Below are positions 1-64,000 of a stretch of DNA of 64,000 nt, piece after piece (positions within the stretch are counted from its first letter, which is position 1; the number at the start of each line of letters is the position of its first letter). Under the pieces are notes generated by a model, which made no database searches, was not told where the DNA came from, and saw only the letters and a list, made by a program, of their open reading frames with translations. Where the stretch lies: the NCBI RefSeq assembly GCF_000189635.1, contig NW_002476544.1, positions 620,001 through 684,000 on the forward strand, given 5' to 3'. This DNA comes from Tetrahymena thermophila SB210 (Eukaryota; Ciliophora; Oligohymenophorea; Hymenostomatida; Tetrahymenidae). The position numbers and the translations under genes were made by a program.

Positions 1-419
1 ATGCAAATTAAGAAAATTAAAATTAAGAAATAGCAGCAATAATTATACTTGCAGATGCTCCTTCAAAAAGCATGTCTTCTATTTAATCTTATAGAGAAAA
101 ATACGGAGGAGAAAGCTATTGGAAAACAACAAAATATTCAGAGATAACTGACTACAAAAAAGAAATGTAAAAACTCAAAGATACTAATATTCCTATACAT
201 AGCTTCTATTTGGATGAAAGAGCAAAAAGTAATTTTGAAGAAATTTCTGAGTTTACTAATGGAAAATGCGAAGGCTTTAATATTGACTCTAATGATGCCT
301 CAGATAAATTGATTAAAATAATTGTTGAACCGATTCTTTAAAATGTAGGTAAACAAAATGGATTAGGAGATGATTTATATAAATAATATCTAAAATTATA
401 TGATAAAAGCTATAAATGA
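1..419 (+). CDS. vWA C-terminal end of a GTPase/SecA-motor/vWA family protein (copy 1, partial)
   Basis: This is the last 138 codons of a gene that begins left of the window, read from base 3 with TAA/TAG as glutamine and ending at TGA 417-419. It aligns without gaps to the end of the complete member at 33270-33686, sharing the segments LLADAPSKSM, GGESYWKTTKYSEITDY and NGLGDDLY. The piece covers the second half of a vWA fold. The frame is intact and differences from the complete member are mostly conservative (for example DERAKSNF for DEGAKSNF), so this copy may be functional. About 240 bp downstream also match the 3' flanks of copies 2 and 4. Whether the GTPase and motor parts exist upstream cannot be seen. 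Confidence 0.85.
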
Positions 420-660
420 AAGATTAAAAATATTCAAGAAAATTTGTGAAGTTAAGTTTAAAGCAAAAAATTTTTTTTGTTTTTTCAGAAATAGCATTTA
501 TTATCAGAATATTTATATTTTTTAGTTAAAATTAATTTTATTCATATTTATCATATATTATTATTTAAATTTAAATACTCACAAATTTTATAAGTCCTAA
601 AAACACTGAAAGTTGTGAATTTAATTAATTTTTACTAAGGTGAGCTAAGCAAAAATAAAT
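420..660. repeat. Duplicated 3' flank of the giant-gene family (copy 1)
   Basis: This AT-rich sequence after the stop codon is related to 7422-7690 and 33687-33960, with shared runs such as aatattcaagaaaat-like and tttaaatttaaatactc. The duplication unit therefore included the downstream untranslated region and not just the coding part. No gene was seen. Confidence 0.6.
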
Positions 661-1650
661 AAATTTTGTTTAGTTAATAAATATAATTTCATTTATTCGG
701 TATTCGGTATTCATTAAAAAAGTGATATTTAGTCTCACCCTAGTATTTATATGTAAAACTAATTAAGAGCTATTTTTAAATTTCTTATAAATGAATGATT
801 TTTTATATATATAATATTAAATAAGCTTAAAAATGAATTATCTATTCCTGTTCTAAAACTTCAAAAAATATTTTACTATTCACTTAATGACCATTTTTTT
901 GAATATTTTTAATATATTATCAATTAAAGGCTAAAAGACTTAAATTATCTAAAAAACGATCAACTTTTATTTTTATCAAAAAAATGTAAAAAATTATCAA
1001 TTTGCACAATAAAAATTAAGATAGGAGAAGAAAAAATGTATTGAATATAACAAATTTCTTTCTGAGTTTTTTGCAGATTCAAATAAATTAATTTCTATTA
1101 GATTTTGTTATATTAAGTAAAAAGTATTTAATTTTCCTCCTTCCTAATCTAACATCAGTACGTACTCTATCTATTCCACAAAATCTAAAGTTAAGATTAT
1201 TTGATTACAATTACATTCTAAAAATATTCTAAGGAATAAAATTTAAAAATGTAAATTATAATAGAAATTAATTAAGGTCATTTTTTTAAATCAAAGTTTC
1301 AAAGAGTATTTATTTATACTAAACCTTTAATAGAGAAGGTTCTGATTATCTTAATATGTATGTATATATTTGGAGGAGTTCATATAACTAAATTAAAATT
1401 ATTCATATTAAATAGCTTGAGAGCCTCCTTACTTTATAATTATATTTAAAGCTGTAAATATATTTTTCGAAAATTCAAACAATTTACAAACAATTATAAC
1501 ATCTATCTATCTGTTAGAATAAAAAAATTTATTTAACACTTTTTTTAATTTTAACTCTTATATGCTAATTTAAGATACAATAAGGTTTTTATCTAATTCA
1601 TTTCTTTTCTCAATCTAAAAACAAAAAATTAGTTTTTTAAATAGATTTTT
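661..1650. repeat. Repeat family A, unit 1 (with a scrap of family B before it)
   Basis: This is a noncoding AT-rich repeat, with the core unit from about 832. Landmarks in order are a 'ctattcctgttctaaaac' start, 'caatttgcacaataaaa', 'tttgattacaattacattc', 'taatagagaaggttctga', 'ggaggagttcatataact' and 'agcttgagagcctcctta'. Bases 661-831 resemble part of repeat family B. The same landmarks recur in the same order at nine other places in the window. No open frame looks coding. Confidence 0.7.
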
Positions 1651-1789
1651 GATTGATTAAGGATGAATAGATTAATCAATTTATGAATTAGTTAGTAGTG
1701 CTAATTAAAAAAAAGTATTTTATCTTCACTTTGTATTTTCTTCATATTTTAACATCTTTTGTATTTACTTCATATTCTAATATCATCTG

Positions 1790-2815
1790 TATTTTCTTCA
1801 TATTCTAACATCAGAACCAATTCTACATACGTAATCATAAGGTGACATTATTAGATTACAATTACAGTCCAAAAATATTTTGACAAATAGAATTTCAAAA
1901 AATATTTTGCTATTAACTGAATGGCCTTTTTTTTGAATATAATTTAAAATATTTCCTCCATTAATTTTGCTTTGAATATATATAAAGACTTCATTTATCA
2001 AAAAAAACATCAACTTTTATATGTCTCAAAAAAAGTGCAAAAATTTATCAATTTGCACAATAAAAGTCAAGAGAGTAGAAGAAAAAAAATTATTGAATAT
2101 AACAAATTTCTTTTTGAGTTTTTTGCATATTCAATTAAATTAATTTGTATTTGATTTTCCTAAATTAAGTATAAACAAAAAGTACTTAATTTTCCTATTA
2201 ATTAAATTTCAGTACTCTTTTCTACGTAATCAAAAATTAAGATTATTTGATTACACACAATTACATTCCAAAAATAACTTGAGAAATAAAATTTTAAAAA
2301 TTGAAAATAATAGAAATTAAGATCTTTTTTTATATTTTAGGTTTCAAAAAGTATTTTCATTTTAAACCTTTTATAGAGAAGGCTGTGAATGAATATCGTA
2401 ATTATTAAATTATTTTAATTTCTTTAAGGATCAAAATAACAAAGCATACGTTTTTAAATTTTAACTTCAATTATTCGTCTTATTTGGATAGTTATTAATA
2501 ATTCAAAAAAATTAATTTCAAGTGACAAACAAGTAAAATAAATTGATAATTTCCCAAATATATCCCAATCTTTTGAGAGCCTCTTACTTGAATATATTTT
2601 TCACATATTCAAACAATTTACAAAAACAAATTGCAACATCAGATAGAAAAACACAATTTATTAATCTCATTTTTCATTTTAACTATAATATGAAAGCTTA
2701 ATCTATATAAAATAAAACTTTTATTTATTTAATTAATATCTTTTCTTAGTCTTTACACAAAAAATACCTTATTTCCTCTATAATCTTACTGAGCTGCATG
2801 CTCAGGGTGAATTAA
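1790..2815. repeat. Repeat family A, unit 2
   Basis: This repeats the landmark order of unit 1 and ends in 'cttactgagctgcatgctca', the 3' end signature of the family, which contains a small inverted repeat (CTGAGC, five-base loop, GCTCAG). The later part is nearly identical to 16621-17400. No gene was seen. Confidence 0.7.
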
Positions 2816-2880
2816 ATATTTATTTTTTTTTAATCTTTAGAAATATATTATTTTGCCTTTTCCAAAACTGTTTTGGGTAC

Positions 2881-2908
2881 TATATTTATATATATATATA
2901 TATATATC
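2881..2908. repeat. TA dinucleotide tract
   Basis: A run of alternating T and A lies at the junction between repeat families A and B. It is a simple-sequence tract with no visible function. Confidence 0.7.
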
Positions 2909-3980
2909 TTTATTGTTTATCAAAATTCAATTAAAAAAAACAATTAATAGTGATTCTATATTTAACAAAAATAAATAAAAGATATTTCATATAAGATAGT
3001 GTATTTATATGTAATACTAATTGAGAACCATTTTTGAATCCCTTCTTTATAGATTTTATTAAGCAAGCTTAAAAATAATAGTGCAATCAAAATATTTTAA
3101 AATTAATTCTCTGAAAATTATAAATAATAGTGTTACATAGCTAAAGTAATCCTTAATTTTATCATAATCTCTCATGATCCAAATATACAAAAGAATTAAT
3201 TTTCTTCATAAAAGGAAAATATTTCATACAAAAACAAATTATGAGTTTGAGGATATATTGAAGATAGTGTTAAATGGTTTTAATTCATACAGCAAATTTA
3301 GTATTTAACTAAAATTAGTTCAAAAAATGATTTTTTTTTTGAAATTTTTCATTTAATTTATAGCTATGAATATCTATTTAGAGGTTTAAATTGCAAAAAT
3401 AAACAAAAAAACAGAGATATTTATCTTAAAATAATATTATTTAGACCACAAATTATCTAGTTTTACACACTATAATTAAAGATTGCACATATACATTTAG
3501 ATTTTTATAAACTTACGTTAATGAATTAATATAAATTTGACAGAAAGTATTCCTGTTGAAATGCAATAATTGAAGCTTCTAAAGCTATTATTTTTAATTA
3601 TTTTTTAATTTATTTTCAATTTTAAAGAGTTATTCTTCTTTTTTAAGTTTATTAAAGAATAAATAACATTTTATTTATATTTATTAGAATTCTCTACTGT
3701 TGTTTATTGGCTTAAAAAATATTTTTATCATATAAAACAATAATTAAGAAGTTTTACATGAAAATAGATTTTCATACAACCTATTCAAATTAATAATGGT
3801 ATTACTTTTATAAAGCCTTAGAGAAATTATAATGAGGAAAAATGCTTTTAAATGATAGCATATCAAGTATTTGTAATTCTATCACTGATGAAAGTAAAAT
3901 TTTCAATCAGCATAGCTTATTATTTAATAAATTTATTAACTAAAATTTTTATCTTTTTTTATGTTATACATGAATAAGGC
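2909..3980. repeat. Repeat family B, unit 1
   Basis: This noncoding repeat is clearly related to 9780-10740 and, over its second half, to 18270-18950. Shared landmarks include 'atgatccaaatatacaaaag', 'aaaggaaaatatttcata' and 'gttgtttattggcttaaaa'. It is followed directly by a family A unit, giving a B-A composite of about 2 kb. No coding sequence was found. Confidence 0.65.
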
Positions 3981-4009
3981 TTTAAAATATGGCTATTAAC
4001 CACTGGTGA

Positions 4010-4985
4010 TAATTATCTATACCTGTTCTAAAACAGCAAAAAAATACATTTTTCTATTTATTGAATGGTCTTTTTTTGAATATTATTTTAGATATTTCCT
4101 CCATCAATTAGACTTTGAGTAGGCTAAAAGACTTTATTTACTAAAAAACAATCAATTTTTATATGTATCAAAAAAATGTAAAAATTAAATCTGTACAACA
4201 TAAATTAAGATAGGATAAGAAAAAATTGATTGAACATAACAAATTTTTCAGAGTTTTTGAGTAAGCAAATAAATTAATTTCAATTAGATTTTGCTTGCAA
4301 TGTTATGAAAAAAAGTATTTTATTTTCCTCTTAATTTAACATCAGTACTCTTTTCTAAATTATCTAAAGTTGGGATTATTTGATTACAATTACATTCTAA
4401 AAATATTTTGAGAAATAAAATTTAAAAATAAAAAATTTAATTATAAAAAAAAGATCTTTTTTTAAAATGAAGATTTCAAAAAGTATTTTCATATTAAACC
4501 TTTAATAGAGAAGGCTCTGAATATCTTTATTTTTAATTACTTGTAATTACTTTGAGTATCAAAATAAAAAAACATAAATATTAATTAGTAATTTCAATTT
4601 TTCATAAGATTTTGATATTTGTCAATAATTAAAAAAATTTAACTAGAACATACAAACAAGCAAAACAAATTGATAATCTCCCAAGTATTATATATCTTTG
4701 GAGGAGTTCATAAAATTTTAGCTAAATTACAAATAATTTAATCAATTATTCATACGAAATAGCTTGAGAGCCTTCTTACTTTAGAATTAGCTTTAAAATA
4801 GTATGTTGTTAGAACAAGAAAATTTAGTAATGTCTTTTTTCATTTTTAAATATTATATGTTTGCTTAATTTCGATAAAATAAGGATTTTATTTAATTCAT
4901 ATCTTTTCTCAATCTATATACAAAAATGCCGTATTAATTCTGTAAGCTTACTGAGTCGTATGCTGAGGGCGAACAAAAATAATAA
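4010..4985. repeat. Repeat family A, unit 3
   Basis: This is one of the more complete A units. It begins 'ctatacctgttctaaaac', passes the 'ggaggagttcat' and 'agcttgagagcctt' landmarks, and ends 'gcttactgagtcgtatgctg'. It is followed at once by the duplicated 5' flank of copy 2. Confidence 0.7.
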
Positions 4986-6039
4986 TTTTCTTAAAAACTC
5001 CAATCAATCGATATCCAAAGAAACATAAAAATGAAATTAGAAGTAATACAGTAAATTATTCAAATTGATTCTTTGAGAGATTAAGGATGAAGAAAGTGAA
5101 AAATGAATGAATAGTAGCTTTTTTAGCTTAAAGTTAAGCTTTGACTAAATATGTTTTGTTTAATTGCTATTAAAAGTATTTTATTTTGCATCTTCCGTCA
5201 AATATCTGTACGTAACTAATCTTAGCAAGATATTATGAATCTTTAAATCAAATACAACCAACTAATAAAAATCTAATTTTATTTACATCATTTTTCAGAT
5301 TTAAATGGTTGTAAGCACAATTTATCAAAGAATCAATTGATAGCTAAAATGTCATAATTTTTTCTAAATATGTTGTAATTCCTCAAAAAATACAGAGAGA
5401 AGACTTAGTGAGGAATGCGTTTTTGCTTAAATGGGGAGATTATCTATATTGTATGATTATTACATTTTTGATTGATCACGTTTACATATCTCATTTGTAT
5501 AATATTTTAATTATTTTTAGAATCAATGATTTATTTACCACAAATATTTAATTTCTAAAAATCTATTTTTCCTTTCAGATTTTAATAGACATTCTTATTT
5601 GATGTAAGATTCTAAGATTTTCAAACTAAGATATTTATCTATAAAAGAAAATTGATATCCTTAAATATTATTCATCCATTTATTTATTGGAAACCCATTC
5701 ATAGTTTGTTTGAAAGTAATATTTCTCTAAGTTCTTCTCATTATATAAAATTAAAATAAATTCATTGATTTTAAGCAACAATTGAGAGATACACATGTCA
5801 GTCATCCAGTTACATGATATTCACTAATGAAAAATACTTTATATTTATTTATCTATTTATTAATAAAATAAAATTTAACTACTTTGTATGCAATATTGAA
5901 ATTTGTTAATATAAATTTATATTTAAGGATTTTATTTTTATTAACTTAACTTATAGACTGAATAATATTCAATAGATTATATAAATTATAAATAAGAAAA
6001 AAAATAGATCAAAAAATTAGTTTAAAGAAAGTATTAAAA
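4986..6039. repeat. Duplicated 5' flank of the giant-gene family (upstream of copy 2)
   Basis: Over about 1.05 kb this matches 22176-23261 almost base for base, including 'ttaaaaactccaatcaa' at its start and 'tcaaaaaa...gtattaaaaatgga' at the start codon. The promoter and 5' leader of the family must lie here, but no element can be singled out. It shows that copy 2 and copy 4 descend from the same duplicated segment. No separate gene was seen. Confidence 0.75.
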
Positions 6040-7421
6040 ATGGAATTTGCAAGCGATAGTGAAGAAAGAAAGTCAAATGGATGTAATGAAGATTAAAATC
6101 TTTAAAATATCTAAGTGGAAGAAATATAGAGAAACTAATAGAGCTCAAATTAAAGTAATTCGTATGTCTAAAACTCTTAAATGGAAATACAGAAAGAAAA
6201 CTTGTAAGAAGACATTCCGTCTTGGAATCTTACTTAAGTTGCTCCATAAAAAATTGAAGAGTAACTTTAAAGCTAATTATAAGACCTTCTTAAATAACTA
6301 GATTTAGAAAATGAAAGCTACATTTAATCTGAGATCTAAGATACACTTGATGAAATTGAAAATTGTAAAAAGAGAAATCAACAAAATAAATTACTTGAAA
6401 AATAAGACTCCCTTTAAAAACTGAGATAAGCTGAATAATTTGTATAAAAATTAAAAGATTTGGAGTAATAAACTGAAGGTTCCTAAAATTAAACTTAATA
6501 ATAATAACTTGAAAGTTAATTAAATTTACTTCTTAATGAGTTAGAGTTAGACGATGCAAAACTAATAATAGAAGAAATAGAAGAAGTTAAAGATCTGATT
6601 GAAAAGTAAACTAGTAGAAATTAGCTAAAAAAGGTATCTGAATCTAAACAAAGACTTGCTAAGTTAGATTAAGCCCAGGCAAAGTACAATGAATTACGAA
6701 CATTAAAAGGAGAAACTGTACTTGATTAAAATTAAGTTAAATTATAATAATTAGAAGAAAAATTGAAAACTTTCCTGTAAGAACTAGGTTTAGAAAATGA
6801 CATTTAAGCTGAGATCTAAGACACACTTGATTACATTGAAAGTTGTCAAAAGAGAAATTAACAAAATAAAGTACTTTAAAAAAGGAAACTCTTGAAAAAC
6901 TAAAAGAAGCAGAAAAAATTGTATAATAATTAAAAGATTTGAAGTCATAAACTGAAGGTTCCTAAAATTAAACTTAATAATAATAACTTGAAATTTAATT
7001 AAATTAACTTCTTAATGAGTTAGAAATAGAAGAAGTTAAAGATCTGATTGAAAAGTATACTAGCAGAAATTAGCTAAATTAGGTTTCTAAATCTAAAAAA
7101 AGACTTGCTTAGTTAGATTAAGCCCAGGCAAAGTACAATGAATTACTAACATTAAAAGGAGAAACTGTACTTGATTAAAATTAAGTTAAATAATAATAAT
7201 TAGAAGAAAAATTGAAAACTTTACTGTAAGAACTAGATTTAGAAAATGAAAGCTACATTTAAGCTGAGATCTGAAGGCTTAAATATTGACTCTGATGATG
7301 CCACAGATAAATTGATTTAAATAGTTGTTGAACCGATTCTAAAAATGTAGGTAAATAAAATGGATTAGGAGATGATTTATATCAAGAATATCTAAAATTG
7401 TTTGATAGAAGCTATAAATGA
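6040..7421 (+). pseudogene. Internally deleted copy of the giant GTPase/SecA-motor/vWA gene (copy 2)
   Basis: The start at 6040 and the first roughly 285 codons parallel the complete member: an acidic, glutamine-rich leader, the ENLQEDIPSWNLTQVAPQ segment, then the 81-residue coiled-coil units. One A is missing from a poly-A run near 6880 (six instead of seven), so the frame shifts and closes at TGA 6940-6942 after 300 codons. Coiled-coil sequence continues to about 7271 and then jumps directly to the end of the vWA domain (from 'gaaggctt'), ending at the family stop 7419-7421. Relative to copy 4 about 9 kb is gone, including the GTPase, motor and most of the vWA. Both flanks match copy 4, so this is a deletion derivative. 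The 300-codon product could still be made, but I infer it is nonfunctional. Confidence 0.8.
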
Positions 7422-8696
7422 AAATTTTCTAAAATAGCAAGAAAATTTTTAAAATTTATGTTTAAAATAAAAAGTTATTTATGTTTTTTTAGAAATATTT
7501 AAAAATCAGATTTATATTTTTTGGTTAGATTTAAATTTATTCATTTTTAACATGTTATTATTTAAATTTAAATATCCTCAAGTATTGTAAATTATAAAAA
7601 AGGGTAGTAACTGTGAATTTAATTAATTAATAATTTCTTCTTTTCTTAGTTTTTACATTTTTTGTTGCTAATTTTTTTTTACTTTGGGGAGCTACAAAAA
7701 TAAATCTATTTTGATATATTTAATTAATAGCCTCTGAATAATTGTTCTTCTAAAATTCAAGTTGATTTTTATAATGAGATACTTTACTAAAAACCAAAGT
7801 GATTTAATAGTTTTAAAGGATTTTTACAAATATATTTTAAAAGTTATGAAATTTTCTTTATTATCAAATTATGATTTAAAAAAAACCATATTATTCAAGC
7901 TTATAAAAACAGCACAATTTACAAATTTAAAATTATTTTATCTAAAATAATTATTAATAGTTTAAATAATAAAATTCAACTTGAGTTATAGATAAAAATG
8001 TCCATCAACCGATAAGTAAAAGTAAAAGAAAAGCTAATTATCTTCAAATAATTTCAATAGTTTATTGGATAATCAGATAATCAGCTTAAGAATATTATTA
8101 TATATGAAATGATTTTAACTCAAACAAAATATTTAGCTTTTATGTAAAATTAACTACAAACTATTAATTTTTTTTTAAATCTTAAGTTAAGAGCTTTAAA
8201 AATCTATTTAGTGGAGTTAAATAGTAAACGATCAATACAAAATAGAGTAATTTATAATAAAATATATTAAAAGCAAGTACTGTAACGTTAAGTGCTATAT
8301 TTATAGCTCTAATGTTGTTTTCAACTATAAATATAAATGAACAAATAAAAATATGGCTGAGATAATTCTTATAAAATAACAGAGATCAGAAACATGAGAA
8401 ATATACTTCAAAACTTAGATACATATGAGTGATGAGTTAGCAATAGTCTATATATATCAAAATTTTGTCATACTAGATAAACCTTCCTATGTTGGTTGGT
8501 TATCATATTCTTGATTTATCTAAGATCTTTATGTTTGATTAATTTAAATAGGTCTAATTTAGAATAAAATTATGTTGTAACAAAAGCAAAAAAGATTACA
8601 AGTTAAAAAACTTTATTTAAAAGATTAAAACAAATAATTAAATTTAATAAATTATAAATATTTTTTTTATTACATTAAACATAATAAAAATAGAAA
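7422..8696. other. Spacer: duplicated 3' flank (to about 7690), then unrecognised AT-rich DNA
   Basis: Bases 7422-7690 are nearly identical to the downstream flank of copy 4 (33687-33960). From about 7700 to the carbonic anhydrase start I see only low-complexity AT-rich sequence. A short open stretch near 7762-7950 has the lysine, isoleucine and phenylalanine composition of random AT-rich DNA. Confidence 0.6.
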
Positions 8697-9487
8697 ATGA
8701 ATCCAATCAACTAAGCTGACTAATAATAAGAATTACAAACTCATGGAATAGATGCATTGCTGCAATATAATAAAAGATGGGCTCAATAAATATAAGTTGA
8801 AGATCCTAAATTTTTCTAAAGACTAGCAAAAACTCAAACTCCTGAATATCTTTGGATAGGATGCTCAGATAGCAGAGTTCCAGCAGAAGCATTAACAGGA
8901 TTAGGATCCGGACAAGTATTTGTTCATAGAAAAGTTGCAAACTAGATTATCTATACTGATTTGAATGCTCTATCTGTAATTTAGTACTCTGTTGATATTT
9001 TGAAGGTGAAACATATAATTGAATGTGGACATTATTCATGTGGAGGTGTTAAGGCTGCTATCAAAAATCCAAAAATAGGCTTAATAAACTAATGGCTTTT
9101 GCATATAAGAGATCTCAATTTAAGATATAAAGAAGACTTAGATAAAATATAGAATTTCGATGAAAAAGTGAATAAGCTTGTGAGATTAACATTGCATAAT
9201 CGATTTATAACATTGGAAACTCTACAATATTACAAGATACATGGGATAGAGGACAAGATATATCAATAAATGCTTGGATTTATAGTTTAAAAAATGGTTG
9301 TATTACTGAATTAGACTATGCAGCAAGTTTAAGAGAAGTTTTTGAAGAAATTAATCAAAATGCAATTAAGACTATTCTCTAAGGAATAACCTGTCTTCCG
9401 AGCTATTCAGAAATTGTAAGACAAAAAAGAAGCTCTACTGTTCCCTTTAGAAAATCTGATTTTAGCAATGATGGAAAATAAGTTTGA
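8697..9487 (+). pseudogene. Beta-class carbonic anhydrase with a one-base frameshift
   Basis: The protein would interconvert carbon dioxide and bicarbonate using a zinc ion. Visible family features are CSDSR (zinc cysteine plus the Asp-Arg pair), a [10 protein letters not shown] strand, and ECGHYSCGG with the zinc His and second Cys. The downstream half is present in another frame, with NIGNSTILQDTWDRGQ and ISINAWIYSL, and finishes at TGA 9485-9487. The shift falls near 9178-9183, where 'aagcttgtgag' appears to lack one T relative to the frame expected for the family. Total span is 791 bases, one short of 264 codons, and the expected length is normal for the family. There is no signal peptide and no intron. 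A recent loss-of-function change and a sequencing error are both possible, since everything else is well conserved. Confidence 0.8.
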
Positions 9488-9779
9488 ATATATTATTAAT
9501 TTTAAAATAGTAAAATCATCACTTTGGTTTTATTTTCTAATAATTTAGATAAAATATTTTTTACATATATAATAAATAAGTAAATAAATGAATCTAAATT
9601 ATACAATAAATAAAAATTAAAAAAACTATCTGTTATATAATATAAATTATACATAATATAATGTTTTATTATATTTACTGTAAAACATCAAACATATATA
9701 TAGATATTTATTTTTTTAATACCCTTAATGTCATCAATTAATTAAACCCTATTTACTTTTTTTTAAAAACGGCCTTAAT
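9488..9779. other. Spacer after carbonic anhydrase
   Basis: AT-rich sequence with no recognisable gene, and the likely 3' untranslated region and terminator area of the carbonic anhydrase. Confidence 0.5.
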
Positions 9780-10740
9780 ATATGAATGAACCTTTACCTT
9801 ATATCTTTATTTTTTATCAAAATTTAATTAAAAAAAAACAAGCAATTATTTATTATTAATTCAATAAAAATAAATAAATAAATAAAAGAAATTTGATATT
9901 AGATAGATAATGTATTTATTTATATCTAAAGCTTATTTAGATCCATTTTTAAATCCATTATTTATCATAGAATAATTTTTATATAGATTATATTAATCAA
10001 GCTTAAAAATGGTAATGCAGTTAAAATAGTTTAAAATTAGTTTCCATAAAATAATAAATAGTAGTGTTTGTTATATAATAAAAGTAATCCTTGATCTTAG
10101 AAAGATCTCTCCATGATCCAAATATACAAAAGAATTCATTTTTTTCATAAAAGGAAAATATTTCATACAAATAACAAATTTTTAGTTTAAAGTTATATTG
10201 AAAATAGTCTTAAATGGTTTTATTTCAAGCAGAAAATTTAGTATCCAAGTGAAATTAGTTCAAAAAATTCATTTTTTGAAATTTTTAGCCTATTTTATAA
10301 TTATAAATATCAATATAAATGTGTTAAATTGCAAAAAATAAACACAAAAATTAGATATTTATCGTAAAATAATTTTATTAGAATGCAAATATTCCAAAAT
10401 AAAGTGCTTTTATTATTAAAGATATCCCTTAAGTTACAATTTTTATAAACATATGTTAATCAATTAACATAAATTTAAAATATAGTATTCCTGTTCGTTC
10501 AAACGCAATAATTGAAGTTGCTAGAGTTATTTTGAATTATGCTTTAATATATGTCAAATTTATTTAAAATAGTTATTCTTAATTTCTAAGTAAAAATTTA
10601 AATAATATTTTATCTATATTTATTAGAATTCACTACTATCGTTTATTGGCTTAAAAATTATTTTTATCAAATATTACAATCATTAAGAAGTTCTAATTGA
10701 AATAAATTTTCAGTCATGGCATTAAAATGAATAATGGTAA
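9780..10740. repeat. Repeat family B, unit 2
   Basis: This aligns in order with 2909-3790, sharing 'atgatccaaatatacaaaag', 'aaaggaaaatatttcatacaa' and 'gtttattggcttaaaaa'. It is diverged, with many small insertions and deletions. Noncoding. Confidence 0.65.
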
Positions 10741-11165
10741 AATTCAAACAATTTACAAAAATAAATTAATTATAATATTTATAATAACAAGAAAATTTTA
10801 AAATCTCTTTTTTCATTTTTAACTAAAATATGTTAGCTAGCTTAATTTAAATAAAATATGATTTTTATTTTATTCATATTTTTTATCATCCTATATATAA
10901 AAAATAAATTATTAAAATTAATGTGATTATTGAGGAGTTAATGATAAAGAATATCATGAATTTTAATGTTATTAATTGAATTTTAACTAATAAATTTAAA
11001 TTTGCAAATACTTATTATTGATTAAAAAAATAAAAGTGTTTTATTTTGTATCTTTCCTTCATCGTTTATGTGTACATTTCTAATAAAAATATATTCAAAA
11101 AACTTTTTAAATTAAAAATTGGTAAAAAAATAAATCAAAAAGCAAGTTAAAAACAAATATTAAAA
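10741..11165. other. Upstream region of copy 3, with a family A scrap
   Basis: Bases 10741-10920 resemble the end of a family A unit ('caaacaatttacaaaaa', 'ttagcttaattt'). The rest, up to the start codon of copy 3, is only weakly like the 5' flanks of copies 2 and 4 ('gttttattttgtatct'). Copy 3's promoter has therefore diverged more than its relatives'. Confidence 0.45.
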
Positions 11166-14100
11166 ATGATCTCAGATGACAGTAGTTATGAAGAAACAAA
11201 GATAAATAATGAAGGTAATCAGGATAAAAATCATTAAGATAGCTTAGGCATAAAATAAAAAAGCTCATAGTAAAGCAGGTCATATTTTTAAAAACCTTAA
11301 ATGTAATAACAGAAAGAAAACTTGTAAGAAGTTAATCCTTCATTATTTAGTACTCAAGTTGCTACATAAAAAATTCGAGTGTAATTTGAAAGCAAATTAG
11401 AACTTGGTTTAGAATAAGAGAGCTTAATTTAATCTTAGATATAAGGAACACAAGATGATATAGAAATATTTTAAAAGAAAAATCAACAAAATAATCTACT
11501 TTAAATAAAAGATACTCTTGTGGAATAAGCTGAAAAATTTGCATAAGAATAAAAAAATTAATTGAAATAAACAGAAATTTGTTAAAATTAAACATTATAA
11601 TAACAACTTGAAAGTTAATTAAATGAACTTCTTAATGAATTAGAGCTAACAGATGCAAAACTAATAACAGAAGAAATAGAAGATTTTTCATATATAATTT
11701 AAAGATAAATTAGTAGAAATTAGATAAATATGACTTATGGATCTAAAATAAGACTTAATAAGTTAAATGAAGCACAAGTAAAATACAAGGCATTGCTAGA
11801 ATTGGAAGGATAAATTCTACTTGATTCAAATTAAGTGAAATAATAATCGTTTGATGTAGAATAGAGTGTATTACCTAAAGAACTAAATTTAGAAGATGAA
11901 AGCTGCATTTAATCCTAAGTTAAACTCTACTAAAATTAAAGTTAATAATAATTATTAAAAAAAAAATTGAATGATTTACTATAAGAACTAGATTTAGAAG
12001 ATGAAAGCTAAATTTAATCCTAGATAAAACTTTATTAAAATTAAAATTAAGTTTAATTATTATAATTTGAAGAAAAATTGAATGTATTACCTTAAGAACT
12101 AGATTTAGAAGATGAAAGCTAAATTTAATCCTAAGTAAAATTTTATTAAAATTAAGTTAAATAATAGTAATTTGAAGAAAAATTGAATGTATTACAATAA
12201 GAACTAGATTTAGACGACGAAAGCTTAATTTAATCAAAAGTTAATCTTTATTAAATTGAAAATTTTCAAAATCAAAATTTGTTAAAAAATGCCTATGGAT
12301 CCAAAACAAGACTTGAAAAGCTAAAAGAAGCACAAAGAATCTAAATATTATTAAATAATAAGAGTAATGAAAACCAAATTGAATAACCTTAGCCTAAAAA
12401 TTCAAATAATAGTCATATAAAACTAAAGGAAAATGAATTTCAAAATTCTGATCTCCCTTAAAATCAGCCTTTTGATGTAATAAAATAGTATAACTTAAGT
12501 GATTTAAGATAAGATATTTCTTTAATCCCTGAGAGCAGTGAAAAATACTTACTTGAAATGATAGAAATTTGTTTAAATATATATAAATAAGTAGATACTC
12601 CTCAAACTGATCCAGGAAACTCGTAACTTTTGACTTAGAAAGAAAAAATAGAAAAACGTTTAATTATTGAAGATTAAAAAACCCCTGAAATAAGCTTACA
12701 TTTACAAAATATTTAATAAAACATAGATCAAGATAATTTTAAAGGTATTATTGATGAAACAGATATGCTTATTAAAAAGGTAAGACCTTTAAATATTAAT
12801 GAAATGAAAAGGTTGATTCATGAAGTAGATAAGGCTGCACAAGCTGTAGAAGGATAAGATATTATTATACTTTTAGGTGGAACAGGAGTAGGAAAATCAA
12901 CAACTATTCATTTTTTAGCTGGCTCAGAGATGGCTGAGCGAAAAATCGAAATAGAAAAAGGAGTTTTTAAAAATTACATAGGTCCTGTTGAAATAAAGAA
13001 TAAGACTCTTTAAAAAGTAAAAGTAGGATATTCAGCTACCTCTGAGACCCGTTTTATTACACCTGTAAATATTAATTTTAAAGACCTTAATATGGTTTCA
13101 AGTGATTCAATAATTTTATGTGATTCACCTGGTTTTGATGTTATTTCAGGGCCAGAAGTAGATATAGCAAATGGTTTAGGAATTGTTAAAGTAATCAAAA
13201 AATGTAGGAGTGTGAGACCTGTAATATTGCTAAGTTTCGAGAGTTAGGGTGATAGAGGTTAAGGTATTAAACAATTAGCTCACATATTGATAGGATTTGT
13301 TAACGATATTTAAGATAAAATTAGTTCATTATCTTATCTATTTTCAAAATATCCTAAAGATTATAATATAAATTCTGAATTAATCAATATTAAGAATATT
13401 ATTGATTAGATTACAGAAGAAAAATCTGATGAAGCTTTTACTATTCTAATTGATGACATGATTGAGAAAACTAAGAAATCACGTAACATAATAGATCCTC
13501 TTAAAGGAAATCCAACAGAAATTTTAAATAACCTAATGAAACAGGAAGGAATTTAAGATCCTAGTTAAGTTTTCAAATTTTCTATAACAAATAATTCTTA
13601 TTCTGCAATAACAAACTATATTTTTAAAACAAAATAAATTATCATTTCTGCACTAAGTAGAAGTGAGTATGAATTAATTAATTTTAAGTTAGACGAACTA
13701 AAATTTTTAATAGAAATCTTAAATTTAGAATCTATAAAAAAAGTTTATGAGGATTGTGTAAATTATATTAAGGAAGCTATCAAAAAAGACTACGAAAATG
13801 CTACTGAGTAGCTAAATTAATAAATAGAAAACAAATTTATTTAAAAGTGTTCATAAATACAAAGCTTGAGAAACAATCATTTAAGTGCTAATTTTAGTAA
13901 TTCTAACGAATTAATTGATGAATTAAAGCTTGCAGTTAAAAAATTGGCTCAAGTTTTTGGCTAAGAAAACATCATTCAATCTCCAGTATTAGTGGAAGCA
14001 AACTTGTAAGAAGACATTCCTAATAATATCATTAGAGTTGTTCCTTAAAAAGCTGAAGAGTAATTTGAAAGTTAATTAAATTAGCTTCTTCAAGAATTAG

Positions 14101-15671
14101 AACTAGAAGATGCAAGACTAAGAACAAAAGAAATAGAAGAAGTTAAAATTCTAATTGAAAAGTAAACTAGCAGAAATTAGATAATCAATGCTTCTAATTC
14201 TTAAAAAAGACTTGATAAGTTAAATGACGCCAAAGCAAAATACAATGCATTACTAAAATTGAAAGGGGAAACTCAACTTTATTAAAATTAAGTTAAACAA
14301 TAATAATTAGAAGAAAAATTGAAAGCTTTACTAAAAGATCTAGATTTAGAAGATGCTAGCCTAATTGAATATGAGATTGAAGATTTATTAGAAGATATTG
14401 ACAAGCATAAAAAGAAAAATCAACAAAGTCAAGTACTAGAAAAAAAAGAAACTCTTAAAAAACTGGAAGATGCTCAATAAGTTGCATAAGAATTAAAAGA
14501 TTTGAAGCAATAAACTGAAGGTTTTTAAAATTAAACTCAATAATAACAACTTGAAATTTAATTAAATTAGCTTCTTCAAGAATTAGAGCTAGATGACGCA
14601 AGACAAATAACAGAAGAAATAGAAGAAGTTAAAAATGATATTCAAAAGTTTACTAACAAAAAGTAGTTAAGCAAAGCTTCTGAATCTAAAATAAGACTTG
14701 ATAAGTTGAATGAAGCCCAAGTAAAATACAAGGCATTGCTAGAAATGAAAGGAGAAACTCAACTTGATTAAAATTAAGTTAAACAATAATAATTAGAAGA
14801 AAAATTGAAAGCTTTACTAAAAGATCTAGATTTATAAAATACTAGCCAAATTGAATCTGAGATAAAAGATTTATTAGAAGAGATTGACAAGCATAAAAAG
14901 AAAAATCAACAAAGTAAAGTACTAGAAAAAAAAGAAACTCTTAAAAAACTGGAAGATGCTCAATAAGTTGCATAAGAATTAAAAGATTTGAAGTAATAAA
15001 TTGAAGGTTCTTAAAACTAAACTCAATAATAATAACTTGAAATTTAACTAAATTAGCTTCTTCAAGAATTAGGACTAGAAGATGCAAGACTAATAGAATA
15101 AGCCCGAGTAAAGTAATTTCTACTTGATTAAAATCAAGTTAAAAAATAATAATTAGAAGAAAAATTGAAAGCTTTATTGGAAGTACTAGATTTAGAAGAT
15201 GAAAGTTAAATTTAAGCTGAGATCTAAGTCACTCTTGATTAAATTGAAATTTGCCAAAAGAAAAATTAACAAAATAAAGTACTTAGAAAAAAGTAAACTC
15301 TTGAAAAACTAAAAGAAGCAGAACAAATAGCATAAGAATTAAAAATTATAAATAAATAAACTACTTATTAATAATAGCTTGAAAGTGAATTAAGTTAAAT
15401 CTTTATAGATTTAGATATAAATGATGCAAATTTATTATAAGAAGAAATAAATGATGTTGAAAATCAAATTGAAAAATATATGAGCAAAAATTAGTTAAAA
15501 GATACCATTTAATCAAAAATAAGACTTGAAAAGTTGAAAAAAGCATCAGCAATACATAAGGAATTACTAGAATTGAAAGGAGAAATTCTACTTGATTAAA
15601 ATTAAGTTAAATAATAAGACTTGATAAGTTAAATGAAACCCAAATAAAATACAAGGCATTACTAGAATTGA
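11166..15671 (+). CDS. Rearranged GTPase/coiled-coil member of the giant family (copy 3)
   Basis: I read an uninterrupted frame of 1,501 codons from ATG 11166 to TGA 15669-15671. Order of parts: a Gln-rich acidic leader; coiled coil with a full 81-residue unit; about four short 35-37-residue repeats around ELDLEDES (units start near 11880, 11985, 12096 and 12201); a linker; a P-loop GTPase-like domain with GGTGVGKST (residues about 571-579) and DSPGFD (about 653-658); helical sequence. Near 14000 it jumps to a motif like the family's own N-terminus (ENLQEDIP in copy 4) and resumes 81-residue coiled-coil units (exact 486-bp spacing at 14065, 14551 and 15037). The SecA motor and vWA domain are absent. 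The frame ends shortly after a small deletion near 15618 shifts the reading, so the C-terminus is probably accidental. Its long open frame suggests recent origin or continued use. Function is unknown. Confidence 0.75.
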
Positions 15672-15950
15672 AAGGAGAAATTCTACTTGATAAAATTAAT
15701 TTAAATAATAAAAATTAGAAGAAAAATTGAAAGTTTTACTGAAAGAACTAGATATAGAAAATGGAAGCTACATTTAATCTGAGATCTAAGAAGCACTTGA
15801 TTTAATTGAAAGTTATCAAAAGAAAAATAAACAAAATAAAGCACTTTAAAAAAAGGAAACTCTTGAAAAACTGAGAGTAGCTGAACAAATTGCATAGGAA
15901 TTAAATGATTTGAAGTAATATAGCTAAATGCCATTCAAAAATTTAGTGAA
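15672..15950 (+). pseudogene. Decayed coiled-coil tail of copy 3
   Basis: Beyond the stop, sequence homologous to the 81-residue units continues for about 280 bases out of the main frame (for example 'gaaaatggaagctacattta' and 'actcttgaaaaact'). It fades near 15950. It shows that copy 3 once read farther. Confidence 0.6.
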
Positions 15951-16139
15951 TTGAGATCACTAATTTTTTGTATTGCTGATATATTTGAATATTATTTATA
16001 TAAAAATAAATAATTTTATAATAGAATTTAATTAGTAATATTTATTATTTTAATTTATATCAATTTTTATGATTTTTCTATTAATTTTTTAATTTTAAAA
16101 TTTTTTTTTAATCAATTTTTTTTTTCTTGTTTTTTTTAA
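15951..16139. other. AT-rich spacer
   Basis: Short T- and A-run-rich sequence between the end of copy 3 homology and the next repeat. Nothing recognised. Confidence 0.5.
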
Positions 16140-16520
16140 AAATACATTCTAAAAATATTCTGAGGAATAAAATTTAAAAATGTAAATTATAATAGAAATT
16201 AATTAAGGTTATTTTTTAAATCAAGGTTTCAAAGAGTATTTATTTATACTAAACCTTTAACAGAGAAGGTTCTGATTATCTTAATATATATGTATGTTAA
16301 TATTTGGAGGAGTTCATATAACTAAATTAAAATTATTCATATTAAATAGCTTGAGAGCCTCCTTACTTTATAATTATATTTAAAGCTTTAAATATATTTC
16401 TCGTAAATTCAAACAATTTAGAAACAATTATAGCATCTATCTATATGTTAGAATAAAAAAATTTATTTAACACTTTTTTAAATTTTAACTCTTATATGCT
16501 AATTTAAGATACAATAAGGT
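16140..16520. repeat. Repeat family A, unit 4 (cut by the assembly gap)
   Basis: This is nearly identical to 1205-1580, including 'gaggagttcatataacta' and 'agcttgagagcctcctta'. It runs into the run of N, so its end is unknown. Confidence 0.75.
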
Positions 16521-16620
16521 NNNNNNNNNNNNNNNNNNNNNNNNNNNNNNNNNNNNNNNNNNNNNNNNNNNNNNNNNNNNNNNNNNNNNNNNNNNNNNNN
16601 NNNNNNNNNNNNNNNNNNNN
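16521..16620. other. Assembly gap (100 N)
   Basis: Exactly 100 undetermined bases, most likely a placeholder of unknown true length. It sits between two near-identical family A repeats, which explains why assembly failed here. Distances across it are unreliable. Confidence 0.95.
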
Positions 16621-17400
16621 AAAATTTATCAATTTGCACAATAAAAGTCAAGTTAGTAGAAGAAAAAAAATTATTGAATATAACAAATTTCTTTTTGAGT
16701 TTTTTGCATATTCAATTAAATTAATTTGTATTAGATTTTCCTAAATTAAGTATAAAGAAAAAGTACTTTATTCTCCTATTAATTAAACATCAGTACTCTT
16801 TTCTACGTAATCAAAAGTTAAGATTATTTGATTACACACAAATACATTCCAAAAATAACTTGAGAAATAAAATTTTAAAAATTGAAAATAATAGAAATTA
16901 AGATCTTTTTTTATATTTTAGGTTTCAAAAAGTATTTTCATTTTAAACCTTTTATAGAGAAGGCTCTGAATGAATATCGTAATTATTAAATTATTTTAAT
17001 TTCTTTAAGGATCAAAATAACAAAGCATAAGTTTTTAAATTTTAACTTCAATTATTCGTCTTATTTGGATAGTTATTAATAATTCAAAAAAATTAATTTC
17101 AAGTGACAAACAAGTAAAATAAATTGATAATTTCCCAAATATATCCCTATCTTTTGAGCCTCTTACTTGAATATATTTTTCACATATTCAAACAATTTAC
17201 AAAAACAAATTGCAACATCAGGTAGAAAAACACAATTTATTAATCTCTTTTTTAATTTTAACTATAATATGAAAGCTAGAGGAAATAAGGTATTTTTTGT
17301 GTATATACTAAGAAAAGATATGAATTAAATAAATAAAAGTTTTATTTTATATAGATTAAGCTATAATCTTACTGAGCTGCATGCCCAGGGTGAACTAAAA
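16621..17400. repeat. Repeat family A, unit 5
   Basis: Nearly identical to 2035-2830, ending 'cttactgagctgcatgccca'. The segment at about 17277-17350 reads as the reverse complement of the usual 'cagtctatacacaaaaa' part, so a small internal inversion has occurred here. Confidence 0.7.
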
Positions 17401-17439
17401 TATTAATTTTTTTTTTGTACAACCTTCGGTGTACAAATT

Positions 17440-18255
17440 TTTTTTTATATTCAAATAAATTAATTTCTAGTAAATTTTTATTTCCCCCTATACTTTGAGG
17501 ATCAAAATAACAAAAAATTAGTTTTTAAAATTGATTTTTGATTGAATAAGGATGAAGAGAGTAGTAAATTTATGAATTAGTAATGTTTATTAAAAAAAAA
17601 GTATTTTATCTTTATTTTGTATTTTCCTCTTAATCTAATATCAACACCAATTTTACCTACGTAATCTAAAGTTAAGAATATTTGATTACATGCAATTAAA
17701 TTCCAAAAATAATTTGAGAAATAAAATTTAAAAATTTAAAATATAATAGAAATTAAAAAGTTTTTACATAATTAATATTTAAAAAAGTATTTTCATGTTA
17801 AAATTTCAATAAAAATGGCTCTTAAAATCTTAATTATTAAATTATTTTAATTACTTTGAGGATACAAATAACAAAACATAAGTTTTTGCATATTAACTTC
17901 AATTTTTTATCTAATTTGGATAGTTGTTAATAATTCAAAAAAATTAACTACAAGGAACAAACAAATTGATAATTTCTTAAGTATATGCATATCTTTCTTT
18001 AGAGGAATACTTATAACTGTAACTAAATTAAAAATTCATATCAAATAGTTTGAGAGCCTCCTTACCTTAGAATTAGCTTTAAAGCAATATATATATTGTT
18101 AGAACAAGTCAATTTATTAATGTCTTTTTCCATTTTTAACTAAAATATGTTAGCTTAATTTAGATAAAATAGTCTTTTTTTAATTCATATCTTTTCTCAG
18201 TCAACAAACAAAAATTACTGTATTACCTTAATAAGCTTACTAATCTGTATGCGAA
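17440..18255. repeat. Repeat family A, unit 6
   Basis: It has the usual order of landmarks ('acctacgtaatctaaagtt', 'gaggaatacttataactgta', 'agtttgagagcctcctta') and ends 'gcttactaatctgtatgcga'. Diverged. No gene. Confidence 0.65.
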
Positions 18256-18269
18256 GGGTGAGCATAAAA

Positions 18270-18950
18270 ACTTATTTTAATGAATTAGCATACTTGACAG
18301 TGAATCTTCCTGTTTAAATACAACAATTGAAGCTGCTAAAGTTATTATTTTGAATTATGTCTTAATCTATGTCAAATAAATTAAAAAATCATTATTATTT
18401 TTTAAGTTTACTAAAGCATAAATAACATTTTATTTATATTTATTAAAATTCTCTACTGTTGTTTATTGGCTTAAAAATGATTTTTTATAAAAAAATACAA
18501 TCAATAAGAAATTATACTTGAAATAGATTTTGAGCCAACCTATTCAAATAAATAATTGTGTTTATTTTATAAGCCTTAGAGAAATTGCAAGGAGTAAGAA
18601 AAGGCTTATAAATGATAGTATTTCTAATATTTGTAATTCTATCGCAGATTAAAGTTAAAATCATATTTAAAAATGAAGGAATTTTTTTGTAAATAAAATT
18701 AATTTATAATAAATTAAATGAATTCATTTTTGTTAACTTAATAATAATATTTTAAATGTGTATTGACATATCAATATTCAAACTAATAAATTATTCTTTT
18801 TATAATGAATTTTGAATACCCATTTTTTAATATAAAACTAAGATTTACAATTAGCATAACTTATTATGTAATCAATATAAATTAAATATTTATCTTTTTT
18901 TATATTATATAGATGGATATGGTTTTAAATATGGCTATTTACTAAATAGT
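18270..18950. repeat. Repeat family B, unit 3 (second half only)
   Basis: Matches 3520-4010, sharing 'acaattgaagctgctaaag'-like and 'ctactgttgtttattggc' sequence. The first half of the family is missing. Followed by family A as in the B-A composite at 2909-4985. Confidence 0.6.
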
Positions 18951-18954
18951 GGTA

Positions 18955-20385
18955 ATAATTATTTATTCATGTTCTAAAAATGTAATAAAAAATGTTGCTA
19001 TTAACTAAATGGTCTTTTTTATTTTGAATATTATTTAATATATTTCACTTATCAATTAGACTTTGAAAAGGTTAAAAGACTTTATTTTAAAAAAAACAAT
19101 CAATCTGATATGTTTAAAAAAATGTAAAATTTATCAATTTGCACAATAAAATAAATAGGAGAAGAAAAAATTTATTGAACATAACAAATTTCTTTCTAAG
19201 TTTTTTGCATTTTCAAATCAATTTTTTCTAGTAAATTTTGTGATATTAAGTAAAAAAAAAGTATTTTATTTTCCTCCTAATCTAACATCAGCACTCTATT
19301 CTACTTAATCAAAAATCAAGATTATTTGATTACAAGCACATTCTAAAAATATTTTGAGAAATAAAATTTAACAATTTAAATAAGATATTTTTTTAAATGA
19401 AGGTTTCAAAAAGTAATTTAACACTCAATCTTTGATAGAGAAGGTTTTGAATATCTGAATTATTATATGATTATAATTAAATTAAGGATAAAAATAGCAA
19501 AAAATAAGTTTTTATTATAATTTCAATTTCAATTTTTCATCAGATTTTGATAGTTGTCAATAATTAAAAAAAATTAACTACAAAGAACAAACAATCAAAA
19601 ATAAATTTGAAAATTCCTAATTATATGTATATCTTTGGAGGAGTTCATTGGTTAAGGATGATAAGAGTAGTAAATTTACTAATGTGTGGTGCTGATTAAA
19701 AAAAAGTATTATATCTTCATTTTGTATTTTCCTCATAATCTAACATCAGCTAGCAACTATTCTACCTACGTAATCTAGAGCTGAGATTATTTGATTACGA
19801 TTACACTCCAAAAATATTTTGATAAATAAAATTTAAATTTTAATGGAAATTAAGATCCTTTTATTTATTTAATGTTTCAAATCGTATTTTCATGTTAAAA
19901 TTTTAATAGAAAAAACTCTAAATATCTTAATTATTAAATTATTGTAATTAATTTGTGGATTAAAATAACAAAACATAAGTTTTTACATTTTAACTTCAAC
20001 TTTTTATTTTATTTTGTTAGTTGTTAATAATTCAAAAAAATTAACTACAAGGAACAAACAAGCTAAACAAATTGATAATTTCCTATTGTAGGAGTACTTA
20101 TATCTGTAACTAAATTAATAATAATTTAATAAATTATTCATATGAAATAGTTTTAGAGCCTCCTTACTTTAGAATTGGCTTTAAAGCGATATATATATTG
20201 CAAGAGCAAGGCAATTTATTTTATTTTATTTCATTTTTAACTATAATATGTTAGCTTAATTTAAATAAAATAAATCTTTTATATAATTAATATATTTTCT
20301 CAGTCTATACTTAAAAAATACCTTATTACCTCAATAAGCTTACTAAGTTGTATGCTTAGGGTGAACATAAATATTAATTTTTTTA
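18955..20385. repeat. Repeat family A, units 7 and 8 (joined)
   Basis: One unit runs from about 18955 until it breaks off inside 'ggaggagttcat' near 19645. A second unit begins directly ('ggttaaggatgat...') and ends 'gcttactaagttgtatgctt' near 20370. The fusion of two units at a shared point suggests unequal recombination between repeats. Confidence 0.6.
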
Positions 20386-20394
20386 AAATATTTT

Positions 20395-20645
20395 TTTTGA
20401 CGAAATTAACGCTATGACAACACTTTTTTCACCCCTGGTTATAATATCTAAAATATCTTTATTGTTACTGAATATTCTCTATTCTATAAAAAATATAGGA
20501 AGAAAATACTCTAAAGAAAGGTTTATGATTATTTTTGGAGTAAGCATTTAAGCTTCAAAAATGTTAAAATAGAAGATCTTCCTGTTTAATGGAATACAAC
20601 TCAAAATGCATGGATGACCTCATAACTTTTTGAATTGTGGCTTCA
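20395..20645 (+). mobile_element. Relic of a pogo/Tigger-type (CENP-B family) DDE transposase
   Basis: Two short stretches in different plus-strand frames look like neighbouring blocks of this transposase family: YSKERFMIIFGVS (compare the usual K-S-K-E-R-L-T block) near 20510, and SFKNVKIEDLPVQW followed by NAWMTSQLFELW near 20555-20630. In intact relatives these blocks are separated by a segment missing here, so there is an internal deletion with a frame change. No terminal inverted repeats or catalytic triad can be seen. It sits between two family A repeat units and is locally less AT-rich than its surroundings. Family assignment is from memory of conserved blocks. Confidence 0.6.
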
Positions 20646-21475
20646 TAAATTATTTAATACCTCTGTTAGAATAAAAAAATTTAACCATAATATATTACCT
20701 TAATTTAGATAAAATATGTCTTTTTTTAATTCATATCTTTTCTCAGTCTAAAAACAAAAAATTAGTTTTTTAAATTGATTCTTGATTGATTAATTAAGAA
20801 TAGAGTAATAAATTTACGAATTAGTGATGTAAATTAAAAATAAAAGAATTTTATTTTCATTTTGTATTTTCCTCCAATCTAACATCAACATTGAATTCTA
20901 CGTAATCCAAAGTGGGGATTATTTAATTATAATTACATTCCAAAATCATTTTGAGGAATAAAATTTAAAAATGTAAAATATATTAAATAGACCTTTTTTT
21001 ATATTCCTAGTTTCAAAAATTATTTTCATATTAAAATTTTAATAGATAATTTATGAATATCTTAACTATAAAATTATTGTAATTGCTTTGAGAATTGAAA
21101 TAACAAAGCATAAGTTTTTAAATTGTAATTTACAATTTTTCATCAGATTTTGATAGTTGTCAATAATTAAAAAAAATTTAACTACAAAGAACAAACTGAT
21201 AATTCCCAATCATATGATTATCTTTAAAGGAGTTCATATAACTTTAAATAAATTAAAATTCTTCATATGAAATAACTTGAAAGCCTTCTTCCTTACTTAC
21301 TTACTTACTTACTTTAGAACTAACTTTAAAGTGGTATATATATTTCTCACAAATTCAAACAATTTACAAAAAACAAATTAATACCTGTTAGAATAAAAAA
21401 AATTATTAATCTCTTTTTTATTTTTAAATAAAATAAGTCTTTGATTTAATTCATATCTTTTCTCAGTCTAAAAAC
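20646..21475. repeat. Repeat family A, unit 9
   Basis: It resumes inside the family pattern at 'ctgttagaataaaaaaattt' right after the transposase relic, then passes through the standard landmarks to about 21475. It contains a TTAC microsatellite at 21292-21313. Confidence 0.6.
21292..21313. repeat. TTAC tetranucleotide microsatellite
   Basis: About five to six tandem TTAC units lie at the point where other family A units have a single 'ccttactt', a local expansion within the repeat. Confidence 0.85.
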
Positions 21476-22175
21476 AAAAAACTAGTTTTTAAAATTGAAT
21501 TTTCCTCATAATATGACATCATCACCTTTTCAGTTACCTAATCTAAAGTTGAGATTATTAGATTACATATAATTACATTCCAAAAATATCTTGAGAAATA
21601 ACATTTTTAAATTTAAATAATATAATAGAAATAAAGATCTTTTTATATATTTAAGGTTTTAAAATTATTATCATGTTAAAATTTTAATAGACTAGGTTGT
21701 TCTGAATATCTTAATTATTAAATTATTGATATTATTTTGAGGATATAAATAAAAAAATGTAAGCTTTTGTATTTTAACTTCGCTTTTTTATCTGATTTAG
21801 GTAGTTGTTCATAATTTAAAAAAGTAACGTGACTACAAAGAAACAACCAAGCAAAACAAATTGATAATTTCCCATTCGAGGAGTACTTATAAGTGTAACA
21901 AAATTAAAAGTAATTTAATCAATCATATATATGAAATAGATTGAGAGTCTCATTATTTTAGAACTAGCTTTAAAGTGATATATATATTGTTAGTGAAAGA
22001 CAATTTATTAATCTCTTTTTTTATTTTTAACCATAATATATAATATGTTAGCTTAATTTAGATAAAATAAGTCTTTTATTTATTTAATTAATATCTTTTC
22101 TCAGTCTATACACAAAAATAATGTATTGCCTCAATAAGTTTACTAAGCATATGCCGAGGGTGAACAAAAATATTA
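21476..22175. repeat. Repeat family A, unit 10
   Basis: The last unit before the complete gene, ending 'gtttactaagcatatgccga' near 22155. The duplicated 5' flank follows immediately, the same order as 4010-6039. Confidence 0.65.
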
Positions 22176-23261
22176 ATTTTTTTTAAAATCTTAAAAACTC
22201 CAATCAACATCCATAAAAACATAAAAATGAAATTAGAAGTAATACAGTAAATTATTCAAATTGATTTTTGAGAGATTAAGGATGAAGAAAGTAAAAAATT
22301 AACGAATTAGTAGCTATTTTAGCTTAAAGTTAAGCTTTGACTAAATATGTTTTGTTTAATTGCTAATAAAAGTATTTTATTTTGCATCTTACGTCAAATA
22401 TCTGTACATAACTAATCTTAGGAAGATATTATGAATCTTTAAATCAAATAGAACCAACTAATAAAAATCTAATTTTGTTTGCATCATTTCTCATATTTAA
22501 ATGGTTGTAAGCACAATTTATCAAAGAGTCAATTGATAGCTAAAATGTCATAATTTTTTCTAAATATGTTGTAATTCCTCAAAAAATACAGAGAGAAGAC
22601 TTAGTGAGGAATACGTTTTTGCTTAAATTAGGAGATCATCTATTTTGTATGATTATTATATTTTTGATTGATGACGTTTACTGTCAGTATCTCACTTAAA
22701 TAATATTTTAATTATTTTTAGAATCAATGATTTGTTTACCACAAACATATAATTTCTAAAAAATCTATTTTTCCTTTCAGATTTTAACAGACATTCTTAT
22801 TTAATGTAAGATTCTAGATTTTCAAACTAAAATATTTATCTATAAAAGAAAATTGATATCCTTAAATATCATTCATCCATTTATTTATTGGAAACCCACT
22901 CATAGTTTGTTTGAAAGTAATATTTTACTAAGTTTTTCTCATTATATAAAATTAAAATAAATTCATTGATTTTAAGCAGCAATTGAAAGATATATATGTC
23001 AGTCATCCAGTTACATGATATTCACTAATGAAAAATACTTTATATTTATTTATTAATAAAATAAAATTTAACTAGTTTGTATGGAATATTGAAATTTGTT
23101 ATTATAAATTTAAATTAAAGGATTTTATTTTTATTAACTTAACTTATAGATAATTCAATACCAACACTTTAAAAAGAGCCAGAATAATACTCAATAGATT
23201 TTATAAATTATAAATAAGGAAAAAAATAGATCAAAAAAATAATTTAAAGAAAGTATTAAAA
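22176..23261. repeat. Duplicated 5' flank of the giant-gene family (upstream of copy 4)
   Basis: Partner of 4986-6039, with only scattered substitutions and small insertions. It carries the presumed promoter and leader of the complete gene, ending 'attaaaaatggatttc' at the start codon. No individual promoter element was recognised. Confidence 0.75.
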
Positions 23262-26200
23262 ATGGATTTCGGAAGCGATAGTGAAGAAACAAAGTCAAAT
23301 GGATGTAATGAAGATTAAAATCTTTAAGATATCTAAATGGAAGAAATATAGAGAAATTAATAGAGCTCATAGTAAAGCAGTTCGTATGTCTAAAACTCTT
23401 AAATGGAAATACAGAAAGTAAACTTGTAAGAAGACATTCCGTCTTGGAATCTTACTTAAGTTGCTCCATAAAAAATTCAAGAGTAACTTGAAAGCTAATT
23501 AAAAGACCTTCTTAAATAACTAGATTTAGAAAATGAAAGCTACATTTAATCTGAGATCTAAGATACACTTGATTAAATTGAAAATTGTAAAAAGAGAAAT
23601 CAACAAAATAAATTGCTTGAAAAATAAGACCTTCTTAAAAAACTGAGATAAGCTGAATAATTTGTGTAAAAATTAAAAGATTTGAAGTAGTAAACTGAAG
23701 GTTCCTAAAAATAAACTTAATAATAATAAGTTGAAAATTAATTAAATTAACTTCTTAATGAGTTAGAGCTACATGATGCAAAACTAATAACAGAAGAAAT
23801 AGAAGAAGTTAAAGATCTGATTGAAAAGTAAACTAGTAGAAATTAGCTAAACAAGGTTTCTGAATCTAAATAAAGACTTGCTAAGTTAGATTAAGCCCAA
23901 GCAAAGTACAAGGAATTACTAGCATTAAAAGGAGAAACTCTACTTGATTAAAATTAAGTTAAATAATAATAATTAGGAGAATAATTGAAAGTTTTACTGT
24001 AAGAACTAGATTTAGAAAATGAAAGCTACATTTAATCTGAGATCTAAGATACACTTGATTAAATTGAAAATTGTAAAAAGAGAAATCAACAAAATAAATT
24101 ACTTGAAAAATAAGACACTCTTCAAAAACTGAGATAAGCTGAAGAAATTGTAAAATAATTAAAAGATTTGAAGTAATAAACTGAAGGTTCTTAAAATTAA
24201 TCTTAATAATAATAACTTGAAAGTTAATTAAATTAACTTCTTAATGAATTAGAGCTACATGAAGCAAAACTAATAACAGAAGAAATAGAAGAAATTAAAG
24301 ATCTGATTGAAAAGTAAACTAGTAGAAATTAGCTAAGTAAGGTATCTGAATCTAAAATAAGACTTGCTAAGTTAGAATAAGCCCAAGTAAAGTACAATGA
24401 ATTACTAGCATTAAAAGGAGAAACTGTACTTGATTAAAATTAAGTTAAATAATAATAATTAGAAGAAAAATTGAAAACTTTACTGAAAGAACTAGATTTA
24501 GAAAATGAAAGCTACATTTAAGCTGAGATCTAAGATACACTTGATTAAATTGAAAGTTGTCAAAAGAAAAATTAACAAAATAAAGTGCTTTAAAAAAAGG
24601 AAACTCTTGATAAACTAAAAGAAGCAGAAAAAATTGTTAAAGAATTAAATGATTTGAAATCATAAACTGAAAAACCTTAAGATCAAACTTAATAATAATA
24701 ACTTGAAAGTGAATTAAATTAAATATTTGAAGATTTAGACATACATGATGCAAATATATTATAAGAAGAAATAAATGATGTTGAAAATCAAATTCAAAAG
24801 TATCTGAGCAAAAACTAGTAAAACAATGCCAATTAATCCAAATTAAGACTTGAAAAGTTAAAAAAAGCATCAGCAATACATAAGGAATTACTAGAATTGA
24901 AAGGAGAAACTATAATTGATTAAAATAAAGCTAAATAGTAATAATTAGATGAGAAATTGAATACTTTACTATAATAACTCGATTTAAAAGATGCTAGCCT
25001 AATTTAATCTGAGATAAAAGAAGTATTAGACGAAATCGAAGTGTATGAAAAGAGAAATCAACAAAGTAAAGTACAATAAAAAAAAGAAACTCTTCAAAAA
25101 CTGAAAGATGCTGAAATAATTGCAAAAGAATTAAAAGATTTGATGAATTAAATAGAAGGCTCTTAAAATGCAAATTAATCATAATAATTTGAAAGTTAAT
25201 TAAATTCAATCCTTAAAGAATTAGATATAAGTGATGCAAATTCAATACAAGATGAAATTGAAGATGCTGAAAATCAAGTTCAAAAGTATATGAGCAAAAG
25301 TTAGTTAAACAATGCCAATTAATCTAAAATAAGAATTGAAAAGCTGAAAGAAGCACAAAAAATATACATTTAATTAAATAATAAGAATAATGAAAATCAA
25401 ATAGAATAATCATAGCCTGAAGATTCAAATAATAATCAAACGGAAATTAAGGAAAATTAATGTCAAGATACTAATCTCCCTAAAAATCAACCTTTAGACA
25501 TAACAAAAAGGTATAACAACTATGATGATTTAAGAAAAGACATCTCTTTAACCCCAGAAAGTAGTGAAAAATACTTACTTGAAATGATAGAAATTTGTTT
25601 AAGTTTGCATCAATAGGTAGATACTCCTCAAACTGATTCAGGAAACTAGTAACTTTTGACTTAGAAAGAAAAAATCGAAAAGCGCTTGAAAGTTGAAGAA
25701 TTAATAACTCCAGAAATAAACTAAAATTTACAAAATATAAAATTAAACATAGATTAAGATAATTTTGAAGGTATTATTGATGAAACAGATAAGCTTATTA
25801 AAAAGGTAAGACCTTTAAATATTCACGAAATGAAAAGGTTGATTCATGAAGCAGATAAAGCTGCTAAAGTTATAGAAGGATAAGACATTATTATACTTTT
25901 AGGTGGAACAGGAGCAGGTAAATCTACTACTATTCACTTTTTAGCTGGCTCAGAGATGGCTCAGAAAAGAATCTAAATACAAGAGGGTACTTTTTATGAT
26001 TACATAGGTCCTGTTAAAATAAAGAATAAGACACTTTAAAAAATAAAAGTAGGATTTTCAGCTACCTCTGAGACTCGTTTTATTACACCTGTAAATATTA
26101 ATTTTAAAGACCTTAATATTCCTTCAAACGATTCAATTATTTTATGTGATTCACCTGGTTTTGATGACACTGCTGGACCAGAAGTAGATATAGCAAATGG

Positions 26201-29200
26201 CTTAGGAATTGTTAAAGCAATAAAAAAATGCAAGAGTGTGAGACCTGTAATATTACTAAGTTTCAAGAGTTAAGGTGATAGAGGCTAAGGCATTAAGCAA
26301 TTAGCTCACATACTGGTAGGATTTGTTGAAGATATTTAAGATAAATTAAGCTCCTTTTCTTATTTATTTTCAAAATATCCTAAAGATTATAATATTAATT
26401 CTGAGTTAATCAATATTAAAAAAAGTCTTGATTCAAATATAGAAGAAAAATCTGATAAAGCTTTTGTTAGTCTATTTGAAGACATGATTGAAAAAACTAA
26501 GAAATCATGTAACAAAATAGATCCTATTAAAGGAAATCCAGCTGAAATTTTAAAAAGCCTAATTAAACAGGAAGGAATTTTAGATCCTAGTTCCGTTTTC
26601 AAATTTTCCATAACAACTAATTCTTATTCTGCAATTACTGAGTATACATAAAAAACACAATAAACTATAATTTCTGCACTAAGTAGAAGTGAGTATGAAT
26701 TAATTAATTTTAAGTTAGACGAACTAAAATTTTTAATGGACATCTTAAGTTAAGAATCTACAAAATAAACTTATGAGTATTGTGTAAATTATATTAAGGA
26801 TGTTATCAAGAAAGAATATGAAAATGCTACTGAGTAGCTAAATTAATAAATAAACAACAACAACAAATTAGATACAAATTATCTAAGGTAATATTAAGAA
26901 CTTATTTAAAAGTTTTAATAAATATAAAGCTTAAAAAACAATCATTTAGGTGCTCATACTAGCAATGCTAATGATTTAATTGATCAATTAAAGTTTGCAA
27001 TTAAAAAGCTTGCTGAAGTTTTTGACCAAGAAAATATCATTCAAACTTCAGTTTTAGTTAATCTAGGTAATATTAAGCTGATTTCTGAGTACTTTCCAGA
27101 AGTAATGTAGTAATATAATGAAGCGTGTTAAAAGATATAAAAATAAATTGAAGATGTTTTTGCTTCTTGTATTCAAGCATTAAAAAACAAAAATTTTGAT
27201 GATCTAGCTCAAGCAATTTATAAAATAACTCAATATCGAAAGCAATTTAAAAATCACTTAGATGATTAGCCTATTTTGGATCAATTAGAAAGAATCAAAG
27301 ATTAATTTAAAACGAGAATAGACTAATCAGTTTAAGAAGTAATTGAAATTTTGAAATTATAATTACTAAAAGACGAAGATATTAACATTATAAATGAATA
27401 AATTTCAATTATCGAAAATGCTGAAAAGAATTTACTACTTGCTTAAAATATTAATATTGATTATGTTAAAAATCAAAAAAACAATCTTTTTAAAAATTTA
27501 TTAGAAAAATTTGAAAAGATTAGCAAAAAGATTGAAGAGATTCTTAGAAAAGAACCAGATTAGGCATTTCTTTAATTAAAAAACCTTGTAGAGGAGATGG
27601 ATTAATTTAGAAAAATAAATGGAATAGAGAATAGAACTGCTGATACCTACTACAAATCTATCTAGGAAATATAGTCATTAATGCAATAAATTAAAAGAGA
27701 TGTAGAATAACTTTTGAGTGATTTCTAGCATGATAAGAAGAAAGTAGACTTCTAAAAGATTTACCGTTGTTTAAATCAATTAAAATGTGCTCAATGGATG
27801 AACGATGTAAATAAAGGAGCTTATGATTAAACTATAACTCATATATCATAAGAGCTTTTGAAGTATTCTTAATTTGAAATCATTTAAAAACTAGGAGAAA
27901 TAGATTTAAGCTAAAAGAATTATGGAAATATCTAAGTAGCTTCTGAATTGATTAAAGAATTGGAAGCAATGATATTGTTTGAAGAATACAATTCTAAATT
28001 AACAGAGTTAAGAGAAAATGCATGCTCTATGTTTAAAAAATCAGTATAAGTTGTCTTTAATTAAGTAAAAGAATTAATAAATGCAGCTAGTACTGGTGGT
28101 TAGCTTTTCTAAGTTAAAGATAAGGAAGAAGAAAAATAAGAATTAGAAAAATCAGAATAAAAGGAATAACAATTAAATAGATAACGTTTATTAGTAAAGC
28201 TTGATGGAAGTAAAATTGAAGATTATCTTAATTATATTCGTGTTGCCTGCTAAAATAAGTGGACAAGAGATGACGCTAATACTTTATTGGAATAATTGAA
28301 AGAATTTTTAGCATTTTACAAAGAATCCAAAAATTAATAAATCCTTAATCACTACGAGAATATCATAGATTTACATGAATAAGATGAAAAAAAAAAGACT
28401 TAGAGTGCTTTATAATTATCAGAACTTATTCAAGAATTAATGAGCTTATAAAAATATGAAGAGACTAGCTCGTTGATTTAACCAAATTAATTGATTCAAG
28501 ATTAAAAAAATAGGATGTAATAGTATTACATAGAATTGAGTCATGATATGAGTTAACCTACGATAGATAAATAAAAATTAGCAAAATCTATTATTATATC
28601 TAAACTATTAAGTCATACTGATAATAAATTTGAAGAAAATAAATTTTTCAACCTCTACTAGTCTAAGCAAAATGCTTTGAATGATGAATTCAAAGATAAT
28701 TACAAAAAAATATTACAAGCAATAGAAAAAAATGATTTTGTTGCAGTTAAAACTGAATTAATGTAACTCGATGATAATCCTGTAAATTAGAAAGCTATGA
28801 ATTAGATAAAGGCATAACTTTAATATCAAACTGAAACTTTGTTAGAATAGGCTAAATTAGATGCATTAGCACTTGGAAATTAAATTGAAAAAGATATTAT
28901 CATGAAGATAATTAAAACTATTGAAATAATTAAAAAATCAAAGTCTTCTTTTAAAGAATATTTTGAAAAAAGTTTTTTGGAAACTATTGATACTGAAATA
29001 GAATCAATAATTTCAGATATTGATCAAAAGATTTCAAAATTTTTAGAAAGCATTACTGCACTTTTAAAGTAATCTGACTTTTTTGAAGTTGAAGAAAAGA
29101 GAGAATATATTACCTAAATTTTATAATTATTAGCTGCTCATAGTAAAGATAAAAAAAATAAAGATAAATTAAATTAATTATAGAGTGATCTAGAAAAAAA

Positions 29201-32200
29201 AGTAGAAGAAATAACAGCAACTAAATATGAAGATGAAAAAGATTTTATATTTCACCCTCCAAAATAAATTTTAGAAAAGCTCAGTAAGGTTAAAGGTAGA
29301 AACCTTAAATATGCAGAGTGCTATACAAATTTATAGCAGATACTTATCATTAAAGTAAGACAACAAATAGTAGATTATTAATCTTCAGATTCAAGTCAAC
29401 AATCATAACAAATCTTAAAAGTTGAAACTCTCATGAACTCAGTACCTGAAGAATTAAAATAAGCATTAAAAGATTAATTTGATACTTCTAAATAATAAAA
29501 TGAGTAGAGAAGGAAAGTCTTTGAAGATTAATTTAACGAACTTTAGTCATGTGAAGATTTAGACAGGAAAAAAGTATTTTTAGATGAGTGCAAAGCATAA
29601 AAAATGCATAATTTTGAAGATAAGATGAGAAAATTAGTTTAAGAAGAATGTTAATCTATACTTAGTAAATTTTAAGAAGATATGGAAAGTGGTAAACCTA
29701 AAGATGGAGTACAAAAAGCCATTAAACTTTTAGAATATAATAAACATTTTGAAAATGATGAAAAAATAAAATCTTAATTTGAGAAAGTATCAAACACAAT
29801 AAAAGAAGAAATGAAAAATAAGGTGAATAATTTAAAATGCATAGAAAAGTTTGAGGACAACACTGATTAATATGAGAAAGAGTATGAATTATTCTTGAAT
29901 CTGTTGTAAACTATTAAAGACTACAAGGAATAATTGTTATCAAGTGATTTTGATAAAATTTTACAGGAATTTTGCTCAATTCTACAAACCTTCTTTATTG
30001 ATATTTTCAAAAATTTTGATGAAGACTTAAATAATGATAAAGTACAACATATCGAAAAAGATCTTACAACAATTAAAAAATGGGAAAATTTAGTTTAAAA
30101 GCTAAAAAAAGATTTTTAAAAAGTAAATAATTTGAGTTCTTGCTTCGAATAGTTACCAAAGGCTATTGCCACTATTTAAGAAAAAAGTGTAAGCTTTAAA
30201 GAATGCATGGAAAAACTTGCTAATCGTTTATTTGATTCTAAAAACGATATTATGAAGTTTAATTTCATTTAAGATCTAAATAAGGATGATTACTACAAAT
30301 AGATATAAAAAGGTTTATAAACACTTAAATAAGCACAAGAAGCCAAAATTGACTTTAAAGAAACTAAATTTGAACCTGAATGCTATGAAAAGGAATGCAT
30401 TCCAACTATAGTAAAGAAAATTGAAGAAGAAGAAGAAAAAGTTTATTAGGTATTAAGAAAAGAAGACTCATAGATTTAAGATAAGGATTATAAACAAATT
30501 AATCAGTTTTATGAGAATATTGAGAGTTTAAAGAATAATGTTAACTAATTTATACCAGTTGAAAAACATATTGATGAACTTAATGATAAAATTGACTAGA
30601 GAATAGATAAAATAGAAAATAACATTGATTTAGAAAATGTTGACAGTGTCGCTTAAAACATTATTCAAATGAAAAAACACTCTGAAAATTTACATCCATT
30701 TAAGAAAAAGATTTCTGGAAAACTAGATAATTTTTTAAAAAATAAATATTTTAAAGACAAAGAATCTAAATCTATGAAAATGGCTAAGTTAGCAGCTCAT
30801 TTATAAGATGATGAAAATGGATATGGCGCAGCTATTATAGAAGAAAGTGAAGTCTTTAAAGGAGTTTCTATTTCAATTTTTAACGAAAGTACATAAAAGC
30901 ATGGTATTGATTATGTAATTGAAAACATTAGAGGTGATGAAATAGATAAAACAAAGCTCAAAGAACTGTATATGAAATTTGAAAAAGAATACTAAGAAAT
31001 AGTTACAAAAAATTTATTGTATGTAGAGAAAAATACTAAGACAGATAAAGAGATTATTGAAGATCTGGTGATAAAAACTAAATAGATTACAAATAAAAAA
31101 GTAGAAATGAAGGAAGGAAAAATTAATTGGGATAATTCTTTGAGATAAAAATTACCATCTTTGGTTGCTAATTTATTTGCATTATGGACTCTTTTGAATA
31201 CATAATACTTTAAAGAAGTAGCCGATTTAGAAAATAAACACAACTATTTGTTAAAACCTCATGCAGGATAAGTTATTTCTATATTCCGTTTGATAGGGAT
31301 AGGATATAGTAAGGACAATCTTTATAATAATTTAGTATAATTAGGTACAGGAGAGGGTAAATCAATAATATTAGCTATTACTTCTATTACATTCGCTTTA
31401 TTTGATATGGATATTTATTGTGCTTGCTATAGCGAGTATCTTAGCCAACGTGATTACAATAGTTTTGTATAATTATTTAACACACTTGGAGTCACCCCTA
31501 ATATTAAATATGGTATATTTAATAAAATATGTGAATAAATTATAAATGAGAATGGATAAGTTCGTGATTTAGCTGTTAATTATATTACTAATGGTTTTTC
31601 TGGAAGAAGTAAAGGCCTTGACAAAGATAAATAAAGAAAACCAAAAATTTTATTGATTGATGAAGTAGATGTTTTCTTTTCATAAGATTTTTATGGTAAA
31701 CTTTATAATCCCATAGCACGTTTATAAGATTAATGCATTATAGATCTTGCTCAATTTATATGGAATAGAAGGAGTAACTATCTTTCTCTTAAGGAAGTAC
31801 AAGAAACTGAGTGTTACTAATAGTGCATTAGTAAATTTAAAAATTTGAATTGCATAATCGATGAATCTATAAAAGACATGATATCAGATTCTAGAAACTT
31901 CGAGCATAAATATGTAGTCTAAAATCTATAAATAGGTTACTAAGAATAAGATGGTATATCATTTGATATCACTTATGGCTATAAAACATTATTTGCTTAT
32001 TTTTATGAATTAGAATAAAAAAGAGTAAGTGAAAGTAAATTAAAAGAAAATACATTTATAAGCATAAAATGTGGCAGCTTTTCCTATTCCGAAATTCCAT
32101 TTAAATTTGATTGTATTGTGGGAGTAACAGGTACATTAGAAACTTTGAGTGTACCAGAAAAAAACATAGTTTAAAAAATATATAATATAACTAAGGATAC

Positions 32201-33686
32201 TTATATTCCAAGTGTTTTTGGAAAAAATAACCGTAAATTCGCAGAAAAAGATGATACACATGTTGAAGATGAAGATGATTATTTTAAGGTACTTAGAAAC
32301 GAAATTGAGAGAAATCTAAACAGAAATGGTTCTGACAAAAATCTAAGATCCGTTTTGGTTTTCTTTGAATCAAAATAGAAGCTAATTAATTTCTACTAGT
32401 CTGATTAAATGAAAGACATTAAGATGGATGTTGAAATTATTACAGAAGAAGTATCAACTAATAATGATAAAAAATAACAATTAATTAAGAAAGCTACTGT
32501 TTCTGGGTAAATAACTCTCCTAACTTCTTCATTTGGACGTGGAACAGATTTTATTTGTCGTGACTAAAAAGTGTTAAATAGTGGAGGAGTACATGTTATT
32601 TAAACATTTTATTCAAGTAAGAAATCTGAAGAGGTTTAAATTATGGGCAGAAGTGCTAGGTAGGGATAAGTTGGATCTTATAGTTTGGTTCTTTTGGATT
32701 AAGAGCTATAAAGGGTTATAGGACCTGGATATGAATAAGCACTAAAAGACATGAGAGATAATAATAACCACTACAAAAAACTAGGTGAATATCGTAAACT
32801 AAGAGAGGATTAAGAATATGATAATAGAAACAAATTTATTGAACAAATAAAGAAAGATCATGAGGAGGGATAAAAATTTGTATAGGCCATGTTAGAACAG
32901 GATGAAAAATTTATTAAAGAGTTCTTAGCAAGCAAAAATAAAGGTACAAATGAAATACCTAATCTAATTCGTATTCTTTGTTTAGTTGATGGCACAGGGT
33001 CTATGGGACCTTTATTAAATAAAGCTAAAACAACAGTAAGTGAAATGTTCGAAAGATCTTGTAAAATTATCAAAAATACTAAAAAAAATATTCCAGAGGA
33101 TTGTTTCAAGCTGTAATTTGCAGTTTATAGGGATTACGATCAAAAAGAAGGTGTTCTACAAGCTTCTCCATGGGAATCAAAAGTTGATAATTTACGCTTA
33201 TTTTTAGATACAGTAAAGCCTGCAGGAGGAGGAGATTATGAAGAAGCAGTTGAAATAGGTTTTTAACATGCAAATTAAGAAAATTAAAATTAAGAAATAG
33301 CAGCAATAATTTTGCTTGCAGATGCTCCTTCAAAAAGTATGTCTTCAATTAAATAATATAGAGAAAAATATGGAGGAGAAAGCTATTGGAAAACAACAAA
33401 ATATTCAGAGATAACTGACTACAAAAAAGAAATGTAAAAACTAAAAGCAGCTAATATTCCTATACATAGCTTCTATTTGGATGAAGGAGCAAAAAGTAAC
33501 TTTGAAGAAATTTCTGCATTTACTAATGGAAAATGTGAAGGCTTAAATATTGACTCTAATGATGCCACAGATAAATTGATTTAAATAGTTGTTGAACCAA
33601 TTCTTAAAAATGTAGGTAAATAAAATGGATTAGGAGATGATTTATATCAAGAATATCTAAAATTGTTTGCTAAAAGCTATAAATGA
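23262..33686 (+). CDS. Giant coiled-coil / P-loop GTPase / SecA-type motor / vWA protein (copy 4, complete)
   Basis: The single-exon span from ATG 23262 to TGA 33684-33686 is a whole number of codons (3,474 residues), and I met no TGA in the stretches I translated. Parts: an acidic Gln-rich leader; eight 81-residue coiled-coil units (residues about 76-720); a GTPase-like domain with GGTGAGKST (881-889) and DSPGFDD (963-969), no clear N/TKxD; about 1,600 residues of charged helices; a SecA-type motor with LGTGEGKS (2694-2701), YLSQRD, IDEVD (2799-2803), VTGTLE, GRGTD (3092-3096), GGVHVIQT and MGRSARQG (3128-3135); and a vWA domain with DGTGSM (3243-3248), YRDYD and GGGDYEEA. No signal peptide or membrane segment. 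The motor motifs imply ATP hydrolysis and the vWA implies metal-dependent protein binding. Cellular role is unknown. The neighbours are broken or rearranged copies of the same gene. Confidence 0.85.
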
Positions 33687-34225
33687 AAATTTTCTAAAAT
33701 AGCAAGAAAATTTTTAAAAGTTAAGTTTAAAATAAAAAGTTATTTATGTTTTTTTAGAAATATTTAAAAATCAGATTTATATTTTTTAGTTAGAATTATA
33801 TTTATTCATTTTTATCATGTTATTATTTGAATTTAAATATCCTCAATTGTTGTAAATCATAAAAAAGGGTAGCAACTGTGAATTTAATTAATTAATAATT
33901 ACTTCTTTTCTTCGTTTTTACATTTTCTGTTGCTAATTTTTTTTTTTACTTTGTGGGGCTTTATTTATTTATTTCAGTAAAATAATTATAGAATTTTAAA
34001 TAAATATCTATATAAATAAGGTATATATATTTATTCAAAATAAACTAATTTTTTATTTTTATTTATTATTTAAATTCATTTATATTAATTGATTTTTGTT
34101 TTATTTTTATATAATTTATACAAAATTTATTTTTTTGCACTTTTACACTGAATATTTAATGAACAATAAACAAAATAAGTAAATAATTATAAAATATTAA
34201 ATAAATAGAAATATTTGATAAATTA
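33687..34225. other. Convergent spacer between copy 4 and the amine oxidase
   Basis: Bases 33687-33960 are the family's duplicated 3' flank (compare 7422-7690 and 420-660). The rest is AT-rich unique DNA holding the 3' ends of two converging genes. This is the right edge of the repeat-rich half of the window. Confidence 0.6.
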
Positions 34226-35575
34226 TCATTTTTTATTGCTTAGTAAAATATTTTCAGTCTAAACCAAAGCAGATTCATAAGCACCATGAATCGTGGAGTG
34301 GTTTAAAATGCTGGTTGCTTCACCACCGAAAAATAGTCTGTTTTATAAAGGCTCTGCCAAGTCTTGTCTTTCTTTTGTCCAGTGTAAAGTTGGAGTTGTA
34401 TATCCTCCTTCTATGTATTCCTTAGTAGAGTAACCTGTATAGATATGATCTTCAAGAAGTTCAGGAATTTTATCGTTCTTAAAAAGCTTTGCTAGCTTTT
34501 TCAAAAAAGTAGAAATTAATTCTTTTCTAATTTATTCATCTTCTACTTTGATAGCTACTTCTTCTACTAACAAAGTTGTTAGCACATTACTTTTAGATCT
34601 GTCCTTACAAAGACTGCTATTCCAAGTCATACCGAAATCATGGTCCCAAAGTATTATAGAATTGAAATTTTCTGGCCAAAATCTCTCTTTAAAACGATAT
34701 TGCAATTTACCAGATATGCCAAAATTTATTGTTTTAATTGCATCAAGTTTGTTTTATGGGAGAGAAGGTATGAATTCAATAGAATTATTTTTCAGCTAAC
34801 TAATTGTTACTGTGATTAAAACTTGCTTAGAATAGAAGGTTCTTCCATCTTTAATGGTTATTTTAATTGATTTTTCATCAGAATAATCGATTTTGCTAAC
34901 TGGAGAGCTATATTATATAAGAGGTAGCACATCACCAAAAGCCTTTGTGATTACATCATAATGGGACATATTTGTGATCATTGAATGATCGCTTTTTTCA
35001 ACTAACTTATCATATTCTTAGACTCCTTTCCATGAAATCTTAGATAATTAAGTTCCATTTTCTGTGCCAAGTAAATTTTGATAGAATTTTCCACATTTAC
35101 TATAGATTTTTTTTTCTTCTAAGTAATCCTTAATTGAAACATCAAAAGAAAGTTGATCGTATTCTTTTTCTGTCATGTCCCAAATATCATATTGAGGGAA
35201 CTGCTCAAAGAAATCATCTTCAGTAATCATTTCTTCTTTTTCAGGGTGTTCTACAAAATAAATGCTGTGGCTTATCTCAGATATGATGTCTGCTCCCATA
35301 TCTTTTGCTAGCTAGAAGTAAGCGCTTTTCCTAAGGTGGATTTCTTCTCCTCCAGTCTCTACTGCAAAGTTGGCCAGATTTTCATTCTTGGAAATTCTAC
35401 CACCATAAACACTCCTAGCTTCTAAAATCTTAACCTTATAGTTATTTTTAACTAAGTTATGAGCAGTTGCTAAGCCTGAAATACCTGAGCCAATCACAAT
35501 AACATCGTAGATATCTTCTTCTTATTATTGTTATTGCTACAACGAAAGATTATTCAGCTATTGATTTAATTCCAT
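34226..35575 (-). CDS. FAD-dependent amine oxidase (polyamine/monoamine oxidase type)
   Basis: One exon of 449 residues from ATG 35575 to TGA 34228-34226, a typical length for the flavin amine oxidase family. After a short Gln-rich N-terminus comes the FAD dinucleotide-binding strand YDVIVIGSGISGLATA (G-x-G-x-x-G at about 29-34) with the acidic end of the second strand in KILEARSVYGGR. Near the C-terminus are GGYTTPT and FFGGEATS...HSTIHGAYESAL, the usual flavin-binding end. Such enzymes oxidise amines to imines with release of hydrogen peroxide. The substrate cannot be inferred. The family also includes lysine-specific demethylase-like proteins, but no SWIRM or tower domain is visible. There is no signal peptide, membrane anchor or clear peroxisomal tripeptide. 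It converges on copy 4 and has its own upstream spacer. Confidence 0.88.
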
Positions 35576-38177
35576 TTATATTGTGCTATTTATTTTTTAT
35601 TTAATTTGTTTGATCTTAATTTTTAAATTATTTATGTATTATATATATAACTAGGATTAAATTTTAGGCATATATTTAATACCAATTTATTAAATAATTA
35701 TTTAAGAAAAATCTATCTTAAATTTTAGATCTATTATAGATTGATATGTAAATTTTATGTTATATTTACTAAGAAAGAACTAAAAAGTAACAAAATAAGT
35801 TATTTTACATTAATATTATAGAAACAACATAATAATACAATAAACTTCTTAACATTTTTAAAAACATAATAGAAAAATAGTTGATATTACAGAAATAAGT
35901 ATTTTGAAATAATTTAAAAGTATATCTAGTGTTTAAATTTATACAAATGTAAACTCAAACCAAATATTCTTAATGATTAAATTAAGTAATTGGGTGTATT
36001 CTAATGTGTATTTTTCTTTTTCTAGTAAAAAAGAGTAATCTATAAATATTTTCTCTCTTTCACAAATAATTCAGTTCAAAAAAGCTAATAATCATTATCT
36101 ATTTTTATCTGGTTGGTTTAATAATTCTATTGCAAAAATACAATATACATGTATCATTTGAAGTTTATTAGAATTCTTAACTGAAAAGAATAAAAATTTA
36201 AGAATATAATAGAGGGAATGTTAATAACTTATTCATGCAATTATCTTTTAAACTATTTCATTCATTCAATCAATCAATCAAAATTTGGAATACATTTATC
36301 TATTATATATGGGTGTAATTAAATAAAAAAGAAATTGTTTGTATAAAAAATTATTAAGAAAAAGTAAGTAAATAAATTAAATAAATCTTGGAATTATGCA
36401 ATTTAAATCACACATTTATTTAGCTGCTAATTTTAAAATTTTTGATGGGTATTGTTTGATTTTTAATCTTATTTTTCTTCTATAAAAGTAATTTGTTTAT
36501 CACTAAATAAAGCGAAAATTTTGCTCTAAGATTATTTTAGTTAATAAAAAAGAGTGTTCTTCTAATCAATCATTTTCATTTCAAATAAAAATTATTAATA
36601 TATTTACTTAATTCATAAAATGATAGATTAATTGTATGATTCATATATGTCATTTAAATACTTATTTTTTTCTCAAAAAAGTAATTCCAACTTTAGTTAA
36701 AGAATAAAAATATTTTTTATTTATTTTTTAATTGATTTTTAATTATAACTATGATTGAATTAATACCTATAAATAAATGATAATTTTGTAATATTATTAA
36801 AATGAGGACGAAAAAGCATAATATTCTTTTGGTAATTCTTTTATTCTTAAAAATAAAGCATAATTTTGTAAAAATGTAAATCGATTAGATCATTATTTAT
36901 TATTAATTATATTTGTATTTTTTCCTAATTTGTCATAAACACCCAATTACAATTTTAAAAATTAGCCATAGATAATACAAATCTAATAATTTTATTTATA
37001 ATAAAATTATAACCACAAAAAAAGGACTGATTAGTGGTAGTTTATAATTTATTTTTATGAAGTAAGAAGATATTTAAAAAAATAATGATTAAAATGATTT
37101 TATATAAAAATATTCTTTATCATTAAAAAAAATATTTTTAATTTGTTGGTAAAAGTTAATAAATTTTATTATTTATAGAATTTAATACAATCTACTGTAG
37201 TTTCTTACATTTTACATTGATTGAAAAAGAAAATTTCTAATAATTTGTGAGTGATAATTTTCAACTTTTTAAAAATGAGTTTTAATTAAATAATGTGTTC
37301 ATATATGAGAAAAAAAGGTAAATATTACATTATTTTGTGTATTTTATTTCCACAAAGCTTTTAAAAATTTGAATTAATAAAATACAATTAAAAATAATAA
37401 AGAGATACCAATAGATAATAAATGAATAAAAGCAAGGTCATTAGCAGTAAATTCATTGTAAAAATATTAAATATTTGATTAAAAACAGTAATAATTTATA
37501 TTAATAAAATAAAATTTATCAGATTTTGATAAAATTAAAATATACTTTTATGAATTTATTTAAACTTTTATAATACTTTTATGCATAAGATTAAAAATAT
37601 AGAAAGAGCATTTTCTTACACTTAGCTCATGATTTGGATTTTTCTCTTTTACTAAATAAATTCTTTTACATAATTAGTATTTTTATTTGTTTCTAATTTT
37701 GTCTTTAAATTATGATTGCTGGTTACAGAAAAATAGATTAAAGAACCACATTTGAAATATTTTTTGTATATTGAATGATTTCCTTGTTTAAAAAAGACCA
37801 TATTTAGTTGTTATATATTTATTGGTTTATTTTAAAATCTTTAAAAATTTTAAATTAGATTTTATATATTTTATTATTTCAATAAAAACCAACTTTGTTT
37901 GTGCTTATGAAATAAACATAGCCATGAGAGTGAAAGAATAATAAATTAAATAAAATAATTATTTTTATTCTTAATTTAATATATTGCTTGATATTTTAAA
38001 GATAAATATTAACTTATTTATTGGAAAAGAATTAAATTGTAATGATAATTTAATTAATTTTATTGATATTAAAGATATAGATTTTGTATAGATTGTAAAT
38101 AATACTAAATATTTTATTATACAATTAATAGAATTAACTTTAGTGATCTGCCAATAATTCAAAGGTATTTCATTAAA
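35576..38177. other. Long AT-rich spacer without recognisable genes
   Basis: About 2.6 kb of unique, very AT-rich sequence on both strands. Open stretches (for example on the minus strand at 37971-38162) have random composition, rich in Ile, Asn, Lys and Phe, with no conserved motif. It holds the upstream region of the amine oxidase and the 3' end of the next minus-strand gene. Confidence 0.6.
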
Positions 38178-38828
38178 TCATTCCACTAATTTTTTTCTTA
38201 GCTTGTAAATGTCTTGTAGGGAAGATTCAAAATATAACTCGAATTTAGGGAAATCAATATTTGTGTTGTGGTGTGAGACAAGCTCAGAAATAGTCTGTTG
38301 TTTGGATAATAAATAACAAAATAAGCCTCCACCGAAAGCAGATAAACCATTAATTCTAAAGACAGATTCTCCAGTAAATTATTATTATCTATTTAAATAG
38401 AAGAACAAGGTTCCTAAAAAGACTCCGAATATTGATCCATATTTTATGCAATTAAATTGTGATTATTTTATGCGATTTCTTGTTTATAGAACAAAAACTT
38501 CTAGTTCGAGCATAGTTGAAAATCTAACTTATTCATTAGTAATTTTATATCTCACATTGTTTTTCAAAAACCAATCGTTACATTTGCCCAAACATTCTTG
38601 TTCTAAAATAAATATCTATTATAGTTATTATTAATACTAGTAATTGCTACTTAATAATTAACCTGAGGGAATATGAGCGAAAGCATTTTAACTTTGCTAA
38701 GCTCCATTATTATTTTCTTATTGCTATTAGAATTATTGCTGCTATGGATTTTAGTAAGCTCTAACAGAGTTATTTTATTATTGAGGAATCATTTAATTGT
38801 TATTGTAATTGCTATTTATTTAATGCAT
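38178..38828 (-). CDS. Small Gln/Asn-rich protein with two membrane helices, unknown function
   Basis: A frame of 216 residues from ATG 38828 to TGA 38180-38178. The first 70 residues are Gln/Asn low complexity. Then comes a charged region with a Cys pair (ECLGKCNDWF), and two closely spaced hydrophobic helices, the first reading YGSIFGVFLGTLFFYL and the second glycine-rich, INGLSAFGGGLFCYLL. The tail (about 45 residues) is charged and ends KLRKKLVE. The helical hairpin resembles small organelle membrane proteins, but that is only an impression. The frame is open a little farther upstream without another ATG, so I chose this start, though an upstream exon cannot be excluded. I do not recognise the family. 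Confidence 0.6.
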
Positions 38829-39919
38829 TTACTAAATATTTTTTTCTATTACTGCTAAGCTATTGTGAAAAGTATCCTTCCTTAGTTACTTTCTTAGTGG
38901 TGTTTTTTAAGCAAATAAATAATTAACAAATTTTTCTTACAATGATAATACTTATTTACTAATTTATGTATCAAATATAAACAAAGAAATTTCTAATTAA
39001 TAGAGCCAAACAAATTTCAAAAATCAGTAAATAGTAAACAAGTAAGAACTACTCAATTTAGATAAGTTTATTTTAAGACATCCTTTGTTAAAACTCCAAA
39101 TTAATGAAATTATTTTTTTCTACTTTAAATTAAAAATTTAATTTTAAATATTCTAATAAGTTATAAGTATCTATTTAGTAGATTAATTTATATTTATTTT
39201 TAATTATTAAATGAAAAGAAATAAAAGGTAAATGAAATATTGCACGCAAGATAAATAAGTATTATTAAGTACATATTTTCAAAATTTTTATATTTTCATT
39301 AAAAAAGTAAAAAAATTATTAATCTCAAAATATCAAAACAAACTTCTAAAATTATTGATTTAATACATAAATTTTAGCTTATCTATATCAAAATATTAAT
39401 TAAAGGTTTTTATAAATAAAATATTATGATATAGATTATAACTTTTTATACAATTTTGATACAGAATTGAAAAAATTTTTATAATATTTTAATTAAGTCA
39501 AAAGACCTTTTTTAGCTTCTAAAAATAAACAAAATTTTATGAAATAAGAATGAAGTTTTAAGTATGTTTGATGTTAACTATTTATTAATTTATAAGTTTT
39601 AAGTATTTTAGAGTTATTATTTTGTTTTTTATTTTGAAATAAGTTGATATTTTGAATTTATTTTATTTATGATGATTTATTTGTTTTAGTAATTTATTAT
39701 TTAAGTTTGAGATAATTTATTGTTCGTTCAATAGATCGGAACAAATTAGAAATAGGTTTTTTTAGGATATTTTTGATGCTGTTAAAAATTTTTTAAATTC
39801 TCAATGAAAATTAATTATTTGTTTTTTATTAATTTTTCTCATTATTTTTCAAGTTTTGTTTGCTTATTTTAAATAGAGTATCTAAGATTCTATTTAATAT
39901 CAATTTTTTATCTAATTAT
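38829..39919. other. AT-rich spacer
   Basis: About 1.1 kb of unique low-complexity sequence between two minus-strand genes. Nothing recognised beyond the presumed promoter of one and 3' end of the other. Confidence 0.55.
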
Positions 39920-42873
39920 TCAAATCAAAGTAAAAATATATTTGTTGTCAAACTAATTCTTTTTTCCATTTTTAGAAAAAGAAACTTTGTGAGGCGATCT
40001 GGTATTATTGCAACTGTCACTATTATTATTGCAGTCAAATGATTTATTGTTTTGGTTAATTTTGTATGATGATCTTGATCTAACTTTGTAGTCAATTACT
40101 ATTGCATCTTTCAAATCTTATTTAAGTTCTGTTTTGCTAAATTTGATGTCTCTATTTATGTAATCTCCCTTGAGAATGAAGTTTAAGCTAATTAAATCTT
40201 ATTCATATTGCTAATCTTTCTATTTTCTTTACTGATTTTACAACTAAAATACATCTTTATCATATTATAACTAATTAAATAATTTGTTAAGTTTAACTTT
40301 GCTGTTCTTTCTTTTAGCATTTTTATCGCTTTAAATAATTTGCTCCATTAAAGAATCTCCTGACTCTTTGTAAAACTTTTTTTTTGACTATTCATATTTT
40401 AGCTCGACTGCTTTATTATTCTGTATATCTTCTTCGTTTATAATACTTTTTTCACATTATTTATCATCTTTAATCGAAGGTAACTGGGTTTACATATTTG
40501 ACCTTGCTTGCTCAGTTTTACTGATAATAGAAAAATTATTTTTCGGACTTCTGCTTGGAGATTCTGCTGCACTTGTTTCCACATTATTTTAATTTCTGCT
40601 TCTAGATGTTTATTCTAATTTCAACAACTAAGTAAATGAAGTTTTTTCTTTTGGAGTGTTCAAAGTAAAAGCCTCAGTTATTTGATATTCATTTGAAATA
40701 GATTAACTCCTTTGCTTTTAATTATAACGGGCTTTTAATTTATTTGTATAAGAATAAGGTGTGAGACTTGGTAGAGAATCTAGTTAAATTGAATCTCCGT
40801 ATTTTGAATTAATTGCATACTCTGAATCTGTATAATCAATACTCATATCTATATTTTAAGTTTCATTTTAATATGTATAATTATTAGTTGAGTTTAGCGA
40901 GTTTGGTATATGCTAAATTTATTTTTATTTCTCAAACTTAGTCTAATCTTATGTGATATCTGTCTTCTAAGTAAAACATTCCTTATATAGTTTAATTCTC
41001 TCAGGACTTAAATGTAATTTTCTATGAATAATAGTATCTTATTAATTTTATACTATTTATTGATACATTTAGTCATATCTTTCTATTTTTGTTTTTGCAT
41101 TATTTTCCAAATAGTGTACTGCATAAGGTTTATCAAGAATTTTAGCATTAAAAATCTAAAATTAAAAAATATTTAAAAAAATAAATCTCAAATTGTATAA
41201 AAAATCATTTTCATTAAAAAAAACTGATTAATGAAAATAACTTAGAAATGAGGGGCTGTAAGTGAAATGCATTTATTTTATTTTTTAATATTATTATTTC
41301 AAAATATTGAAAGTGTTCCCATTAAAATTTGAGAAATTAAATGTGCCCCTCCCTATTTCCCTCCTATTAAATAATTAATTTTGTTATCATTTTGAAAGTA
41401 ATTAATAAAATTTTCTTTTGTAATTATTATCAATAATAATTTTGGATGAAGTTTAAAGTTTACTGATTATCAAAAAATTTTGTTTTTAACAAGCTTATTG
41501 TAAATGCATTTTGATCAAAATTACCCTATAAAATAAACCTTTTATTTGAAAGAATTTATTTTTCTACATTGACTTACAAATATATTCTTTAGTTTTCTTT
41601 AAAAAAATATTTAAAATGTATTTTATTATCATTTTTTCTATATTTATTCTAATCACGTGATTGAAATTTATTTAACAATATTTACTTTGTTGCTTATTAT
41701 CCATAGGATAGCATCTTGAGTCAAGCAACGTATGCTGTAGCTCCTATTTTATTATAAGTATAAGTCATCTTCTCCAAAAATTTCTCCTTTAGAAAGAACA
41801 CATATCTTTAAAAAAATGTAATGAATAAAATAATTTATAAAACTTTTATTTATTTTACTTGTGCTTCTTTAGAGAGAAAATATTTACTATTTTTACATTT
41901 TTTAAGATATATTTTAGATGTTTTATTCTAATCTTGCATTTCATTTGATATGAGAAATGATTTAGTTACAGAAAAATCACCTTCAATAATAATAAACATA
42001 TTTTCACTTTGTTATCCTTACTAGTATATATACTCTCCCAACTTGCATTTCTTGACTAATACATTATAATAAATCCACTTTAAGCTTCCTCTGCCCCACC
42101 TCCTAAAGAATTCAAAGCTGTGTAACAAATTAACAATTTAAGCAAGTTTGTTTTCTTCATAAGTCCCTATTAGATAAATAAATTTCGAAGTTAATTATAA
42201 ACTTAACCAGGTGAAACTTATTTAATTTACCTAATATCCTCATAAATGATTCTTTATTTAGAATCAGCATATGCACTTCATCTTTAGCTATTATTGTTGC
42301 TGTTCTTCCTCTGTTTTCAATCAAACCCCTTTCTCCAAAAGACATTCCTTAAGAAAGCACTTTAACTTCTACTAAATTTGCAATGGATATATTAATATTT
42401 TACTCATTACTCTACTTATTCTACTTTTAATCATGCAGATTGATCATTACAGAGCATTCTCCCTGTAAAATTAAGTAAAATTCTAACGATTTCTCACCTA
42501 ATTGAAAAATTATATAAATAAATATTATAAATGTAACCTTTTAAATGTATACCTATAGAGCAAACAATCTAATCTTTTTGATAAATCCTATATTATAATT
42601 ATTTAAAAAGCTAATCTAGTATCCAAGTTTTATTATTCTTGAATAGTACTAATAAATATGCTAACTTAGGACACAAAAGTTCTCTTAACTTTTACAAATC
42701 ATATCTATTTCTATCTTGTTGCTTTTTAGTTAGTATTTATCTAGCTTCCTTAAAATAAAAAGGATGAGATAAGAATGATATGGCTTATATTTTACTGCTA
42801 AATCTTAATGGTAGAGATTCTAAAGTTAAATATCTTTATCTAATTTTGAATCTACCGCATATCCTTCACTCAT
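39920..42873 (-). CDS. Protein with two cyclic-nucleotide-binding domains and a long Ser-rich tail (six exons)
   Basis: Exons 42796-42873, 42553-42748, 42231-42497, 41859-42166, 41686-41805 and 39920-41155 join in phase to 734 residues. Introns have GT-AG ends and lengths of 47, 55, 64, 53 and 530 bp. The first binding domain (about residues 60-185) carries a canonical phosphate-binding cassette, FGERGLI then RGRTATIIA, so it should bind cAMP or cGMP. The second (about 190-325) has EYIYQQGQQSENMFIIIEGD and FGEDDLY with NRSYSIRC, keeping the Arg but otherwise degenerate. The last 410 residues are polar, with basic Ser-rich clusters such as SRSPKNN, and have no recognisable domain. There is no kinase domain, membrane segment or obvious PKA inhibitor site. 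It is most likely a ciliate-specific cyclic-nucleotide sensor or a divergent kinase regulatory subunit. Splicing was inferred by eye. Confidence 0.82.
41250..41351. other. GC-rich inverted repeat inside the 530-bp intron
   Basis: GAGGGGC (41250-41256) and its complement GCCCCTC (41345-41351) lie 88 bp apart in otherwise AT-rich intron DNA, followed by another C-rich patch. In RNA they could pair as a seven-base stem. It is a compositional oddity. Function is unknown. Confidence 0.4.
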
Positions 42874-44000
42874 TTATTATTTAATTAGATTGCTAACAAA
42901 TTAATATTAGCAAATATAAATTGATTTAATTAATTAAATGTGTTTATAATTATTATAGTTTATCATAAGAAATGATCTGACTATAAATCAAATATAAAAT
43001 TTGATATTGAACACTAATTTAATATAAACTTACTTTTTTTTAACTGTCTTATTGCTAATATTTTATAATAAAATGCTTACTACTAAATAAATCTATTATT
43101 ATTACAAAAGCTATATTAGTAAATTGACAAATAAATAACAATTTATAATATTAACTTTATTCATTGTTTTATTCAAACATTTTTCTATCTTTCTTTCTGG
43201 TTCTTTTTTTTCTTCGAATTATGATTAAATGATAATATATTAAGATAAAACATATTATACAATAATATTTTATTAAGCAAATCGTTCGTAATTTTAACTT
43301 TTTTCTTTAATTATGTTAATATACATCTAGGTTATCTAATTATTTATTATCAGTAGTTCATAATTATGGACTTAAACTTTTAAAATTAAAGATTTTTTAA
43401 AAACCTGCCTTAATATATTGTTGCCCTTGATATATGAACCTTTACAGTATATTAATTTATATTGAATATTTATGTAAATTTTCATTCATATATATTTATG
43501 AGTTTTTAAACAGTTAATAATTAAGTTTTCTTCTAAGAATTATCAAAAAAGAGTATTTATTATATTCTTAATATTCAGCTTCTAATTAAGAAAATAATAA
43601 GTAAACTTTTATACATTAAAATTTTGAAGGTATCCCGATACTTTGTTATTTATGTATTTAAAAAAAGAAAAAAATTTGTTACTTAAAAAGCAAATTATAA
43701 GAATTTAACAATCAATCAATTCTTTTATAAAAAGAATTAATAACTAAATAATTAATAGAAATACTTTTAAACATAAACACATATATAAGCACACAATAAA
43801 TTACAAAATATTTGTAAAAATTTTTTTAATGAAATTTAAAGCTTTTTTGTTTTTATTAGTTATTTTAAAATGAAATTGTTGGTTTTTTTATTGGAAAAAT
43901 GTTTGAAATAAAATGAAGTTATTTACTTATTTTGGAGAATTAATATTTGGTATTATAAAACAAAATAAATATTTTTGAAAATTTAATTTTAAGAAATATT
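42874..44000. other. AT-rich spacer
   Basis: About 1.1 kb of unique sequence upstream of the twin binding-domain gene and downstream of the small GTPase gene. No gene or RNA recognised. Confidence 0.55.
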
Positions 44001-44843
44001 TCAAAAGCAAGATGAATAATAAAAAGTTTCATCTTCTTTATCATCAGAATTACTATTTAAATGAATAGAAGAAATGTTTTTATTCACAACAGGATTCTCT
44101 TTTGTTGTTTTTTAATTAATTTGAGTTTAATTTTTCATTCCTTGCTTATATTCTTTCATAAAAAGCTCTTATTAGATATTTCCTAAAGAAAGTTAAAAAA
44201 TTAGATTTATACTATTACTGTCTTTTGAACTTGACTCTATGTATTATATTCCATAATTGTTTGCAATCTTTTTTAAAACCTATGAAGGATGTTATTAAAT
44301 TTGTTTCTTTGATTGTATAAGCAGTGAGGAAGATCTTTTCTAGTTTGGATTTCTTTTTGGTTCCTCTAAAAATTATTTAAATTAATTTTAATCATTGCTT
44401 AATTAAGCAGCTCTCTAATTTTATAAAGAAATATCAAAGTTATCCTCATTCTACATATTCATTTAATAAGATTATACTAAATCAGATTTAGTTCCAACTA
44501 AAATAATATGAGAAGAAAGATCTTTAAATTCGCTTATATAGTCAGATATTAACTTAGATTCTAACGTATGATTTTGGATAACTTTTATTAAATCACAAGT
44601 TATTATTAAATTAGTGCTCCTGTCACATATAATGGGAATTTGCTGTTTGTTTGAGCATTCTTAAATCAAGAATCTTTCATTTAAATTAACAAGTTCTACA
44701 ACCTGGTCTTTATAATCATTGTCATTCCTATTACAAAAACAACTTATAATTGAAGATTTTCCACTCGCAGAGTCTCCAAATATACAGACCTATATGTCTA
44801 TTTCCTTAGTATGCTCAGTTTTAAGAGTTCTTCCAAAGCTCAT
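44001..44843 (-). CDS. Divergent Ras/Rab-like small GTPase with an internal Gln/Asn-rich insert
   Basis: A single exon of 280 residues, ATG 44843 to TGA 44003-44001. The P-loop GDSASGKSS is at residues 23-31, the G4 motif GTKSD at 117-121, and a G5-like ESSSKD at 203-208. The switch II motif (W-D-T-A-G-Q) is not recognisable; the matching strand reads IITCDLIKV. A polar insert of about 60 residues (about 130-190) separates G4 from G5, making the domain longer than the usual 180-200 residues. The C-terminus has a Cys two residues from the end (SSCF), not a standard CAAX box, so prenylation is doubtful. Nucleotide binding is likely and hydrolysis uncertain. The family may be Rab-like, or one of the ciliate-expanded groups. 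Confidence 0.75.
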
Positions 44844-46016
44844 TTTTTTGTTAAAGTACTTATATAAATTTTATAAATTTCTTAGCTTGTCAATAAATCA
44901 GTCAATTAATTATTTTTTAGATTTATTTTCTACTAAAAAAAGAAATTATAAAATTAAAGTTTAAAAAAATTAGCTAAATATTTCATAAATTTGCCAAAAT
45001 TGTAATAAATTCCTACATTTTCTTTTGCATTTTATAAAAAATACCAATGAAATCATAAAATAATTTCAACAATATTTATGCCTAAAAGCAGTTAAATTTG
45101 ATAAAATTGTAAAACTATCTAAAATTTTTAAATTAATCTCAATATATATTTCTTTTGTGAATATCTTCAATCAATCAAATCTTTTATAAAATTATTTTTT
45201 AATTTAAAGTTAATTTTTTCTTTAATTTTTTTATATTATTAAAAGTTAAAAATAATTAATATAATAAATCTTTTTAAAATAGATAAAAATGATTTTTAAA
45301 ATTCAAATTAATAAAATTTACTAAAAGATTAAATATTGAATTGATTATTAAATTAAAAAAAGATGACCTTTCGCTTTTAATCTTATTAATAAATTAAGTT
45401 TATTAATCATTTATTTATTTGAGAAATATAAAAATATTTATTTTTTAAGATTCTATTTTCCATTCATCTACTTAAAATTATATTAAATATTAAATATACC
45501 TAATATATTTAATTTTAACGAAGAATCATCCATTTTTATATTTTTTTGAAAAAATTGCTATTTTGCAATATTTTAAAACAAATTTAATTTAGATATATTA
45601 AAAATGAAAATAATTTGTTTAAAAAAAATTCAATGGATTAACAGTTAATTTACAAAAAATTATATAGACTGACTGACTTATTAATTTTATAATTATATTT
45701 TATTGATAGTTAGATATATTAATTTAATGAGTATTTTATATTTTGTAATGCAGAAAATGGTTGTTTGATTTATTGGTTAGTTAATTTTTCTTATTCATAT
45801 CTTAACTTAAGTTTTTTTTTAAATCAGTTAATAAATATGGTTGTTATGTTAGTTACTTATTTAGTATGTATAAATATTTCTTTAAATTTTATTAAATATA
45901 TATTTTTATCATATTGAAAATTATTAATTCAAACTCTTATTTTACTATTTGATTTTTCTTTAGACAATTTTTATCAATTTACTTTTACTCTACTTGTTAA
46001 TTTTTCATTTATTAAT
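44844..46016. other. AT-rich spacer
   Basis: About 1.2 kb of unique low-complexity sequence. Nothing recognised besides flanking regulatory space of two minus-strand genes. Confidence 0.55.
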
Positions 46017-48098
46017 TCATTAGTTTGGTAGGAAGGGATTTATTTGTTATATGTTTTTCAATCGGTGTACTAACTCTAATGCCTTTATTGCTGAAGGTAG
46101 TGCTTGATATTGGTTTTATTTGCTTTCTTTTTCTTCTAGCAGCAGCTGCTGATTAACCAATTCTCCTATATTTTTATCTTAAAACGCATTGTTACTTAGC
46201 TGAGGGTTGTTATTATTTTATGAAGGTGACTTAGCTAAAATTAGCTACCTCTGATTTAATGTACTCATTTAATTATGTTACTAACTTATGTAGTCTTTGA
46301 TAAAAAGACACTCTTGAAGTAGTTCTTGAGAATTAAAGGTTACTTTACCAGAAGAATTTTAAGCTTAGCTGCAATTATCTATAAATTCTTAAAGCTTATC
46401 CTTTAAAATGTTGTAGCTACTTAATTTAGTATCGTTCTTTTATTAGTTAGCTTGCAAACTTTTAATCTAGGCTTCGTATTTTTAAAACTTTTCAACTACT
46501 TCTTGGCTGATATTTTGTTGATTGTGCTTTAACTAATCTCTTTCAATAGAGACTTAGTCAAGTTGTCTCATAAGCTATTAAATTTATTCTTAAAGACGCA
46601 TATTTTATATTTTTTCAATCATGTATTAATTGTTTCCATTAAAATTGCTTGTGTTATTATCGTCCTAGTCTAAATCGTTGTTCTGGTTATTATTTTGGTT
46701 ATTATGTAAATTTATGCTTCCGTTACTCAAGTAGCTGTGTTAGCATTTTGAACAGTTCTTAACAATACTTCTAAGTAATTCGAGTTCTTTCTCCAATTCA
46801 ACACAGTTAGTGCAGTTGCTATACATTGTGTAATTAGTCTTTTGAACTGAGCTATTGTTATTACTATTAATACTTGATTATTTAGCTGAAGCTGCTGAAC
46901 CTACAATCATTCTGTTTTAATTTTGCATTCTAGTTGTGTTATTATCTTACCTACTGCTATTTTGTATCATAGAAATAGGAATTGTCTATACATTGTTCTT
47001 GTTAGAGAAATCCCCAGGTCCTTGATAAGGAGGCCTAATCAAAGAAGATGATTAACGTACTTCCTAGTTTTACTGCTATTAAATTAGTAAAGAAGAATTA
47101 TTTAAATTTTAATTGTTAAAAGAGTTATTGTTTATTAAATTGTTCGATCCATTATTTGTAATGTTAATCATTGAAGAGTTGGTAATGCTTGCTGCATTGG
47201 TAGCACCATTTTGATTTGCGTTATAGCTACCACTGTTATTAGTCTATAAGAACTATTAAAGATTATGATAGCTATGAGATTGTTAATTTGCTTTTCTTAA
47301 AGTTTATTGATTCTAATAAAATTACTTGTTATTATTAATTTCATCATTCAATACCATATTGTAAATAGAAATGCTGTTATTACTGCTGTTGTTATTGTTA
47401 TTTAAGCCATAAGCTGAGGACATCGTTGCTGATAAATTGTTGGGATTAAGACTATGATTTATTGTCCTTGGTGATTTTGCTTATTGATATCTTGGGTTGG
47501 AGTTTTATTGAATGGTTAAGTTATTGCCTTATGTTGAAGATGTAGATTGCTCAGTATTTAAGCGATTTGATTTGGATGGAGTTATTAATTGACTAATTTA
47601 ACTCATATTATATTTATTTGCTGATTTGGAAATAGGCGATACACCTTATTATTATTAATTTGATTGCTATTTATTTAGAGGTGAACGTGAGCGATTCAGA
47701 ATGCTATTTATATACTGGGTCTAGTTTATATGTTGTCTCGCACTTGGTTGTTGCTACTGTTAAAAGTATTAAGCTTAGTTTCCAGATTATGAACCCTAAT
47801 TGTATTCCTAATTGAGGGAATTCGATGAAGTTAATCCTAACTGTTGATTCTAACTGCTTTGTATAGGAAGTGATTGCTAATGGTTTAAATTTAACTATTA
47901 AGAACTCTAAACCCATTTACTGCTATCATTTTAAATACTTAAATTGCTTTGCATATTTGAAATACTTCTGTTATGTACTGGTGAAAGACCACCTCCACCA
48001 TTTGATGGATCCCTATTTCGAGGAGTAATTGAAGTATTCATTTTTTTAGCAGACTTAGACTAGTATAAGACTCCTTTGATCTAAACGTTGTTATTCAT
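46017..48098 (-). CDS. Asn/Gln/Ser-rich protein with C-terminal coiled coil, unknown function
   Basis: An unbroken frame of 693 residues from ATG 48098 to TGA 46019-46017 with no intron. The first 420 residues are low complexity, rich in Asn, Gln and Ser, with several Ser-Pro sites (for example SRSPLNK, KSPRT) that could be phosphorylated. Around residues 425-450 is a Cys-paired segment, CTNCVELEKELELL then CSKCQH, which could bind zinc or form the start of a coiled coil. The remainder is mainly helical and heptad-like, ending in a short Pro-containing tail. The layout recalls ciliate cytoskeletal or basal-body-associated proteins, but no family motif supports that. A second in-frame ATG lies at codon 20, so the first Met is not certain. 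Confidence 0.7.
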
Positions 48099-50317
48099 GT
48101 TTCAATAAAAATATAAAATGCGAATTTAAATTTTTTTTATTCTTAAAAATAATTTATTTTATTTTTGGTGCTAAAATGTTCTTTTTTTTCAATAATGACT
48201 ATATTTCAATAATCTTTTGCTAAAAAAATGTTTAATTGCTTGTTAATGAGAAGCTTTTCCTTAAATAAACAAATCTTAAACTTGATTTTGAACGCTTTTG
48301 AATTTTTATCAGACTTATTGATTATACTTGAGACCTGAATGCCTTTTTGTGACTTACTTATTGGCTTTTGTAATTAATGCTTTATAGTATGTTTCTTAAA
48401 AACTTTACAAATCCTTTTGAGTGGTATTAAAAATATATTTATTAATATCCAATTAGCTTTATTTTTTTATTAATTGTTTAATATAAAATATAATTTAATT
48501 ACTTAAGTTATTGATTTTTTATTGTATGTTTATATACTATTTTCTTCTTTTTTGTTTAACCCTAAATTATTATTTTTAAGTCAATCTTTTCTATTTATTT
48601 TTGAGGTCATATTTGAATAAACCACACAAATAAATAAATAAATAAATAATTAATCCCATGTTATTTCCATTCTAAATTAAAGCTAGTTAAGGTAAAAAAC
48701 TTGGCGTAACTCATTTTCTTTCTAAGAAATAAACAAATGCCGCAAAAAAGTTTTTAATTTATTAAAATTAACTTTTGTGATGGCATTTTCAAAATATTTT
48801 TATTGCTTACACCAATCCAAATCCACAAACAAATTAATATTAAAGGAATTTCAAATTTATTACAAGAAAAATAGTTATTTGCTAAATAATTTAATAAATT
48901 TCTTCAATTTAATTATTCTTCTTTTTAAACTTATATTATTGTTTTGTGATTTCAGAAATATGACAGAAAATGTTCATTTTCTCCTTAAATTTAAAAATAT
49001 AAGCGAATTTAAAGCCACACAATTTTTTAGTTGTTACTAATTGATGTTTTTTTTATTAAAATTATAAATATATAATTTATCTGCTTTTAATTTAAATAAA
49101 AATCCAGACAAATTTAATATTTTAAAGACTCTACTAAACAATAATTTAGTCCATTCTAACTAAAAATTTAATCATTTTTTTTTGCAAATCTTTTCAACAA
49201 AATTCATATAATTTTAGATGTATTTTTTTATGTAAAAGTAAATTGCTGTATCAAATAATATAAGATAAATTAGTGTGAAATTTATTAGAAACAGCAAAAT
49301 AGCAAAACAAAAAAAAAATAGACCTAACAATTTCATTTTCTTTAATTAATTTAAGGTATATTGTAAATTAAAATGATGAAATACTAAAAAATATACTAAA
49401 ATAACACTTCTATAGACGTAAAGCGTTAAAATATGAAAATAGAGAAACAAACTTATTATACTTATATAATAAAAAAATATATTTTTTGTTTTATTGTTTG
49501 ATTAAATAAATAGTCAAAATTATTAGAAAGGTTTTATTTCTTATATTAACATAATAAAAAAATTACTACAAATTTTTAAATTTTATGAAAATTTTATTAA
49601 TATTAGTAAAATAAGGGAGGGATATAATTAAGGAAATAGTAGAAAAAATAATAAAATATAATGCATAATCGGTTTCCTTCTAACACATTCCAATATATAG
49701 AACTATAAGTTTTTCCAGACAAATCGAACAAAATATAACATCATTAATTGTAATTAAATATTTTATTATAATTTTGTGAGTAGTAGTTTATTTGAATTAA
49801 TATTATAAAAAATAATTAAGTAAGTTTGAAAGTGTTTTGTGAATAAAAATATACTAGAAAAATGAATACATTTTGTAAAAAGAAATAAATTAGATTTACA
49901 TATTTATTTATACATAATCATATAAATTAATAAAGTTTATAAATAAATTATCTCTCATCTTTTCTTTTACTTAAATGCTTATTTAAGTAATTTTTTAATA
50001 ATTTTTAGTTTTTATTTAAGATGATAGATTTGTTAATTATTTTATTGGTTTGTTGATTGATTGATTGATATTTGGTTGGTAAATTGAATAATATGGTTCC
50101 TAACCAGCTTCATTAATTAGATTTAATTTAATTAATTAGAAATTTTCATTAATAAATTTAAAAAGGATGGGCTAGATAAAAGTAATTTTTTTCTTTGGTT
50201 ATTTAAAAATATATTTTATTTATTTAAATTTGTAAATTTATTTGTTAGTTTCTTTAGATTCTTAGTGGAAAAAATATGTCAAGAAAAAAATTTCTAAATT
50301 TAGCTAGCATAAATATC
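48099..50317. other. Long AT-rich spacer
   Basis: About 2.2 kb without a supported gene. A plus-strand open stretch near 48777-49040 is hydrophobic and Lys/Asn-rich but runs on into AT noise with no motif, so I do not call it. Confidence 0.55.
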
Positions 50318-53300
50318 TCACAAAAAGCTTTTGTCTGAGAACTGATTACTTTTATATATTTCATTAGTTTTGGATTCAGAAGTAATTAAGTTATTGGTGA
50401 ATTAATTGAAATTAAATGGAGTGGGAGTGTAAAGTGTGTTTGGAGAGGTGGTAACGGCTGTATATTAATTCATTGAAGAAGTTATATTTTAAGGTACATA
50501 CTCTGGTTCTTCAGGTTCATTTAGATAAGGTTCGGCTTCATCTATCAAGTCTCTGTCTCCTGCCATTAAAATGACATTTAAGAGTTCACACAAGCTCTCC
50601 TTTGTATTTTTCAGTCTATTTTCAGTAGAAGTAACCTGATACTTTAGCTTATTCATTTCTTCATCTTTCTATTTAATGTAGCTTTTCAAGTTATCTCTTT
50701 CCATTTCTATGTTTCCTCTCTCAACCTTATTTTTAAAAATAAATAAATTAATTAAAAATAAATTAATATGATTGAAATGCTTACTGAAACTTTTTTGAGA
50801 TTATTATTTAACTCATCAATTTTATTTTGTAGCTCTTTGCCTTTTGATGAGGAAACTTCAGTTCCTTCTTTGTTTAATTGTTGTTGTAAAGCAGACTTTG
50901 CTTGGTTGTATTTTGTTTGCATTTCTTTTAGATCTTTTTTAAGTTGATCATTCTCACGAGATAGCTTTCCTAGCTCAAAATCGCTTTCTGTTTTAGATCT
51001 TCTTAATTCGATAACTTCAAGTTCTCTATCTTTTTTAATTTTTGAATTTTCCTCTTACAAATCTTTTATTTTCTATCTATATTCTTTTTCTTATTAGGCA
51101 TTTTTTTATGATAGCTCTTAAAGTTATCTCTACAAGCTGAGCATATTCTCATTTTCAGTATCTTCTCTTTAACTTTTATTCACTAAATTCTTAAAGTATT
51201 CAAGGTCTTTTTGCTTTTTAGAAATTTCACTTTGGTTTTCTTATAATCTTTGATTTAATTCTTCTACAGTCAATTATAAATCTTTTATTTTTTTTTCATA
51301 AACGCTCTTTTCTCTCTCGAACTTCAAATTAAGTTCATCCTTAATTATTTCTTATTCATCTTCAAGTGCCTTTAGCTGCTTTTACATTTCTTCATTCTTT
51401 ATTTTTTTTAAATATAATAAGACAAAGTTTATTTATTTATTTTTAGGAATGCTAAATTAAAAAATTGTTATTTGCTTACTGTGTCTTTCATATTTTGTTA
51501 TTTTAGAGTCTTAATTTCTTCATATAATTTTTTAATCTAATCTTCATAACTCTAAGCTTCTTGCTAAAACCCATTTTTACCAACTGATTGTCCATTGAAA
51601 CCTTCTAGAGTAGAAATTCTAGCTTTTAACCTTTGATTTTCATTTTTTAAGCTGTCAACTTATTGCTTAAGCTATTTATATAAATAAAGTATTTAATTAT
51701 ATTTAGTTTAACTTATTTTATTTATTTTTACACTATCGTTTTCTATGATTTACTCTTAAATTTTTTGTCTTAAACTCATATTTTCTTCCTTTTATTGCTT
51801 AAATAAGTCTCTCATTTGATTTGAGTTTGTCAATTCTTGCTATTTGGATATGTTAGAAATAGCATTTTAGAGTGTAGAATTGCCATTAGTATTTGAATTA
51901 TAAATTTATGAGGATCCATTCGTGTTAATTTATTTGCTAGCTTGAGCTGTTGATTATTATGAAAATAGATTTGATCTCAACGAGGACTCATCCTACTAAT
52001 GGTTTCCTCTTGTAGAATTCATTGTTCCATTACTGTAATAGGTAATATAATTATTAATTTAAAAACCAATAAAGACAATTAAATTAATTAAAATGATCTT
52101 ACTTTTATGGATATTCTTAATTATTACGACTAAAAGATACTTATTTATTTTATTGATCAACTTTTGTCATAGGTGACTTAGATCCTAATTATAAATTATC
52201 AAAATTAACTAAATAATTCATTTATTTAAATATTTTAATCGTTATTTTTTGTTTATTTATTTAGCAATATTTTATTTAAAATAATATTTTTGAATAAATC
52301 CTAAATAAATATTTGCTTTATAATTTCTATTCTATAAAGCGAAATGAATACTTGATGGAAAATTGTCTATATCTTGGATTTGTCCTCTTGCACTATTCAT
52401 ACCACTTGTATCAATCATTGGAGAAACATCTCTAGCACGGTTGTTAGATGTGCCGGTTTTTGTTCTATTGATAACCCTTTAATATAAACAATAATATGAA
52501 TTATACGGATTCCGCTTGAAAATTAGTAAGTTAAACAGTTGTTTTAAAGAATAAAAGAAAAAAAATAATTTATGCTACTAAAGTAAATTTATAATTTCTA
52601 CAGTTCCTATTTTTTATTTAATAAATTTTAGATCAAAATTTCTACCTTTCTTCTTCTTCCTCTTCCTCTTTTTTTTGATAATATGAATAATCACCGAATT
52701 CATGTACTCTAATTTCATATAACAATTTTGCTGAAGTGTCAGGACATTTTTGCAATTGCCTCTATTCCATCATTGTTTTTATACTTTTGTTAGCATAAGC
52801 TGCAACATCAAACTCGATTTTACCAGCAGTTCTTACTTTCTTTTGGTGGATAATATTAATTTACAGCTCGGCCTATGTTTATTTTTATAAATTATAGCAA
52901 TTATTCCATTAAAATATTTATATAATTTGAATTTCAGATTTTCAATATTTATTAAAAATGAATGTATCCATTAATTTATGAATTAATTACACTTTTTGCA
53001 AGAAACTCTCTTTTTTTATCATCCCAATATAATTTGGTAGGGACAGTTATTTATTGCTTGTTAAATTTAGCTAGTTTATCTTTAAGAGGTGCAGGTATTT
53101 TAGTTTCTGCTTTATGGTCACCTATTTTTACAAAAGATATTTATTTCTTTATCTAACATTAATTAATAGCAAACAAAAAAGAATATTTAGATTGAGCAAT
53201 TACCTCTTTTCAAAATGATGGAAATTTCACAACCAGGCACATTTACATTCATATAGAGCTTATTTAGAATAATATCTATTTGATATTGGACCGCTTTGGT

Positions 53301-53324
53301 TCCAACACGTTTGAAAATATCCAT
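50318..53324 (-). CDS. NT-C2 domain and coiled-coil protein (nine exons)
   Basis: Exons 53204-53324, 52991-53121, 52646-52872, 52352-52476, 52103-52184, 51732-52032, 51480-51671, 50785-51396 and 50318-50725 join in phase to 732 residues, ending at TGA 50320-50318. All introns have GT-AG ends. Residues 1 to about 165 (starting MDIFKRVGTKAVQYQIDIIL, with AGKIEFDVAAYAN later) fit the N-terminal C2 domain of the EEIG1/EHBP1 type, a beta-sandwich used for membrane or partner binding. An acidic KKEEEEEEER stretch follows, then a Ser/Asn-rich linker and a long coiled coil (about 330-660). The tail is rich in Pro, Thr and Asn. Such NT-C2/coiled-coil proteins tether membranes or cytoskeleton. No transmembrane segment is seen. 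It is head-to-head with the channel gene, 2 kb apart. Confidence 0.8.
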
Positions 53325-55283
53325 TTTTATGCTATTTTGAATTAGAATTATCTGCTACTTTTTTCTTGCTATAATCTTATTTTGAAGATGATGACTTTGA
53401 TTGATGTGATTGATGAAAATTATTTATATTTATTTATATAGTTAACTTATTCTTTGAAATTTAATTATTTATTGGTTTTTTGATATTTTAGTTGATAAAT
53501 TTCTTATTTTAATAAAGTTTTAATTTAAAAAATTTACTAGTTAATTCTGCTATTCTATCAAAAACAGTAATAAAATATTAGATTGTTATTAAATATATAT
53601 GAGCTATGAATCAAAATGATCCTTTTCAATCATATTTTTATTATATTATTAATCTTATTTTATTGAAATTGATTGAAATTTACTTTTTTTCTAGCCTAAC
53701 TATCTATCTCTACATTTTGTAATGATAACTTGCTTTAATATCAGTTCACTATAAAAATCTAATTAAGCTTGAATTAAATCAATCAATTTGTGATTCAAAT
53801 ATGCCAATATCATCTCTCCTCCGAATTTTTCGTATAGATAAACGTAAATTTATATCTTTGAATCTATCAATCTATTAGAAATTTTTTTAAATAAAATATA
53901 ATTAATTGCAATAATGTTATTTCTATTTAAAAACTAAGGCATAAAAATCAAATAATTTGGCTCAATTACGCTATTTCAATATATTCCTTTGTTAATGTAA
54001 TAAACAAGTAGATTTATTTAAAATAGTCTATTTCATCTAAATATTTTAAATATTTCTAATCAATTTCTTCTTTTAAATATAATGAATTAATAAAGTGCCA
54101 GTAGATTGATAATCGATGAAATATCTAAATAAGAAAAGGCTCAAAATATTTCCCTTATTAATAATTTTTTATCTTTTTATTTAAACATAAAAAATAGTAA
54201 AAATTAATAATTAAAATAAAATAAAAATTGTTCTTTTAAAATATTTAATTAAAATTATTTTTATTTTTAGCTTAACAGTAACTTTTAAATTAATAAAAAC
54301 TGCTAAAATAATTTTAAAATAGCTTGAAGTTTTATTTAGTATTTTTACGTTAAAAATTATAAATTTTATTTTTGTATTAATTAAAATAATTAGAACTTAC
54401 ATTTTTTTATATTAAAAATAGTAAGTTTTTCTTTTAAATTTATTTTTCATGGCTTTTCATGAATCTTCTTTATTTTTTAATAAATAATATTTCTAAAAAT
54501 AATAAAAATGTAAATAAATTTAGTTATTAAAACTGGATTTTTTTATTCTATTTATATAAATTTTTATTCTAAGTGAAATATTTGATTCTAAATATGTTTT
54601 GTTTTTATCATAATTATTTTTTTACTTTGGTATTTTATAAAAACAGATATTTTTATGTTGAAAAAATAAAAGAAAAATATTTTTAAAGTGTATCAAGCTT
54701 AGCCACAAAAAATTATGATTGTTCTATAGATTTGTTTTAAATATTTTTCATATTAACATTTTATAGAACGATATTAAAAATTAATAAACTTATCTTCAAA
54801 GTGTTTATGTTAAATATTAAATTTATTAAACAAATTTTACTTTAAATATTGAAATGATAGAGTTTCTAATGTAAATTATGTGCTTTTCTTACAAATAAAT
54901 CCTTATCATAATATCTTAAATAGTCTGAGAATCAAAATATTTAGGATTTAACTAGTAAAAATTCAAGAAAATAAATAAATAAATTAATATATGGATTGAT
55001 GGCTGGCTTATTTATGTTTTGAGATATTTATTAATTTGTTTGCACTTGGTTATTACTAATCTTTATTACCCTTTTTATACTATAAAGTTAGATTTATCAA
55101 GATGTTAAAAAAATTAATAATAAATTTCCAAGCTCATTAATTACTTGTAATTAGAAAAACTAAAGTAAGTAAAGCTGCAAAGTTAATTAAATAGAAACTT
55201 AAATAATTAGTGTATTATCATACAAATTTATCATACATAATCAGTTCATAAGTGAGTTTATTCAGTTAAGTCAAAGCTGAGTT
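53325..55283. other. Divergent promoter region between the NT-C2 and channel genes
   Basis: Almost 2 kb of AT-rich unique DNA between two genes transcribed away from each other, so it must carry both promoters. No specific elements, RNA gene or repeat family recognised. Confidence 0.6.
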
Positions 55284-58200
55284 ATGGATGGCAGCTCTAA
55301 AGAGATATTACTGAATAATAAAGATTTTAATAATAGCAGTATTTTTTAAAGCAATGGAGGAGGGATTTAGTTGAAAGTTGCGGATAAATAGTAGGAAGGC
55401 AGATAGCATTTTATTAATATTATAGCTCCTCCATTAATACCTGATGAGCAGGCAGAAAAGAAAGATAACTAGAATAAACAAACAATTGATCAATAAAATG
55501 AAAAGTAAATTTAGGGAACAATGTAGACACCAATAGATTTGAATGAAAAATAAATATCTCCTAGTAATTAGAGCGATTCAAATAAACTTTTAATAAATCC
55601 AAGTTAACCAAGAAGACGCTCTCTTTTTGGTTTGCAGTATGATAAAGAGGTAAAAGAGAAAAAGAAAAAAAGGAATTCAAAGAAAAAAGTAACTTATCAG
55701 TCAACTAACAGCAAAAAAGATAGAAAAAGGTCAACATTGGTGAAAGATGATGACTTCAGGGTAGATGATACAAATGGATCAAAAAGTAGGAGAAAACTAA
55801 CCAATAACATTTTAGAATAGCAGCTGAAGAGATAGTAGACATTGCTTGCTGAAGCAAAGGTAGAACAAAACGAAAATGAAAACTATTAAGATAGGGATTA
55901 GGATGCAAGCAGAGGTTAAAACAAGAAAAAAAGCAATAAATCAATTAGTTAGTCAAATTAAAATCTAACTTCAACAAATCAAAACGAAAACACAAATGAT
56001 TTAGCTAGTAAAAAATCTGTGTAATTAAAACAAACTTCTAAAACTCAAAATCCTTATGATGATTTTACGCTTGAAGACTTAAAAATTTTGTAGGATACAA
56101 TTTAAATTAATAGGCAAGAACTAGAAAAGGAATTAACCGAAATTCAATAGCAAAAATAGATTAAAAAATAAATTACTTTATAACCTTAAGTTGCAAGAAA
56201 ATGGGAAAAAGTTAAAAATTAATTGATGGCTTTTACCATGATGAGGAAGATTTTCAACGATATTAAAAAATATGGAACTTCAATGCAAGCACTCAGCATT
56301 TCAGATTAAGTAAATATTTCATTCATTTTAAAATGATTATTAACAATTTAAAACTTCTCATCAAATTTATTGAATCAGTTAAGCTTAAATATTAATTAAT
56401 GACCAAAAAAAGTAAATTTCCACCATTCAAATAAATTACTACCAATAATCAAAGCAAAAATAGAAATCTTTTCAAAAATTTTTTGCTTATTTTGCATAGA
56501 GAGCCCTATGAACTGATCTTACCAATCAAATAAAAGCTAAAATAAAGATTTAATCAAATAATAGAACAATTCATGGGATGCTTATTAATATTAATATATT
56601 ACTAAAGATTGATTAAGACTTATATATAGTTTGTTTGTCTATTTTAATGCTTAATTCTGAATTTATTTAAATCATTTTGTTTGTAGTTTACATTTTTTAA
56701 TTTGAATATAGGTAATAGAGAAATGTAGAGATTTGTTAGAAAAAAAATAAGAAGAAAAGCAAATAAGAAAATGCTTATTTTATCCAGAATCTTTTATTTT
56801 AAATGTTTGGGCTTCTATAATCTTTCTTTTGTACTGTTTCACTGCTATTTACAATCCTTACTAAATATTTTTTAAGCCAAATGATGAAATTATAAATAAT
56901 TCAATAGACGTATAAACTGTAAACTATTCACTTGATTTCCTCTTTCTTTTGGATATTATTGTCAAAATGAATACAGCTGTTATTACCAGTGCAGGTGAAA
57001 TTATTGAAAATAGAAAATAAATTATTATAAGATATATTAAGGGATCATTTTTCTTTGATTTGCTATTAGTCATCCCATTTCAAATTCTTGGAATATTATT
57101 TCCAGTCCTTGATTAGTAGATTATAAAAACTCAATCTTACAATAAAATATTTCGTATTATAAGAGTACCCTTTTTAATGAGCTAAATCTCCCTTGACTAA
57201 AAAATATTTGACTACTTTAAAATTTAAACTACCATTTAGAGGTTGATAAGATTCTTTTTCGCTGTTGCATTCAGCATTCATATTGTAGGCTGTCTTTGGG
57301 TATTTGTTGCTCGTATCTAGTACTACGACAGAAATACTTGGATCAATGAGTAATCAATATTTAAAAAATATATTTTTTCCTTTTAAATTATTATTGCAAA
57401 AATGTTATATTTTTAGTTATTTTAAATGATACCAAAATTAAAAATATAGCCTTCAAAAACTAAAAATTTTATTAATTCATAATTTTCCAAGCATTTAATT
57501 TAATTTATGAATTAGAAATTTACAAAAAAGTTGATTAAGATAAAAAACTAAAGAATTTAATCGAAATTTTAATTAAATTTGCATATAAATTTTGAATGTA
57601 AACTATTTTAGTGTTAATAAATATACGCATCATTTTTTTAAAGAATTCATTTATAACTTAAAATAATTAATGGTTTTTTGTTAAATTTTTAATATAGAAA
57701 CGATATTTAACTCAGTGATTCCACAAAAGTGTACCTTTTTTCTATTTATTGGTGCTTGTAAACATTAGCAACAGTTGGTTTTGGTGATATTCATGCTTCA
57801 AATAATGGTAAAATTAAAACGAAATAAATTATACTCAAAATATATATGTTTTTTTTTATAATTAAAGCTGAAATCGTTTTTAGCATTTCTTGGATGATTA
57901 TTGGGGTAGGATTTTATTCTTTCGCAATTGGTTAAATTTCCAAAATGTTTACAAATTCAGAAAACAGAAAATAAAAGCTAACAAACTCAATTTATATTAT
58001 GGATGAGTTTTGCACTTAGACTAATCTGCCTAAACACATAAAAGATAAAATAAGAAAAGCTTTACAATATTCTACAAATAAAAGTCTTTTAAGTAGCACA
58101 GAAAAAGAAGATTTTTTTGATTCTATTCCTACGAAATTGAAAACTAATCTAGCTTAAGGTATGTTTAAAGGCATGATTACAGAAGTACCGTTTTTAAAGA

Positions 58201-61200
58201 ATAAAGACAGCTTCTTTTTAGCAAATTTACTACCTATGTTATAACCACTTAAACTATCTAAAGGTGATTATGTATACAAGAAAGACTCATATCCAAATTT
58301 AGTTTATTTTATCATTGATGGGAAGGTTAATTTTCTGATTGGGCCTAATGATATGGTTTTTAAATCCTTTTTGGCTGGTTCTTATTTTGGTGAAATAGAA
58401 ATCTTTCATTAGTGCTTGAGATTATTTAATGTAAGATGTGAATCAAGTTGTGAGTTTTTAACGCTTGATAGAGATTATTTTGGTGAATTAATGGATAAGT
58501 TTCCTTAAGTTGAATAAGAAATGTTTGAGATGGTTCAACTTAGACAAGAACTAATGAATTAATCTCTTTAAAAAATAGAAATGCTCCTCCCTTTAAAAGA
58601 AACTGATAATTTCTGGAAAAATGCTTAGATGAAGTCTTTTGCTGAAATACTTAATCATAGAAGAACACATTCGTTTTTAAATCAAGAAGAGAATAATTAC
58701 AGCAAAAGTTTAAATATTCAATTAGATGATCAAAAAAATAATTAATTTATCAATAGTAATTTTAAGAGTAATTTAAACACTCTCTCACCATTATATGCAA
58801 TGCAAGCAAATTAAGATGTTGATAAGAAGTTTTCTGAAAACTAAAATATATCAACATCTCAATCTCCCATCTTACCTGAAGTAGCTTAATTAACTGCTCA
58901 TGAAGCTTAAAATAAGAAAGTGTTTAGTTACGAAAATACTGCACACAATCAAAATCCTTTAAGTAAAATTAACGAAAATATTAATGGATAGCAAAAAGGT
59001 TAGCCAAGTATTGAGAGAGTAGAATCTTTAACATCAATTGGATAGCAACAATTTGATGAAGTTAATCCAAAAAGCATTACAATTTTTAAGAAATCTAAAA
59101 TTGAATACAATCAGCAAGCAAGTGGTGGAAGTAGTGCAAGTAGCAGAATAAATATAAATAATGATTCTCCATCTCAGTCAAACTTACCAGTAGTTCAATC
59201 AACGATGAGCTTGAAAAACAATAACTTAGTCTTGAATGTCTTCAATGAAAAACAAGAGCCAATGTTAGTCGAAGTTTACGAAGAAGAAGTTCAGCAAACA
59301 AAGCTACTTTAATCAACATCCACTTCATCAATGAAAAACTTAAATGAGCCACAAGTGCATAGCGAAAATGAAAATGCATTATTAGATAGAAACAATAGTA
59401 TAAAGAGTTAAGGAAACATTAAAAAAATTTAGCAAAAATATGGTGTGAGCACTCTTGATAGAATCGAAGAAAAAAACTCTCATATTGATTAAGAAAATTT
59501 GTCCAATTCATATATAACCAATGAAATTGTTCCTTCTTTTACTTCTTTTAGCATGAAAAATGAAGGAAATTATGAAGTCAATTTAGAAAAAAAATAGTCA
59601 TTAAGCAGAAATCTAGCAAATCAGAGAAGATCAAGTTTAGGAACCTAATTTTTAACTTAGAACAGCATAAAACAAATTAATTAAAATAATGAACTTGATC
59701 TCTCTGTAGGTTCAATAAAATAGAAGCAGAAAGACAAAAGCAATCAATAAGATGTAAAAAATCATCACCAATTATAAGAAAAATCAGACAGTAATGTACT
59801 TCTTATCCAACTTAAGAAAGATTCAATAATAGAAAATGCTAATTTGCTTGATGAGTTATTAATGAATGATTCTTTAAATTAAAATAATCAAAAATAAAAA
59901 AGTCAAAGCTTTCTTGATGTTAATAAAGATTTTTTGCAATAAGACAGCATTAAGAATAAAAATCTTTTAAAAAAATAAGAAACCATATAAAAAAATAATA
60001 ATTAAGAAATGAATAAAAAAGATTAAGAAAATACTAATGATTTTACTGAAAAAATCGTTTCAATTTCTTAGTAAACAACTTAATAAATACCTTAAAAATA
60101 ATCTGAAATTAGTGAATAGTCCATTAAAAATTTCTCTAATTTTTCAGAAGCAATTTTACTTAAGAAATCAGATTCTTTGAATTATAACATTACGGATTCC
60201 TAAAAGCTTGCTATTTCTGAAGATTAGAGTTTTAAAATAAATATTTCTGATGACAATAACTAAGAATAAAAGCTTTCTCAGTAAAAATAAAGCAACTAAA
60301 ATTCATAAAGTAATTCTAAACTTCTGAATAGGAGATAAGATACTTTAAAGCTTCAAGAAAGCAATGAAGAAGAGGAACACACTTCAAATAAGAACATCAT
60401 ATTTTCAGATAGATTAGATAAAATATACAATAATGTCAATAAATCGATTACTTCTATCAATCTAAAAGTGTAAAAATTATCCAGAAAGGAAACTTTAAGT
60501 GTAACTTCCTCAAAAAATAAATCTTTGCAAGAAATGGTGATGATTGAAACCTCACCTGAGTAAACTCCAGTAAACAAGAGAACAAAAATTAGCTTTTAAA
60601 CAAGAGTAAGTAAACCTACATAAATAACATAAAACAGTTTCCACACTTTAGTGTTGGATAAACCATAAAACGAATTATAAGTAAATAGAAGAAACAATTT
60701 TCAAAGATTTTAAAAGACTTAGACAGTAATAAACACAGATAGCGATGAAGATAAAAAATTGGATCTCAAGAATTTGAGATAAACAAAAACAATAACTAAT
60801 TTTGCTGATATTGGTGGTATTAATGAAACAGATGCAGAAGAGCCAATAAAAAATAATTAATCAAATAAAAATGATTTCGACATATAATCTCTTCACCATT
60901 TATCCAAAAATGAGTTTGTCTCTCCTTAGAGTAACCCAGAATCTCCACCTCAAATTTACAATAACATAGAAGATTTAGATTTGTTAGACACTAACATAAA
61001 GGAAAAGAATAAAGAAGTTCCAAATGAAAAAGCATTAGAAAGAAAAAGGAAAAAAATAGAATTTGTTTCTAAAAAAACTAAAACAAAAGACATGAAGCAA
61101 CAATAAAAAGAAAACAATTCTAAAAATTTAAAAATAAAGATTTCTAATAAAAAAGAATCAAAAGAGAGAAAAAAGAAAAATAATTTTATATCTAAATTTA

Positions 61201-62579
61201 ATACTTCATATGAAGCAGATAGCCAAGACTAAAAAAAACATATTGAAAAAGAGACTTAATAAAATAAAAAATAAAAAACTAAAAAGAAAAAATCAAAAGC
61301 TAAGAAAATTAGTGAAGAAAATAACTAAAAGTTTGTTGATGATAAGCATCAATTAGATAAAGAAAACAAAGAACATGAAAAGAAATCTTTAAACAATATT
61401 ACAATTCATACAGAACATACAAGTAAAAACAGAAGTTTAAACTCACTGAATATCAACGATATGATGAAACATATTGTTCATGAGGATGATGATCATCATT
61501 TCCACATTGAAAGAATTATGAAAACAAGATAGATATATGGTAAACTGACTTCTTCAAAAGATTTTGATTCAAGTGAAAAGAGAAACAGATAAAACGATGG
61601 TGATGTTTCATCATCTTCTTCATCAACAAGAAAAAATAAAAATAATCATGATAATAAAGAACCAAAACTTAAACTCCCAAACTTAGAAATGTTGAGGAGA
61701 GAAAGGAGACTAAAAAAATCTTAAACAAACTAATTTGAAGATAGAATCAGGTTATTAAAAAAGATGGGGTCTATTTAAATTTCTCCTAACTCGCCTTAAG
61801 TTGAGAAGTATAAAATGTCATACAGCCAAAGCATCTTAAGCCCAATAATGAATAAAAATTCGAATATAGACAATCTTAAGAATAAAAATATTTAAAATAT
61901 ATCTTTTTCAGACATGGTTCAAAGCATTAATTCAAAACCTTAAAGCGTAGACAAGATCTAAGAAAAAGAAGGAAATAAATCAGAAAAATAAGCGAAGCTT
62001 AATATTAGCAAACATGGAGGAAGAAACTAATTCAGTGATTCTGATGCAATAAAAAAAAAAGTAAAAAAAATAACAAAAGCAGCTGTAGATAAAAAGGAAA
62101 ATCAAAGGATGGAGAAAACAAAAGAAGACTAAATGAAAAATAAATATCACTAAAAAGAGATTAAAACTTTAAAATAAAACGTGAGTAAAATATCTCATAA
62201 ACTTGATTCAATTACCTATTAATACGAGAACATTATCAATTTAGTTTCTACACTAACTACTAAGCTAAAAATCGTTCAAAGGTAATAGCAACAGGAAGAA
62301 GAAGAAAAAATTAAAAATCAATAAATTAATAACAAAAAAATGCCAATAATTATAAACAGAATAAATAAATCTCCATTGTCTTTGAAAGAAATGGATGATA
62401 TAGATAAAATACTAGATGATCTTCACGTTTTAAGTCACAAAGATGTTCTTAATCCACTCACTATGAGAAGAAGGAAGAGCTCTTCAGATAGCTAATCATA
62501 AGAATTCAGTGATAAAAAGTAGAACTTCTTATCTAAAATCGATTAAAAAGGAATTAAAGATTTTATTTTAGAAAATTGA
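55284..62579 (+). CDS. Cyclic-nucleotide-gated-type potassium channel with very long cytoplasmic tails
   Basis: Exons 55284-56309, 56712-57349, 57698-57807 and 57868-62579 join in phase to 2,161 residues, with GT-AG introns of 402, 348 and 60 bp. Residues 1-342 are Gln-rich with a basic patch (KEKKKKRNSKKK). Six membrane helices follow, from about 370 to 615. S4 (IFRIIRVPFLM) has few charges, suggesting weak voltage sensing. The pore reads LATVGFGDI (filter GFGD at 582-585), the potassium-selective form. A C-linker and cyclic-nucleotide-binding domain (about 695-815) follow, with FGEIEIF and RLFNVRC. The Arg is kept but neighbouring cassette positions are unusual, so ligand binding is uncertain. 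The remaining roughly 1,340 residues are low-complexity Lys/Asn/Gln/Ser and continuously open. In ciliates, potassium channels of this kind are numerous and act at the plasma or ciliary membrane. Confidence 0.85.
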
Positions 62580-64000
62580 AACAGAATCAAACTTTTTATA
62601 AAAATTATTAATTTTTGATGTATATATCTATCTATCTATTTATAAATTTTGCATAAATTAATAATTATATTAAAATAAAATAATTTAATAAATCTTTTTT
62701 GTATAAAAACTAACCTAATAATTAAAAAGCAAATTTGAAAATTTATTCTTTTACCATTTTGAAGAGAACAAAATACTATATTTACTCTAACTTAAAAAGT
62801 TTCTAATTTAAAACCTTTGTTCTGTTTTAATGAGGAAATTTTTTTAAAGAATGAGGTACTAGTCTAATTGAAAAATTGGCTCTGCTATAACATATTTATT
62901 TATTTCAACCATAAGAAAGAATTCGTTGAAGCCTGGAAAACACCAAATTTTTCTTGTATCTAAAAATAAATGAAATTAACAAATATGCTTAAACTAAAAA
63001 ATTAAAAAATATTATTTACAGTCAAACTTTAAAAAAAGTTTAATTTTTAAAATAATAATCTATGTAAAAAGAGTATCAGAAAAAATAATTTTATTATCGA
63101 TTAATTCTTAAATTAGGAAATAAATTCTTTCACCAAACCTCAATAGCAAGAAATCTTTCTCTTCATCAAATAGTTGGTATCAGAATACTGTAAAAAATGA
63201 TAAATTTTAAGTAAACAAAAAATATTGGTTTTGGCTGTAATTTAATACAAATGCCCTACAAATATAGATTATTTTTATTCCTTCCTCAAAGCATAAATTT
63301 ATCAATCTATTTCAGAAGAATACTTGCTGATTTCACTTAATAAATGGAAGAAAAATGAATATTATAGAAAGAAAATGATAAACCACGTACAATTAAATTA
63401 ACAATAACTATTTATTTTTTTTATTTCAGACATATGTATAAAATATTTTCCATTCTAAAAATATTTATGGGTTTTAAAATAAATACCATTTTTAAAAAAT
63501 TCATGTTAATTATGAATAGGTTTTTAAATATTCATACAATATTTAATTTTAAAAAATATGAATACCCTAGCTTTTATATTTTTGATTTTATCATATTAAA
63601 TTATTTACAAAATTTTCAAATTAAAATTATAAATGCAAGATAAAACAAACAAACAAATTCATATTATCTTAATAAAGTAGGTAATTAAAAGTAATTTTTT
63701 GCTTATAGGATAGATATTAATTATTTGATTATAATTTATCAAATATGATTTAATTATAATTACTAATAAAAAATAAATGGTCAAAATTAGTTTATGTGAT
63801 TTAAAGCTAAAAATCATAAAGTTAATTTTTTAACAGAAAAGATTTTTGAAATAAATTAATAATTTAAAAAAGTTGAAAAGCAAATAAATTGATTGAGACA
63901 GACAGACATACATACACAGTATTTTTAAACTAATGATTTTGATTTAAAATTGAATAGAGACAAGAAGTGATTAATTTATTTATATACATAATGAAATTAT
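62580..64000. other. AT-rich right end, with possible unresolved exons near 62860-63190
   Basis: Mostly low-complexity sequence, including a TCTA microsatellite at about 62626-62641. Two stretches are less AT-rich. Around 62860-62960 plus-strand translation gives EFVEAWKTPNFSC. At 63120-63193, after a possible acceptor, it gives KPQQQEIFLFIKQLV ending at TGA. I could not join them into a gene or fix the strand, so they are noted, not called. Confidence 0.35.

Follow-up and report, generated by a model that had tools for sequence, protein, structure and literature searches.

A giant ciliate protein that joins a GTPase-like domain, a SecA-type motor and a putative vWA domain, with relatives in uncultured bacteria

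One open reading frame of Tetrahymena thermophila carries GTPase-like, SecA-like and vWA-like motifs, which raises the question of whether these motifs belong to one protein and what such a protein may do. In bacteria, the ATPase SecA drives proteins through the SecY pore. It is an SF2 motor, and its preprotein cross-linking domain sits between motifs II and III. The window is the whole stretch of 64,000 nucleotides that was analysed. The first-pass annotation had claimed a single frame of 3,474 codons with all of these motifs, and this frame was confirmed at 23262-33686 of the window (copy D), where it reads in table 6 to a closing TGA. The motifs were located at residues 881 (GGTGAGKST), 963 (DSPGFDD), 2695 (GTGEGKS), 2726 (YLSQRD), 2800 (DEVD), 3092 (GRGTD), 3108 (GGVHVIQT), 3129 (GRSARQG) and 3243 (DGTGSM). 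The features of the window are as follows.

48-416, + strand: copy A, another copy of which residues 3352-3474 at the vWA end are present (88% amino acid identity; the remainder lies beyond the window)
6040-7418, + strand: copy B, the gene start (residues 1 to about 396) joined directly to residues 3424-3474, with frame shifts and stops
11166-15671, + strand: copy C, a frame of 1,501 residues with the N-terminus, the GTPase and the stalk as far as residue 1266, followed by further 162-residue repeats
23262-33686, + strand: copy D, the intact giant gene of 3,474 residues (stays open in the ciliate code without the need for an intron; matched by homology to single bacterial ORFs over its GTPase, SecA and vWA parts)
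23478-25421, + strand: four 162-residue (486-bp) repeats rich in Q, E, K and L (residues 73-720; repeat analysis with a chosen register)
25800-26441, + strand: putative P-loop GTPase-like domain (about residues 847-1060; G1 at 881-889, SETR, G3 DSPGF at 963; homology to bacterial loci L014, L071, L097 and L098)
26442-31058, + strand: long helical stalk (about residues 1061-2599; blastp, with clear bacterial conservation in the last part only)
31059-32711, + strand: SecA-type motor (about residues 2600-3150; Walker A at 2695, DEVD at 2800, TGT at about 2955, GRGTD at 3092, GRSARQG at 3129; Pfam, PDB and profile matches)
32712-32966, + strand: short helical link (residues 3151-3235; in the family profile it lines up with the beginning of the long scaffold helix of SecA)
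32967-33683, + strand: putative vWA domain (about residues 3236-3474; MIDAS-like DGTGS at 3243; VWA_4; motif conservation)

A chance origin of the frame was ruled out by simulation, as 60 first-order Markov sequences matched in composition gave longest TGA-free runs of 223 codons on average and 348 at most. An alternative in-frame ATG upstream at 23028 would give 3,552 residues; the start at 23262 is favoured because the alignment of copy B begins at residue 1. The ciliate code for copy D is supported internally by the glutamines that face its TAA and TAG sites. Q2670 (TAA), Q3126 (TAA) and Q3134 (TAG) stand opposite Q in 5/5, 5/5 and 4/5 bacterial homologues, respectively. Across the 49 TAA/TAG sites in the aligned part, Q makes up 17.1% of the facing letters compared with 3.0% at non-Q sites, and it makes up 5.4% at the 10 CAA/CAG sites. 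The scan of the whole protein against Pfam and NCBIfam gave no SecA, vWA or GTPase family and only FlhF (0.0019); the domain matches emerged only after the protein had been cut into domains. The scans of the window with ARAGORN (bacterial code) and Rfam gave no tRNA and no Rfam family.

The GTPase, stalk and SecA motor were found in the ciliate order in five complete bacterial ORFs of 2,792-3,462 residues from Gammaproteobacteria and Chlamydiota assemblies. All five have the GTPase and SecA parts and three also end with the vWA. This order within single bacterial ORFs supports the claim that the GTPase, motor and vWA belong to one protein. Since the layout recurs in uncultured bacteria of two other lineages, it points to a real, apparently undescribed machine and not to a reading error.

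The GTPase-like domain of the ciliate is homologous to those of L014 (5e-23), L071, L097 and L098, and GKST and DxPG (G1 and G3) are invariant in all five rows of its alignment. The Pfam profiles scored below their cut-offs on this piece (MMR_HSR1 20.7 bits against 21.9; ABC_tran 22.5 against 25). The G4 that gives guanine specificity is not clear in the ciliate, which has FSKYPKD and neither NKxD nor TKxD; a G4-like TKMD is present in the translation of one relative only (L013). The PDB profile search gave weak matches to EHD4 (0.001), septin-9 (0.0018) and Irgb10 (0.03) that span mainly the P-loop, and ABC ATPases are among the stronger matches. Compared with septin, GIMAP, EHD and IRG-like GTPases, the ciliate domain shares the P-loop GxxGxGKST, SETR and DSPGF but differs in its G4. 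Thus the conserved G1/G3-type motifs of the claimed P-loop GTPase stood while its Pfam profile and G4 did not, and the motifs and weak profiles suggest the assignment weakly. The stalk that follows has blastp matches from about residue 2410 onward in L014, L070 and L097 (E 1e-10 to 3e-10).

The vWA assignment is likewise a weak one that is suggested by a motif and weak profiles. The claimed MIDAS-like motif is supported: D18, T20 and S22 of DxTxS are invariant in five aligned rows, one of them a phage vWA protein. The Pfam vWA profiles are under their cut-offs (VWA_4 22.8 bits against 27, 7.4e-5; VWA_2 19.6 against 27). The PDB sequence search with the vWA part gave zero matches. The domain resembles the intracellular vWA of the Ku80/Rpn10 type in DxTxS and, in a weak model, in alternating strand-helix order; it differs from them in its scores and in having no PDB sequence match. 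The structure models were poor (pLDDT 43.7 for A5 and 45.6 for A4). The Foldseek search with the A4 model placed SecA at ranks 1-10 (best E 2.4e-6), followed by vWA folds including Ku80 and Rpn10. As the TM-scores were at most 0.15, the rmsd was near 28 for SecA and the model is poor, this search lends no more than weak support.

The SecA affinity of the motor was borne out by the Pfam, NCBIfam, PDB and family-profile searches. SecA_DEAD (PF07517) scored 39.2 bits on the cut domain against a cut-off of 24.6 (6.4e-10) and matched all six relatives at E<=0.01. P-loop_SecA (PF21090), with its cut-off at 27 bits, reached 27.7 (2.5e-6) on one cut and 26.6 on a longer one. The PDB search with the ciliate motor found SecA (3e-11), and the best NCBIfam matches were SecA2 models (3e-16). 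The search for placement in another helicase family without SecA affinity came out as SecA, where 24 of the 27 PDB chains matched by the family profile are SecA (best 1.4e-23) and rank ahead of all others. The family shares with bacterial SecA and SecA2 the DEAD motor, a putative second RecA-like domain, TGEGKS, DEVD, TGT, GRGTD, GR.RQG and the insertion between motifs II and III. It differs in the absence of the WSDGLHQ-type segment and in the fusion of the motor to a GTPase, stalk and vWA. Identity to other SecA-like proteins is about 20-25%.

What the sequences support is the set of parts, the order in which they come, catalytic motifs that are intact in most members, a common motor branch and the occurrence in a ciliate and bacteria alike. 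The reading that we prefer, tentatively and short of calling it probable, is a distinct family of giant two-NTPase proteins that may act as cytosolic SecA-type polypeptide remodellers. The architecture would comprise a variable N-terminus, the P-loop GTPase-like domain, the helical stalk, the SecA-type motor lacking the C-terminal wing and finger and, in many cases, a vWA head. The motor would hydrolyse ATP to grip, thread or unfold polypeptides like the SecA core, and it would do so in the cytosol, undocked from SecY. The GTPase-like domain may govern assembly or recruitment, and the vWA may bind a partner or substrate via a metal ion. Such a remodelling machine would work at the interface of protists and intracellular bacteria and would have been spread by horizontal transfer; in the ciliate it is perhaps a defence or symbiont-control factor.

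The motor could instead act on RNA or DNA, in which case a SecA-like SF2 motor would have been turned into the helicase or translocase of a defence-like NTPase system. SecA itself is an SF2 motor, the family profile reaches the RNA helicase MSS116 (5e-4), and Helicase_C matches the motor piece in Pfam (0.012). We regard this as unlikely, as the SecA chains rank first, no nucleic-acid-binding domain was found by Pfam among the pieces scanned, and the insertion at the site of the SecA preprotein cross-linking domain is kept. Motifs II and III are 155 residues apart in the ciliate and 155-169 in the family, compared with 270-289 in four canonical SecA. The insertion gave no alignable sequence and a poor model when compared with the cross-linking domain.

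The frame shifts and stops of copy B mark it as a decayed copy with an internal deletion. Copy C lacks SecA and vWA, its GTPase (12786-13535) is 81% identical to that of copy D, and its repeat fragments continue to 15915. A family gained by horizontal transfer whose copies multiply and decay in the ciliate without an important function, selfish or neutral, would fit these truncated or broken copies and the near-neutral stalk of copy C (dN/dS 0.69, 95% 0.39-1.28). However, purifying selection was observed on the GTPase of copy C (dN/dS 0.37, 95% 0.23-0.58) and the vWA tail of copy A (0.32, 95% 0.15-0.79), with upper limits below 1, and the 10.4-kb frame of copy D is open with intact motifs, so that this alternative is distinctly unlikely. 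The three further copies or fragments indicate a tandem, rearranging gene family, which fits a possible self/non-self role for the ciliate protein. The preferred reading can be carried further to a GTP-gated, SecA-derived unfoldase with a vWA receptor head that is exchanged between protists and intracellular bacteria. In the ciliate, it would recognise and dismantle proteins of intracellular bacteria or rival elements through a fast-recombining cluster with variable coiled repeats; we consider this extension possible but on the unlikely side.

The trees were constructed from 43 motor stretches cut by motif; 12 loci were skipped as duplicate views, and loci without motifs gave no row. The 41-row tree was obtained by dropping the near-copies L030, L035 and L048 and adding L098 by hand, and the 22-row tree is a subset that leaves out L098 and other long rows. 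The 41-row tree exhibits eight rows, the ciliate and bacterial members, on one side of a 100/100 branch and canonical SecA and other giant SecA-like proteins on the other side. The 22-row tree, without long branches, exhibits the family branch at 100/100 with seven rows and groups the ciliate with the vWA-bearing bacterial proteins (94/90). The bacterial members constrained together without the ciliate gave p-AU 0.052, so that the ciliate may or may not be nested inside bacteria and transfer may have run in either direction.

A SecA-type translocase proper, coupled to a Sec channel in the ER or in an organelle or symbiont, would explain why SecA_DEAD is above its cut-off and why the best NCBIfam models are SecA2. 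We judge it very unlikely. The NCBIfam equivalog cut-offs for SecA and SecA2 were far from reached (33.9 against 800 and 58.6 against 1085), and the family forms its own branch apart from canonical SecA. After motif VI, five of the seven members that are not cut off have 95-127 residues, compared with 351-396 residues to the end in four canonical SecA; the ciliate has 114 residues between motif VI and the vWA motif. The exceptions are L014 (191 residues) and L098 (304 residues, with a degenerate motif VI and no vWA). By length, the C-terminal scaffold, wing and two-helix finger of SecA are therefore absent in most members, and a stretch too short for the wing and finger makes a SecY-docked role doubtful. 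A plain translocase was rejected on the scores, the tree position and this short stretch.

The family is rare, being found in 4/232 Chlamydiota and 3/369 Gammaproteobacteria. The order of G235 gave 2/143 positives (E 1e-41 and 6e-29; ORFs of 1,014 and 1,231 residues, outside the tree set) and the order of G234 gave 2/262, one with a broken frame. The order of G236 gave 0/291 in a survey without a positive control, which hence carries no weight, and the orders of G002, G304 and G375 comprise just 1, 1 and 3 genomes. That the common layout arises from assembly chimeras or eukaryotic DNA in bacterial assemblies is hardly credible: the bacterial members are all metagenome-assembled or without a species name and a single eukaryote was compared, but the bacterial-code frames are open, two phylum-level groups are represented, the G099 gene lies inside a 1.12-Mb contig, and the neighbours identified around L014 (such as NhaA, SpoVR and PrkA), L097 (GGDEF/EAL) and L071 (sugar-nucleotide genes) are bacterial genes, on which ground contamination was rejected. 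Close relatives in viral contigs numbered 0 with the single-protein query, 0 with A4 and 0 with A5; A2 gave two loci (L047 and L048), both outside the family. None of the 27 plasmid and 13 phage records reached 80% query coverage. In favour of the preferred reading, plasmids of the ciliate symbionts Megaera and Bandiella (from Euplotes) encode sister giants. On the opposing side, PADLOC matched the motor-vWA part to no defence family, and its matches to the GTPase were weak P-loop ones only.

With the systems of a paper from 2020 (PMC7159879), the ciliate protein has in common the use of vWA and GTPase switch modules. In the available text of that paper, SecA, Tetrahymena and ciliates are mentioned 0 times. 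The first-pass annotation did not expect SecA in a non-photosynthetic eukaryote, which is contradicted by the eukaryotic secA clade of Tetrahymena, Polysphondylium, Salpingoeca, insects and Daphnia that was published in 2013, according to the available part of that paper (PMC3639933). Its overall interpretation is thus supported in part, for the SecA affinity of the motor, the motifs and the single protein but not for the unexpectedness of SecA in a non-photosynthetic eukaryote, and a translocase role is doubtful. Horizontal transfer of giant SecA-like genes has also been argued, in the portions available (PMC3639933, PMC5062602). Very long genes with SecA-like motors are likewise described in eukaryotes and intracellular bacteria, including Wolbachia wBol1_1091/1092, phage WO wHa_3920/3930, Amoebophilus and a Megaera plasmid pair. 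The published proteins of Wolbachia, Amoebophilus, insects and Tetrahymena are compared by description. Of the giants placed in the trees, those of Megaera, Bandiella, Rickettsia and Legionella lie beyond the GTPase-SecA-vWA branch. Non-photosynthetic eukaryotes are thus already known to have SecA-like genes (PMC3639933, as available), but the search of open-licence PubMed Central papers yielded nothing that describes the present layout, which is apparently new.

The SecA motor has seemingly been cut from its pore-docking part and built into a two-NTPase protein of more than 3,000 residues that occurs in a ciliate and in a few scattered Chlamydiota and Gammaproteobacteria. Channel-free threading of polypeptides, if true, would be a third use of the translocase motor besides export and plastid import, and a tractable one, since transformation and gene knock-out are feasible in ciliates. 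It would also give a testable architecture for the eukaryotic secA genes that have been known since 2013 and are still unexplained.

The first-pass annotation had missed the four 162-residue repeats and the three further gene copies or fragments upstream in the window. The first repeat is 89, 79 and 71% identical to the later three.

The giant ciliate gene (copy D, 23262-33686, forward strand) is confirmed as an uninterrupted frame of 3,474 codons in the ciliate code (table 6) and carries all the motifs named in the first-pass annotation. The longest open run in 60 Markov sequences of equal composition was 348 codons. At residues 2670, 3126, and 3134, the bacterial homologues agree with a reading of TAA and TAG as glutamine. 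Four repeats of 162 residues form the N-terminal fifth of the protein and are followed by a GTPase-like domain, a helical stalk, a SecA-type motor, and a vWA domain.

The protein scanned in pieces matched SecA_DEAD (39.2 bits, cut-off 24.6) and P-loop_SecA (27.7 bits, cut-off 27). VWA_4 was a weak vWA-family match (22.8 bits) under its cut-off of 27, and two P-loop families, ABC_tran (22.5) and MMR_HSR1 (20.7), were also weak and under cut-off. None of these SecA, vWA, and P-loop families was matched in the whole-length scan of the uncut 3,474-residue protein. The phmmer search of the motor against PDB (E<=1) identified 23 chains, every one of them SecA (top 3e-11). The profile built from the ciliate protein and five relatives (E<=0.5) identified 27 PDB chains, the first 24 of which are SecA (top 1.4e-23). 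Judging from the sequence, the ciliate motor is SecA-related, since both the matches above the Pfam cut-offs and the leading PDB matches are to SecA. The earlier GTPase-SecA-vWA reading is partly supported: this part of it is upheld, and the GTPase and vWA identities are backed by motifs conserved across members, by similarity between family members, and by profile matches with low scores. The SecA chains in the profile search are followed by two entries of MSS116 helicase (5e-4) and one chain of PALB2 (0.2); one rival explanation is that the motor acts on nucleic acid. The SecA motor core holds polypeptides between its domains.

Bacterial and archaeal genomes were scanned with an alignment of SecA-like proteins, which identified at least 34 loci. 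Two stand out among the loci listed in that scan. L014 is a single ORF on a contig of a Gammaproteobacteria assembly that matches the ciliate protein, in order, in the GTPase (5e-23), the SecA motor (1e-57 and 4e-43), and the vWA (8e-17). L013 is a Chlamydiae contig of 5.1 kb, open at both ends, and one of its frames contains the motor as well as the G3 region. In the Chlamydiae group, strong matches were found in four of 232 genomes (G001, G074, G099, and G049), and nine more genomes have weak matches only, to other SecA. In the Gammaproteobacteria group, matches were found in three of 369 genomes (G002, G304, and G375). The gene of G049 is split between two contig ends, one with the GTPase half and one with the motor half.

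Complete bacterial ORFs of the giant family
L014: 3,462 aa; GTPase, stalk, motor, vWA
L070 (G074): 3,010 aa; GTPase, stalk, motor, vWA
L071 (G099): 3,323 aa; GTPase, stalk, motor; ends after the motor
L097 (G304): 3,093 aa; GTPase, stalk, motor, vWA
L098 (G375): 2,792 aa; GTPase, stalk, motor; without a vWA match

All five exhibit the order GTPase, stalk, motor. The GTPase of L070 was detected by the L014 protein query, not by the ciliate query. The genes adjoining L014, L097, and L071 are bacterial. As judged by these matches, the GTPase-stalk-motor layout is conserved between the ciliate and bacteria.

The GTPase profile also matches non-giant ORFs of about 450-2,060 aa in the Chlamydiae group. 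It matched 22 of the 232 genomes in all, with a maximum of nine matches per genome (G074 and G099, giants counted). L099 (genome G834, from the group of a Rickettsia centre) has a ciliate-type motor that is broken into two ORFs in different frames, 1,286 and 244 aa long, and adjoins another SecA-like ORF, at least 1,959 aa long. The nearest vWA relative in the phage collection is a small vWA protein of Podoviridae sp. ctLwi270 (L004; tblastn 3e-8, blastp 4e-14).

In the tree of 41 motors, eight giant-family motors, the ciliate included, form one side of a branch with support 100/100 and length 2.68. Across that branch lie the canonical SecA motors, together with those of giant SecA-like proteins from, among others, Megaera, Bandiella, Rickettsia, and Legionella. 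The same split (7 of 22 rows, 100/100) was obtained with long rows removed. By this topology, the GTPase-SecA-vWA family is its own branch among SecA-like motors. In the 22-row tree, the ciliate motor joins the vWA-bearing L014, L055 (G074), and L092 (G304) with support 94/90. This grouping points to gene transfer between bacteria and the ciliate, in a tree with one eukaryote and with a constrained alternative, bacterial members held together, that is not rejected (p-AU 0.052).

In SecA, the cross-linking domain lies between motifs II and III, and the region after motif VI holds the wing and the two-helix finger. The family keeps an insertion of 155-169 residues between motifs II and III. By residue counts, the stretch after motif VI appears too short for the wing and finger in most members. 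Four canonical SecA have 351-396 residues after motif VI. In the ciliate, the vWA motif comes 114 residues after motif VI; the corresponding distance, up to the vWA motif or else the end, is 124 in L070, 127 in L097, 95 in L071, and 105 in L072. L014 has 191 residues past motif VI; L098 has 304, and its motif VI is degenerate; the truncated L013 gives no length. The predicted structures of the family are poor. A second rival, that the motor is a true translocase, has the SecA_DEAD match on its side and the shortened stretch and the separate branch against it. With the parts that reach into SecY apparently absent, the likeliest use of the motor would be ATP-driven threading or unfolding of polypeptides in the cytosol, where the GTPase-like domain may gate the motor and the vWA head may aim it.

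Features of the ciliate locus
48-416: copy A, end of another copy
6040-7418: copy B, decayed, gene start joined to gene end
8697-9782 (+): carbonic anhydrase
11166-15671: copy C, GTPase and extra repeats, without motor
34229-35830 (-): flavin amine oxidase
42160-42966 (-): cyclic-nucleotide-binding protein
44004-44843 (-): Ras-like
56967-62576 (+): 1,870-aa protein that resembles an ion channel and has a cyclic-nucleotide-binding domain

In comparisons between copies, the GTPase of C has a dN/dS of 0.37 (95% 0.23-0.58), the vWA tail of A one of 0.32 (95% 0.15-0.79), and the stalk of C one of 0.69 (95% 0.39-1.28). A third rival, an acquired gene family in decay, would explain copies B and C and the near-neutral stalk of C, and fits poorly with the dN/dS of the GTPase and vWA. 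The locus is a multigene family with domains under selection and much recombination, a pattern that is common in conflict genes and is no proof of such a role. Intergenic DNA is also repeated between the gene copies (2040-2831 and 16621-17415, with many pairs within 836-22192) at identities of up to 91-95%.

The family occurs in a ciliate and in bacteria of groups where an intracellular lifestyle is common, and plasmids of ciliate symbionts carry sister giants. Both observations suggest that its role lies between protists and intracellular bacteria.

Eukaryotic-type SecA-like genes of Wolbachia were described in 2013, and Tetrahymena, Polysphondylium, Salpingoeca, and arthropods have matches to them (PMC3639933). 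A later report places such genes in the eukaryotic association module of phage WO (PMC5062602), and another paper notes SecA-like and GIMAP-type domains among Amoebophilus effectors (PMC3482391). No description of a single protein with GTPase, SecA motor, and vWA was found in the searches of open-licence papers. SecA-like motors are known, and this layout and its conservation appear undescribed.

Other SecA-like giants were also identified. The plasmid of Candidatus Megaera polyxenophila, a Euplotes symbiont, has two side by side (L001/L007; 1,589 and 5,225 aa), which resembles the gene pair wBol1_1091/1092 of Wolbachia; both lie outside the GTPase-SecA-vWA branch. Further SecA-like giants lie on plasmids of Candidatus Bandiella woodruffii (L002; ORF of 2,966 aa) and Legionella adelaidensis (L008; ORF of 3,010 aa). 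Two IMG/VR contigs filed as viral carry a SecA-like ORF each, about 3,557 aa long in L047 and about 3,555 aa in L048, and the L047 motor clusters with that of a Rickettsia endosymbiont. In L037, from a Ruminococcaceae assembly, the SecA-like motor of a 2,981-aa ORF is very divergent and forms a long branch. Short SecA-like proteins (638-674 aa) are found on alphaproteobacterial plasmids (L005, L009, L011, and L012) beside genes for PqqD-type or site-2-protease proteins and HlyD- or RND-type adaptors, some genes in this setting being annotated 'prepilin peptidase'; these loci are possibly a peptide export system.
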